Source: Chondrosia reniformis
Lineage: Eukaryota; Porifera; Demospongiae; Chondrillida; Chondrillidae
Assembly: GCA_947172415.1 (NCBI GenBank)
Contig: OX359199.1
Coordinates: 3,064,001 to 3,128,000, forward strand
Direction of reading: 5' to 3'
Length of the DNA: 64,000 bases
Shown here: in pieces, positions 1 to 64,000 of the stretch
Layout of the letters: each line of letters begins with the position of its first letter
How positions within the stretch are numbered: the stretch's first letter is position 1
Position numbers and translations under genes: made by a program
Notes under the pieces: generated by a model
The model's database searches: none
What the model saw: the letters and a program-made list of their open reading frames with translations, nothing else
What the model was told of the DNA's origin: nothing

Positions 1-499
1 AAACTGGAAGGACCCTGAAAGTGAGATTGGCAGAACACAAGCGAGCAGTCAGGATGGGGGATGTGAACAACGGTATAGCTGTTCACTCCCTCAAGACTGG
101 CCACTCAATTGCTTGGGACAAGGCCAAGATTACAGACAGGGAAACCCACTGGCAAAGGAGAAGGGTCAAAGAAGCCATCAGGATCCAGAAGAGTCAGGTG
201 ACAATGAATTTAGATCAAGGCATTGTGTTACATCAAGCCTGGAGACGATTTAATATTCATACTTCCTGTTTTTCTCATTCTGCTGAGGGTCACATGACAG
301 GAAGTGGAAATGGCGGGAAAAATCCTCTATAAATAGAGGCAATTCTTCCACTCAACCATCAGTCACTGAGGAAGACCCCCAGGGTCGAAACGTTTGACCA
401 AGAATTGAAAGAAACCAACTGCGTTTTTAAACGCTCAAAAGTCGAAAGATGTACCATCCCAAAGATAAGTTCGATGCAGTTATAAGGAATCCTTATTCT
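1..499 (+). mobile_element. 3' end of a GIY-YIG Penelope-like element (window starts inside it)
   Basis: The first 330 bases encode the end of a Penelope endonuclease. They are followed by an untranslated tail with the same landmarks as the fuller copy ending near 24,061: a stem with arms GACCC and GGGTC, then CGAAACGTTT at about 390-400, a GTCGAAAGATG block near 440, and the terminus AATCCTTATTCT. The left part lies outside the window. It is diverged from the 24-kb copy, so it is an independent and probably older insertion. Family assignment is firm; the right boundary is good to a few bases. Confidence 0.85.
21..332 (+). pseudogene. C-terminal part of Penelope GIY-YIG endonuclease
   Basis: The reading frame contains RLAEHKRAVR, then a stretch matching the VNNGLAVHSLKTGHPIEW segment of the other copies in this window, and MNLDQGIVLHQAW near its end. 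This is the region just after the GIY-YIG core of Penelope-like elements, the part of the nickase that follows the Y-T-G motif; the core itself lies to the left of the window. It would be fused to a reverse transcriptase in an intact element. It is a fragment with no start of its own. Confidence 0.8.
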
Positions 500-798
500 A
501 TTATGGAGATATGTTGCTGCAGTTTTTAAGGGACTGCAAGTTATGTATGGTTAATGGAAGGTCTGGTAAGGACAACTTTACTTGTGTATCCCCAAAGGGA
601 CGATCTGTACTTGATTTCTGTATTGTGGAGGCTGACTACTTCTCTAATGTTACTAACTTTTCAGTTAAAACACTATCAGAGTTTTTGGAAGAGACTAACA
701 TAGTGGAAAGGGAGCGGTTGCCTGATTATTCAATAATCAGCTGGGAATTAGATGGAGCTGTGCCAACATGCAGGACAAAGAAAGAGCAGGGTATATAA
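486..798 (+). pseudogene. APE-type LINE endonuclease fragment
   Basis: About 100 codons are open, running FYYGD then LLQFLRDCKLCMVNGRSG, TCVSPKGRSVLDFCIV and LPDYSIISWEL. In animal LINE exonuclease/endonuclease/phosphatase domains this corresponds to the conserved NGR segment, the TC..G.S..D motif and the PDHS-like motif near the catalytic histidine (here PDYS). That places it in an ORF2 endonuclease of a CR1/L2/RTE-like LINE, although the clade cannot be fixed from so short a piece. It abuts the PLE terminus on the left and runs straight into satellite on the right, so both ends are truncated. No reverse transcriptase from this LINE is present. Confidence 0.65.
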
Positions 799-2053
799 CT
801 AGTAAATACAGCTGGTACATACAACTAGTACATACAATTGGCACCTATAACTAGTAAATATAACTAGTACTAGTACATAAAACTAGTTCAGAAAAGTAGG
901 AAATACAACTAGTACATACAACTAGTACAATACTAGAACATACAACTAATATATAGAACTATTATATACAATTAGTACATATAGCTATTAAATTCAACTA
1001 GTACATACGTATAACTAGTACCTACAACTAGTACATATAACTAGTACATAAAACTAGTGCGTACAACTAGTACTCACAATGGTTACTACAGCTAGTAACT
1101 AGAACTAGTAAATAGAATGGATGCATCATAACTAGTACAAAAACTGTTGCATACAACTAGTTCATACAACTAGTATATACAATTAGTACTGAAAACTAGT
1201 ACACACAACTAGTTCTACAACTAGTAGATAGAACGAGTACATAACAACTGGAACATACAACTTGTATACACGAGTACATAGCTACTACATATGACTAGTA
1301 TATAATTACAACTATTACATACAACTGGTACATAACTAGTACATACAACTTGTACATAACTAGTACATACAACTTGTACATAGTATGAGTACATAAAACT
1401 AGTATATACAACTACTACATAAACAATAAACTAGTACAAACAACTATATACTACATCCAACTACTACATACAACCAGTAGCTACAACTAGTAAATATAAC
1501 TGGTACAAGTACATCCAACTAGTTCATACAATTAGTACATACAATTAGCACATTCAATTAGTAATACAACTAGTATATATAACTAGTACGTTAAAGTAGT
1601 ACTAAAACTAGTACACACAACGAGTACCAACAGAATACATACTATAACGATTACTAGAAACTACAACTAGTACATAAAGCTAGCCCTTTCAACTAGTACA
1701 TACAGCTAGCGCATACAATTAGTACATATAACTAAGACACACTCATATAACTAGTAAATACAAATAGTAAATACAACTAGTACTTACAACTATCACATAC
1801 AACTTGTACATATAACTAGTATATACAACTAATATCTAGTACATACAACTAGTACATAGCTAGTACATACAACTAATATATACATACACCCAGTACACTG
1901 AACTTGTACAAACAATTAGCACATACAACTACTATATACAACTAGGACCTACAAATAGGAAATATAGCTAGTTCTAGTACATACAACTAGAATCTAGTAC
2001 ATACAACTAGAACATACAACTAGTACAAGGCTAGTACATACAGCTGGTATATA
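799..2053 (+). repeat. 13-bp satellite, ACATACAACTAGT orientation
   Basis: Degenerate tandem copies of a 13-bp unit, with frequent one-base changes and small length changes. The palindromic core ACTAGT is the best conserved part. There are no genes; short open frames are produced by the repeat itself. Confidence 0.95.
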
Positions 2054-2422
2054 TAGTGAATCCTCGATTAAACAAACCTCAATTATCCGGATCCTCGATT
2101 ATCCAAATCACAAAATTACTTTACAAGTGATACGTGCATTACACAATTATGATACCAACGTATACAAATGTGTCATGTTTCAGTCGCGCTAATGTTTTTT
2201 GCTCGATCAAGAATGGCAGAGTCTACTAGCGCTCCGAAGCGAAAGAGAACAGTTTTAAGTATTAAATCAATAGGTGTTTTGTTGGCGTGCTTGATTGTTC
2301 AAAGAAATCGTTCTACTGTTCTACATATTTGATTGTATTTCACTTATCCTTACTTTTTCACTCATCCAAACAAAATGTTTATGCCATTTGACCAATGGGG
2401 TTTGAATTCCGAGGATTCACTG
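2054..2422 (+). mobile_element. Internally deleted pogo/Tigger-type DNA transposon
   Basis: A 369-bp non-satellite island has terminal inverted repeats, AGTGAATCCTCG at the left and CGAGGATTCACT at the right. It is flanked by TA on both sides (2052-2053 and 2423-2424), the target duplication used by the Tc1/mariner/pogo superfamily. The terminal sequence and the transposase start inside are of the Tigger type. Most of the coding region is missing, so it is non-autonomous. Confidence 0.85.
2213..2332 (+). pseudogene. Remnant of Tigger/pogo transposase N-terminus
   Basis: An ATG opens 39 codons beginning MAESTSAPKRKRTVLSIK. The basic PKRKR stretch followed by LSI is how Tigger/pogo transposases usually begin, just before the CENP-B-like helix-turn-helix. 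After about residue 20 the similarity is lost, and TGA follows at residue 40. The DNA-binding and DDE catalytic domains are gone. It lies inside the deleted transposon and is not a host gene. Confidence 0.6.
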
Positions 2423-5400
2423 TACATACAACTAGTACAAAGAACTTGTACAAACAATAGCACATACAACTACTACATACAACTACTACATACAACTAGT
2501 ACCTACAACTAGTACTTGCAAATTAGTACATATTTTGTAGTAGGAGTGTAGTACACACTCCTACTACATATAAGTAATATATAAAAATATGACTAGTACA
2601 TATACATAGTACATACACATAGCACATACAAATAGTACATACAACTAGTATTTACAACTAGTACATACAACTAGTGCATAAAATGAGTACATAAAACTAG
2701 TACATACAACTAGCAACTAGTCATTACAACCAGTATATATATAAAAGTAGTACATTTAACTAGTACATACAAATAGTATATACATACAACTAGTACATAC
2801 AACTAGCAACTAGTCATTACAACCAGTATATATATAAAAGTAGTACATTTAACTAGGACACACAAATAGTATATACATACAATTAATACATAAAATTAAT
2901 AGGTACAACTAGTTCACACAACTAGTAACTATCACATATAACTAGTACATACAACTACTACAATGAACAAGTACATACAACTAGTAACTACAACAAGTAA
3001 ATATAACTTGTACATACAAATGTTACACACAACTAGTACTTGCAACTAGTATATGCAACCAGTATCTAGTACATAAAACTACTACATACAACTAGTACAT
3101 ACAACTAGTACATAAAACTAGAACACACAACTAGTACACACAACTAGTACCCACAACTAGTATACACTCCTAGTACGTACATCTAGTTACTAGTACATGC
3201 AACTAGTAAATACAACTAGTAACTACCACTAGTATATATAACTAGTTCATACAACCATGACACACAACTAGTACATACAAGTAGTACTTTTATCTGCTTA
3301 CAACTAAGACATACAATTAGTGCATACAATAAGTATTTACAACTAGTTCATGTAACTACATACAACTAGTTTTTACAAATAGTACATACAACTAGTAAAT
3401 ACAGATTGTTACTAGTACATACGACTAGTACATGCAACTTGTACATACAGCTAGTATATAGTTCAAGTAGTATATACAACTAGTAAATATAACTATATAG
3501 TACCTACATCGATTCCCCACAATTAGTGTGTACAAGTAGTACATATAATTACATACAATTAGTACATACAACTAGTACATACAACTAGTCCATACAACTA
3601 GTCCATGCAACTGGTATATACATCTTGTACATACATCTTAGTTACTAGTACATGCAACTAGTACATCCAACTAGTAACTGCAAAAGTAAATATAAGTAGT
3701 ACATACAACTAAAACACACTAGTACTGCATAAAAGTAGGATATATATCTATAAACAATTAGCAAATACAACTGGCACATACAACTACTACATATATCTAG
3801 TTACTAGTACATTCAACAATTACACACAACTAGTTCATAGAAGTAGTACATACAACAAGTACATAAAACTAGTACATACAACAAGTTCATACAACTAGTA
3901 CAAATTGTTAGTACATACAACTAGTACATACATCTAATTTCTAGTACATGGAACTAGTAACTACAACTAGTACATATAACCATTATACACAACTATTACA
4001 TACAACTAGTACATAAATTTACATACATCTAGTGCATTCCATTAGTACATACAACTACTATTAGTAAATATAACTAGTACATACAGCAATTACATACAAC
4101 AAGTACATACAAGTAGTACATACAAGTAGTACATACAACTACACACAACTAGTATATACATAGATCTAGTACAGACAATTAATACATTCAGACACTTACT
4201 AATACATACAACTAGTACATACAACTAGTTAATAGTACATACAACTAGTGCCTAGAATTAGTACATAAATCTAGTACATATTACTAGTACATACAACTAG
4301 TACCTACAGCTAATAAATAACTAGTACATACAATTAGTACATAAAACAGGAACATACAACGAGCACATAACTTACAATTAATACATACAAACATGAAACT
4401 ACTACTTAGAATTGAGTACAAACAACTAGAACCTCCTACCAGTAAATAAAACGAGTCCTAGTACATAAAGCCAGAACATACAACTAGTAATGAGTACTTA
4501 CAAATATTACATACAACTAGTACATTCAATTAGTACATAAAATTGGTACATACAATCAGTACGTTCAAGTAGTATTACGATTAGGACATATAACTAGTAC
4601 ATACAACTAGTACAAATAACCTGTACATACAACTAGTAACTACAACTAGTAAATATAACTATAAAGTACATACACAATAACACACAACTAGTATTTACAA
4701 CTTGTAAATAAAACTAGAACATACAAGTAATATCTAGTACATTAAACTAGTACATACAAATAGTACAAACAACTAGTACATACAACTACTACATACATCT
4801 AGTTACTAGTACATTCATCAATTACACACAACTAGTTCATATAAGTAGTACATACAACAAGTACATTAAACTAGTACATACAACTAGTACATACATCTAA
4901 TTACTAGTACATGGGACTAGTAACTACAACTAGTACATATAACCATTATACACAACTATTACATACAGCTAATACATAAATCTACATACCACTAGTGCAT
5001 TCCATTAGTACATACTACTACTATTAGTAAATATAACTAGTACATACAGGATTACATACAACTAGTACATATAACTCGTACACACCACTAGTTACTAGTA
5101 CATAGAACAATTACACACACCTATATAGTTCTTACAAGTAGATTATATAACTACATAAAACTAGTACATTCAACTAGTATATACAACTATTAAATACTGA
5201 TTCTTACTAGGACATACAACTAGTACATACAACTCCTACAAACAACTAGTACATATAACTAGTACATGCAACTGCTTCCTAGTACATACAACTAGTACAT
5301 ACTACCAGTGCATAAACTATTTCATACGACCAGTACTACAATTAGCTCATAGAACTAATACATATAACCAGCACATATAGCTAGTTCATATGAATAGTAC

Positions 5401-8400
5401 ACATACCTAGTACATACAACTAGTACATATAATCAGTACATACATATATAACTAGTACATATGTATAGTACAAGTATACTACTAGTACATATATACAACT
5501 GATATATATACAACTAGTATATATAACAAGTACATAAAACTGTTACATATAACTGGAACATACAACTAGCACAAACCTAGTAATTACAATTAGTACATAC
5601 AATTAGAACATGCAACTACTACTTACAATTGAGTATATACAACTAGAACTTCCAACTAGTGAATATAAGAAGAGCTAGTACTTACAACTACTACATACAA
5701 CTAGTTACTAAGACATACAACTAACACACTCAACTAGTACACACATCTACTTATTAGTACATGCAACTAGAAGACACAAATTGTATATACAACTACTACA
5801 TATAACTTCTATAACTAGGACCTACAACTAGTACATTCAAGTAGTAAATACAGATTGTTACTAGTACGTACAACTAGAACATGCAACTAGAACATGCAAC
5901 TAGTACTTCTAACTAGTACATACAACTAGTACATAGAAGGAGTAACTACAAATAGTAAATATAACTTGTATATACAACTACTACATATGACTACCTATAA
6001 CTAGTACATACAACTAGTACATTCAAGTAATAAATAGAGATTGTTACTAGTACATACAACTAAAACCAGTACATATAAGTAGTACATTCAATTAGTTACT
6101 AATTCAAACAACTAGTACATGCAACTAGAAGCTACAACTAGTACAGAGAACTAGTACATATAAATAGTGTATATAACTAAAACATACGACTAGTTACTAG
6201 TACCTGCAACTAGTACATACAACTAGTACATACAACTAGTACCTACAACTAGTATATCTAACTAGTACATACGACTAGTTACTAGTACATAAAACTAGTA
6301 CATACAACTAGTACACACAACTAGTATATACAACTAGTAGATACATCAAGTTACTAGTACATGCAAATAGTATATACAAGTAGTACAAACAACTAATAAC
6401 TACAACTAGTACAAGTAAGTAGTACATACAACTAGTATATACAACTAGTAGATGCAACTAGTACATACAAGTAGTACTACCAACTAATAGCTACAACTAG
6501 TACAAATAATTAGTAAATACAACAAGTATATACAACTAGTACACACATATAACTAGTACATATAACTAGTACATACAACTAGTTACTAGTACATCCCACA
6601 ATTACACACAACTAGTACATAAACGTAGTACATATAGCAGTACATACAACTAGCACATACACCTAGAACACACAACTAGTACATACATCTAATTACTAGT
6701 ACTTTCAACTAGTACATACAATTAGTAACTACAACTAGTAAACATAACTAGTACATAAAACTAGTACATACATCTAATTACTAGTACATGCAACTAGTAC
6801 ATAAAACTTGTAACTACAACTAGTACATATAACCATTACACACAATTTTTACATACAACTAGTACAAACGTCTAATTACTAGTACTTACAACTAGTACAT
6901 ACAACTAGTAACTACTATTAGTTAATATAACTTACATAAAGCAATTAAACACAGCTAGTACATAAAAGTAGTACATAAAACTACTAGTATATACATAGAT
7001 CTAGTACAGAAAATTAGTACATACAGATAATTACTAGTACACACAACTAGTACATACAACTAGTACATTCAACTAGTTACTAGTACCTAGAACAATTACA
7101 CACACCTAGTACTTACAAGTAGAACATATAACTACATACAACTAATACATACAACTAATACATGCAATTAGTACATACAACTAGTATATCTAACTAGTAC
7201 ATACAAATAGTTACTAGTGCATAAAACTAGTACATACAACTAGTACATGCAACTAGAATGTACAACTAGTAGATACATCTACTTACTAGTACATGCAACT
7301 AGGACATACAAGTAGTATAAACAACTAATAACTACAACTAGTACAAATAAGTAGTACATACAACAATTACACGCAACTAGTACAACAACTAGTACATGCA
7401 ACTAGAATGTAAAACTAGTAGATACATCTACTTACTAGTACATGCAACTAGGACATACAAGTAGTATAAACAACTAATAACTACAACTAGTACAAATAAA
7501 TAGTACATACAACAATTACACGCAACTAGTACAACAACTAGTACATACAACTAGTAACTACAACTGGTAAATATAACAAGAACATAAAACCATTACACAC
7601 AACTATTACATACAACTAGTACATACAAATAGTACATACAACTAGGACATACAGATTGTTACAAGTAAATACAACTAAAACATACAATTGGTAAATCTTA
7701 TCACTACAACTAGGTCAAATAACTAGTTCATACAACAATTAAACACACTTAGTACATATAACTATTCCATACAATTAATATATACCACTAGTATCTAGTA
7801 CATAAAACTAGTACATACAACTAGTACATATAACTAATACATGCAACTAGTAACTACAACTAGTAAATATAACTGTATATACAACTAGTTCATATGACTA
7901 CCTACACTAGTATATATAACTACTACATTCAACTAGTTACTGGTACATAAAACTAGTATATACAACTAGAATATACAACTAGTACATTCAACTAGGACAC
8001 ACATCTAGTTACTAGTACATGCAACTAGTAGATACAACTAATAACTACAACTACTAAATATAATAAAATAAGTACATACAGCCATTTCACACATATATTA
8101 CATACAAGTACTACATATATTTGCATACAATTCGTATATACAGATAGTTACTAGTGTATTCAATTAGTACATAAAACTACTACATACAACTAATACATAT
8201 AACTACTACATACAACTAGTTACTAGTACATACAACTAGTACATTCAAATAATACATCCAACTAGTAACTTCAATTAGTAGGTACAACTAGTACTATAAC
8301 TAGTACAAAGAACTTGTACATACAACTATTACATACAACTGGTTACTACTGCAATCATCAACTCTGTACAACTAGTACATAAAAGGAGTTACTAGTACAT

Positions 8401-9014
8401 GCAACTTGTACAAATAACTAGTGTATACAACTAGTACAAAAAATAGTACATACATCTAGTGACTGGTATATACATTCAAGAACTAAATTTAACTAGTACA
8501 TACAACTAGTTACTAGTACATATAACTAGTACATACAACTAGTACATAGAACTTGTGCATAAAACTACATAGAAATAGTACATAAAGCTAGTATATACAA
8601 GGAGTAAATATAACTAGTACATACAACTATTACATATAACTAGTACAGGCAACTACTTACTAGAAAATACAACTAGTAAATACAATTAGTACATACAACT
8701 AATACATATTTCTAGTACATACAGCAATTACACAAAACTAGTACATACAACTTGTCCATATAACTATATACAACTAGTACATACAACTAGTAAATACAGA
8801 TTGTTTCCAGAACATACACATATACATACAACTAGTATATACAACTTCTAACTAAAACATATATACAACTAGTACATACAACTAGTACCTGCAACAAGTA
8901 AATACAACTAATACATACAACTAGTACATGCAACAATTGCTCACAATGAGTACATACAATTAGTACATATAACCAGTACATACAACTAGTATATGCAACT
9001 AGTATATACTACTT
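2423..9014 (+). repeat. 13-bp satellite, ACATACAACTAGT orientation (6.6 kb)
   Basis: A continuous degenerate array of the same monomer as 799-2053. Local duplications are visible, such as two copies of a roughly 100-bp block at about 2,700-2,890 and a near-perfect repeat around 7,230-7,530. No genes or other elements were found. Confidence 0.95.
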
Positions 9015-9035
9015 GTAGTACTAGTTGTATGAACT
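9005..9035. other. Orientation switch of the satellite
   Basis: Left of this point the monomer reads AACTAGTACATAC on the plus strand; right of it GTATGTACTAGTT. The junction is a small palindrome: CAACTAGTA and TACTAGTTG flank a few central bases around 9,010-9,030. Nothing else is inserted at the switch. Confidence 0.85.
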
Positions 9036-9328
9036 AGTTGTATGTACTATTCATACGTACAAGTTATATGTGTATGTTCTACTTATCCTTACTAGTTCTA
9101 TGTACTAGTTTTATGTAAGAGTTGTATGTATTAGTTGTATTTACTAGTTGTATGTACTAATTTTATGTACTCGTTGTATATACTAGTTGTATGTGCCAGT
9201 AGAATGTACTAGTTGTATGCATTAGTTATGTGTACTATTTGTATGTACTAGTTGTATGAACTTATTATATGTACTAGTTGTAAGTACTAGTATTATGTAC
9301 TAGTGGTAATCACTAGTTGTAAGAACTA
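9015..9328 (-). repeat. 13-bp satellite, opposite orientation
   Basis: Starts at the orientation switch and runs to the TA target of the MITE. It carries the landmarks TTATCCTTACTAG (about 9,084) and GGTAATCACTAG (about 9,306), which recur in later blocks. Confidence 0.93.
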
Positions 9329-10110
9329 CAGTAAAACCTCTAATAGCGGACTCTCCGAAAAGCGGACAACCTCTGTACAGCGGACAAATCATACGCCCCC
9401 GATTGACTTTCCCATAGAGCTAGTACATTTCGAACCTCCGAGTAGCGGCACCTCCGAACTCCGGATAACGGACACTGACCAAGCCTCAGACTGATCTCTG
9501 ACAATACATACTGACCTCCGAAAGCGGAGAGTTAAACTAAAGACGAGACGAAACTAATACGATAAAACGATAATAGTACAGTGAACAAAATTAACGTAAG
9601 TCATAAGTATCTAGCTACATAAAATAGCTACAAATGTCTAGCGGATCGTACGTAGTCTCAAGTGAATTTCGGTTCCGCCCGCTAGCTCATTTCGCTCCTA
9701 TTTTTTCAACTATTCAAAGGTCGATGAAAGTGGCCTTAAACCTAAGCGAATGATTTATCCATTTGGTAGTTGTTCATTTTAACTGTCCTAAAACCACTCG
9801 TACCAAACCATCTAATAGGAAGTCTTGCTTCTGAGGATCGTACCCAGCATAACCTTTAAGTTAGTTAACCGTTATGTTAGTAAAATGTTAGTGTTTGTAG
9901 CTTTCTATAACTTGTTGGTGTGCATTTATTGCATCTCTTGGATCTTGATCATGAGCCATAATATAGTGTCACTATAACTGGTAGCTAGTTGCTATTACAC
10001 AATTAGTTGATTAGAGGGTGATTATGGGCCGACCTCCGAGAAGAGGACAACCTCTGAATAAAGGACAAGATGGTGGGTCCGAGCGTGTCCGTTATTCGGA
10101 GGTTTCACTG
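9329..10110. mobile_element. pogo/mariner-type MITE, 782 bp
   Basis: Terminal inverted repeats begin CAGTAAAACCTC at the left, and the right end is GAGGTTTCACTG. Both are flanked by TA (9327-9328 and 10111-10112). The subterminal parts repeat CGGACA and CTCCGAA motifs, including an inverted AGCGGA / TCCG pairing. No transposase frame is preserved. A paralogous satellite block at about 25,530-25,570 has the same flanks without the insertion, supporting the boundaries and the TA target. Confidence 0.82.
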
Positions 10111-10399
10111 TAGTTATATGTAGTAGTTGTATGCACTAGTTGTACGTACTAGTTATAAATACCAGTTGTATGTACTAGTTGTATGCACTAGTTGTAAGTA
10201 CTAGTTATAGGTTCTAGTGGTATGTACTAGTTATATGTACTAGTTGAATGTATTAGATATATGTACTAGTTGTATACACTAGGTATTTGTTCTAGTTGTA
10301 TGTACTAGTTGTATGAACTGGTTGTATGTACTGGTTGTAATCTTCAGTATAGATATTAGTGATGTGTAGTAGTTGTCTGTAGTAGTTGTATGTACTAGT
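10111..10399 (-). repeat. 13-bp satellite
   Basis: Satellite between two transposons. It is collinear with about 25,560-25,905 and with about 57,620-57,940. Confidence 0.92.
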
Positions 10400-10474
10400 T
10401 AGGGACTGCCTCAGGCAGCCCTTATATTGTTTTCATTAGCCGATTTTGTTATACGGCTTCATGTTACGGAAAGA

Positions 10475-10513
<39 letters not shown>

Positions 10514-10765
10514 CGGTTTCATACACAACTATTGTAACACTTAATTTATACTTCAATACATCGTTTTTACAAATGGCGGCGTTCAGGAAGCTTTAGTTTA
10601 CGATACTTTTCCATCGTTATTTATAAAGTTCAGGACACTTAAGCGTCCTGAATCGTTGGTATTACGAATATATATATCAAACCCAACAATGCGGCAGAGT
10701 AGTTCGAATTAATTCGGGGGACGGCAGACCGACGAGTTTTTAAACTAGAAATAATTGTTTTTTTC
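10400..10765 (+). mobile_element. Non-autonomous element with terminal hairpins (copy 1)
   Basis: It begins with a hairpin at 10,401-10,422 (arms like GGCTGCC / GGCAGCC). It then holds a (TA)n tract at about 10,475-10,509 and a segment conserved between copies (ACATCGTTTTTACAAATGG, GTTCAGGACACTTAAG). It ends in a palindromic module at 10,700-10,757 containing TTCGGGGG and CGAGTTTTTAAA. Related copies are at 42,607 and 57,941, and the same module lies at the end of both Helitron copies, so it may be a Helitron-type non-autonomous relative. It has no coding capacity. A paralogous block near 25,905-25,918 lacks the insertion. Confidence 0.65.
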
Positions 10766-11412
10766 TAATTGGATGTACTCATTGTATGTACTAGTGTATG
10801 TACTGGTTATATGTACTAATTGCACGTACTAGTTATATGAAATAGTTATAAACTAGTAGTATTTTGTAGTTATATGTGTATGCACTAGTTGTATGTACTA
10901 TTTATATATACTAGTTATATGTGTATCTTCTAGTTATTTTTACTAGTTGTATGTACTAGTTGTATGTATTAGTTTTATGTACTAGTTGTATGTACTAGTT
11001 ATATGTACTAGGTTTATGTACTAGTTGTATGTACTAGTTGTAAACACTAAATATGGAGTACTTGTTATATGTACTATTTTTATGTACTGGTTGTAAATTC
11101 TAGATATATGTATTGGTTGTATGTACTAGTTATATGTACTAGTGCTATGTCCTTGCTTTATGTACTACTTGCATATACTAGTTATGTACTAGTTGCATGG
11201 ACTAGTTGTATGTACTAGTTGTATGTCTTAGTTTTATGTACAAGTTGAATATACTAGTTATGTACTAGTGGTGTGTACTACCTTTATGAACTAGTTGTAT
11301 GTACTAGTAGTATTTACTAGTTATATGTGTATGTTCTAGTTATATATTCTACTTGTATGTACAAGTTGTATGTACTAGTTATGTATTAGTTGTATGTAGT
11401 ATTTATATGTAC
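10766..11412 (-). repeat. 13-bp satellite
   Basis: Collinear with about 25,918-26,420 in its left part. Its last 12 bases, ATTTATATGTAC, are the left copy of the target duplication of the ribozyme array. Confidence 0.92.
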
Positions 11413-11591
11413 TGACAAAGGGAGTTAATTGCACTAAGCCTGTGCAAAGGCTAAAATGATCAGAAATAATCACTGGAACGTATTACGCCATACCAGCCAA
11501 GTGACCAAAGTCTGATCTTGGCTGGGGGACCGAAGTCCTATTAAGTTGGCAACCAGTGATCGCCTCCCAGTCATCCAAAGATGGAAAAAAA

Positions 11592-11662
11592 TTCATCAAA
11601 GAACCACAGACAGCTGTTTCGCCCTCATTTGGGCTCATCAGTGTGGTACACTTCAATGATGG
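11592..11662 (-). ncRNA. Hammerhead ribozyme, unit 1
   Basis: Read on the minus strand: CTGATGA (11,641-11,635), stem II GCCC/GGGC with a six-base loop (11,634-11,621), GAAA, a minimal two-pair stem III (AC/GT) with an AGCT loop, then GTC at 11,611-11,609 as the cleavage triplet. Stem I pairs ACCACA before the core (complement of 11,642-11,647) with TGTGGT after the cleavage site (complement of 11,603-11,608), all six pairs perfect. Short stem III hammerheads of this kind in other animals often act better as dimers, which a tandem array would supply. Confidence 0.88.
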
Positions 11663-11950
11663 TAAATTGGATGACTGCCCTCACTTATAAATCCACCACA
11701 AGTGAAACACTTGTGGTTTCATTTTAAGTGAGGATGGAGGCTACAGTCTAAGTGAGACTGAGCACTCACAATGACAAAGGGAGTTAATTGCACTAAGCCT
11801 GTGCAAAGGCTAAAATGATCAGAAATAATCACTGGAACGTATTACGCCATACCAGCCAAGTGACCGAAGTCTGATCTAGGCTGGGGGACCGAATTCCTAT
11901 TAAGTTGGCAACCAGTGATCGCCTCCCAGTCATCCAAAAATGGAAAAAAA

Positions 11951-12021
11951 TTCATCAAAGAACAACAGACAGCTGTTTCGCCCTCATTTGGGCTCATCAG
12001 TGTGGTACACTTCAATGATGG
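11951..12021 (-). ncRNA. Hammerhead ribozyme, unit 2
   Basis: Same core, stem II and GTC site as unit 1. One base in the stem I strand after the cleavage site differs (AACAACA on the plus strand instead of AACCACA), giving a mismatch in the middle of stem I. Confidence 0.83.
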
Positions 12022-12308
12022 TAAATTGGATGACTGCCCTCACTTATAAATCCACCACAAGTGAAACACTTGTGGTTTCATTTTAAGTGAGGATGGAGGC
12101 TACAGTCTAAGTGAGACTGAGCACTCACAATGACAAAGGGAGTTAATTGCACTAAGCCTGTGCAAAGGCTAAATTGATCAGAAATAATCACTGGAACGTA
12201 TTATGCCATACCAGCCAAGTGACCGAAGTCTGATCTTGGCTGGGGGACCGAAGTCCTATTAAGTTGACAACCAGTGATCGCCTCCCAGTCATCCAAAGAT
12301 GGAAAAAA

Positions 12309-12379
12309 TTCATCAAAGAACCACAGACAGCTGTTTCGCCCTCATTTTGGCTCATCAGTGTGGTACACTTCAATGATGG
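12309..12379 (-). ncRNA. Hammerhead ribozyme, unit 3
   Basis: Core and stem I intact. Stem II has one mismatch at its loop-closing pair (plus strand CATTTTGG in place of CATTTGGG). Confidence 0.83.
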
Positions 12380-12667
12380 TAAATTGGATGACTGCCCTCA
12401 CTTATAAATCCACCACAAGTGAAACACTTGTGGTTTCATTTTAAGTGAGGATGGAGGCTACAGTCTAAGTGAGACTGAGCACTCACAATGACAAAGGGAG
12501 TTAATTGCACCAAGCCTGTGCAAAGGCTAAAATGATCAGAAATAATCACTGGAACGTATTACGCCATACCAGCCAAGTGACCGAAGTCTGATCTAGGCTG
12601 GGGGACCGAAGTCCTATTAAGTTGGCAACCAGTGATCGCCTCCCAGTCATCCAAAGATGGAAAAAAA

Positions 12668-12738
12668 TTCATCAAAGAACCACAGACAGCTGTTTCGCCC
12701 TCATTTGGGCTCATCAGTGTGGTACACTTCAATGATGG
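12668..12738 (-). ncRNA. Hammerhead ribozyme, unit 4
   Basis: All core bases and stems I and II match unit 1 exactly. It is one of the two best-preserved copies. Confidence 0.87.
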
Positions 12739-13026
12739 TAAATTGGATGACTGCCCTCACTTATAAATCCACCACAAGTGAAACACTTGTGGTTTCATTT
12801 TAAGTGAGGATGGAGGCTACAGTCTAAGTGAGACTGAGCACTCACAATGACAAAGGGAGTTAATTGCACTAAGCCTGTGCAAAGGCTAAAATGATCAGAA
12901 ATAATCACTGGAACGTATTACGCCATACCAGCCAAGTGACCGAAGTCTGATCTTGGCTGGGGGACCGAAGTCCTATTAAGTTGGCAACCAGTGATCGCCT
13001 CCCAGTCATCCAAAGATGGAAAAAAA

Positions 13027-13097
13027 TTCATCAAAGAACCACAGACAGCTGTTTCGCCCTCATTTTGGCTCATCAGTGTGGTACACTTCAATGATGG
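13027..13097 (-). ncRNA. Hammerhead ribozyme, unit 5
   Basis: Core and stem I intact. It has the same loop-proximal stem II mismatch as unit 3. It lies in the last direct unit, which ends early at the inversion point. Confidence 0.83.
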
Positions 13098-13411
13098 TAA
13101 ATTGGATGACTGCCCTCACTTATAAATCCACCACAAGTGAAACACTTGTGGTTTCATTTTACGTGAGGATGGAGGCTACAGTCTAAGTGAGACTTCGGAT
13201 CAGACTTCAGTCACTTGGCTGGTATGGCGTAATACGTTCCAGTGATTATTTCTGATCATTTTAGCCTTTGCACAGGCTTAGTGCAATTAACTCCCTTTGT
13301 CATTGTGAGTGCTCAGTCTCACTTAGACTGTAGCCTCCATCCTCACTTAAAATGAAACCACAAGTGTTTCACTTGTGGTGGATTTATAAGTGAGGGCAGT
13401 CATCCAATTTA

Positions 13412-13482
13412 CCATCATTGAAGTGTACCACACTGATGAGCCCAAATGAGGGCGAAACAGCTGTCTGTTGTTCTTTGATGAA
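13412..13482 (+). ncRNA. Hammerhead ribozyme in the inverted unit
   Basis: Here the ribozyme is on the plus strand: CTGATGA 13,433-13,439, stem II 13,440-13,453, GAAA 13,454-13,457, GTC 13,463-13,465. Stem I pairs ACCACA (13,427-13,432) with TGTTGT (13,466-13,471), with one mismatch, the same variant as unit 2. Confidence 0.83.
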
Positions 13483-13618
13483 TTTTTTCCATCTTTGGAT
13501 GACAGGGAGGCGATCACTGGTTGTCAACTTAATAGGACTTCGGTCCCCCAGCCAAGATCAGACTTCGGTCACTTGGCTGGTATGGCGTAATACATTCCAG
13601 TGATTATTTCTGATCATT

Positions 13619-13950
13619 ATTTATATGTACTATTTATATGTGTATGTTCTAGTTATCCTCACTAGTTCTATGTACAAGTTGTATGTACTAGTTGCATGTA
13701 CTACTTGTATGAAGTAGTTGTAAGTACTAGTTGTATGAACTAGGTCTATTTCTAGTTCTATATATTGGCTACTAGTTGTATGTACTAGCTTTTGTATATA
13801 CTAGTACTAGTTATATTTCCTAGTTTTAAGAAACTACTTGTGTGTACTAGTTGTATGTACTAGTTGTATGTGGTAGTTGTATATATTGGTTGAATTTACT
13901 TTTTGTATGTACTAGTGGTATGTACTAGTTGTATTTACTAGTTATATGTG
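13619..13950 (-). repeat. 13-bp satellite between ribozyme array and LINE
   Basis: Begins with the right copy of ATTTATATGTAC and ends with ATATGTG (13,944-13,950), the left target duplication of the LINE. Its first 170 bases align with 27,846-28,010. Confidence 0.92.
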
Positions 13951-14887
13951 CTGAAACTTCTACAAATGATCATCCTAGACCAAGCACAAGTGGCAATGAT
14001 CAACTGATGCAACTTTTAGGCAAAGCAAAAGATGCCTGTCTCCGAAAGAAACCTGGAGATTTCTCTGATAGAAAACCCTGTGGGGCTGTGTGGTTCAACC
14101 ATGTTGATACGGCACTTCTTCAGGAGGCCAATTATTGGGTGGAGAAAGAGTGGCAGGAAGGCCCTAGGTCGGCCTGGCACCTGAACTGCCTGGTCTACTC
14201 TGTTGCTATGGCTGTGAGGGGAAAAACAACCTATGAATCGCAGGCATGCAACCAGGGAAGGAAATCAGATAATCAGAAGGGAAGTAAGAGACAGGAAGGT
14301 CACATAAATGACAGGAAGGCCAAAGGCCTTAGGTTTAGAAGACTGCTGGCCTGGTTGGATGTGGAAATAGCACGTCAACAGAGTAATAAGCCTATGACCA
14401 AACGCCAGAAAGTACTCCGAAGAAAGCTTAGGAGGGAGTTCCATTCATTAAACCTGAATGTGCTGATTAGAGCTAGGGAACAGACACTGGGGAAACCCAG
14501 GGTCTGGACCCTACAAGAGCGAAGATCGGTTGACCGCAGGAAATTCCAGGAACAAAACCACCTTTGGAATACTCAAAGGAAGTTCCGGATGAATGGCAAT
14601 ATTCCAACCTCCAATGAAGCTCCCTCAATTGAGGTAGTAAGGGACTTTTGGACAAAGATTGTAGGTACTGTTGGTAAGGTCAACAAAGACGACCCAGGGG
14701 TGAAAGAATGGCTAAAGGAAACCAAGAAGAGGGTGGGTAGAACCTCCTCTGAAGGTCCCGATAGCACTGATGAGACCAAACTGAGGAAAGCCTTAAAAAG
14801 GCAAAAGCTGGTTAGCTCATGGGCCGGATGGCATCCACACTTTTTGGTGGAAAGCACTCCCCTCTGCACAGTCTGCCTTGGCAGATG
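13951..14887 (+). pseudogene. RLE LINE, N-terminal linker before reverse transcriptase
   Basis: The open frame starts inside satellite; true element coding begins at AETSTNDHPRPST. It contains a lysine/arginine-rich stretch (TKRQKVLRRKLRREF, about residue 160) and VVRDFWTKIVG, a motif seen just before the reverse transcriptase in this LINE group. Near 14,812 the frame shifts: the other frame gives GPDGIHTFWWKALPS, the usual start of the polymerase fingers. The coding sequence is then interrupted after ALADE by the PLE fragment at 14,888. The apparent stop at 14,886-14,888 belongs to the shifted frame. Confidence 0.75.
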
Positions 14888-15124
14888 AAAAATCTAAGAT
14901 ACCATTTTCCTACATGCTATATGCCTATTCTGTAAAAAGAGCCTATAGGGGAACTAAACCTAAAGAGAGCTTTAGATGAAGATACAGTAGTCTTTTCTTC
15001 CTTCTTTTCCCTTCTTTCATCTTCTTCTCCACTGGGTCAGACAGCCGTTTCTGGGAATTCCACCCTGCATCAGTGATCCTGGGAGTCTTTGTCTTTTTCT
15101 TTATCTTGATCTTCTGTGAATCCT
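14888..15124 (-). mobile_element. 5'-truncated 3' end of the second PLE lineage, inserted in the LINE
   Basis: These 237 bases match 40,247-40,483 at about 97%, which is the 3' end of the minus-strand PLE-like element there. A third, shorter copy is at 57,117. All three start at the same base (AAAAATCTAAG, the element's 3' terminus) and differ only in where the 5' side is cut, the hallmark of target-primed reverse transcription. The junction with the LINE shares AATCC with the element, a small microhomology. Confidence 0.78.
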
Positions 15125-16503
15125 GTACTACAGAGGGTGGTGAGCGGGGATCTGTCAGTCCCAGACTGGCTTACAAGGGGTCGCACACTACTCATCCCCA
15201 AAAAGGGTGACCCGAAAAGTGTTGCCAACTACGGACCTATTGCGTGTCTCAACACAATGTACAAGGCTGTCACAGCATATATTGCATCAGAACTACTCAC
15301 TTACATCTACACTAACGATCTTTTACCTATGGCTCAACGAGCCATGAGGAAAGGGAGGTGGGGCTGTGTGGACTGTCTATTGCTGGATCAATCGATGCCA
15401 AAATTATGGGCAAGCGACTTAGTGTGGCATGGATCGATTATTAGAAGGCATATGACAGAGTCCCTCACAAGTGGGTGATGAAGGTGCTAAAAACCATCAA
15501 GTGCCCCGGTTGGATCCAGAGGCCTATAGAGCTCTTCTCCAAACAATGGGCTACTGTGCTTCAGTTGAGGACTGCAGGGAAGGTGGTTAGGAGCACCCTT
15601 GTTAAATATAACAGGGGACTCTTCCAAGGAGACTCCTTATTGCCACTCGTCTTTTGTCTGGCCATAGATCCCTAATCCCAAGTTCTTAACAGAACCAAGG
15701 GACATACCCTCTGGCATAATGGGGAACGGAACACCATGTCACACTTGTTGTACATGGATGACCTTAAGATATATGCTGGAGGGCCTGATAAACTCAGGGA
15801 AGCCATGGAATGTGTGGAGAAAACATCAAATGCCATTGGCATGAGGTTTGGAGTGAGAAAGTGTGGAACAGCTCACATGCAAAAGGGGAAAGTTCTGGCT
15901 GGCCCAGACAACCCTGAACGCAGTGAAGAATCCATAAGGAGCCTTGAAAAAGGTACTACTTATAAGTACCTAGGGCTAGAACAACTGTTTGAGGTAGATG
16001 ACAGCAAGGTCAAAGCTTGCTTGATCAACGAATTGAGGAGGAGACTCCACAAAGTGTGGGGCTCTCACCTCAATGGTAAGAATGCTGCAGAAGCCTCTAA
16101 CATGTTGTGTGCCTCTCTATTGAGATACTCTTACCCAGTTTTGAAGTGGACTCAAGGTGAACTTCCAAAACTGGACCGAATGGTGAGAAAGATCATGAGA
16201 AAGTACCAGTGTCATCACTATAACTCTGCCATTGAAAGAGTGAACTTGCCTCGCTCTCAAGGTGGTAGAGGGCTCTGTAGTTTTCCTTTGGATCACGAAA
16301 GGACTGTTGTGAATCTGGCAAGATACCTCCATACTGCCAATGATCCACTCGTAGCTGTTGTGGTTAAACACCAAAAGTGGCTGGAGTGCTCAAAGCAGAG
16401 GAGGACTGTCTTGAAAGAAGCCAGATTGATACTGGGAAGCCACGGAATAGAACCGGAAATGTTGCTGAAGACAGATCCCTCACAAAATAGTGTAAGAGAA
16501 TGA
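15116..16503 (+). pseudogene. RLE LINE reverse transcriptase and thumb
   Basis: Frame pieces carry WLTRGRTLLIPKKGDP (finger motif 1), YGPIACLNTMYK, WID..KAYDRVPHKW (motif A), GLFQGDSLLPLVF (motif B) and LLYMDDLKIYAGG (motif C, catalytic YMDD at about 15,751-15,762). Then comes a thumb with KYLGLEQ, as in R2-group enzymes. Breaks seen: a shift in the DQS region near 15,390, a TAG within motif A at 15,440-15,442, a TAA after FCLAIDP at 15,674-15,676, and TGA after NSVRE at 16,501. The enzyme would nick-prime and copy LINE RNA at its target; this copy cannot encode it. Confidence 0.85.
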
Positions 16504-17485
16504 GGGAGAGTGGCACGTGAGCTCCAGGAGGCTCAGACTGAAAGGTTAAAAAGTAACCTAGCCGAATAGTCTCACTAGGGCTCATACCACAGACAAGTCA
16601 CAAATAGGGAGTCTTATGTGTGGCTTTCTGAGGGGAGACTCAGACCTCAAACTGAGGCTCTGATTCTCGCAGCCCAAGATGATGTGCTGCACACTAGGTG
16701 GTACCGAAATAGGATTCTGAAGAATTCTAGCCTCCTGATGTGCAGAGAATGTGGCATGGCTATGGAAACTACTAAACATGTGTGAGCCCAAGGGATTTTC
16801 TCTCTACAAAGAGAGACATGACCGGGTGATACTGATTGTGTTGTGGAGACTGTTGAAAGAATATGGATTTAAGCAGGAAGAGCCCTGGTACAAACTAGAA
16901 GCAAAACCAGTCTATGAGAATAGGTCTGTCAAAATCTTGTGGGATCCTAGTATCCCTACAGATGATGAAATGACAGAAAGAATACCAGACTTAGTGGTTG
17001 AGGATCGGCTATGTAAGTCCATCTTCATTATTGAGATGTCAGTTCCTACTGACAGCAATATTAATGGAAGATGGCAAGAGAAGTTCCAAAAGTACCAGAA
17101 GCTGGCGGCTGATATGAGGAAACAATTTAGGGGCTACCGAATTAAGGTAGTCCCGATGATAATTGGTGCTTTGGGGACAGTGGACACGCTCCTGGAAGAC
17201 CTTAGGGGAATTCCGAAGCTGTCAAAAAGTGCAGTAGAAGTGATGAGAACCATGCAGAGAACTGTTCTCTGTTCGGCTGTGAGGATATTGAGGCGACATC
17301 TATCTGTTGAGGGATTGGGGCCTGGACGATATGTAGTCTTGTCCCATTCCTTGCCTGTCGACCTCTGGAAAGCAGTGGTGGATTGGTGTATGGAGGTACT
17401 CCCTCCTATTATGACGGTCAACTTTGGCCCGACGTGCATCTGTCTGCTGCTGCTGGAAGGAGGCAAAGCCGAGGCTTCTGGCTAA
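16504..17485 (+). pseudogene. RLE LINE zinc knuckle and restriction-like endonuclease
   Basis: After RWYRNRILKN (about 16,700) comes LLMCRECGMAMETTKHV, a CCHC knuckle start (C-x2-C then H). The endonuclease follows: IPDLVVED (about 16,984-17,007) supplies the PD, IIEMSVP the acidic residue, and KYQKLAADMRK the downstream lysine region. KVVPMIIGALGTV is also typical of the group. Stops break the segment around 16,567-16,577. The last frame closes with TAA at 17,483-17,485. In intact relatives this nuclease cuts the target site next to the polymerase. Confidence 0.83.
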
Positions 17486-17600
17486 AAACCCAAAGAAAGG
17501 AAAACATAACTGACTGAGGGTTGTCCAAGCCGGATACTCCATGCCTTAGTAAACTAAGGCAAGAAGTAAGAAGGTTCTCTGTAAAGGCTTTTGTTTCTAA

Positions 17601-20600
17601 ATATGTGTATGTTCTAGTTATATGTTCTACTTGTATGTACAAGTTGAATGTTCTAGTTATGTATTAGTTGTATGTAATATTTAAATGTACTAGTTATATG
17701 TGAATGTTCTAGTTATCCTTACTAGTTCTAAGTTGTTGTTTGTACGCGTTGTATGTACTACTTGTATATACTGTTTGTATGTACTAGTTCTATGTTCTGA
17801 TTTTATATACAATTTATACGTACTAGTTGTATGTACTAGTTATATATACTATTTATATGCACTAGTTTTATGTGTATGCTCTAATTGTATGTACTACTGG
17901 TATGTAAAATTGTAGGTACTAGTTGTATTTACTAGTTGTATGTGCTAGTTATATGTACTAGTTGCATAGAGTAGTTGCATGTACTAGTTGTAGGTGTTAT
18001 TTATATGTACCAGTTTTATTTGAATGTTCAAGTTATCTGTACTAGTTGAATGTACAAGTTGTATGTAATAGTTATTTGTATAGTAGTTGTATGTACTAGT
18101 TATATGTACTTGGTGCATTTACTAGTTGAATGTAATTGTTGTAAACACTAGCTATAGTGAACCAGTTATATGTACTCTTTGTTTGCACTGGTTGTATGGT
18201 CTAGACATATGAACTGGTTCTATGGACTAGTGTATGTACTAGTTATATGGACTAGTGTATGTACTAGTTATATGTACTAGTTGTATGTACTCTTTATATG
18301 TACTAGTTGCATGTACTAGCTGTAATCACTACTTATAGGTATTAGTGATATGTAATAGTTGTATGTACTAGTTGTTTGTACTAGTTGTATGTACTATTCA
18401 TATGTACACGTTATATGTGTATGTTCTGGGTATCCTTACTAGTTTTATGTACGAATTTTATGTACTAGTTGTATGAACTAGTTAAATGTACTAGTTGTAT
18501 GTACTACTTGTATGTACTAGCGGTAATCACTTGTTATAGGTACTAGTTAAATGCACAGGTTTTATGTACTAGTTGTATGTACTAGTTGTATATGGTAGTT
18601 GTATTTACTTGTTGCATATACTAGTTATGTACTAGTTGTATTTACTAGTTTTATGTACTAGTTGTATGTACTAGTTGTACGTATTGGTTGAATGTACTGT
18701 TTGTATGTACTAGTTGTATGTCCTAGTTATATGTGTATATTCTAGTTATATATTCTACTTGTATATACAAGTTGTAAGTACTAGTTATGTATTCGTGGTA
18801 TGTAGTATCTATATGTACTAGTTATATGTGTATGTACTAGTTATATGTTCTAGGTGTATGTACAATTTGTGCATACTAGATGTATGTACTAGTTGTATGT
18901 ATCAGTTGTCTGTACTAGTTGTATGTACCAGTTGCATGTACTAGTTGTATGTATCAGTTGTTTGTACTATTTGTATGTACAAGTTGTATGTGTATGTTCT
19001 AGTTATCCTTACTAGTTTTATGTATAACTTTTATGTACGACTTGTCTGTACTAATTGTATGAACTAGTTATATGTACCTGTGGTATGTACTAGTGGTGAT
19101 CACTAGTTGTAGGTACTAGTTGTACATACTGTTTGTATATTCTAGTTGTATGTATTAGTAATATGTACTGGTTGTATATACTAGTTATAGGTACTAGTTG
19201 CAGATACTAGTTTTGTACTAGGTATATGGGGCAGTTGTATGTACTGTTTGTATGTACTGTTTGTACGTACTAGTCGTATTTACTAGTTGTAGCTTCTAGT
19301 GGTAATCACTAGTTATAGGTACTAGCTATATGTACTAGTTGTAGATACTAGTTGTACATACTAGTTGTTTATTCTTGTTGTATGTACTAGTTATATGTAC
19401 TACTTGTATGTACTAGTTGTTCGTACTATATAGATATAAATTCTAGTTGTATGTACTAGTAATATTTACTTGTTGTATGTAATAACTTTATGTACTAGTT
19501 GAATGTCCTAGTTTTATATACTAGTTGTATATAGTAATTATGTACTAGTTGTATGTACTAGTTGCATGTATTGGTTGTATTTACTGATTGAATGTACTTG
19601 TTGTTTGAACTGGTTGGATGTAATATTTATATTTACTTTTCGTATGTACTAATTATATGTACTATTTATAAGGACTAGTTATATGTGTATGTTCTAGTTA
19701 TATGTATGTACCAGTTGTATGGATTAGTTGTATGTACCAGTTGTATGTATTATTTGTATGTACCAGTTGCAGGTACTAGTTGTATGTACTAGTTGTATTT
19801 AATATTTATATGGACAAGTTATATGTGTATATTCTAGTTATCCTTAGTAGGTCTATGTACAAGTTGTATGTACGAGTTATATATACGAGTTTTATGTACT
19901 AGTTGAATGTACTAGTGGTAATCAGTAGTTATATTTACTAGTTTTATGTTCTAATTGTATGTACTACTTGGACGTACTAGTTGTATATCAAGTTGTGTGT
20001 CATAGTTTTATGTTCTAGTTGCATATACCAGTTGTGTGTCATAGTTTTATGTTCTAGTTGCATATACCAGTTATGTACTAGTTGTATGTAATATTTATAT
20101 GTACAAGTTATGTGTGTATATTATAGTTATCCTTAGTAGGTCTATGTACAAGTTGTATGTACGAGTATTATGTATGAGTTTTATGTACTAGTTGTATGTA
20201 CTAGTTGTATATTCAAGTTTTATGTACTAGTTGTAAGGACTAGTTATCTGTACTAGTTATATGTACTATTTATATGAACTAGGTATATGTACTATTCATA
20301 TGACTAGTTAAATGAGTATGTTCTAGTTATATGTACTAGTTGTAGTTTGTATGTACTAGTTATACGTATTGGTTGAATGTCCTGTTTGTATGTACTAGTT
20401 GTATGTACTAGTTATTTGTGTATATTCAAGTTTTATGTTCTACTTGTATGTACAAGTTGTAAGTACTAGTTATGTATTCGTTTTATGTAGTTTCTATATG
20501 TACTAGTTATATGTGTGTATACTAGTTAAAATAACTAGGTGTACAATTTGTGCTTACTAGATGTATGTACTAGTTGTATGTACCAGTTGCATGTACTATT

Positions 20601-21206
20601 TGTATGTACAAGTTATATGTGTATGTTCTAGTTATCCTTACTAGTTCTATGTACAAGTTGTATGTACGACTTGTCTGTACTAGTTGTATGAACTAGTTTA
20701 TGTACTAGTTGTATGTACTAGTTAAAGGTACTATTTGTAGGTACTAGTTGTACCTACTATTTGTATATTCTAGTTGTATGTATTAGTAATGTGTACTGGT
20801 TGTATGTACTAGTTATATGTACTAGTTGCATATGCTAGTTATGTACTAGTTATATGGACTAGTTGTATATACTCTTTGAATGTACTGTTTGTATTACCTT
20901 GGCGTATGTACTAGTTGTAGCTTCTAGTGGTAATCACTAGTTATAGGTACTAGTTATATGTACTTTTTGTAGGTACTAGTTGTACGTACTAATTGTATAT
21001 TCTAGTTGTATGTACTAGTAATATGTTCTAGATGTATAACCTAGTTTTATGTACTAGTTGCATATACTAGTTAGGTACTAGTTGTATGGACTACTTGTAT
21101 GTACTGGTTTCATGTACTGGTTGAATGCACTAGTTGTATGTTTTGGTTAAATGGACTCTCTTATATGTACTAGTTGTATGTACAAGTTGTATGTACTAGT
21201 GGTATG
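17601..21206 (-). repeat. 13-bp satellite (3.6 kb)
   Basis: Continuous satellite in the GTATGTACTAGTT orientation. It carries several TATCCTTA landmarks (about 17,713, 18,431, 19,013, 19,835, 20,127, 20,632) and an obvious local duplication at about 20,000-20,060. Its open frames (such as that at 17,700-17,915) are repeat translations rich in Y, V, L and C. Confidence 0.95.
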
Positions 21207-22022
21207 TATCTTTGTAAAGGTTCATCTTTCGACTTTTTGACATCTAGAGACGCAGTTTTTCGATTCTTCTGTCTGCCAAATGTTTTGACCCTGGGGGTCT
21301 TCTTCAGTGACTGGTGTTGGTCTTCAAGGTGTCTTCATTTATAGGCATCTTTTCCTGCCATTTTCAATTACCTTATCAGTGATGTCATCGGTTACATCAT
21401 TTCCGGAGGAAGGAGAGGTGAAGGGAGTTTTCATAAAAACGGGTTTCCAACCACTTCTTAGTACAATTCCTTGATCTAAGTTCATTCTTACCTGACATTG
21501 TTGGATCTTCAGGGCTTCCTTAATTATTCTTCTGTACCAGTTCTCTTCCCTCTCCACCACTCTGGCTTGCCTCCACTCAATTGGATGGCCAGTTTTTAGG
21601 GAGTGAACAGCTAAGCCATTGTTCACATCCCCATCCTGACGGCACGTTTGTGCTCCGCCATCCTGACTTTTAGTGTTCTTCCAATTTCTCCAGTGTACAC
21701 TGCAGGACAACTAGAACAGGGGATCTGGTAAACGACACCTTTAATATCCATGGTAGGCAGGGGTTGTTTAGGCCAAATAGGATACTCCTCAGTGATCTCT
21801 GCTTTGTGAAGATGGTTTCGATGTTCATCTTCCGGCATATTCTGGAGATCTTTTCACTGAGGCCTTTCACATATGGAATAAAAAGTTTACATTCACCATC
21901 TATCCTACTTCCCTGGTTCCGTTATCTCTTCTTCATGTGCCTAGCAGCAACCTTACTGGGGTATCCGTTGGCCTGGAGTACCCTTTCCACATTCCACAGG
22001 TTGACATCATTGCGGGGACAGA
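21207..22022 (-). mobile_element. Inverted 3' part of a GIY-YIG Penelope-like element
   Basis: The reverse complement matches about 23,250-24,020 of the adjacent plus-strand copy at high identity. It covers the end of the RT-EN protein (GVVYQIPCSSC, YTGEIGRTLKVRMAEHKRAVR, MNLDQGIVLRSGW) and the tail with the GAAGACCC stem. It lies head to head with that copy, both 3' ends facing outward, an arrangement common for Penelope elements, which often carry partial inverted copies at their 5' side. It lacks the last part of the 3' tail. It is broken. Confidence 0.85.
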
Positions 22023-22155
22023 ATCCTTAGCTCGTTACTTACCTGGTCACCAGGGAGAACAACTCAGGAGTGAAGTCCAATGATGCCTGTCAAAAGCTGG
22101 TGTCCCGAGCCCTAATCTGACCAAACGTCAGACAGCAGCCATCAAGGAGCTCAAG

Positions 22156-22925
22156 GTGGACTCTGATACCATCATTCTTCCAGCAGACAAGGGAAATGCC
22201 ACAGTCCTCCTGGACAAAGAAGAGTACGACCCCAAAGTAAGGGACCTTTTGGATGATACAAGCTATCAACCAATCAAAAAGAACCCAACATTGAAAATAG
22301 AACGGAAGGTAACTGAAGTTCTCCGGTCACTGGAAAAGAATAGCAAACTCCCCAATGATCTGAGGAAGAGGGTTCAGAACCAACAGAGCTCCACCCCCAG
22401 TTATATGGACTCCCAAAGATCCATAAGGCCAGTTGCCCCTTAAGACCTGTTGTTTCCTCTATAAACTCCCCTACCTACCACCTATCAAGATATCTGGCGA
22501 ATATCCTGTCACCCCTGTTGGGGAAAGCTCCTCACTTTGTGAGGAACTCAGAGGACTTTGTGAAGAAAATCAGGAGATTACAAGTAGAGAATGAAGATAA
22601 GTTAATCAGTTTTGATGTGAAGAGATTGTTTACGAAGGTACCTATAGATCTCTCCTTACAGATTATTGATAGGAGGCTGAGGGAAGACAACACCCTATCA
22701 GGCCAGACCACTCTGGACCCTCCCACCATCACAATGCTCACAGAACTCTGTCTTAGGACAACGTACTTCCAGTACGGTAACGAGTTCTTTGAGCAGAAGG
22801 ATGGGGCAGCCATGGGCTCTCCTCTCTCTCCGTGGTAGCAAACATCTTCATGGAAGAATTTGAAAACCAAGCCCTCCAGGAGGCTGGCTCCAAACCTAGG
22901 CTCTGGCTACATTATGTAGACGACA
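22156..22925 (+). pseudogene. Penelope-type reverse transcriptase region
   Basis: The N-terminal PLE hallmark IILPADKGNATVLLDKEEY is followed by the palm: ISFDVKRLFTKVPID (motif A with catalytic Asp), DGAAMGSPLSP (motif B) and LHYVDDTFVIW (motif C, YVDD) near 22,905-22,935. The enzyme belongs to the telomerase-related PLE reverse transcriptases and would act by target-primed synthesis. It is not intact. Confidence 0.82.
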
Positions 22926-23151
22926 CCTTTGTCATCTGGAGCTAAGGTAGGGATCAGCTGGAGGATTTCTGTCTTTCCTTAATGGAAGACACGGAAACAT
23001 CCAGTTCACCATGGAGGAGGAGACAGATGGCTCTATCCCGTTTCTTGATGTGCTAGTGAAGAAGAACAGAGGAAGTTTGAGTACATCCGTGTACAGAAAA
23101 CCAACCCACACGGATTGATACCTTCACTTCTCATCTCATCACCATCCTAGG

Positions 23152-23893
23152 GTGAAAGCTGGCATTGCCCTTTACCTCAGGGACAGAGCGGAGAAGATCT
23201 GTGGTGCTGGATCCAGTGTCCTCCAAGAGGAAAAGGAGCACCTGAAAGGGGTACTCCAGGCCAACGGATACCCCAGTAAGGTTGCTGCTAGGCACATGAA
23301 GAAGAGACAATGGAACCAGGGAAGTAGGGTAGATGGTGAATGTAAACTTTTTATTCCATATGTGAAAGGCCTCAGTGAAAAGATCTCCAGAACATGCCGG
23401 AAGATGAACATCAAAACCATCTTCACAAAGCAGAGATCACTGAGGAGTATCCTATTTGGCCTAAACAACCCCTGCCTACCATGGATATTAAAGGTGTCGT
23501 TTACCAGATCCCCTGTTCTAGTTGTCCTGCAGTGTACACTGGAGAAATTGGAAGAACACTAAAAGTCAGGATGGTGGAGCACAAACGTGCCGTCAGGATG
23601 GGGATGTGAACAATGGCTTAGCTGTTCACTCCCTAAAAACTGGCCATCCAATTGAGTGGAGGCAAGCCAGAGTGGTGGAGAGGGAAGAGAACTGGTACAG
23701 AAGAATAATTAAGGAAGCCCTGAAGATCCAACAATGTCAGGTAAGAATGAACTTAGATCAAGGAATTGTACTAAGAAGTGGTTGGAAACCCATTTTTATG
23801 AATACTCCCTTCACCTCTCCTTCCTCCGGAAATGATGTAACCGATGACATCACTGATGAGGTAATTGAAAATGGTAGGAAAAGATGCCTATAA
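23152..23893 (+). pseudogene. Penelope linker and GIY-YIG endonuclease
   Basis: A conserved linker (KGVLQANGYPSKVAARHM, CKLFIPYVKGLSEKI) leads to the endonuclease: GVVYQIPCSSCPAVYTGEIG carries the G-V-Y and Y-T-G tracts of the GIY-YIG fold plus two cysteines of the PLE zinc-binding motif. LKVRM.EHKRAVR and SLKTGHPIEW follow. This is the nickase that opens target DNA for PLE integration. The C-terminal part matches 21-332 and the inverted copy at 21,339-21,838. It is a broken copy. Confidence 0.83.
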
Positions 23894-24061
23894 ATGAAGA
23901 CACCTTGAAGACCAACACCAGTCACTGAAGAAGACCCCCAGGGTGGAAACGTTTGGCAGACAGAAGAATCGAAAAAACTGCTTCTCTAGACGCTCTGAAA
24001 GTCGAAAGATGAACCTTTACAAAGATAAGTTCGACGCAGTTAAAAGAAATCCTTATTCCAT

Positions 24062-26913
24062 TAGTTGTACGTAATGGTTGAATGTACTGTTTGTATGTAC
24101 TAGTTTTATCTACTAGTGGTAATCACTAGTCATAAGAACTAGTTATATGTACTATTTGTATGTACTAGTTGTTTGTACTATATACTTATAAATTCTAGTT
24201 GTATGTACTAGTAATATGTACTGGATGTATGTATTAACTTTATGTACTAGGTGAATGTCCTAGTTTTATGTACTAGTTGCATATAGTAGTTATGTACTAG
24301 TTGTATGTACCAGTTGTATGTATTGGTTGTATTTACTGATTGAATGTACTAATTGTATGAACTAGTTGGATGTACTATTTATATGTACTTTTCGTATGTA
24401 CAGTTATATATAGTATTTATATGGACTAGTAATATGTACTATTTATATGTACTAGTTATATGTGTGTGTTCTAGTTATATGTACTAGTTGTATGTACCAG
24501 TTGTATGTATTAGTTGTATGTATATACCAGTTGTATGTATTAGTTGTATATACTGGTATATTAATTAGTTGTAGGTACTAGTGGTATGTATTAGGCATAT
24601 GCACTACTAGTATGTACTCGTTACTAATTGTATATTCTAGGCTTATGTACTAGTTGTATTTACTCATTACTAGTTGTATGTACTAATTGCACCTACTAGT
24701 ATTAGTTATATTTTCTGATAGTAGGAACTACTTGTGTGTATTAGTTGTATGAACTAGTTGTAGGACCTAGTTACTAGTTCTTTGTACTAGTTGTATGTAC
24801 TAGTTTTATGTACTGGTTCTATGTACTAGTTCTAGTTATCTTTACTAGTTGTATGTGCTAGTTGTATGTACTAGTTGAATGTACTAGTTTTATGTACTAA
24901 TTTTATGTACTAGTTTTATGTACTACTTGTAGTACTAGTTGTATGAACTAGTTGTATTTACTAGCTGTTTGTATTAGTTGTATGTACCAGTTGTACGTAC
25001 TAGTTGTATGAACCAGTTGCATGTACTAGTTGTGTGTATTAGTTGTATTTACTATTCATACGTAGTAGGTATATGTGTATGTTCTAGTTATCCTTATGAG
25101 TTCTATGTACAAGTTGTGTGTACGAGTTGTATGTACGAGTTGTATGAACAAGTAAATATACTAGTTATATGTACAAGTTGTATGTACTAGTTGTATGAAC
25201 TAGGTGTATTTACTAGTTGTATGTTCTAGTTGTATTTACTAGTTGTATGTTCTAGTTGTATTTTTACTGTATGTAACAGCGACCTCCTACTGAGGAGATG
25301 AGCTACATGATGAATTGAATTGAAAATGTACTAGTTGTATATACCAGTAGCATGTCTTAGAGTGTATGCATTAGTTGTATGTAATATTTATGTGTACAAG
25401 TTATATGTGTATGTTCTAGTTATCCTTCTTAGTTCTATGTACAAGTTGTATATACGACTTGTATGTACTAGTTGTATGAACTAATTATTATATGTACTAG
25501 TTGTATGTACTAGTATTATGTACTAGTGGTAATCACTAGTTGGAAGAACTGGTTATATATACTAGTTGTTGGTACTAGTTGTATGTAGTAGTTATAAATA
25601 CCAGTTGTATGTACTTGTTGTATGCACTAGTTGTAAGTAATAGTTATATGTACTAGTGGTATGTAGTAGTTATATGTACTAGTTGCATGTGCTAGTTGTA
25701 TGTACTAGTTTAATGTACTAGCTATACGTACTAGTAATATGTACTAGTTGCATGTACTAGATACATGTACTAACTGTAGGCACTAGTTATTTGTACTAGT
25801 TGTAAGAACTAGTTGTATGTACTGGTTGTATGTACTAGTTGTAATCTTTAGTTATAGGTATTAGTGATATGTAGTAGTTGTATGTAATAGTTGTATGTAC
25901 TAGTAATATTTTACAGTTGGATGTATATAGTCGGTGTATGTACTAATGTATGTACGGGTTATATGTTCTAATTGTATTTACTAGTTATATGAACTAGTTA
26001 TAAACTAGTAGTATGTTGTAGTTAAATGTGCTAGTTGCATAAAAACTTGTATGCACTAGTTGTATGTACTATTTGTATGTACTAGTTATATGCGTATCTG
26101 CTATTTATCTGTACTAGTTGTATGTACAAGTTGTATGTACTAGTTATATGTACAAGGTTTATGTACTAGTTGTATGTACTAGTTGTAAACACTAGTTATA
26201 GTGTACTTGTTATAAGTTCTATTTTTATGTATGGTTGTAAGTTCTAGATATATGTACTGGTTTGGTGTACTAGTGTATGTACTAGTTATATGTACTAGTC
26301 CTATATACTAGTTTTATGTACTAGTTGTATGTCCCAATTATATGTACAAGTTGCATATACTATTTATGTACTAGTTGTATGGACTAGTTGTATGTACAGA
26401 TTGTTTATACTGGTTGTATGTACAAGTTGTATGTACTAGTTGTGATCACTAGTTATAGGTAATAGATATATGTACTAGTAGTATGAACCAGTTGTACGTA
26501 CTAGTTGTATATTCTAGTTGTATGTACTAGTAATATGTACTGGTTGTATGTACTAGTTTTATTTACTAGTTGTATGTCCCAATTATATGTACAAGTTGCA
26601 TATACTATTTATGTACTAGTTGTATGGACTAGTTGTATGTACAGATTGTTTATACTGGTTGTATGTACAAGTTGTATGTACTAGTTGTATGTACTGGATG
26701 TAGGAACTAGTTACTAGTTCTATTTTCTAGTTGTATGTGCTAGTATCTAGTTGTTTATAGTCTAGGTGTATGTACTAGTACACATGTGTATGTACTGGTT
26801 ATACGCACTAATTGTATGCACTTGTTTGATGTCCTAGTTGTATATACTAGTTGTATGTACTAAATCCATGTGCTAGTTGAACATACTAGGTGTTTTTAGA
26901 AGTTGTATGTACT
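24062..26913 (-). repeat. 13-bp satellite (2.9 kb), with a small foreign island
   Basis: Satellite throughout, except about 65 non-satellite bases at roughly 25,264-25,328 (containing ACTGAGGAGATGAGCTAC and GAATTGAATTGAA) of unknown origin. The block from about 25,480 is collinear with 9,280-11,412 but lacks the transposons found there. Another internal duplication of about 120 bp is spaced 245 bp apart (26,320 and 26,565). Confidence 0.93.
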
Positions 26914-27368
26914 AGGTAGTCCCGATGATAATTGGTGCTTTGGGGACAGTGGACACGCTCCTGGAAGACCTTAGGGGAATTCCAAAGCTGTCAAAAAGTG
27001 CAGTAGAAGTGATGAGAGCCATGCAGAGAACTGTTCTCTGTTCGGCTGTGAGGATATTTAGGCGACATCTATCTGTTGAGGGATTGGGGCCTGGACGATA
27101 AGTAGTCCTGTCCCAGTCCCTGCCTGTCGACCTCTGGAAAGCAGTGGTGGATTGGTGTATGGAGGTACTCCCTCCTATTATGACGGTCAACTTTGGCCCG
27201 ACGTGCACCCGTCTGCTGCTGTCGGAAGGAGGAAAAGCCGAGGCTTCTGGCTAAAAACCCAAAGAAAGGAAAACATAACTGACTGAAGGTTGTCCAAGCC
27301 AGATACTCCTTGCCTTAGTACACTAAGGCAAGAAGTAACAAGGTTCTCCGTTAAGGCTTTTGTTTTTC
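26914..27368 (+). mobile_element. 5'-truncated 3' end of the RLE LINE
   Basis: Matches 17,145-17,597 of the LINE at about 97%: the end of the endonuclease domain (VVPMIIGALG region) and the 3' tail ending GGCTTTTGTTT. It is a separate truncated insertion in satellite, in the same orientation as the long copy. Confidence 0.9.
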
Positions 27369-30300
27369 AAGTATGAATTCGCTACTAGTTGTATGTATAT
27401 ACCAGTTTTTTTATATACTAGTACGAGTTAAATTTACTAGTTGTAAGTATTGGTTTTATATATTAGTTGTATATACTAGTTTTATGTTCTAGTTTTATGT
27501 ATCAGTCGGATGTTCTGGTTATATTAATTAATTGTAGGTACTAGTTGTATGTATTAGGTATATGCACTAGTTGTGCGTACTCATTACTAGTTGCATGTAA
27601 TAGTTGTATGTTCTAATACGAGTTATATTTCCTAGTTTAAGGAACTTCTTTTATGTACTAATTGTATGTACTAGTTTTATGTACTAGTTGTATGTGCTAG
27701 TTGTATGTATTGGTTGAATTTACTGTTTGTATGTACTAGTGGTATGTACTAGTTGTATTTACTAGTTATATGTGTATGTTCTAGTTATATGTTCTACTTG
27801 TATGTACAAGTTGTATGTACTAGTTATGTATTAGTTGTATGTAGTATTTATATGTACTATTTATATGTGTATGTTCTAGTTATCCTTACTAGTTGTATGT
27901 ACAAATTGTATGTACTAGTTGCATGTACTACTTGCATGAAGTAGTTGTAAGTACTAGTTGTAGGAAATAGGTCTATTTCTGGTTGTATGTATTCGCTACT
28001 AGTTGTATATACTAGTTATGTATTAATTGTATGTAGTATTTATATGTACTAGTTTTTTGTGTATGTTCTAGTTATCCTTACTAGTTCTATGTACAAGTTG
28101 TATGTACGCATTGTATGTACTACTTGTATAAACTAGTTTTATGTACTAGTTGTATGTACTTGTTGTAGGCACTAGTGGTAATCACTAGTTAAAGGTATCA
28201 CTTATATGTACTAGTTGTAGGTAATACTTATAAATTTCAGTTGTATGTTCTAGTAATATATACTGGTTGTATGTACTAGCTTTATGTGCTAGTTGAATGT
28301 CCTAGTTTTATGTACTAGTTGCATATACTAGTTATGTACTAGGAGTATGTATTAGTTGTATGTACTGGTAGTATGTACTATTTATATGGCCTAGTTATAT
28401 ATACTGTCAATATGTACTAGTTATATTTGTATGTTCCAGTTATATGTACCTGATTGTATGTACTAGTTGTAGTACTAGTTGTATGTACTAGTTGTATCTA
28501 CTAGTGGTATTGACAAATTACTTGTTGTATGTACAGGTTGTATATTCTATTTGTTTGTACTAGTGCTATGTACTAGTTATAAATACTAGTTGTATGTACT
28601 AGTTGTATGTACTAATTGTATGTACTAGTTGTATGTACTAGTTGTATGTACTACGTGTATGTACTAGTTGTATATACTAGTTTTATTTACTAATTGTATG
28701 TACTAGTTGTATCTACTAGTTGCATGTACAAATAACTAGATGGATGTACTAACTTGTATGTTCTAGTTGTATGTACTAGTTCTATTTACTTGTTATAGTA
28801 CTAATTGTATATACTAGTTTTAATACTAGATGCATGTACTAGTTGTATGTTCTAGTTATATTTACTAATAGTATGTACTAGTTGTATGTACTAGTTTTAT
28901 GTCCTAATTACTAGTTGTATGTACTTATTATATGTACTAGTTCTATGTACAAGTTGTAGTACTAGTTGTATGTACTAATTTTAAATACGAGTTATAAATC
29001 CTAATTGTATGTATGAGTTGTATATATATATACTAGTATTTAATTCAAGTACATACAACAAGTATATACATGTACTAGTTATATGTAATAGTTTTGTGTA
29101 CTAGTTATATGTACTTGTTGCATGTACTAGTTGTGTGTACTGGATGTATCTACTAGTACAAGTTATATTTACTAGTTGTAGGAACTAGTTGTATAGAGTA
29201 GTTGTATGTACTAATTGTATGAACCAGTTATTGATGTTCTATTTTCTTGTTTTATGTAGTAGTTATATATACCAGTTGTACTAATTGTATGTAATAGTTG
29301 TATATACCACGTGTTTGTACTAGATATGTACCAGTTGTATGTACTAGTTGTATGTACTAGCTATGCACTAATTGTAGGTTCTAGTACTAGCTATAAAAGG
29401 TTCTAGGAACGTACGAGTTGTATGTACCAGCTGTTTGTACTGGTTGTATGAACTAGTTGTATGTGCTACTTGTGTGTACTAGTTTTATGTATTAGTTGTA
29501 TGTACTAGTTGTATCTACTAGCTATGCACTAATTGTAGGTTCTAGTACTAGCTATAAAAGGTTCTAGGAACGTACGAGTTGTATGTACCAGCTGTTTGTA
29601 CTGGTTGTATGAACTAGTTGTATGTGCTACTTGTGTGTACTAGTTTTATGTATTAGTTGTATGTACTAGGTGTATGTAATAGTTGTATGTACTAATTGAA
29701 TGAACTAGTACTATATAATTGTATTTACTTGTTGCATGTAGTAGTTGTAGATGCTAGTTGTAAATACTGGTCGTGTGTACCAGTGGTATGTACTACTTTT
29801 ATGTCCTAGTTGTATGTCATAGATGTATGTAGTAGTTAGAAGTTGTATGAACTAGTTGTATGTTCTAGTTGTATGGACCAGCTATATGTACTAGTTATTT
29901 GTACTATAGAGTTGTATGAACTACTTATATGGACTAGTTGTATGTACTAGTTATATGTACTAGTTCTATGTACTAGTTTTAGAAGTAGTTGAATGTACTA
30001 GTTTTATGTACTAATTACTAGTTGTATGTACTGGTCGTATATTCTATTTGTATGTACTAGTGATATGTACTAGTTAATAAATACCAGTTGTATGTACTGG
30101 TTGTATATACTAGTTGTATGAACTAGTTTTATTACTGGTTCTATGTACTACTTGTATGTTCTAGTTTCTAGTGGTTTGTACTACTTGTTGTGTTTACTAG
30201 TTGTATGCACTACTCTTATGTACCTGTTGTATGTACTTGTTTTATGTACTAGATGTATGCACTAGGTGTGTGTACTATTTAGATGAACTAGTTATATGTG

Positions 30301-33300
30301 TATATACTAGTTATATGTAGTAGTCTTGTGTACTAGTTATGTGAACTAGCTACATGTACTAGCTGTATGTACTAGTTGCAGATTCTAGTTCTGTATTGTT
30401 TTACAAGGTACTAGGTCGGTCTTTATTTTATGTACTAGTTGTTTGAACTAGTTGTATGTATTAATTTTATGTACTAATTGTATGTACTAGTTGTAGGTAC
30501 TATTTGTATGTACTAGATGTCTGTTCCATTTGTCTGTAATAAATTTACTAGTTGTTAGTCTAGTTTAAGGTACTAGTTAAATGTACTAGTTGTAAGTGCA
30601 AATTGTATGCACTAGTTGCATTCACTAGTTGTAGGTATTAGTTGTATGTACTAATTGTATGTACTAGTTGTATGTATTAGTTCTATGTACTAGTTCTTGT
30701 ACTAGTTGTATGTACTAATTACTAGTTGTATTTACTAGTTGTATGTACTAATTACTAGTTTTATGTACTGGTTATATATAATAGTTGTATGTACTAGTTG
30801 TATGTACTATTTTTATGTACTAGTTATGTGTGTATGTAAACTATGTATATGTACTAGTTTAATGTACTAATTATATGTACTAGCTGCATGTACTAGCTGT
30901 ATGTGCTCGTTGTAGGTTCTACTGCTATTTAGATATGCAAGGTACTAGGCAGGTACTAATTGTGTGTAGTAGTTGTTTGTAGTAGTTGTATGTACTAGTT
31001 GTATGTAAATTGTATGTACTAGTTGTATGGACTAGTTGCATGTACTACGTATTTGTACTACTTGTATGTACTAGTTGTATGTACTAATTACTAGATAGAT
31101 GTACTAGTTTTTTGTACTAGTTGTTTGTACTAGTTCTATTTACTAGTTATTGTTCTTGTTGCATGTCCTAGTTGTATGTACTAGTTGCATGTACTAATAG
31201 TATGTACTAGTTGTATGTACTAAATTTATGTACTACTTCTATGTACTAATTACTAGTTGAATGTACTAGTTGTATGTTGTAGTTGTATGTACTAGTTGTA
31301 TGTACTAGTTATATTTACTTGTTGTAGGAACTAGTTGTATGTAGTAGTTGTATGTACTAACTGTATAAACCAGTTACATGATGTATGAACTAGTTCTCTT
31401 TTCGCTTGTATGTACTAGTTATAAATACCAGTTGTATGTCCTAGTTTTATGTACTAGTTGTATGTACTACGCGCTACTAGTTGTATGTACTAGTTGTATG
31501 TCCTAATTGTATGTACTAGTTGTTGTACTAGTTGCATGTAGTAGTTGCATGTACTAGTTGTATGTACTAATAATATGTACTAGTTGTATGTTCTAGTTGT
31601 ATGTCTACTTGTATGTACTAATTGTATGTACTAGTTGTATGTACCACTTGTATGTACTAGATATTTACTAGTTGTATGTACTAGTTGTATGCACTAGCTA
31701 TCCACTAGTTGTAGGTTCAAGTACTAGTTATACAAGGTTCTAGGAAGGTTCGAGTTGTGTGTACTAGTTGTTTGTTCTAGTTATATGAACTAGTTGTATA
31801 TACTACTTGTGTGTACTAATTTAATGTACTAGTTGTATGTACTAGTTGTATGTACTAATTGTATGAACAAGTACTCTATTTGTATTTACTATTTGTGTGT
31901 AGTAGTTAAGTACCAGTTGTATGTACTAGTTTAATGTACTAGTTGTAAATACTAGTCGTGTGTACCAGTTGAATGTACTACTTGTATAGTACTAGTTGTA
32001 TTTTCTAGTACTAGATATTCAAGATTATTGGAAAGTACGAGTTGTATGTACTAGTAATATGTACTAGTTCTATGTACTAGTTGTAGAAGTAGTTGTATGT
32101 ACTAGTTATATGTTCTATATAGTTTTACCCACTAGTTCTATGTACTAGTTGTAGCACTAGTATTATATGTTAGTCGTATCTACTAGTGGTATTTACTAGT
32201 TGTATGTACAATTTTTATGTACTAGTTATATATGTATTTACTAGGCATATGTATTAGTTGTTTGTACTAGCTATGTGAACTAGCTGCATGTACTAGCTGT
32301 ATGTACTAGTTGTAGGTTCTAGTACTATATAGCTCTACAAGGTACTAGATTGGTACTTGCTGCATATAGTAGTTGTTTGAACTAGTTGTAAGTACTAATT
32401 CTATTGACTAGTTGTATGTACTAGTTGTATGATCTAGTACTATATAGTTATATATACTAGTTGTATGTGCTAGATGTATGTACTACTTGTATGTATTAGT
32501 TTTATGTACAATTTGTATATACTAGTTGTATATCCTAGTTGTGTGTACAAGTTGTAAATACTAGACGTGTATAGTAGTTGTATGTACTACTTGTATGTAC
32601 TAGTTGTATGTCCTAGTTGTATGTACTAGTTACTAGTTGTATGTACTAGTTGTATATTCTAGTTGTATGGACTAGTCATATGTACTAGTTATGTTTTAGT
32701 TGTATGTACTAGTTGTGTGGACTTGTGCAGGTATTAGTTGTATGCACTAGTTGTATACACTAATTACAAGTTGTATGTACTAGTTGTGTGGACTAGTTGC
32801 ATGTACCAGTTGTATGTACAGGTTGTATGTACTAGTTGTTTGTACTAGTTCTATGTACTAGTTGTAGTACTAGTTGTATCTACTCTTTATTTGTACTAGT
32901 TGTATGTACTTTTTGTATGTACTAGTTGTATGTACTACTTGTATGTACTACTTGTATGTACTAATTACTAATTTTTGTTCTAGTTGTATGTACTAGTTGT
33001 AGTACTAGTTTTATGTACTAGAGGTCTATACTAATTTTATATACTAGCTATAGAACTAGTTGTATGTACTAATTTTATGTAATAATTTTAAGAACTAGTT
33101 ATATGTACTAGTTGTATGTACCAGTTGTATGTACTAGTTGTAAGTACTAATTGTATGTACTAGTTATATGTGCTAGTTGTATATACACGTTACTAGCTGT
33201 ATGTACTAAACAAACGTTCTAGAACTAGTTATGTTTATTACTTGGAAATACTAATGTTATGTAGTAGTTGTATGTACTAGATCTAGTTATATTTCCTAGT

Positions 33301-36300
33301 TGTAGGAAGGACTTGTATGTACTAGTTGTATGAACCAGATGTAGGAACTAGTTACTAGTTGTATTTACTACTTGTATATACTAATACTAGTGATATTTAC
33401 CAGTTATAGGAACTAGTTTTACGTTCAAGCTGTATGAACTAGTTGTATGTCCTACTTGTATGAACTAGTTGTAGGTATTAGTTGTATGTACTAGGTGTAT
33501 TTACTAATTGTATGAACTAGTTTTAGGTACTAGTTGCATATACTAATTGTATTTACTAGTTGTATGTATTCGCTACTAGCTTTAAATACTAGTTTTATGT
33601 TCTAGTTTTATGTATTAGTTGTACATACTAGTTATATTAATTAGTTGTAGGTACTAGTTCTATGTATTAGGTATATGCACTAGTTGTATGTAGTCGTTAC
33701 TCGTTGTGTGTACTAGGTTTATGTATTAGTTGTATGTACTCGTTACTAGTTGTATCTACTATATAGTTGTGTGTATTAGTAATATTTCATAGTTTTAGGA
33801 AGTACTCGTTGTATGTACTAGTTGTAGGACCTAGTTACTAGTTGTATGTACTAGTTCTGTGGACTAGTTCTATGTACTAGTACCAGTTATATATACCAAT
33901 TTTATGTGCTAGTTGTGTGTACTAGTTGTATGTACTAGTTGTAGGACCTAGTTACTAGTTGTATGTACTAGTTCTGTGGACTAGTTCTATGTACTAGTAC
34001 CAGTTATATATACTAATTGTATGTGCTAGTTGTGTGTACTAGTTGTATGTACTAGTTGTTTGTTTTAGTTGTATGCATAAGGTGTGTGTACTAGTTGTAT
34101 GTACTAGTTTAATTTACTAGTATTATATTCTATTAGTATGAATTAGTTGTTTGGATTAGTTGTTTATACTCATTACAAATTGTATCTACTTGTTCTAGGT
34201 ACTAGTTCTAGTTATAATTTCTAGTTGTAGGTACTAGTTGTATGTACTAGTTGTATTTAGTGGTTGAATAAACTCTTTACTAGTTGTATGAACTAATTTT
34301 ATGTACCATTAATAGTTATATTGACAAATTGTAAGTACTAGTTGTATGTAGTAATTCTATGCAATAGTTGTATGTACTAGTTTTATGTACTAATTGAATG
34401 TACCAACTGTGTGTACTAGTTGCATGTACTAGTTGTATCTACTAGGTTTATGTACTAGGTTTATGTACTAGTTGTATGTACTAGTTGTATGTACTTGGTG
34501 TATGTACTAGTTGGATGTACTTGGTGTATGTACTAGTTGTTTGATCTAGTTCTATGTACTAGTTGCATGTACTAGTTGTATGTCCTAATTGTAGGTGATA
34601 TTTATGTGTATGTTCTAGTTATATGTGCTAGTTTTATGTACTAATTGTATAAACTAGTTCTTGGTATTAGCTATTTGTACTATTTGTACGTATTCGTAAT
34701 ATGTACAAGTTGTATGTACTAGTTGTATGTACCAGTTTCATGTAATGGTTGAATGTATTAGTTGCTTGTACTAGTTGTATGTACTAGTTAAATGTGCTAT
34801 TTTTATGTACAGGTGATATGTGAATGTTGTAGTTATCTTTACTAGTTCTATGTACAAGTTGTATGTACGACTTGTATGTACTAGTAGTAGGCACTAGGTA
34901 TATGTACTAGTTGTATGTACTAGGTGTTAGTACTAGTTGTATGGACTAGTTGTATGAACTAATTACATGTACTACTTATATGTACTAGTTCTATGTAGTT
35001 TGTATATGGACTAGTTTTATGTAATAGTTAAATGTACTAGTTGTAAGTACTACTTGTATACACTAGCTGTATGTACGGGTTGTATGTACTAATTCTATGT
35101 AGTACTTGTATGTACTAGTTGTATGTATTAGTTGTATGTCCCAGTGGTATGTACTAGTTGTATATACTAGTTCTATGAATATACTAGCTGTATCTAGTGG
35201 GTGTATGTACTAGTTGTCCATACAAATTCTAATTACAATTTTGATGTTCTAGGTGTATGAACTGGTTTTATGTACTAGTGTGTATACTAGTTATACGTAC
35301 TAATTGTATGTGCTAGCTTTATAAAATAGTTATGTACTAGTAGTGTGTTCTAGTTATATGTACTAGTTGTATGTACTAGTTGTATGTATTAGTTGTATGT
35401 ACTATTTATATGTACAAGTTATATGTGTATGTCCTAGTTATCTGTACTAGTTTAATGTACAAGTTGTAGGTAATAGTTATACGTACTAGTTGTATGAACT
35501 AGTTATATGTACTTGGTGTACGTATTTGTTGTATGTTTTAGTTGTAAATACTAGTCATAATGAACCAGTTACATGTACTATTTGTATGCACTGGTTGTTT
35601 GTTCTAGACATATGTTCTGGTTGTATGGACTAGTGTATGTACTGGTTATATGTACTAGTTGTAAGTACTAATTTTGTGTACTGGTTGAATGAACTGGAAG
35701 TATATACTAGTAATATGTACTATATAGTTGCATGTATTAGCTATATGTACTAGTTGTATGTACTAATGGTAATCACTAGTTATATGTACTAGTTCTATGT
35801 CCTAGCTGTATGTAGTAGGTGTATGTACTCATTGTATGTACTACTTATATATTAATCGTATGTATTAATTATATGTACTAGTGTAATCATTAGTTATGTG
35901 TACTAGTTGTACGGATTCGTTATACTTACCATTTGCATGTACTAGTTGTATGTACCAGTTGCATGTAGTAGTTGTATGTCCCAGTTGCATATACTAGTTG
36001 TTTGTACTAGTTGTATATATTATTCATATGTACAAGTTAAATGTGTATGTTCTAGTTTTCCTGACAAGTTTTATGTACAAGTTGTATGGACGAGTTGTAT
36101 GTACTACTTGTATGAACTAGTGAAATGTACTAGTTGTATGGACGAGTTGTATGTACTAGTTGTATGTACTAGTTATATGTACTAGTTATATGTACTATTT
36201 ATATGTACTAGTTATATGTGTATGTTCTAGTTATATGTACTAGTTGTATGTACAAGTTGTATGTACTAGTTGTATGTACTAGTTGTAAGTATTGGCTGTT

Positions 36301-36682
36301 TGTATGTACTAGTTGTATGTACTAGTTATATGTGTATGTTGTAGTTATATTTTCTACTTGAATGTACAAAGTGTATGTACTAGTTATGTATTAGTTGTAT
36401 GTAGTATTTTGATGTATAAGTTATATGTGTATGTTCTAGTTATATGTACTAGGTGTATGTACAATTTGTATGTACTAGATGTATGTACTAGTTAAATGTA
36501 CTTGTTGTACGTACTAGTTGTATGTATTAATTGTAAACAGTAGTTATAGTGAACCAGTTATACGTGCTATTTGTTTGCAGTGGTTGTTTGTTCTACACAT
36601 ATGTACTGGTTGTATGGACTAGTGCATGTACTTGTTATATGCACTAGTTGTATGTACTATTTATATGTACGAGTTATATGTG
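27369..36682 (-). repeat. 13-bp satellite (9.3 kb)
   Basis: The longest uninterrupted stretch in this orientation. It contains the empty sites for the LINE (about 27,772) and the ribozyme array (27,846-27,857). Local block duplications occur at 29,360/29,521 (161-bp spacing) and about 33,800/33,930. The stretch 34,660-35,650 recurs at 39,110-40,080. No inserted gene or element was recognised. Open frames here are repeat translations. Confidence 0.95.
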
Positions 36683-37160
36683 AAAGATAAGTTTATTGGA
36701 GCTATCGGCAACATAATTGAGCTAGATTGAACGTTTCAACCCGTAGGTCTTCATCAGTGGTACTGAGGAATAGGATTACAGAGTTGGTTTAAATAGAGGA
36801 AAGGTGACAGGAGTTAAAAAATTGAATAAGATAAAATAATTAAAGTAGAATAAAAAGTCTTGTCAAAATGAAAAATCAATTGTTAGTGTTAATTTAAGGT
36901 ATGATGTCATTCCAGATGGGGTCAGTGACATGCCTTGGTCCAGGTTTTTATTCTATTTTAATTATTTTATCTTATTCAATTTTTCAACTCCTGTAACCTT
37001 TCCTCTATTTAAACCAACTCTGTAATCCTATTCCTCATTACTGCTGATGAAGACCTATTGGTTGAAACGTTCAATCTAGCTCAATTTTGTTGCTATAGCT
37101 CCAATAAACCTATCTTTCATAATGAGCAAAACTAAAATTACCCCCTATCATTTCATCAAG
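36683..37160. mobile_element. Inverted pair of PLE-like 3' ends (copy 1)
   Basis: Two arms of about 175-185 bp, 36,683-36,865 and 36,948-37,118, are inverted complements around a loop of about 80-90 bp. Read outward, each arm contains GATGAAGACC, then TTGAAACGTTCAATC and GCTCCAATAAAC, the same kind of 3'-end stem (GAAGACC..GGT..GAAACGTT) as the GIY-YIG PLE copies. No coding is left. Best read as a miniature derivative of a PLE-like element with outward 3' ends; the parent element is not in the window. Confidence 0.65.
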
Positions 37161-38130
37161 TTATGTGTGTACATTCTAGTTATCCTTACTAGTTCTATGT
37201 GCAAGGTGTATATACGAGTTGTATGAACTAGTTATATGTACTAGTTGTATGTACTAGTTGTAGGTACTAGTGGTTATCACTAGTTATAGGTAACAGTTAT
37301 ATGTACTAGTTGTAGGTTCTAGTTTTAAATACCAATTGTATATTCTAGTTGTTTGTACTTGTAATATATACTGGGTGTGTGTACTAGTTATATGTACTAG
37401 TTGTCTGCCCTAGTCTTATGTACTAGTTGCATACACTAGTCATGTATTATTTGTATGTACTAGTTGAATGTACTAGTTGTATTTGCTGATTGCATGTACT
37501 ACTTTTTTGTACTGGTTGTAAATACTAGTTATATGTACTATTTATATGCACTAGTTATATGTACTACTTGTATGTAAAAGTTGTATGTACTAGTTGTATT
37601 TACTAGTTGTATGTACTAGTTGTATGTACTAGTTGTATTTACAAGTTGTATGTACTAATTGTATAGATGTACTAGTTCTTGGTATTAGCTATTTGTACTA
37701 TTTGTACGTATTCGTAATATGTACTAGTTGTATGTACCAGTTTCATGCAATGGTTGTATGTATAAGTTGCTTGTACTAGTTGTATGTATTAGTTAAATGT
37801 ACTATTTATATGTACAAGTGATATGTGAATGTTGTAGTTATCTTTACTAGTTCTATGTACAAGTTGTATGTACGACTTGTATGTACTAGTAGTAGGCACT
37901 AGTTATTTGTACTAGTTGTATGTACTAGGTGTTAGTACTAGTTGTATGTACTAGTTGTATGAACTAATTACATGTACTACTTATATGTACTAGTTCTATG
38001 TAGTAGTTTTATGTAATAGTTAAATGTACTAGTTGTAAGCACTACTTGTATAAACTAGCTGTATGTACTGGTTGTATGTACTAATTCTATGTACTAGTTG
38101 TATGTACTATTTGTATGTACAAGTTATATG
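37161..38130 (-). repeat. 13-bp satellite inside a 1.4-kb tandem duplication
   Basis: Satellite that is repeated at 38,603-39,560 together with the preceding inverted element, at a spacing of about 1,430-1,450 bp. Confidence 0.92.
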
Positions 38131-38602
38131 TGAAAGATAAGTTTATTGGAGCTATCGGCAACATAATTGAGCTAGATTGAACGTTTCAACTCGTAGGTCT
38201 TCATCAGTGGTACAGAGGAATAGGATTACAGAGTTGGTTTAAATAGAGGAAAGGGGACAGGAGTTAAAAATTTGAATAAGATAAAATAATTAAAGTAGAA
38301 TAAAAAGTCTTGTCAAAATGAAAAATCAATTGTTAGTGTTAATTTAAGGTATGATGTCATTCCAGATGGGGTCAAGTGACATGCCTTGGTCCTCTACTTT
38401 AATTATTTTATCTTATTCAATTTTTCAACTCCTGTAACCTTTCCTCTATTTAAACCAACTCTGTTATCCTATTCCTCATTACTGCTGATGAAGACCTATT
38501 GGTCGAAACGTTCAATCTAGCTCAATTTTGTTGCCGATAGCTCCAATGAACTTATCCTTCATAATGAGCAAAACTAAAATTACCCCCTATCATTTCATCA
38601 AG
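38131..38602. mobile_element. Inverted pair of PLE-like 3' ends (copy 2)
   Basis: Nearly identical to 36,683-37,160, including the satellite on both sides, apart from a deletion in the loop (about 20 bp before the right arm). It was made by duplication of the whole block rather than by a second insertion. Confidence 0.68.
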
Positions 38603-40246
38603 TTATATGTGTACATTCTAGTTATCCTTACTAGTTCTATGTGCAAGGTGTATGTACGAGTTGTATGTACTAGTTGTAGGTACTAGTGGTTATCACTAGT
38701 TATAGGTAACAGTTATATGTACTAGTTGTAGGTTCTAGTTTTAAATACCAATTGAATATTTTAGTTGTGTGTACTTGTAATATGTACTGGGTGTGTGTAC
38801 TAGTTATATGTACTAGTTGTCTGCCCTAGTTTTATGTACTAGTTGCATACACTAGTTATGTACTATTTGTATGTACTAGTTGAATGTACTAGTTGTATTT
38901 GCTGGTTGTATTTACTAATTGTGTACTAGTTGTAAATACTAGTTATATGTACTATTTATATGCACTAGTTATATGTGTATGTTCTAGTTATATGTACTAC
39001 TTGTATGTAAAAGTTGTATGTACTAGTTGTATTTACTAGTTGTATGTACTAGTTGTATGTACTAGTTGTATTTACAAGTTGTATGTACTAATTGTATAGA
39101 TGTACTAGTTCTTGGTATTAGCTATTTGTACTATTTGTACGTATTCGTAATATGTACTAGTTGTATGTACTAGTTGTATGTACCAGTTTCATATACTGGT
39201 TGTATGTATTAGTTGCTTGTACTAGTTGTATGTACTATTTAAATGTACAAGTGATATGTGAATGTTGTAGTTATCTTTACTAGTTCTATGTACAAGTTGT
39301 ATGTACGACTTGTATGTACTAGTAGTAGGCACTAGTTATATGTACTAGTTGTATGTACTAGGTGTTAGTACTAGTTGTATGGACTAGTTGTATGAACTAA
39401 TTACATGTACTACTTATATGTACTAGTTCTATGTAGTTTGTATATGGACTAGTTTTATGTAATAGTTAAATGTACTAGTTGTAAGTACTACTTGTATACA
39501 CTAGCTGTATGTACGGGTTGTATGTACTAGTTCTATGTAGTACTTGTATGTACTAGTTGTATGCATTAGTTGTATGTCCCAATTGTATGTACTAGTTGTA
39601 TATACTAGTTCTATGAATATACTAGCTGTATCTAGTGGGTGTATGTACTAGTTGTCCATACAAGTTCTAATTACAATTTTGACGTTCTAGGTGTATGAAC
39701 TGGTTTTATGTACTAGTGTGTATACTAGATACACGTACTAATTGTATGTGCTAGCTTTATAAAATAGTTATGTACTAGTAGTGTGTTCTAGTTATATGTA
39801 CTAGTTGTATGTACTAGTTGTATGTATTAGTTGTATGTACTATTTATATGTACAAGTTATATGTGTATGTCCTAGTTATCTGTACTAGTTTAATGTACAA
39901 GTTGTAGGTAATAGTTATACGTACTAGTTGTATGAACTAGTTATATGTACTTGGTGTACGTATTTGTTGTATGTTTTAGTTGTAAATACTAGTCATAATG
40001 AACCAGTTACATGTACTATTTGTATGCACTGGTTGTTTGTTCTAGACATATGTTCTAGTTGTATGGACTAGTGTATGTACTGGTTATATGTACTAGTTGT
40101 ATGTACTAGTTGTATGTACTAGTTGTATGAACTAGTTATATGTATTACTTGTATGTACTAGTTGTAGGTACTAGTTGTAAATACCTTATGTATATTCTAG
40201 TTGTTTGTACTTCTAATATGTACTGGCTCTATGTACTAGTTATATG
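38603..40246 (-). repeat. 13-bp satellite
   Basis: The first part repeats 37,161-37,680; 39,110-40,080 repeats 34,660-35,650 almost base for base. It ends at the 3' terminus of the minus-strand PLE. Confidence 0.93.
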
Positions 40247-42230
40247 AAAAATCTAAGATACCATTTTCCTGCATGTTATATGCCTATTCTGTAAAAAGAG
40301 CCTATAGGGGAACTAAACCTAAAGAGAGCTTTAGATGAAGATACAGTAGTCTTTTCTTCCTTCTTATCCCTTCTTTCATCTTCTTCTCCACTGGGTCAGA
40401 CAGCCGATTCTGGGAATTCCACCCTTAATCCGTGATCCTGGGAGTCTTTGTCTTTTTCTTTATCTTGATCTTCTGTGAATCCTTGGCTCACTATGCTAAA
40501 TCTAGGGGCCTTATATACACTATTTTGGCGCCAAAAGTTAAATAAGGTGTTAACTAAGACACATGATGAAATTTAATTTTATGAAAGGAATGTAGGTCCA
40601 ATTAACTTTTATGAATTAATTATAAATCTAATAGTAATCCTGCTTGTACAGGTAAAACAGACTCAGCATAACTATAGACACAAGTAGGACATATTACGTA
40701 AGTCTACCCTTAGGTCTTCTAGTAGTAACATTTCTTTGGGGGTGGGGTAACACAATATGGGGTAACACAAGACAGTCCTTAAGCATACTAGCTACTTTTT
40801 GCTTATACTTGATTCTAACTAGAGGCTGCCGGGATAGGAAGGTTTTAAAGGTTGATTTTAGCTTAAAGTATTTTTAACCCTGCTTAATAAGCCTACTACA
40901 TAACTGCAAACTTTTAGCCTGAAAACTGGAGAAGTCACTACATATTCTGGAATGCCTAATTAGTTGTGAAATAAAGACACCTTAGGCTGGGGTATTAGGA
41001 ATATTACTATCTAAATGGGGGAAATTTACTATATCAAAGTTAAAGTCCTCTCGCTTATCATATACTTTAGTGATAAATTGATTGTTAGTAATGGTTATAT
41101 CTAAGTCTAAAAAGGGGGATTTTTTAGGGCTGGTATTTGTCTTTTTAAGAATAAGTTCTTTGGGGTAAATATCACTAATTGACAGTTCAAAATCCTTGTT
41201 GTTAATACATAAAAGGTCATCAATATACCTATAAGTATTGGAAAATTTAATAGCTAGGGTGATGTTATCCTTAAGTAGACCTTTCATAAACTCATACTCA
41301 TAGGCAAACAGAAAAAGATTAGCAACTACAAGGGCACAGTCAGTACCCATAGGGATACCTACACATTGCTTAAATACAGAACCGTCTACACATACATAAA
41401 TGTTGTTAATAAGGTAATTAAAGAGCTCTACTAAATGAATAGCTGTGACTGCTTTATTGGAGGCATTGTTAGACCAAAAGGCTTTATCCTGACAGACTTC
41501 TATATATTGGGACTTTCTACAGGTATAGGCACTATGAATTAGGTTAGTAATCTTATCTTTTAGTAGATTATGGGGGATCGCTGTATATAATGTAGAAAAG
41601 GCAAAACTAGCTAGCTGGGTTTTTCTAGTGGGTATAGACCTAAGACTATCTAAGACTTCTAGTGAGTTTTCTACTATCCAAAAGGCATTAACACCAGTAT
41701 TCCTATATATACCTAGGAAGTATTCTCTAAAATGTTTGAGAATTAGTCTGAGTGCCGAATTTAGAAATCTAGAAAGGGGTTTGGTAGTACATTTGTGAGA
41801 GGCGGCTATGAATCTGTAGCTGTAAGGGTTCTTATGTAGCTTAGGCATCCAGTAAAAAGAGGGAAGGTTACACCAGTCTGGTTTAGGTTCTAAGTTCTCT
41901 AGTTTTAAGATATCTATGTGTTTCCTAATTAACTGTTGTGGTTCTACTGTACATTTAGCATAAGTGGAGGTACTGCCTAGTTCTTCATTAATAATTTGTC
42001 TATAGTAGGACTTACATGTAAAAATTATATTATTAGAGGCCTTATCGGCAGGGGCAATAACATACTTATCATGTAGGTCTGCTAAGAATTTCTTAATTTT
42101 AGGGCAAGTAAGGGTCTTCTTGGCTACTGAGGATTTGGTATACGATTTAGACAGCTTAGAGATCCTATCATTAATTTTCTTAAGTACAGCAGATCCTCAT
42201 GGAGCTCTACCGTTTCCATAGCCTTGCATA
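40247..42230 (-). mobile_element. Second Penelope-like lineage, 5'-truncated
   Basis: The minus strand carries a reverse transcriptase frame (40,982-42,196) followed by about 730 bp of 3' sequence ending at AAAAATCTAAG (40,247). The 3' end recurs at 14,888 and 57,117, fixing that boundary. The upstream side is cut where satellite resumes. No GIY-YIG domain is seen. The 3' region holds a perfect 14-bp palindrome TTTTGGCGCCAAAA at 40,523-40,536. The element is incomplete. Confidence 0.72.
40982..42196 (-). pseudogene. Divergent Penelope-type reverse transcriptase
   Basis: Roughly 400 codons. APADKASNNIIFTCKSYY is the PLE N-terminal block, MPKLHKNPYSYRFIAAS the finger motif, FSTLYTAIPH motif A, CVGIPMGTDCA motif B, YRYIDDLLCINN motif C (YIDD) and SPFLDLDI the next conserved strand. 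The frame ends soon after PHLDSNIPNTPA, where animal relatives normally continue. It differs from the GIY-YIG PLE at 22-24 kb in every motif and so is a separate lineage. Its start is missing. Confidence 0.78.
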
Positions 42231-42606
42231 TGTACTAGTTGTCTGCCCTAGTTTTCTGTACTAGTTGCATATACTAGTTATGTACTAGTTGAATCTACTA
42301 GTTGTATGTACTAGTTGTATGTACTAGTTGTATGTACTAGTTGTATGTACTAGTTGTAACTACTAGTTGTATGTACTAGTTGTATCTACTAGTTGTATGT
42401 ACTAGTTGTATGTACTAGTTTTATGTACTATTTTTATATACTAGTTATATATACTATTTATATGCACTAATTATATGTGTATGCTCTAGTTATATGACTA
42501 CTTGTATGTAAAAGTTGTATGTACTAGTTGTATTTACTACTTGTATGTGCTAGCTTTATGTACTAGTTGCATATACTAATTGTATGTACTAGTTGTAGGT
42601 ATTATT
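42231..42606 (-). repeat. 13-bp satellite, unusually regular
   Basis: Around 42,290-42,420 many consecutive monomers are exact copies of TAGTTGTATGTAC, more homogeneous than elsewhere, suggesting recent local expansion. Confidence 0.92.
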
Positions 42607-42925
42607 AGGGGCTGCCACAGGCAGCCTCCTATATTGTTTTCATAACGCAATTTTTGTATGGCTTCATGTTACGGATATATATATATATATAATACGAATT
42701 AATATGCAACTATTATAACACTTATTTTATACGTCGTTATATGTATAATACGAGTTCATACAAAACTATTGTAACACCTAATTTATACGTCAATACATCG
42801 TTTTTGCAAATGGCGGACTTCCTGAAGCTGAAGCTTTTCTATCATGTTCAGGACGCTTAAGCTTCCAAAATCGTTTGGAATACCAGTAGATAACCATATT
42901 GAAGTCCAACGAAGGGGCCAAGTAC
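42607..42925 (+). mobile_element. Non-autonomous hairpin-ended element (copy 2, 5' part)
   Basis: The 5' hairpin (arms GGCTGCC / GGCAGCC, 42,610-42,626), TATATTGTTTTCAT, a (TA)n tract and the ACATCGTTTTTGCAAATGG block match copies at 10,400 and 57,941. An internal segment of about 60 bp is duplicated (two ATACGA...CAAC blocks). Similarity stops near CCAACGAAGG at 42,925; the 3' palindromic module is missing. Confidence 0.65.
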
Positions 42926-43144
42926 TTTCAGTTAGAAGCGCAATGAAGAAAGACAAGTAAGTTTGGTCAATATCTATGAATCCTCTTTTGATTTAAGTAA
43001 ATACTGTAATACTAGGCCTGTGTCAGTCTAGAAAGACGTTCTAATGTCTACGATCTGTGTAACCTCTGTCAGTGCTAAGTTGTTATTGTAATTCTACCTG
43101 TACAGCCCGTAGGACTGATTTTGTAAACATTTTGAAGAAAGACG
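42926..43144. other. Unassigned sequence before the minisatellite
   Basis: No gene, repeat or known element was recognised here. It joins the truncated hairpin-ended element to the 45-bp repeat array. Confidence 0.5.
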
Positions 43145-44030
43145 TTCTCTGTGTGTCTAAATTTGAACGAATGCAGCCTGGTAGAGCTATTCCACGTATG
43201 TCTGAGAGTTGTACAAGTGTAGCTTAGCACAGGCGTTCTACCTGTGTTTACAGTTGTACGAGTATAGCTTAGTAGAGCCTGACAGAGGCGTTCTAAGTGT
43301 ATCTAAAGTTGTATGGGTGTAGTTTGACAGAAGTGTTCTTCGTGTGTCTAAGTTTGTACAAGTGTAGCTTAGCAGAGGCGTTCTACGTGTGTCTAAAGTT
43401 GTACTTAGCAGAGGCGTTCTACGTACGTGTGTCTAGAGTTGTATATGTGTAGCTTGAAAGAGGTGTTCTTAGTGTATCTAAAAAGTTGTAGGAATGTAGC
43501 TTGACAGGGGCGTTCTAAGTCTGTCTGAAGTTGTTCGAGTGTATAGCTTAGCAGAGGGGTTCTAAGTGTGTCTAAGGTTGTTCGAGTGTAGCTTAGCAGA
43601 GGCACTCTAAGTCTGTCTAAAGTTGTTCGAGTGTATAGCTTAGCAGAGGGGTTCTAAGCGTGTCTAAAGTTGTACGAGTGTAGCTTAGCAGAGGGGTTCT
43701 ACGTGTGTTTAAAGTTGTTCGAGTGTGACTTGACAGAGGCGTTCTAAGTGTGTCTAAAGTTGTTCGAGTGTAACTTGACAGAGGCGTTCTAAGTCTGTCT
43801 AAAGTTGTTCGAGTATAGCTTAGCAGAGGGGTTCTAGGTGTGTCCAGAATTGTATGAGTGTAGCTTAGAAAAGGAGTTCTAAGTGTGTCTAAAGGTTATG
43901 AGTGTAGCTAACTTTGCTGAGGAGTTTAAGTCTATCTAAGTTGTATGATTGTAGCCTGACAGAAGTGTTCTACGTGTGTCTAAGGTTGTACAAGTGTAGC
44001 ATAGCAGAGGCATTCTACCTGTGTCTGATG
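43145..44030. repeat. Minisatellite, unit about 45-47 bp
   Basis: Some eighteen degenerate copies of a unit containing AAGTTGTTCGAGTGTAGC, TTAGCAGAGGCGTTCTA and GTGTGTCTA. Spacing is mostly 45 bp, with 47-bp variants carrying an extra TA. It is unrelated to the 13-bp satellite. Edges are degenerate. Confidence 0.85.
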
Positions 44031-44181
44031 TTGTCTGTACTTATAGCACTACAACTGTAACTTATCTCAGTGTACAAATTGTGTAGGCGATCTTCGTCTT
44101 TACTCAACCCTTTTTTAATCGCATGTGACATAAAAAGTCCTGCAATGGATAGATCTCATGTTTGTGAAAGAGAGTTGATTA
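44031..44181. other. Unassigned short segment
   Basis: No feature recognised. It ends at the left target duplication GACATTAAAC of the next insertion. Confidence 0.5.
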
Positions 44182-44191
44182 GACATTAAAC

Positions 44192-44647
44192 TTTAGAAAC
44201 AAAAGCCTTAATGGAGAACCTTGTTACTTCTTGCCTTAGTTTACTAAGGCAAGGAGTATCCGGCTTGGACAACCCTCAGTTAGTTATGTTTTCCTTTCTT
44301 TGGGTTTTTAGCCAGAAGCCTCGGCTTTGCCTCCTTCCAGCAGCAGCAGACAGATGCACGTCGGGCCAAAGTTGACTGTCATAATAGGAGGGAGTACCTC
44401 CATACACAAATCCACCCCTCGGCTAGGTTACTTTTTAACCTTTCAGTCTGAGCCTCCTAGAGGTCACGTGCCACTCTCCTCCATTCTCTTACACTATTTT
44501 GTGAGGGATCTGTCTTCAGCCACATTTCCGGTTCTAGTTCTATTCCATGGCTTCTCAGTATCAATCTGGCTTCTTCAAGACAGTCCTCCTCTGCTTTGAG
44601 CACTCCCATCCTCTTGTCAGCTCGGAACCACAGCCTCCAATTCCCAC
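44192..44647 (-). mobile_element. Internally deleted RLE LINE copy with target duplication
   Basis: On the minus strand, 44,193-44,416 matches the LINE tail and endonuclease end (about 17,375-17,600), and 44,417-44,605 matches about 16,384-16,575. The roughly 800 bp between, covering the knuckle and endonuclease core, are missing. The final 40 bases (44,606-44,647) are not in the long copy. It is flanked by GACATTAAAC at 44,182-44,191 and 44,648-44,657, so it inserted as a unit. This looks like a short non-autonomous derivative that kept the 3' end needed for LINE recognition. Confidence 0.82.
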
Positions 44648-44657
44648 GACATTAAAC

Positions 44658-46060
44658 ATTAAACAACCTTAAAATTAATATTGGTTAATCGTCTTGACTA
44701 TCTTTTATTTTCCCGAATCAGGTTAATTAATGAATAATTAATTACATAAACAATGCATATAAATGTTTATAGTTCTACTGAAAGAAAATGTTCCCGCCTT
44801 CAGAAACATTTATTAAATGGAACGTATAAAGGCAAAAAAGAGAAAAATTATTAAATTTTTTACATATATTATACATTCAACTGTTGGCATGTTGTTTACC
44901 ATTGAACCCTTACCCCTTCTACCCACATTGCTTTTGGGGAGTTGCATCTTTTTCACCTCCCCCTGAAGCCAAAGTTGTAGAACCTACATCTCTACTAAAG
45001 TCTTACAGTACATTTAGGCTGTAAGTTTACTTCTAACTTAAATTAGACTTCCGTGTTTACAAACATGACAGTATTTGTTTATAAACTGTTTATAATAAAC
45101 ACTGTAATGTTTGTATCATCTATTGATAATCATGCTAAGCAGTCATAAGAAGCGTACGCCAAAGACAAAGACGGCGCCTGCCAAATAAATACACTAGTCT
45201 TTTGCGCTCTGAAAGCCCTATTTTTTAGGCATATTACATAATATCCATAATTATGTCAGGCGCCAGGAATCATCCCAGAACAGTGAACATGGAAAAAACA
45301 ATAAGAAAGGCTGCACAGAACACAAGCCAACTTAGCCATCATTGATTTGTAAAGTGACAATATTGTATGTGTGAGTTTTATTGATAATTATGCGAGGCAA
45401 TAACTGGGCGCACGAATTTCTATTGCACTATTTAATAGCTGTATTTATAAAAATGGGCAACACTAACTTCAAGCACGTCGCAATGAATTACTTCTTCAAG
45501 CGTTGATACTGAACGTGTTTGTGGAAGAATCAGCGACAACGGAAATAATGTTGAAGTGGCCATTTTTGAGTAAGTCAAAATCATCACTTCTGTTAACTAT
45601 ATAATAGTTATTATTAGTTCAGAATTGTGCCTTCATGTGATTCTAGAAGACTATGGGTGGGGCAGTTGTCTAGAGGTGGTGGGTGGGGCAGCTAGCTGCT
45701 CAAGGGGTGGCGCTAATCTTGATAGACAAGATCGAATACATATAAAAAGGGCTAATGTGTTTAGAGGCCAAATTTTCGAAAATCTCACTAATTTTTCACA
45801 TGCTAACAATTGTATCTTTATCTTTAAGTTGTTCTATGCTGTGTGACTGGGTGTTCTTTTGTATATATATTAGCTGCCTTTCTATTCTTTATTCCAGGCT
45901 ATAGATGTCTGAACCATGAACAATACATAGTATGTATGCACTCTAACACCACTCCATTTGCATACATCTCACATGAACACACTGTCATGATAGGCACTAT
46001 CTACAAACATAATTACACTCAGTCTGTCATTTCTTGGCTCTGTTTCTGGAGTCAAAGTAA
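44658..46060. other. AT-rich sequence with no recognised gene, upstream of the Helitron
   Basis: About 1.4 kb without satellite and without a convincing coding frame; the open frame at 45,625-45,846 has no recognisable features. It includes a GGCGCCTG / CAGGCGCC inverted pair (about 45,173 and 45,255). Two loosely similar blocks around ATTGATAAT (about 45,122 and 45,381) may be an old duplication. Part of it may be the 5' leader of the Helitron, whose 5' end I could not locate. Confidence 0.5.
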
Positions 46061-46272
46061 ATCACCCTGTGGCTGGAGTCGATTACCCTGTGGCTGGGGT
46101 TGCTCACCCTGTGGCTGGGGTCAATTACCCTGTGGCTGGGGTTGCACACCCTGTGGCTGGGGTCAATTACCCTGTGGCTAGGGTTGCCAACCCTGTGACT
46201 GGGGTTACTCACCCTGTGACTGGGGTCCTGGACTTAGCTGCCGGGGTCCTGCACCCTCATTCTGTGGTCACT
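46061..46272. repeat. 21-bp minisatellite upstream of the Helitron coding region
   Basis: About eight copies of ACCCTGTGGCTGGGGT plus five variable bases; alternate copies carry CAATT and TGCTC/TGCAC, giving a 42-bp higher-order unit. The last copies are degenerate. The 21-bp period leaves several frames open, producing apparent proteins with 7-residue repeats that I do not treat as genes. Confidence 0.88.
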
Positions 46273-46472
46273 CACACTGTATCTGGAATGGATTGTCTTG
46301 TGTTTGGTAATCTGAAATATGTACTTCTACTTACAGTATGATCCATGAAATAAAAATGTACACTGACCTTAATGAAATGAACCTTGATGGTTTCACAATC
46401 CTTATGTGAGTAACATATGAGCCTTGCCATGGTCATATTACAACTAATTCCTTGGAGTACCATGACATTCCA

Positions 46473-47399
46473 ATGAAGCATTATCATTTGGTTTTTGTAT
46501 TGCACAAGAATATGTGCATCCATCAACGAAAACAATGGGTCAGGTGTACTTTGCATCACCTGCTACGCAGAAGGCGCTACTGTAAGGGCAACTTTCGCTT
46601 AGCTTGTTCATTAAGTATACTGCTATTGCTGGGTAGAGATGTTGAACTGAACCCAGGCCCACGTCAGAATGAGATACATGATGAACTGACAATGCCTACA
46701 TCAGCTGTTAATCCAGTTATGGACCAAACTGGAATTGGCAGTCAAGAATACATGGACAGTGCAATAAAGAAATGTTCTACACTGGCCATGCTGTCAGCAT
46801 GTCAGAGAAAGCGGCTAGATGCTGAAACAGTTGAAGAGCACCGTATAAGATTATTAATAATGTCAGAGAACCAGAGACTGCGGCTGCAATATGAGACTGA
46901 GAAGCAAGGTGCTGTGAGGCTTGCTGCACTCACTGAAAATAACAGGAAATGGCTGTACTCAGAAACCAAGGAAAATCGTGCAACAAGACTTGCCACCCTC
47001 TCTGAAAATCAGAGTAAGAGGTTGCATTCAGAAAGCAATGAAGATCGTGCTGCAAGACTTGCCACCCTCTCTGAAAATCAGAGTAAGAGGCTGCAGTCAG
47101 AAAGCAGTGCAGATGGTGCTGCAAGACTTACCACCCTCTCTGAAAATCAGAGTAAGAGGTTGCAGTCAGAAAGCGATGAAGATCGTGCTGCAAGACTTGC
47201 CACCCTCTCTGAAAATCAGAGTAAGAGGTTGCAGTCGGAAAGCAATGAAGATCGTGCTGAAAGACTTGGTACCCTCTCTGAAAATCAGAGTAAGAGGTTG
47301 CAGTCTGAATCGACTAAAAAACAGGAGTCAAGACTGAGCAGCAGTAACAAATTTAAGAAAACAAGATTGATTAATGAATCTAAACAAAAAATACTCTAA
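46473..47399 (+). CDS. Helitron ORF, N-terminal part: 2A peptide plus eight 23-residue repeats
   Basis: I take ATG at 46,473 (MKHYHLVFVL) as the likeliest start; another ATG follows at about 46,512. A basic stretch leads to the hydrophobic LACSLSILLLLGRDVELNPGP, a class of 2A ribosome-skipping signal. After it, eight repeats of exactly 69 bp/23 residues run from 46,788 to 47,339, with core TLSENQSKRL and RAARLA. Length and arginine-rich pattern recall the STPR (23-residue) DNA-binding repeat, though that is inference. The frame ends at 47,399 only because of a shift near 47,390 (an A-rich run); the neighbouring frame continues with LRLEREKEQARLRMQAW into the next segment. It probably forms one polyprotein with what follows. 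Confidence 0.75.
   Translation: MKHYHLVFVLHKNMCIHQRKQWVRCTLHHLLRRRRYCKGNFRLACSLSILLLLGRDVELNPGPRQNEIHDELTMPTSAVNPVMDQTGIGSQEYMDSAIKKCSTLAMLSACQRKRLDAETVEEHRIRLLIMSENQRLRLQYETEKQGAVRLAALTENNRKWLYSETKENRATRLATLSENQSKRLHSESNEDRAARLATLSENQSKRLQSESSADGAARLTTLSENQSKRLQSESDEDRAARLATLSENQSKRLQSESNEDRAERLGTLSENQSKRLQSESTKKQESRLSSSNKFKKTRLINESKQKIL
46638..46661 (+). other. 2A ribosome-skipping signal (DVELNPGP)
   Basis: The codons read D-V-E-L-N-P-G-P, matching the invariant D-[VI]-E-x-N-P-G-P of 2A sequences, with a leucine-rich stretch directly upstream as in the 2As of animal retroelements and sea-urchin proteins. Skipping would fall between Gly (46,656-46,658) and Pro (46,659-46,661), releasing an upstream peptide of about 60 residues with a hydrophobic C-terminal part. 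Confidence 0.8.
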
Positions 47400-47434
47400 G
47401 ACTGGAGAGAGAAAAAGAGCAAGCAAGATTAAGA

Positions 47435-48439
47435 ATGCAAGCATGGAGGAGGCAAAAACATAACTCACAAGGAGAAATAACCAGTAGTGTGCCATGTACT
47501 AGCATTGTTTCAAATACCAAGGTAAATGTGACCCACATTAGTTCAATTTATGAATCCACTGATGGGTTGGAGAGTGACAGTTTGAAGGAAGTTCAAAGAG
47601 AATCAACCCAAAGTGATGATTCAGTCATGGATGATACTGGTAAGGAAAATCTTATCAGCCAAAAGTCTGAAGAGGTGGACATGGAAGTGGGTGGAAGTGT
47701 AATTGAGTCTGGTGTTGTTACAGCATCTGCTGTGCAAGTACCAAGACTTGAGATTTCAATACCATCAAAACAAGCTTTAAAGTTGAAAAATAACTTACAT
47801 AAATTTGAAAAAGCAATTCTTAAGGGGCCGACCCATAAGTGTTTTTCATGTGAAAGGTCGTGCTCTGACCAGTTGGGTGCCCTTTACAGCTGCGATGTGG
47901 CAAATGATCTACTTGCTGTGGTGAATGAATCAGTTCAAGAAAGTATAGAAAGTGTTTGGTTGTGTAACAAGTGCAAGAGTACTATGGAAAGAAAGAAAAT
48001 TCCAGCAGGATCACAGATTAATAAAATGAAAGTACCAGAGGTCCCTTCAGTGTTCATTGGACTAAACACATTAGAGCAGCGTTTGATTTCAAAGGCTACT
48101 GTTTTCATGAAAATGACCAATTTGCCAAGGGGTGGACAAAGGGCTGTTAGAGGTCAGGTAATCAATTTTCCCTCTAATGTTGACTGTGTCATTTCAGAGC
48201 TTAATCGTTTACCCAGTGGTGAAGATATTCTTTACATTCAGCAGCCAGACTCTATTGGAAGTAAACCAAATGGCTCTGTCCCTGATACAATTTACCATAT
48301 CTGTCGATACTCCAATGTGATGCAAGCTCTGAAATGGTTAGAGCAACATAACCCCTTGTATGGTGACATCACCATCACTAAGATGTCAGAAGACATGTTC
48401 AACCATAAAGAAGAAAAGTCACTGACGGTGAAAATGTGA
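47435..48439 (+). CDS. Helitron ORF, cysteine-pair and DUF6570-like segment
   Basis: This segment continues the N-terminal frame after a one-base shift. An acidic, serine-rich linker (about residues 30-105) precedes HKCFSCERSC, a later YSC and VWLCNKCKS, which together look like a zinc-binding cluster. Then comes VPEVPSVFIGLNTLEQRLIS, and after it MTNLPRGGQRAVRGQVINFP, the pattern of the DUF6570 region found upstream of the Rep domain in animal Helitrons. It ends with HNPLYGDITI. The apparent stop at 48,437-48,439 results from a shift; the other frame continues VTDGENVNEDILEMDE. Confidence 0.72.
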   Translation: MQAWRRQKHNSQGEITSSVPCTSIVSNTKVNVTHISSIYESTDGLESDSLKEVQRESTQSDDSVMDDTGKENLISQKSEEVDMEVGGSVIESGVVTASAVQVPRLEISIPSKQALKLKNNLHKFEKAILKGPTHKCFSCERSCSDQLGALYSCDVANDLLAVVNESVQESIESVWLCNKCKSTMERKKIPAGSQINKMKVPEVPSVFIGLNTLEQRLISKATVFMKMTNLPRGGQRAVRGQVINFPSNVDCVISELNRLPSGEDILYIQQPDSIGSKPNGSVPDTIYHICRYSNVMQALKWLEQHNPLYGDITITKMSEDMFNHKEEKSLTVKM

Positions 48440-48584
48440 ATGAAGATATTTTAGAAATGGATGAAACATGAATTGTTAGGTTGGATGCTCTCCAGCCCGT
48501 TGGAGACGCTGTTGACTTGATACAAAGTAGGTATACCAATAGAACAACAGATACATAAGTTACAGAGTAACAACCACACCACTA

Positions 48585-49046
48585 AGTATATTTGAGAATC
48601 AAAATGATTTAGAAGTATTGGCTTTTCCGACCCTTTACCCCAATGGTGAAACTGGTTTTGGCACCATCAGAGAAGTCAAAGTTACACCTCTAGAATATTT
48701 TCAAAGAAGAATGCTTAGTGCTGACTCAAGATGGGCATGTCATCCTGCTTATATCTTTTGGGCCTGTAACATTGTAGAAGCCCTGAAGTTGCAGAGCAGC
48801 ATTTCCATTGCTATGAGGATGCGATCATTCAGAATAGGCCACTGTGAGAAGTCTAACAAGGAAACCAATGAGAAGGAGCTATCCACAGCTGGTTTGCTGC
48901 TAGGATGCCTGGAAAATAACCCTTACTTGCGTGAAAATTGTTATAGCTTTATGAGAGATATTCGTGGCACAAAGGCTTATTGGAACTCAGTAAAGATCCA
49001 GCTATTTGCTAGGTCCTCCCACATTCTTTGTCACACTGAGTGCTGA
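48585..49046 (+). CDS. Helitron-like N domain
   Basis: The frame opens in ENQNDLEVLAFPTLYPNGE and continues with GFGTIREVKVTPLEYFQRRM, then SRWACHPAYIFWACNIVEAL. 'FP.L.P.G.GG' followed by 'R.ML..D.R....P.Y.F' is the signature of the Helitron-like N domain that precedes the Rep catalytic core. The frame shifts near 49,010: the true continuation (LGPPTFFVTLSADD) is in the next frame. It is not a separate gene. Confidence 0.8.
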   Translation, partial: SIFENQNDLEVLAFPTLYPNGETGFGTIREVKVTPLEYFQRRMLSADSRWACHPAYIFWACNIVEALKLQSSISIAMRMRSFRIGHCEKSNKETNEKELSTAGLLLGCLENNPYLRENCYSFMRDIRGTKAYWNSVKIQLFARSSHILCHTEC

Positions 49047-49562
49047 CGATAATAATTGGGTGGACTTGATGATAGTGCTAAGCAGGAGTATGGGTCAGAA
49101 TCTGTCAGAGGAACAGGCAGCTAATTTATCAGCCAGTGAGAGGAGAGAACTGATGAGGACAAATCCAGTGGTTACAGCTAGGCATTTTGCACATCGCTTT
49201 CAGTGCTTCCTCAGGAAGTGATTAAAGGATCTGGGCAACCTATTGGTGAGGTAGTTGACTACTTTTGGAGAATTGAATTCCAGTTGGGGGGATCTCCACA
49301 TGTCCATTCCATGTGGTGGATAAGGGATGCTCCAAACTTAGATACTACAGCTGGAAGGCAGATTGCTCCACAGTACATTGATAGGTACATTTCTGTGAAT
49401 ATTTCAACACAAGGTTGCAAAGATGAAGAACTTCATTCATTGGTGTTGAGAGTGCAGCAGCACCATCATACATCAACTTGCAGGAAAGCAACACAAAGGG
49501 GAAAAATGTGGCAGACTGCCGATTTGATTTTCCTCAACCTCTGTCAGAAGATACACGGCTGA
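49006..49562 (+). CDS. Helitron Rep nuclease, HUH motif part (two frames)
   Basis: 49,006-49,221 holds LGPPTFFVTLSADDNNWVDL and the RHFAHRFQCFLR segment. A shift near 49,216 moves to 49,203-49,562, with VVDYFWRIEFQLGGSPHVHSM. The two histidines (codons 49,299-49,301 and 49,305-49,307) flank a hydrophobic residue, the metal-binding HUH motif of rolling-circle nucleases. The protein would nick one strand at the Helitron end and hold it covalently. The broken frames make this copy inactive. Confidence 0.83.
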
Positions 49563-50161
49563 AAAGCCATGATGATCCTGGAAACAAGTCCAGGTTCTAT
49601 GTCTTGAAGAGATCAGCAGGGGAAGAAAACTGCAATCCATACTATACACACCTTCTGAAGGCATGGAAAGCTAATATGGATATACAATTGATTGGATCAG
49701 TATATGGCACAGCTGCATATGTGTGTTCCTACATGTGTAAATCAGAAAGTGAAGAGGTCAGGAAAGCTATCCGAGATGCATCGGAAAGCTTGCCTCCTCA
49801 GGCTTCAACAAGAAAGCGTCTGTCAAAGATTGGCAACACAATGCTGACCCATCATGAGTTGAGTGCCCAGGAGGCAGCATATCGATTGTGTCACTTGCCT
49901 CTGAAAGAAAATTCAAGAAAAGTTGTATTCCTTAACACTACCAGACCAGAAAAGAGAACGCGGTTACTCAAGAGTAGGTCTGAATTGCTTGAATTGGAGG
50001 ATGATTCCTCTGATAGTTTTGCCCCTGGTATCTTTGATAGATATGCCTCTAGACCTGACACACCAGAATTTGCAAGCATGACCTTGGCTCACTTTGCAGT
50101 GTGGTATGATGTAGATACACGGGTGTTGGGAAAGTTGGAATGGACCAGCACAGTCTCGTAA
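49478..50161 (+). CDS. Helitron Rep nuclease, catalytic tyrosine part
   Basis: It overlaps the previous frame after a shift near 49,490. It contains CRFDFPQPLSEDTR, FYVLKR, HLLKAWKANMDIQ, then SVYGTAAYVCSYMCKSE. The two tyrosines (codons 49,718-49,720 and 49,730-49,732) with a downstream lysine fit the paired catalytic tyrosines (Y2) of Helitron Rep. RKRLSKIGNTMLTHHELSAQ and LAHFAVWYDV follow, as in animal Helitron proteins. The frame ends at 50,161, and the coding continues in another frame at 50,166. Confidence 0.85.
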   Translation: MQESNTKGKNVADCRFDFPQPLSEDTRLKSHDDPGNKSRFYVLKRSAGEENCNPYYTHLLKAWKANMDIQLIGSVYGTAAYVCSYMCKSESEEVRKAIRDASESLPPQASTRKRLSKIGNTMLTHHELSAQEAAYRLCHLPLKENSRKVVFLNTTRPEKRTRLLKSRSELLELEDDSSDSFAPGIFDRYASRPDTPEFASMTLAHFAVWYDVDTRVLGKLEWTSTVS

Positions 50162-50165
50162 CCAG

Positions 50166-50747
50166 TTGCAGAATGACATGGGATGGGTTCATCTGAGAAG
50201 GAAGCAAGCCTGTCTTCAAATCCCAGTACAGACAGTAGAAAGTCATGGTGATGACTATTACTACAGTTTGCTGCTACTATACATCCCTTGGAGGAAGGAA
50301 CCTGAGGATCTGTTGAAAGGTCACTCTTCTGCAATGCAGGCTTTCATTGTACGAGAAGGAGAAATGGTTGTTTTTAATGCTCACAATCATGCCTTTGCAG
50401 ATGAAGTGCAGAAGGCTGTTGTGCAATTACAAGCCTTGGAAGACGAGGCCTACCAAGATGTTGTTGCCCCAATGGCACAGCAGGCTCAAAGGGAGGATGC
50501 TGCACAACCCTTTATTGAGGCTGAAGGAGGGTTGATGAACCCAGAGCATTTCATGGACCCAGCATGCCTTGATGATGACAATCTGAGTGCAATAGATGAA
50601 GAACATATGCTCTTAAATGACAATGATGACGACATTGGAGCTATCAGTAGACACTCCCTTATGGATAGGGCATTTAGGCAACTCATTGCAAGTTTGAATA
50701 CAAAGCAGCGTATTCCATTTGACATTGTTGTGCACCACACTCGTTAG
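50166..50747 (+). CDS. Helitron linker between Rep and helicase
   Basis: The protein continues with YYYSLLLLYIPWRKEPEDLL (the usual Y-S-L-L-L-L-y-PWR segment leading into Helitron helicases), an acidic stretch with DNLSAIDEEHMLLNDNDDD, and ends FDIVVHHTR at TAG (50,745-50,747). Copy 2 has the same TAG at the same place. The frame resumes immediately as LHKHRMKIRH, so this TAG is a substitution inside the coding region (glutamine or similar expected), not a gene boundary. Confidence 0.8.
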   Translation: MQNDMGWVHLRRKQACLQIPVQTVESHGDDYYYSLLLLYIPWRKEPEDLLKGHSSAMQAFIVREGEMVVFNAHNHAFADEVQKAVVQLQALEDEAYQDVVAPMAQQAQREDAAQPFIEAEGGLMNPEHFMDPACLDDDNLSAIDEEHMLLNDNDDDIGAISRHSLMDRAFRQLIASLNTKQRIPFDIVVHHTR

Positions 50748-51707
50748 TTGCACAAACACAGAATGAAAATACGCCACAAACCTCCAGAACCATTTCATCT
50801 GTTTGTGACAGGTGGAGCAGGCACTGGAAAATCACATGTAATTAGGGCTATTAAAGAGCATATGGAACGTTCTATGTCAGGGAGTCAAGAGATGCATGCC
50901 TGTATGTTGATGGCACCCACCGGGGTTGCAGCCTTCAACATTGGAGGCCTCACAATCCATAGAGCATTGCGGCTTCAGGTGGAGCATGGCAGAACTGCTC
51001 ATCAATTGCAGCTGAATGCCCTAGCCCTGCATGACTTGAGGAATCTGTGGCAAGGAGTGCACACCATCATCATTGATGAAATCAGTATGGTGTCTTACCA
51101 GATACTGAAGTCAGTTCACAGTCGACTGTGTGAGATTTATGGCAATGATGAGATCTTTGGTGGCTTGAATGTCATTGCAGTGGGTGACTTGTACCAGCTA
51201 TCTCCAGTGAACCGTAGTTTTATATTCAGTCAGAAACCTGGACGCTCATCGGGGCGACTGGCTTCACACCTTTGGAGGGATTTCTTCAAGGTGATTGAAC
51301 TGGAAGTGAACATGCGTCAGCAGAATGATGTTTCATTCTCAGAGATACTTAATCGGATCAGGACGGGCGTGCACACCAATGAAGATGTGAAAGTTCTTCA
51401 AACACGTTTGGTTTCGGGTGGGACTGTGGATTTGCTGGCTTCCCCATTTGATACAGCTCTGACATTGTATCCTCGTAGAGTAGATGTTGATGGGCACAAT
51501 GAAATGCAGATAAAAAGTCTAGCAAAGAGCAGTCAAATCTATAGTATTGATGCCGATCATGCAATATTAGAGAGTCGAGGGCAAATTTATGCCAATATTA
51601 AATACAATGAGGTTCCCGAACGTCTCATTCCACAAGATGATAAAGACTGTGCTGCACTGCCCCGTATACTGAGGCTAGCTGTTGGTGCTAGATTAATGTT
51701 GCGATGA
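50748..51707 (+). CDS. Helitron PIF1-type helicase, N-terminal half
   Basis: 319 codons in one frame. FHLFVTGGAGTGKSHVIRAI is Walker A (GGAGTGKS codons 50,811-50,834), MLMAPTGVAAFNIGG motif Ia, VHTIIIDEISMVS Walker B (DE about 51,075-51,080) and GGLNVIAVGDLYQLSPV motif III. VIELEVNMRQQND and later parts follow PIF1/RecD order. It ends at GARLMLR followed by TGA (51,705-51,707) and then NINCDDGLVNGARGT, so the stop interrupts the helicase; it is most simply an Arg codon CGA changed to TGA. The helicase would unwind DNA during rolling-circle transposition in the nucleus. Confidence 0.88.
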   Translation: MHKHRMKIRHKPPEPFHLFVTGGAGTGKSHVIRAIKEHMERSMSGSQEMHACMLMAPTGVAAFNIGGLTIHRALRLQVEHGRTAHQLQLNALALHDLRNLWQGVHTIIIDEISMVSYQILKSVHSRLCEIYGNDEIFGGLNVIAVGDLYQLSPVNRSFIFSQKPGRSSGRLASHLWRDFFKVIELEVNMRQQNDVSFSEILNRIRTGVHTNEDVKVLQTRLVSGGTVDLLASPFDTALTLYPRRVDVDGHNEMQIKSLAKSSQIYSIDADHAILESRGQIYANIKYNEVPERLIPQDDKDCAALPRILRLAVGARLMLR

Positions 51708-52458
51708 AACATTAACTGTGATGATGGCTTGGTGAATGGTGCCAGAGGAACAATTGTAGGCTTCAAGTGGTCAAGAAATGCAAGGCATCAGAGTATGCCT
51801 GGTGAATTACCCACAGAGGTATATGTGAGATTCTTAGATACCAATGTGGGGAAATTGTCAAAGGTACCATGTTGTCTCGGGGGAACATCATGTTGTACCA
51901 ATTCAGCTTATTCCTGTACGTTTCTATGGAAAGGAAGGTACACTCCTGCAGAGAACACAGATTCCCTTGATTCTGGGCTGGGCAGCAACTATTCACGAGG
52001 TGCAAGGATTGTCTCTTGATGCAGCAGTCATGGATTTAGGGAAGGATGTAGTTGAACCTGGAATGGCCTATGTAGCTCTTAGTTGTGTGTGCACACTGAA
52101 TGGAGTGGCCCTCCTGAACTTTCAGCCAAAGAAGATGACAGCAAACAAGAGAGTCCATGAGGAAATGGCAAGGCTACGACAAGAATCTGCTCATAGTGGT
52201 GAGGAATCAGAAAAGGAGGAGCTAATATCAGGTCATTTTGTCCAGAATTGTAGTCAAAATGAGGAGAAATCAAGTGCTGCAGTAAAGGGTAGTAGTGCTT
52301 TGGTACACAATGACAAGTGTATGTCACAATCTTATGTTAAGATTGCGGATAAAGGGACACATGGCAAGGAGTATACATCGGAACCATTGGTGGTTGGCAG
52401 TCAGTCTGTGCATTCAAACATCCCAATTACTTATGTTGTCACTGAAAACAACACTTAA
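51708..52458 (+). CDS. Helitron PIF1-type helicase, C-terminal half, and linker
   Basis: After the TGA come GLVNGARGTIVGFKW and LPTEVYVRFLD; a shift around 51,870-51,900 leads to IQLIPVRFYGKEG, then LGWAATIHEVQGLSLDAAV (motif V) and GMAYVALSCVCTLNGVALL (motif VI). Motif VI normally reads ALSRVRT; here both arginines are cysteine (codons TGT 52,084-52,086 and TGC 52,090-52,092), each one C-to-T change from CGT/CGC. Loss of these arginines should abolish ATP hydrolysis. A charged low-complexity linker follows, toward the OTU region. Confidence 0.83.
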
Positions 52459-52771
52459 AGCTTTAGTGACTAGTAACACTTTGAATAGTGAGTCAATAGT
52501 GAGGTGGTCAAAGTGTCATCACAGTGAATTACAGACTATTCTTAGAGTGGTCAATCGTCCTTCCCAGGCAACTTTCAGTAATATGCATCATCAAGTGGAT
52601 GTTGTAGTAAAAGACCAAGTCTTTCCAGCTTTTACGTCACAGTACATGCCAGTTTGCACTAAAGGAGGTGGAAATTGTAGGTATCATATGCTATATTTGG
52701 CCCTTTGTGGAACAGAGCAGTACATGTGCCACTTGAGATTGTTGACCGCTTATAGCCTCATTAGCAAGTAG
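52459..52771 (+). CDS. Start of OTU-like cysteine protease domain, truncated
   Basis: Contains HHQVDVVVKDQVFPAFTS and YTKGGGNC-type sequence (here VCTKGGGNCRYHMLYLAL), where GGGNC matches the D/G-G-N-C catalytic block of OTU proteases. The domain stops after RLLTAYSLI because the terminal palindrome begins at 52,765. Copy 2 shows the rest of the domain. Some animal Helitrons are known to carry OTU-like proteases; their role in transposition is unknown. Confidence 0.65.
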
Positions 52772-52825
52772 TTCGAGTTCATTCGGGGGGCGGCAGCCCC
52801 ACGAGTTTTTAACTCGAACTACTTG
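52765..52825. repeat. Terminal palindrome module of Helitron copy 1
   Basis: Perfect 15-bp arms CAAGTAGTTCGAGTT (52,765-52,779) and AACTCGAACTACTTG (52,811-52,825) enclose a GC-rich core, GGGGGGCGGCAGCCCC, itself able to form a small hairpin. The same module occurs at 52,961, 59,845, about 59,655 and 10,700. Confidence 0.85.
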
Positions 52826-52960
52826 TTTATGCAACTAGCACATATAACTACAAAACACTACTAGTTTATAACTAGTTCATATAACTAATACATACAATTA
52901 GTACATATAACGAGCACATACACTAGCACATACAATGAGTACATCCAACTAGAAAAAAAC
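52826..52960 (+). repeat. Short satellite block in reversed orientation
   Basis: Here the 13-bp satellite reads CAACTAGCACATA-like on the plus strand, opposite to its surroundings. The block is the reverse complement of 59,716-59,844, so it arrived with the inverted duplication. Confidence 0.88.
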
Positions 52961-53018
52961 AGTATTTCGAGTTTAAAAACTCATGGGAGTGCCCCCCCGA
53001 ATTAACTCGAACTACTTG
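52961..53018. repeat. Second palindrome module
   Basis: TTCGAGTTTAAAAACTC, GGGAGTGCCCCCC and AACTCGAACTACTTG reproduce the module in reverse orientation, corresponding to the 3' end of a hairpin-ended element. The left arm is mutated (AGTATTTCGAG). Confidence 0.78.
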
Positions 53019-56000
53019 TTTATATGAACCAGTTATATGTGAATGTTCTAGTTATCTCTACTACTTGAATGTACAAGTTTTATGTAATAGTTATATGTAG
53101 TAGTTGTATGTACTGGTTATATGTACTTGGTGTATGTACGAGTTTTTTGTAATAGTTGTAAACACTAGCTATAGTGAACCAGTTATATGTACTATTTGTT
53201 TGCACTGGTTGTATGTTGTAGACATATGTACTAGTTCTATTGGCTAGTGTTTGTACTAGTTATATGTACTAGTTGTATGTACTAGTTTTCTGTTCTGGTT
53301 GAATGTACTATTAGTATGTACTAGTAATATGTATTAGTTGTATCTGCTAGTTATATGTACTAGTTGCATGTACTAGCTATAATCACTACTTATAGGTACT
53401 ATTGATATGTGCTAGTTGTATGTACCAGTTGTATGTACTAGTTGTATGTACTATTCATATGTACAAGTTATATGTGTATGTTCGGAGTATCCTTATTAGT
53501 TGTGTTTAATAATGGTAATCACTAGTTATAGGTTCTAGTTCTATGTACTAGCTGTATATACTAGGTGTATGTACAATTTCTATGTACTAGATGTGTGTTC
53601 TAGTTGTTTGTACAAGTTGCATGTACTAGTTGTATTTAATAGTTGTATGTACTATTTATATGTACAAATTATATGTGTATGTACTAGTTATCCTAACTAG
53701 TTCTTTGTACAAATTGTATGTACTAGTTGTATGTACTAGTTGTATCTACTAATTTTATGTACTAGTTGTATGTACTGGTTGTATGTACTGGTTTTATGTA
53801 CAAGTTGTAGGTACTAGTTGTACGTATTGGTTGAATGTACAGTTTGTATGTACTAGTTGTATGTACCAGTTATAGATGTATATTCTATTTATATGTTCCA
53901 CTTGTATGTACAAGTTGTAAGAACTAGTTATGTATTCGTTGTATGTTGTATCTATATGTATTAGTCATATGTGCATGTACTAGTTATATGTACTAGGTGT
54001 GTGTACAATTTGTGCGTACTAGATGTATGTACCAGTTGTTTTTACCAGTTGTCTGGAATAGTTGTATGTACCAGTTGCTTGTAATAGTTGTATGAACTAG
54101 TTCTATGTAGTAGTTGTATGTACTAGTGGAAATCACTAGTTATAGGTACTAGTTAGAGGTACTAGTTGTAGGTACCAGTTGTAGGTACTAGTTGTACATA
54201 CTATTTGTATATTCTAGTTGTATGTACGAGTAATGTGTACTGGTTGTATGTACTAGTTGCATATATTAGTTATGTACTAGTTGTATGGACTAGTTTTATG
54301 TACTGTTTGTATGTACTGTTTGTACGTACTAGTCGTATGTACTAGTTGTAGGTTCTAGTGGTAATCAATAGTTATAGGTACAAGTTACATGCGCATATTC
54401 TAGTTATCCTTAGTAGGTCTATGTACAAGTTGTATGTACGAGTTGTATGTACGAGTTGTTTGTACGAGTTTTTTGTACTAGTTTTATGATCTAGTTATAT
54501 GTACTAGTTGTATGTACTAGTTGAATGTACTAATGGTAATCACTAGTTATAGTTACTAGTTATATGTTCTAGTTCCATATACTAGTTATGTACTAATTGT
54601 ATGTACTAGTTGTACGTACTGGTTGTATGTACTGGTTGTATGTACTAGTTGTATGTAGTAGTTGTATGTACTAGTTGTATGAACTAGTTCTATATATTAG
54701 TTCTATGTACTAGCCGTATGTAGTAGGTGTATGTACTACTTGTATGAACTACTTATATATATTAGTTTTATGAATTTGTTATATGTACTAGTTGTAATCA
54801 CTAGTTATTGGTACTACTTGTATATGCTAGGTTTGTATTCGAGTTGTATGTACTGGTTGTATGTAGTAGTTGTGTGGACCAGTTGTATGTCTACGTTCTA
54901 GTTAAATGTACTAGCTGTATGTACTAGTTGTATGTACTAGTTGTACCTACTGGTTGTATGAATTAGTTATAGGTACTAGTTCTAGGTACTATTTATATAT
55001 ACTAGTTGTATGTACTTTATATTATATGTGTATGTTCTAGTTATCCTTACTAGTGCTATGTACAAGGTTTATGTTAGATTTGTATGTAATAGTTGTATGG
55101 ACTTATTATATGCCCTAGTTGTGTGTACTAGTATTATGTACTAGTGGTAATCACTAGTTATGACTACTAGTTATATTTAATAGTTGTATGTACTAGTTGA
55201 AAGAACTAGTAATATGTACCAGTGGTATGTACTAGTTATATGTACTATTTGTATTTACTAATTGAATGGACTAGCTATAAGTACTAGTAATATGTACTAG
55301 TTGCATGTACTAGATATATGTACTAACTGTATGCACTAGGTATTTGTACTAATTGTATATACTCGTGGTGTGGACTAGTTGTATGTACTGGTTGTATGTA
55401 CAAGTTGTATGTACTTGGTTTATGTACTATTTATATGTACTAGTTGTATGTACTATTTATATGTACTAGTTATATGTGAATGTTCTAGATATATGTACTA
55501 GTTGTTTGTACAAGTTGTATGTACTAGTTGTTTGTTCTACTTTTATGTACTGGTAGAATGTACTGTTTATATGTAGTCATATGTGTATGTTCTAGTTATA
55601 TGTACACGTTACTAGTTGTATATACTAGTTGTACGTTCTAGTACTAGTTATGTTTTATTAGTTGGAAGTACTAGTTGTAGGTACTTGTTTTATGTACTAG
55701 TTGTACGTTCTAGTCATAGATATGCTTATTAGTTGGAAATACTAGTTGTACACACTAATAGAAGTATATTTACCTGTTGTAGGAACTAGTTTTATGTTCT
55801 AGCTGTATGTACTAGTTGTATGTACTACTTGCATGAACTAGTTGTAGGTACTAGTTGTATGTACTAGGTGTATTTACTAGTTGTATGTATTCGCTACAAG
55901 TTGAATGTACTATATAGATTTTTGTATGTACTAGTTGTAGTTATATTTGCTTGTTGTAGGTGCAAGTTTTATATATTAGTTGTATATACTAGTTTTATGT

Positions 56001-57116
56001 TCTAGTTTTATGTATTAGTTGTATGTACTGGTTTATTAATTAGTTGTAGATACTATTTTATGTATTAGGTATATGCACTAGTTGTATGTACTCGTTACTA
56101 ATTGTATGTACTAAGCTTATGTACTAGTTGTATGTATTCGTTACTAGTTGTATGTACTAGTTGCACATACTAGTACTAGTTATCTTTTCTAGTAGTAGGA
56201 ACAACTTGTATGTATTAGTTTTATGTGAATGTTCTAGTTATATGTTCTAGTAATATGTACAGGTTGTATCTGCTAGTTTTATGTACTAGTTGTAAGTACT
56301 AGTACTAGTTACGTTTATTAGTTGAAAGTACTAGTTGTATGTACTTTTTGTATGTACTAGTTGTACATTCTAGTACTAGTTCATTTTATTAATTGGAAGT
56401 ACTAATTGTATGTAATTGTTGTTTGTACTAGATGTAGGAACTAGTTACTAGCTTTATTTACTAGTTGTATGTACTAATACAAGATATATTTACCAGTTGT
56501 AGGAACTAGTTTTATGTTCTAGCTGTATGTACTAGTTGTATGTACTACTTGGATGAACTAGTTGTAGGTACTAGTTGTATGTGCTAGGTGTAGTTACTAG
56601 TTGTATGTATTCGCTACTAATTGTATGTACTAGTTTTTTGTGTGTACTAGTAGTAGTTATATTTACTTGTTGTAGGCACAAGTTTTACATATTGGTTGTA
56701 TATACTAGTTTTATGTTCTAGTTTTATGTTCCAGTTTTATGTATTAGTTGTATGTATTGGTTTATTAATTAGTTGTAGGTACTAGTTGTATGTATTAGGT
56801 ATATGCACTAGTTGTATGTACTCATTACTAGTTGTATGTACTAATTGCATGTACTAGTACTAGTTATATTTCCTAATAGTAGGAACTACTTGTATGTATT
56901 AGTTGTATGTTCTAGTTGTTGGACCTAGTTACTAGTTTTTTGTACTAGTTGTATGTAATAGAACTAGTTATATTTACTAGTTGTATGTGCTAGTTTTATG
57001 TACTAGTAGTATGTACTACTTGTAGTGCTAGTTGTATGAACTAGTTGTATGTATTAGTTGTTTGTAATAGTTGTATGTACCAGTTGTATATACTAGTTGT
57101 ATGTACCAGTTGCTTG
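53019..57116 (-). repeat. 13-bp satellite (4.1 kb) between the Helitron copies
   Basis: The same monomer in the GTATGTACTAGTT orientation, with TATCCTTA landmarks. A block duplication of about 550-600 bp is visible (about 55,660-56,170 against 56,330-56,890, sharing TATTCGCTAC and GTATTAGGTATATGCACTAG). No genes. Confidence 0.94.
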
Positions 57117-57214
57117 AAAAATCGAAGATATCTTTTTCCTACATGCTATATGCCTATTCTGTAAAAAGAGCCTATAGGGGAACTAAACGTAAAGAGAGCT
57201 TTAGATGAAGATAC
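57117..57214 (-). mobile_element. Shortest 3'-end fragment of the second PLE lineage
   Basis: 98 bases matching the first 98 bases of 40,247-40,483 and 14,888-15,124, cut at GAAGATAC. The 3' terminus and orientation are the same in all three copies. Confidence 0.78.
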
Positions 57215-57940
57215 ATGTACTAGTTGTGCTTATTAGTTGTATGTACAATTCATGCGTACAAGTTATATGTGTACGTTCCAGTTATCCTTACTAGTTCTAT
57301 GCACAAGTTTTATGTAAGAGTTGTATGTATTAGTTGTATGAACAAGTAAATGTACTAGTTACATGTAAAAGTTGAATGTACTAGTTGTATGTACTAGTTG
57401 TTTTTACTAGTTGTATGTACTAGTTGTATTTACTAGTTGTTTGTACCAGTAGCATGTACTAGTTGTATGCATTAGTTTTATGTACTATTTATGTGTACAA
57501 GTTATATGTGTATGTTCTAGTTATCCTTCCTAGTTCTATGTACAAGTTGTACGTACGACTTTTATGTACTAGTTGTATGAACTTATATATGTACTAGTTG
57601 TATGTACTAGTATTATGTACTAGTTATAAATACCAGTTGTATGTACTAGTTGAATGCACTAGTTGTAAGTAATAGTTATATGTACTAGTGGTATGTACTA
57701 GTTATATGTACTAGTTGCATGTGCTAGTTGCATTTACTAGTTAAATGTACTAGCTATACGTACTAGTAATATGTGCTAGTTGCATGTACTAGATATATGT
57801 ACTAGCTGTATGCACTAGTTATTAGTACTAGTTGTATGTACTAGTTTTATGTACTGGTTGTATGTACTAGTTGTAATCTTTAGTGATAGGTATATATTAG
57901 TGATATGTAGTAGTTGTATGTAGTAGTTGTATGTACAAGT
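57215..57940 (-). repeat. 13-bp satellite
   Basis: The right part (about 57,590-57,940) is collinear with 25,500-25,905 and with the 9.3/10.1-10.4 kb block without its MITE. Confidence 0.93.
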
Positions 57941-58049
57941 TAGGGGCTGCTGCAGGCAGCCCCTTATATTGTTTTCATTTGTCGATTATGTTGCACGGCT
58001 TCATGTTAGAAGTTCATGTTCATGAAAGATATTTATATATATATATATA

Positions 58050-58287
58050 GCCAATAATCACCGCAGATTTGACTTGCCTTGAGTGTGAGCTAGGAGTACC
58101 GTTGGTTGCTTGCATGCATTCACATAAACAACAGGGTGAGAGACAATTTGGTAACTTGCACACAAGGGACATTGTTCATGAAATAAATTAAAGGCCCCAG
58201 CCTTTATGTCCGATAATAATCACCGCAGATTTGACTTGCCTTGAGTGTGACTCAAGGCAAGTCAAATTTGTGGTGATTATTGGCTGA
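58050..58287. mobile_element. Possible MITE with long inverted ends and a 32-bp-arm hairpin
   Basis: CCAATAATCACCGCAG at 58,050 is mirrored by GTGGTGATTATTGG ending at 58,287. Each end contains the same block with TTTGACTTGCCTTGAG (or its complement). A third copy sits next to the right end, so 58,215-58,282 folds into a near-perfect hairpin with arms of about 32 bp and a 3-base loop. It lies next to the (TA)n tract. No transposase; the family is not recognised. Confidence 0.5.
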
Positions 58288-59449
58288 GACCCCCTGCCTG
58301 AGACTGGAATTTTTGCTGATAATGGCATGCAGATGCATCATCTTCAGTCTATACTAAGGTGTGAAAAGGTAATTGGAAGGCCATGCGTTTAACCTTATAT
58401 GATCTGTAGAGACTACTACTCTGTATGCAGCAGTTTTTCAGTGTGGCTAAAGTCTTGTAACGTTTAATATACCTGATTGTGATTATTTTTGGAGTCATTT
58501 GCATCCGTATTATATTATATACCTCAGTGTGATTATCTTGGGAGTCACTTGCATCCGTGTATAAATTTGTAACTTGCACTGTGTAGTACTTGATTGTATT
58601 TAAACATGCTTAATATAGCACTCCTTATTCCTACACATGGACAATTATATACCCCTACGTATTCAATTACACTCCTGCACACGGACACACATGGATAAGT
58701 AATAGAAAACATAAGCAGAGATGACGGAGCTTAAAGTACCACAGTTTTACTACGGTCGTCTAAACGAATTTCTTTTATTTCTTTACATCAATATATATAG
58801 CAACACTTTTGGCTTAAACTTAGCAGAACGTATACAAATACGTTTTATCTAACCTTCGCTACAACTCGCTTATTCGGTAGCTCCTTCTCGTAGGAGAGCG
58901 TCGACTTGTCATAGCCATTCTCAAAAGATGATCTTCTTTAGCAACGAGTCGGTGACGTTTACGCAACGTCACATGATTCACAAAATGTGTGTACGGAGCG
59001 ACATACGAAGGTGTTGGTGACGCAATAGAAAAACATCTCAAAACATCACCAGCTTGCGCAATCGTAACTTTGAATTCTTCATAATATCTTGATTATTTTG
59101 CTCATTTAATTAAGCAAAACTTCGCCAGATGTTTCTTATACACATGTACCATGATAAATGTTGATTTCACAGATATCTGACAAACTGAAAATTTTTATCA
59201 ATAGAACACATGGTTTGCATATAAATTTCCCATAGGTTTTCTATAGTCCTATGGCCTTTTATATGCAAACTTTGTCCTCCGTTTTCTAACAAACGGAGGC
59301 CTAAATAAAAAATCCCTTAATTTAAAACGAGTTTTATATCCTAAACATAATGATGATATGCCCATTTTGTTTTTAGGTTCTTTCTTGGAGCCATATGAAT
59401 TATTTAATTATTTATATTAGATTACCTTAGTATATTGTAACTTGCACTG
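58288..59449. other. Unassigned 1.2-kb insert sequence
   Basis: No convincing gene. TTGTAACTTGCACTGT occurs at about 58,567 and again at about 59,437. A unit of about 56 bp with GGAGTCA.TTGCATCCGT is repeated twice at 58,470-58,560. The short minus-strand open frame at 58,859-59,041 has no recognisable feature. Confidence 0.5.
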
Positions 59450-59715
59450 TATATATATATATATAATACATTTTATGCACAAGTATTATAACACTTATTT
59501 TATACGTTAATACATCGTTTTTACAAATGGTGGCGTTCAGGAAGCTTTAGTTTACGAAGCTTTTCCATTGTTATTTATAAAGTTCAGGACATTTAAGCAT
59601 CCTCAATTGTTCGTTTTACAAATATATATATTAAATCCCAACGAAGCGGCAGAGTAGGTTGAGTAAATTCGGGGGGTGCAGCCCCACAAGTTTTTAAACT
59701 CGCAATACTTGTTTT

Positions 59716-59844
59716 TTCTGGTTGGATGTACTCATTGTATGTACTAGTGTATGTACTCGTTATATGTACTAATTGTATGTATTAGTTATATGAACTAGTT
59801 ATAAACTAGTAGTGTTTTGTAGTTATATGTGCTAGTTGCATAAA
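59716..59844 (-). repeat. 13-bp satellite between element copy 3 and the Helitron end
   Basis: Close to 10,766-10,880 (and its empty counterpart 25,918-26,045) and the inverted equivalent of 52,826-52,960. Confidence 0.9.
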
Positions 59845-59906
59845 CAAGTAGTTCGAGTTAAAAAACTCGTGGGGCTTCCGCCCCCCGAATGAACTCGAAC
59901 TACTTG
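59845..59906. repeat. Terminal palindrome module of Helitron copy 2
   Basis: Arms CAAGTAGTTCGAGTT (59,845-59,859) and AACTCGAACTACTTG (59,892-59,906) enclose GGGGCTTCCGCCCCCC. It is the reverse-complement equivalent of 52,765-52,825, with one or two base changes in the core. Confidence 0.85.
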
Positions 59907-60948
59907 GCTCCCTTCGGTCGCTGTGGCCTTATTATTACCAATCATGTTCATCCTACTGGTATACTCTATTAAACACTTCTATGGTCAATTATCAATTAAT
60001 AAGTACATTAGAAACAGAAAAAAGAGTGTGAGGGAAGAGTATTAGCTCTTGGTACTATCAAGCATGTGTTTTGCAGGAACACTGAAGTATGTACTATAAT
60101 GCCTTGTAAGTTAATAGTGCAATAAATGAGATATGACAGATATGGTATGGGTATGGTTTCTTTCTTTGGTTCCAAACATGTTTATCCAGTGCTTCTCAGA
60201 AATGCATTGATTTGTTGGAAGGAATATGTGGATACCTGAAGGAAAAGAGTACACTTACATATTAACAGCACTTCGCAGTAGTGTGCATGAGTTAATTAGC
60301 AATCATATTATATGTACACTTACTTGTTAGACTTGCTAATGAAATGCTTGCTCACTCCTCATATTTCCCCATGCAGGTCAAAGTTATGCGTTCATAGTGA
60401 TTCAAAACATGTATCTTCTTCTATAATATTTTTCTCTCTCTAGTTGTGAAGGTAAGGAGTGACCTGCAGCGATGTGAGAACAATTAGAAATTTGCAATGA
60501 ATTTTGTAAGTGAAAGCCAAATGAGGTATACAATTAAAGAAATTGAAACTGTTGACTTACCAGAAAGCTTTTAAATTGCCTGCTCCATGCATCCTTGCTT
60601 CTTAGTAAAGCACAAAAGAGGACAATAACTGTGACACTGCCAACCACACATCAGAGAAAACATGCAAAATTACAAAATACATATGAACTCATACTAACAC
60701 CCTGTATTGCTGTAGAGTGTGACTTATTGTCAAAATACATTATTGATGTAGAAAATTTACAAACACTTAGAAAATACATTATACGTAAACTTTAAAATAC
60801 TTCCGTGAGTTGAAAGTAGCCTCAAATACTAAATTCTATATAACTTGACATCACCACGTCAGCCTCTGCAGTCACCGTATTCTACCTTTCACTTGCCATG
60901 ATACACAAACACTGCAACCGATGATGGTAGTTGGCACATTTGTGTATA
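59907..60948 (-). other. Helitron 3' non-coding region
   Basis: About 1.0 kb between the end of the OTU frame and the terminal palindrome. No coding frame of note; the plus-strand open frame at 60,595-60,795 has no recognisable feature. Confidence 0.5.
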
Positions 60949-61620
60949 TCACTCTTCAGGAGCCCACTGTGACATGAAGGTGGTAAATGGAGCAAACCCT
61001 AAGGAACATTTTGCAGACACCATTGGAAGAATGGCAGTGAAATGAGAGGAATCCAGAAATCCTAAAAGGGGAACATGCTCTTCTGGGACTGCATCAGAGC
61101 GATAGCAAACGCTGTTATTCAAGCTCTTGTCTCTCATTTCAAACAGATCTTGCAATTCAGTAGGTGTTAAATCCTGCTTAATTTGTTGGAGCTACTTTCC
61201 TTCATCTTGAAGGCATCTGCTGTACATCACACCATACAAGCAAATGGACCTCTCCAAAATCATTGCCTGTGCATACAGATGAAATTGGTTTCCCCATGAC
61301 TTGTCAGTGATCGAACTGCGAAGTAGTTCCAGCAACTGTACTTCTGCTGCTTTAGCAACTGAAGCAGTATCTCGTTTCTGCAACGGTAGAAGTATCCTAG
61401 CAGTTGGCTGAATGGCTTTTAGCATATGTTGTTGATGCATAATGAGGCTATAAGCGGTCAACAATCTCAAGTGGCACATGTACTGCTCTGTTCCACAAAG
61501 GGCCAAAGATAGCATATGATACATACAATTTCCACCTCCTTTAGTGTAAACTGGCATGTACTGTGATGTAAAAGCTGGAAAGACTTTGTCTTTTACTACA
61601 ACATCCACTTGATGATGCAT
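60949..61620 (-). CDS. OTU-like cysteine protease domain of Helitron copy 2
   Basis: One frame of 223 codons interrupted by a single TAG at 61,192-61,194 (after CLQDEGK; LQQIKQDLTPTELQDLF follows in frame). It begins HHQVDVVVKDKVFPAFTS. YTKGGGNCMYHMLSLAL holds the likely catalytic Cys (codon about 61,525-61,527), and GFLDSSHFTAILP holds the likely catalytic His (about 61,042-61,044). This Cys/His pairing and order fit an OTU-like peptidase. In copy 1 only the first third survives. The C-terminus is FTTFMSQWAPEE and a stop. Confidence 0.68.
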
Positions 61621-62509
61621 ATTACTGAAAGTTGCCCGGAAGGACGATTGACCACTTTACAAATAGTCTGTAATTCACTGTGATGACACTTTGACCACCT
61701 CACTATTGATTCACTATTCAAAGTGTTACTAGTCACTAAAGCTTCAAGTGTTGTTTTCAGTGACAACACAAGTGTGTCAACATAAGTAATTGGGATGTCT
61801 GAATGCACAGACTGACTGCCAACCAGCAATGGTTCCGATGTATACTCCTTGCCATGTGTCCCTTTATCCGCAATCTTAACATAAGATTGTGACATGCACT
61901 TGTCATTGTGTACCAAAGCACTACTACCCTTTACTGCAGCACTTGATTTCTCCTCATTTTGACTACAATTCTGGACAAAATGACCTGATATTAGCTCCTC
62001 TTTTTCTGATTCCTCACCACTATGAGCAGATTCTTGTCGTAGCCTTGCCATTTCCTCATGGACTCTCTTGTTTGCTGTCATCTTCTTTGGCTGAAAGTTC
62101 AGGAGGGCCACTCCATTCAGTGTGCACACACAACTAAGAGCTACATAGGCCATTCCAGGTTCAACTACATCCTTCCCTAAATCCATGACTGCTGCATCAA
62201 GAGACAATCCTTGCACCTCGTGAATAGTTGCTGCCCAGCCCAGAATCAAGGGAATCTGTGTTCTCTGCAGGAGTGTACCTTCCTTTCCATAGAAACGTGC
62301 AGGAATAAGCTGAATTTGGTACAACATGCTGTTCCCCCGAGACAACATGGTACCTTTGACAATTTCCCCACATTGGTATCTAAGAATCTCACATATACCT
62401 CTGTGGGTAATTCACCAGGCATACTCTGATGCCTTGCATTTCTTGACCACTTGAAGCCTACAATTGTTCCTCTGGCACCATTCACCAAGCCATCACCACA
62501 GTTAATGTT
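61596..62509 (-). CDS. Helitron copy 2, helicase C-terminal half and linker
   Basis: Counterpart of 51,708-52,600. It contains GLVNGARGTIVGFKW (62,246-62,488 frame), then after a shift IQLIPARFYGKEG, LGWAATIHEVQGLSLDAAV and GMAYVALSCVCTLNGVALL, with the same Arg-to-Cys changes in motif VI as copy 1. A few bases differ in the linker (DTLVLSLKTTLEAL), which leaves this frame open where copy 1's is closed. Confidence 0.82.
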
Positions 62510-63469
62510 TCATCGCAACATTAATCTAGCACCAACTGCAAGCCTCAGTATAAGGGGCAGTGCAGCACAGTCTTTATCATCTTGTGGAATGAGACATTCT
62601 CGAACCTCAGTGTATTTAATATTGGCATAAATTTGCCCTCGACTCTCTAATATTGCATGCTCGGCATCAATACTATAGATTTGACTGCTCTTTGCTAGAC
62701 TTTTTATCTGCATTTCATTGTGCCCATCAACATCTACTCTACGAGGATACAATGTCAGAGCTGTATCAAATGGGGAAGCCAGCAAATCCACAGTCCCACC
62801 CGAAACCAAACGTGTTTGAAGAACTTTCACATCTTCATTGGTGTGCACGCCCGTCCTGATCCGATTAAGTATCTCTGAGAATGAAACATCATTCTGCTGA
62901 CGCATGTTCACTTCCAGTTCAATCACCTTGAAGAAATCCCTCCAAAGGTGTGAAGCCAGTCGCCCCGATGAGCGTCCAGGTTTCTGACTGAATATAAAAC
63001 TACGGTTCACTGGAGATAGCTGGTACAAGTCACCCACTGCAATGACATTCAAGCCACCAAAGATCTCATCATTGCCATAAATCTCACACAGTCGACTGTG
63101 AACTGACTTCAGTATCTGGTAAGACACCATACTGATTTCATCAATGATGATGGTGTGCACTCCTTGCCACAGATTCCTCAAGTCATGCAGGGCTAGGGCA
63201 TTCAGCTGCAATTGATGAGCAGTTCTGCCATGCTCCACCTGAAGCCGCAATGCTCTATGGATTGTGAGGCCTCCAATGTTGAAGGCTGCAACCCCGGTGG
63301 GTGCCATCAACATACAGGCATGCATCTCTTGACTCCCTGACATAGAACGTTCCATATGCTCTTTAATAGCCCTAATTACATGTGATTTTCCAGTGCCTGC
63401 TCCACCTGTCACAAACAGATGAAATGGTTCTGGAGGTTTGTGGCGTATTTTCATTCTGTGTTTGTGCAA
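62510..63469 (-). CDS. Helitron copy 2, PIF1 helicase N-terminal half
   Basis: Same length (319 codons) as 50,748-51,707, with about six amino-acid differences, mostly near the C-terminus (DAEH for DADH, EVRECL for EVPERL, PLIL for PRIL). Walker A GGAGTGKS, Walker B IIIDEISMV and GDLYQLSPV are unchanged. It ends at the same TGA after GARLMLR as copy 1. Confidence 0.87.
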   Translation of the reverse strand: MHKHRMKIRHKPPEPFHLFVTGGAGTGKSHVIRAIKEHMERSMSGSQEMHACMLMAPTGVAAFNIGGLTIHRALRLQVEHGRTAHQLQLNALALHDLRNLWQGVHTIIIDEISMVSYQILKSVHSRLCEIYGNDEIFGGLNVIAVGDLYQLSPVNRSFIFSQKPGRSSGRLASHLWRDFFKVIELEVNMRQQNDVSFSEILNRIRTGVHTNEDVKVLQTRLVSGGTVDLLASPFDTALTLYPRRVDVDGHNEMQIKSLAKSSQIYSIDAEHAILESRGQIYANIKYTEVRECLIPQDDKDCAALPLILRLAVGARLMLR

Positions 63470-64000
63470 CTAACGAGTGTGGTGCACAACAATGTCAAAT
63501 GGAATACGCTGCTTTGTATTCAAACTTGCAATGAGTTGCCTAAATGCCCTATCCATAAGGGAGTGTCTACTGATAGCTCCAATGTCGTCATCATTGTCAT
63601 TTAAGAGCATATGTTCTTCATCTATTGCACTCAGATTGTCATCATCAAGGCATGCTGGGTCCATGAAATGCTCTGGGTTCATCAACCCTCCTTCAGCCTC
63701 AATAAAGGGTTGTGCAGCATCCTCCCTTTGAGCCTGCTGTGCCATTGGGGCAACAACATCTTGGTAGGCCTCGTCTTCCAAGGCTTGTAATTGCACAACA
63801 GCCTTCTGCACTTCATCTGCAAAGGCATGATTGTGAGCATTAAAAACAACCATTTCTCCTTCTCGTACAATGAAAGCCTGCATTGCAGAAGAGTGACCTT
63901 TCAACAGATCCTCAGGTTCCTTCCTCCAAGGGATGTATAGTAGCAGCAAACTGTAGTAATAGTCATCACCATGACTTTCTACTGTCTGTACTGGGATTTG
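63470..64000 (-). CDS. Helitron copy 2, linker between Rep and helicase (partial)
   Basis: YYYSLLLLYIPWRKEPEDLL through FDIVVHHTR is identical to copy 1 and ends at the same TAG. The frame continues past the window edge toward the Rep domain. Confidence 0.8.
   Translation of the reverse strand, partial: QIPVQTVESHGDDYYYSLLLLYIPWRKEPEDLLKGHSSAMQAFIVREGEMVVFNAHNHAFADEVQKAVVQLQALEDEAYQDVVAPMAQQAQREDAAQPFIEAEGGLMNPEHFMDPACLDDDNLSAIDEEHMLLNDNDDDIGAISRHSLMDRAFRQLIASLNTKQRIPFDIVVHHTR

Follow-up and report, generated by a model that had tools for sequence, protein, structure and literature searches.

The block of 359-bp units and its hammerhead ribozymes

The window, i.e., the whole 64-kb stretch of DNA analysed here, contains a block of 2.2 kb with about six copies of a 359-bp unit, set in an AT-rich satellite with a 13-bp repeat. 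The units in direct orientation start at 11413, 11772, 12131, 12489 and 12848, which corresponds to spacings of 359, 359, 358 and 359 bp, and TRF assigns to this array a period of 359, 5.0 copies and 98% matches. An earlier note on this DNA had counted six tandem units of 358–359 bp; five units are indeed direct and in tandem, while the sixth is inverted and joined head-to-head to the fifth. No further copy of the unit is found by blastn in the 64-kb window, the stretch 11414 to 13617 contains no ORF of at least 120 aa (stop to stop, six frames), and no LTR-like layout is apparent in the block sequence. The parts of the block are:

11414 to 13617, minus strand (the hammerhead sense of the main array): whole candidate retrozyme insertion, 2204 bp, GC 44% (0.439), delimited by empty-site comparison
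11413 to 11771, minus strand: direct unit D1, 359 bp, the first base of which (T) is the last base of the left duplication
11772 to 12130, minus strand: direct unit D2, 359 bp
12131 to 12488, minus strand: direct unit D3, 358 bp
12489 to 12847, minus strand: direct unit D4, 359 bp
12848 to 13194, minus strand: direct unit D5, truncated to 347 bp by the head-to-head junction
13195 to 13617, plus strand: inverted piece of 1.17 units, joined head-to-head to D5

All six copies match the Rfam model of the type I hammerhead (RF00163), five on the minus strand and one on the plus strand, with E-values from 6.9e-05 to 0.01 in a search of the whole window at a maximal E-value of 5:

11603 to 11647, minus strand: type I hammerhead (Rfam) in D1, 34.6 bits, predicted to cut between plus-strand coordinates 11608 and 11609
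11962 to 12006, minus strand: type I hammerhead (Rfam) in D2, 31.2 bits, one stem I mismatch
12320 to 12364, minus strand: type I hammerhead (Rfam) in D3, 28 bits, last stem II pair lost
12679 to 12723, minus strand: type I hammerhead (Rfam) in D4, 34.6 bits
13038 to 13082, minus strand: type I hammerhead (Rfam) in D5, 28 bits, last stem II pair lost
13427 to 13471, plus strand: type I hammerhead (Rfam) in the inverted piece, 31.2 bits, one stem I mismatch

In this search, which the earlier note had proposed as a check, minus-strand matches are found in all five direct units, and the two in D1 and D4 (34.6 bits) lie above the 34-bit gathering score, while each of the four below it (31.2, 31.2, 28 and 28 bits) has lost one helix pair. 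Since the unit copies are about 98% alike, the six matches are not independent. The core elements CTGATGA, GAAA and GTC are identical in 6/6 copies, and together with the six model matches this bears out the claim of a complete hammerhead core in every copy. In stem I, an interior loop of 9 and 4 nt separates six pairs from five more, stem II has four pairs and a 6-nt loop, and stem III consists of one A-U and one C-G pair closed by the palindromic tetraloop AGCU, in agreement with the minimal two-pair stem III described before. The stem I that had looked as if it covaried does not do so: among the six hammerheads, which represent three distinct sequences, none of the 17 pairs has changed on both sides, so that covariation neither supports nor contradicts the hammerheads. 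A strict motif scan of the window recovers four of the six copies and nothing else; on 23,340 bases of non-satellite DNA, mononucleotide-shuffled 20 times, it gives 0 matches. Under different limits, a second scan recovers two of the six and, in addition, a motif at 366 to 394, with 0 matches in 60 dinucleotide shuffles of the window. Successive hammerheads of the direct units are 359, 358, 359 and 359 apart, and this spacing implies that a minus-strand transcript would give four monomers of 358–359 nt, provided that each hammerhead cuts.

The earlier note had furthermore described the unit as compactly folding. This is the case for the one unit that was folded, the 359-nt D4, the predicted fold of which beats 100/100 shuffles on either strand, with a z of −6.35 for the minus strand and −6.74 for the plus strand; because the plus strand folds equally well, the compactness is not strand-specific and points to neither strand. 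In an energy model without tertiary contacts, the minimum-energy structure of the circle (−124.9 kcal/mol) is not the full hammerhead, and when the hammerhead is enforced the energy is −117.5 kcal/mol, i.e., at a cost of 7.4 kcal/mol. Nor is the full hammerhead the minimum in any of three isolated 70-mers (D1, D2 and D3), D1 being nearest to it. The stem III hairpin is computed to be unfavourable, at +2.4 kcal/mol, and the 8-bp duplex that two copies can form has an energy of −11.1 kcal/mol. In the axolotl HHR_Amex1 class, hammerheads with a single stem III pair and a palindromic tetraloop are described as cutting poorly alone and well as dimers (PMC7229834), where by our own reading the pair count leaves out the A-U pair. 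The stem III energies and the likeness to HHR_Amex1 suggest that dimeric cutting is to be expected, and from calculation and analogy the hammerheads of the block are predicted to cut as dimers in tandem transcripts.

The earlier note had no counterpart to the single insertion with its 14-bp duplication, to the inverted last piece or to the weak stem III that points to dimeric cutting; the anatomy of the integration scar is the new part of the present analysis.

The insertion scar, its edges and the variants among units

The sequences that flank the block, and the satellite stretch that corresponds to its empty target site, are:

11400 to 11413, no strand: left copy of the 14-bp target-site duplication, TATTTATATGTACT
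13618 to 13631, no strand: right copy of the 14-bp target-site duplication, TATTTATATGTACT
27730 to 28008, plus strand: paralogous satellite stretch that stands for the empty target site, aligned to the joined flanks without gaps at 265/279 identities

When the flanks are joined with a single copy of TATTTATATGTACT, they align without gaps to 27730 to 28008, straight across the join. A duplication length of 14 gives 239/250 identities, and the next best of the 41 lengths tried (0 to 40) gives 211. An exact end match of at least 14 bases occurred in 0.34% of 200,000 random draws from the satellite, and among the best eight paralogue pairs listed, five give a duplication of 14 and three give other values. 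As 27730 to 28008 is a paralogue of the site and not an allele, the empty state is one that we infer. On this comparison of sequences, the stretch 11414 to 13617 is most readily understood as a single insertion that comprises the inverted piece and is flanked by a 14-bp target-site duplication; the inverted piece would have belonged to the insertion because the duplication sits exactly at its outer end.

Consider now where in the unit the insertion begins and ends. In the hammerhead sense, the RNA-3' side of the main array lies at 11414, which is unit position 2, and the RNA-3' side of the inverted piece lies at 13617, which is unit position 44, so that the two edges are 42 nt apart; on a 359-nt circle, an offset like this one is expected with a probability of 0.24. 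The hammerhead is predicted to cut at unit position 197, and from this follows that neither insertion edge is a cleavage end. With both edges away from the cut, copying apparently started within the monomer, with a circle or a multimer as template. The block sequence has no poly(A) at its RNA-3' edge, and at each edge of the insertion one base is common to the duplication. The head-to-head junction, at 13194/13195, contains a microhomology, GACT, and a few bases whose origin is unclear.

When D1 to D5 and both parts of the inverted piece are aligned, 17 columns vary. Two of these (106 and 108) vary only where the inverted part ends at the junction and are unlikely to be true variants, and column 107 differs at the junction end as well as between D2/D4 and the rest. 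Five variable sites are common to at least two units; two of the five are fully linked, and four-gamete conflicts occur in five of the ten site pairs. The inverted piece carries private variants and is not a copy of D5. If one monomer circle had been copied repeatedly, only private differences would be predicted, and in this simple form the proposal is rejected by the shared, incongruent variants. The pattern would fit a template transcribed from a heterogeneous array, a switch from circle to circle, or a gene conversion that followed the insertion and could mimic shared variants. A dimeric circle copied in strict ABAB order, as might be read from the alternating variants of D2/D4 and D3/D5, was discarded, as D1 and the inverted piece break the pattern.

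Putative Penelope-like elements in the window

The same 64 kb contain an element of another kind:

21207 to 24059, plus strand: putative broken Penelope-like element (PLE) with an inverted 3' piece on its 5' side, recognised by weak profile matches and characteristic motifs

This element is separate from the block and lies 7.6 kb from it. Its inverted piece is placed head-to-head, is 784 bp long and is 97% identical to the element's own 3' part, and a 32-nt tail occurs on the direct end only. A related PLE-like 3' end occupies 1 to about 503, where its similarity to the 21207–24059 element stops; it contains the PLE-type minimal hammerhead at 366 to 394; in the 21-kb element, what resembles a hammerhead seems to have decayed. 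In the frame 22359–22838 the profiles RVT_1 (0.069) and group II intron RT (0.011) match, as does GIY-YIG (0.12) at 23478–23606, all weak and below the curated cut-offs (Pfam and NCBIfam). No Pfam or NCBIfam match is found for the frame 3–230, and no PDB match for the frames 40982–42196 and 22359–22838. Both elements are taken as putative PLEs, an identity that leans on characteristic motifs and on layout, beside the profile matches below cut-off. The frame 40982–42196, with RdRP_1 at 5.2e-04 and Drt2 at 3.3e-04, both below cut-off, is left unclassified, and fragments of the reverse transcriptase of another element lie at 13950–17606 (RVT_1, 7.1e-06 and 0.014, below the curated cut-off). When the 21-kb element is searched for a duplication, the top rows are −38 and −25, in a 13-bp satellite, and no clear duplication stands out.

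As a head-to-head inverted piece is present in both, the layout of the block's insertion matches that of its PLE-like neighbour. In sequence, the end of the block has no similarity to the two in-window PLE-like 3' ends, 70% and 91% of 2,000 shuffles scoring as high, and the stem-loop in its tail, with a z of −1.13, is not notable.

Class membership and mode of insertion

From its sequence, the block is best explained as a metazoan non-LTR retrozyme, that is a non-autonomous, non-coding element with a hammerhead every 359 nt. Nine features of such retrozymes were listed, and the five that give a clear outcome are all found here, namely the hammerhead type, tandem units of 150–450 bp, a GC content below 50%, the non-coding character and a duplication longer than 4 bp. 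Of the other features listed, tertiary contacts between the loops of stems I and II may have their place here in the stem I interior loop and the 6-nt loop II, and PLEs in the same genome would be represented by the two related PLE-like 3' ends of the window; the rest are the lack of LTRs, of a tRNA primer site and of a polypurine tract, and self-cleavage with abundant circular RNA. With the metazoan non-LTR retrozymes described by Cervera & de la Pena (2020, PMC7229834) the block shares the hammerhead of type I, the tandem arrangement of units some hundred bp long, a GC content under 50%, the lack of a long ORF, a duplication above 4 bp and, as far as layout and weak profile matches tell, PLE-like elements nearby. 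It differs from them, in a comparison by description and not by unit sequence, in the inverted partial unit placed head-to-head. In a word search of the main text of PMC7229834 no inverted or head-to-head retrozyme layout appears, and no report of a head-to-head layout for a retrozyme was met in the literature searched. The filing of the block with metazoan retrozymes and hammerhead satellites, as in the earlier note, agrees with those published features that can be checked (PMC7229834), and that reading as a whole is partly supported. Likened by description, the hammerhead repeats of newt and axolotl (HHR_Amex1 class) are similar in having 330-bp repeats in the axolotl, against 359 bp here, and a palindromic tetraloop on a one-pair stem III, counted by us beyond the A-U pair (PMC7229834). 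The schistosome W-elements, also likened by description and not by sequence, are satellite-like repeats, some with hammerheads, for which one exemplary target-site duplication is given; in passages of PMC8490949, the head-to-head layout is not seen.

A simple satellite has neither a target-site duplication nor an insertion boundary, and both are present here. The plant LTR retrozymes, reportedly characterised by Cervera in 2016 as non-autonomous elements with hammerheads and circular RNAs, resemble the block in being non-autonomous hammerhead elements. Their hammerheads are of type III and lie in LTRs, and their duplication is 4 bp long (PMC7229834, PMC7761336); since the block has a type I hammerhead and a 14-bp duplication, here also with tandem units, it is not one of them. 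Likeness to the PLEs extends to tandem copies with an adjacent inverted piece head-to-head, a short target-site duplication and a type I hammerhead, as well as to RNA-3' ends that lie internally, some tens of bases apart (PMC3846280, PMC11167929); the combination of head-to-head inverted piece and duplication that marks PLE anatomy is thus found in the retrozyme insertion. The differences are that the retrozyme unit lacks an ORF for reverse transcriptase or endonuclease, and that its hammerhead has a stem III and a stem I interior loop, unlike the minimal PLE motif. As there is no ORF of at least 120 aa, the block is not itself a PLE.

PLE inserts consist of direct repeats with an adjacent inverted repeat, most often head-to-head, with duplications of 8–10 bp in some and none in others, and with an optional tail of 31 bp at one end (PMC3846280). 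For one PLE enzyme it is reported that both strands are cut and extended and that copying starts at two adjacent positions within the RNA, the sequence between which makes up the tail; unprocessed RNA is its main substrate (PMC11167929). PLEs have been put forward as strong candidate movers of metazoan retrozymes, since the two have hammerheads in common, occur as tandem copies and co-exist (PMC7229834). In rotifers, the mobility of PLEs is described as dependent on element-specific termini, endonuclease-deficient PLEs were not seen to be cross-mobilised, and a gene moved between PLE termini has been reported (PMC3846280). The rotifer head-to-head repeats have been explained by self-priming on an antisense template and not by priming on two strands (PMC3846280), and two-strand priming is therefore not the sole route to the head-to-head layout.

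Quite probably, then, the block is a metazoan non-LTR retrozyme that was copied into the satellite by a target-primed reverse transcriptase, a PLE being a more likely source of this enzyme than a LINE. Minus-strand transcripts of an array would be cut after GUC, probably by hammerheads paired via their self-complementary stem III, and the cut monomers could close into circles. The reverse transcriptase would copy multi-unit retrozyme RNA at a staggered cut in the AT-rich satellite, with copying started inside the unit and from both sides of the cut or, alternatively, by self-priming, and the product would be a direct array with an inverted piece head-to-head, within a 14-bp target-site duplication. 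Against a PLE as mover weigh the rotifer findings on termini and on self-priming, the rotifer inserts that have no duplication, the missing similarity to the in-window PLE-like 3' ends, the chance of 0.24 for the 42-nt offset, the indistinct duplication of the 21-kb element, and the below-cut-off profile matches behind its PLE identity; against the reading as a whole weigh the four-gamete conflicts, computed minimum-energy folds other than the full hammerhead, and an empty site that is a paralogue. A more specific version can be put forward tentatively, as somewhat more doubtful than probable: that a PLE enzyme cut and primed both strands and started inside multi-unit RNA at sites 42 nt apart, the template being a multimer of unlike units, or several circles between which the enzyme switched, instead of one monomer circle copied five times.

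The same retrozyme may instead have been moved by a LINE-type element with an APE endonuclease, through nicking, target-primed copying and twin priming. Twin priming by LINEs gives a head-to-head inversion together with a duplication of such length, so that the inversion, the 14 bp and the GACT microhomology fit it, and reverse-transcriptase fragments of another element, with matches below the cut-off, lie at 13950–17606. Because the retrozyme has no sequence in common with the PLE-like 3' ends, there is room for a LINE as mover. Against it speak the two edges internal to the monomer, the RNA-3' edge without poly(A) and the in-window PLE-like element, which has the same head-to-head layout and a one-sided tail, and a LINE is on balance an unlikely mover.

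The remaining alternatives concern what the block is, and not only what moved it. That it is an ordinary satellite amplified by unequal crossing-over, with the hammerhead as a relic or neutral passenger, would account for the five shared incongruent variant sites, as from recombination or gene conversion; it is nevertheless improbable, as there are only five direct units, bounded by a 14-bp duplication with an empty-site paralogue, as blastn finds no further unit copy in the window, and as CTGATGA, GAAA and GTC are the same in all copies. Slightly more improbable still is that a plain tandem array was inserted and that the head-to-head inversion came about later by rearrangement, or is an artefact of the assembly. 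Errors in long reads or in assembly can produce such inverted repeats, and the short microhomology and the few bases of unclear origin at the junction would suit such an event, but the position of the duplication exactly at the outer end of the inverted piece, and the private variants of this piece, which is no copy of D5, argue to the contrary. Very improbable indeed is an integrated exogenous viroid-like or delta-like circular RNA in place of a host retroelement: the compact fold, the hammerhead and the unit size do resemble those of small circular RNAs, but the Rfam hammerhead is found on one strand only of each unit, and the layout agrees with that of the metazoan retrozymes described in PMC7229834. 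Narrow searches with the hammerhead core and a gapped core pattern in viral_contigs, and with two units (717 bases) in phages, gave no match, nor did the gapped core pattern in genome_contigs.

If the block is a metazoan non-LTR retrozyme, it is by itself an ordinary member of its kind, and it is the integration scar that is unusually readable. The shared variants among the units bear on the template, i.e., on whether a circle or an uncleaved multimer was copied, and an insertion with an empty-site paralogue, a duplication, a head-to-head inversion and internal edges makes the question of how metazoan retrozymes move testable.

PLE-like sequences and the minimal hammerhead

Two sequences are called PLE-like, that is, similar to a Penelope-like element (PLE), on the strength of layout and characteristic motifs, with profile matches that are below cut-off or absent:

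1-503, 3' end of a PLE-like element
366-394 (+), PLE-type minimal hammerhead within this 3' end
21207-24059, broken PLE-like element

The minimal hammerhead has four pairs in stem I and five pairs in stem II, and the 3' end that carries it shares 72% identity with the broken PLE-like element at 21-24 kb. The latter is accompanied by a head-to-head inverted piece of its 3' part (784 bp, 97% identity) and, at one end only, by a tail of 32 nt.

Satellite, insertions and dispersed repeat

Rows of the 13-bp satellite, as found by TRF, make up about 55% of the window, and their strand switches near 9,010, where the stretch 793-9017 meets the one that runs from 9002 on. Around this switch there are also weak matches to microRNA families (8950-9071). 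Three further features are:

43143-44034, 45-bp repeat in an array of about 19.5 copies
13950-17606, element whose interrupted open frames match RVT_1 weakly
40244-40483, 14887-15125 and 57115-57219, common repeat of at most 240 bp, 93-97% identical

The consensus of the 45-bp repeat differs from the 13-bp satellite. The element at 13950-17606 is an insertion within the satellite, and its site is spanned in alignment by satellite 27657-27894. Copies of the common repeat lie within this element and at the edge of the element at 40 kb.

Open frames at 40-42 kb and in the oppositely oriented pair

40982-42196 (-), open frame of 404 aa
46410-52771 (+), region 1 of the pair
61192-63469 (-), region 2 of the pair

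The 404-aa frame, judged by eye, resembles a reverse transcriptase; its profile matches are all weak and below cut-off (RdRP_1, 5.2e-04; Drt2, 3.3e-04), and a search against PDB gave no match. The paired regions contain open frames of 319 aa, at 50748 and 62510, that by eye are near-identical. In region 2 the one part that was scanned, 61596-62411, had no match; region 1 matches PIF1 helicase, DUF6570 and STPR and appears Helitron-like.
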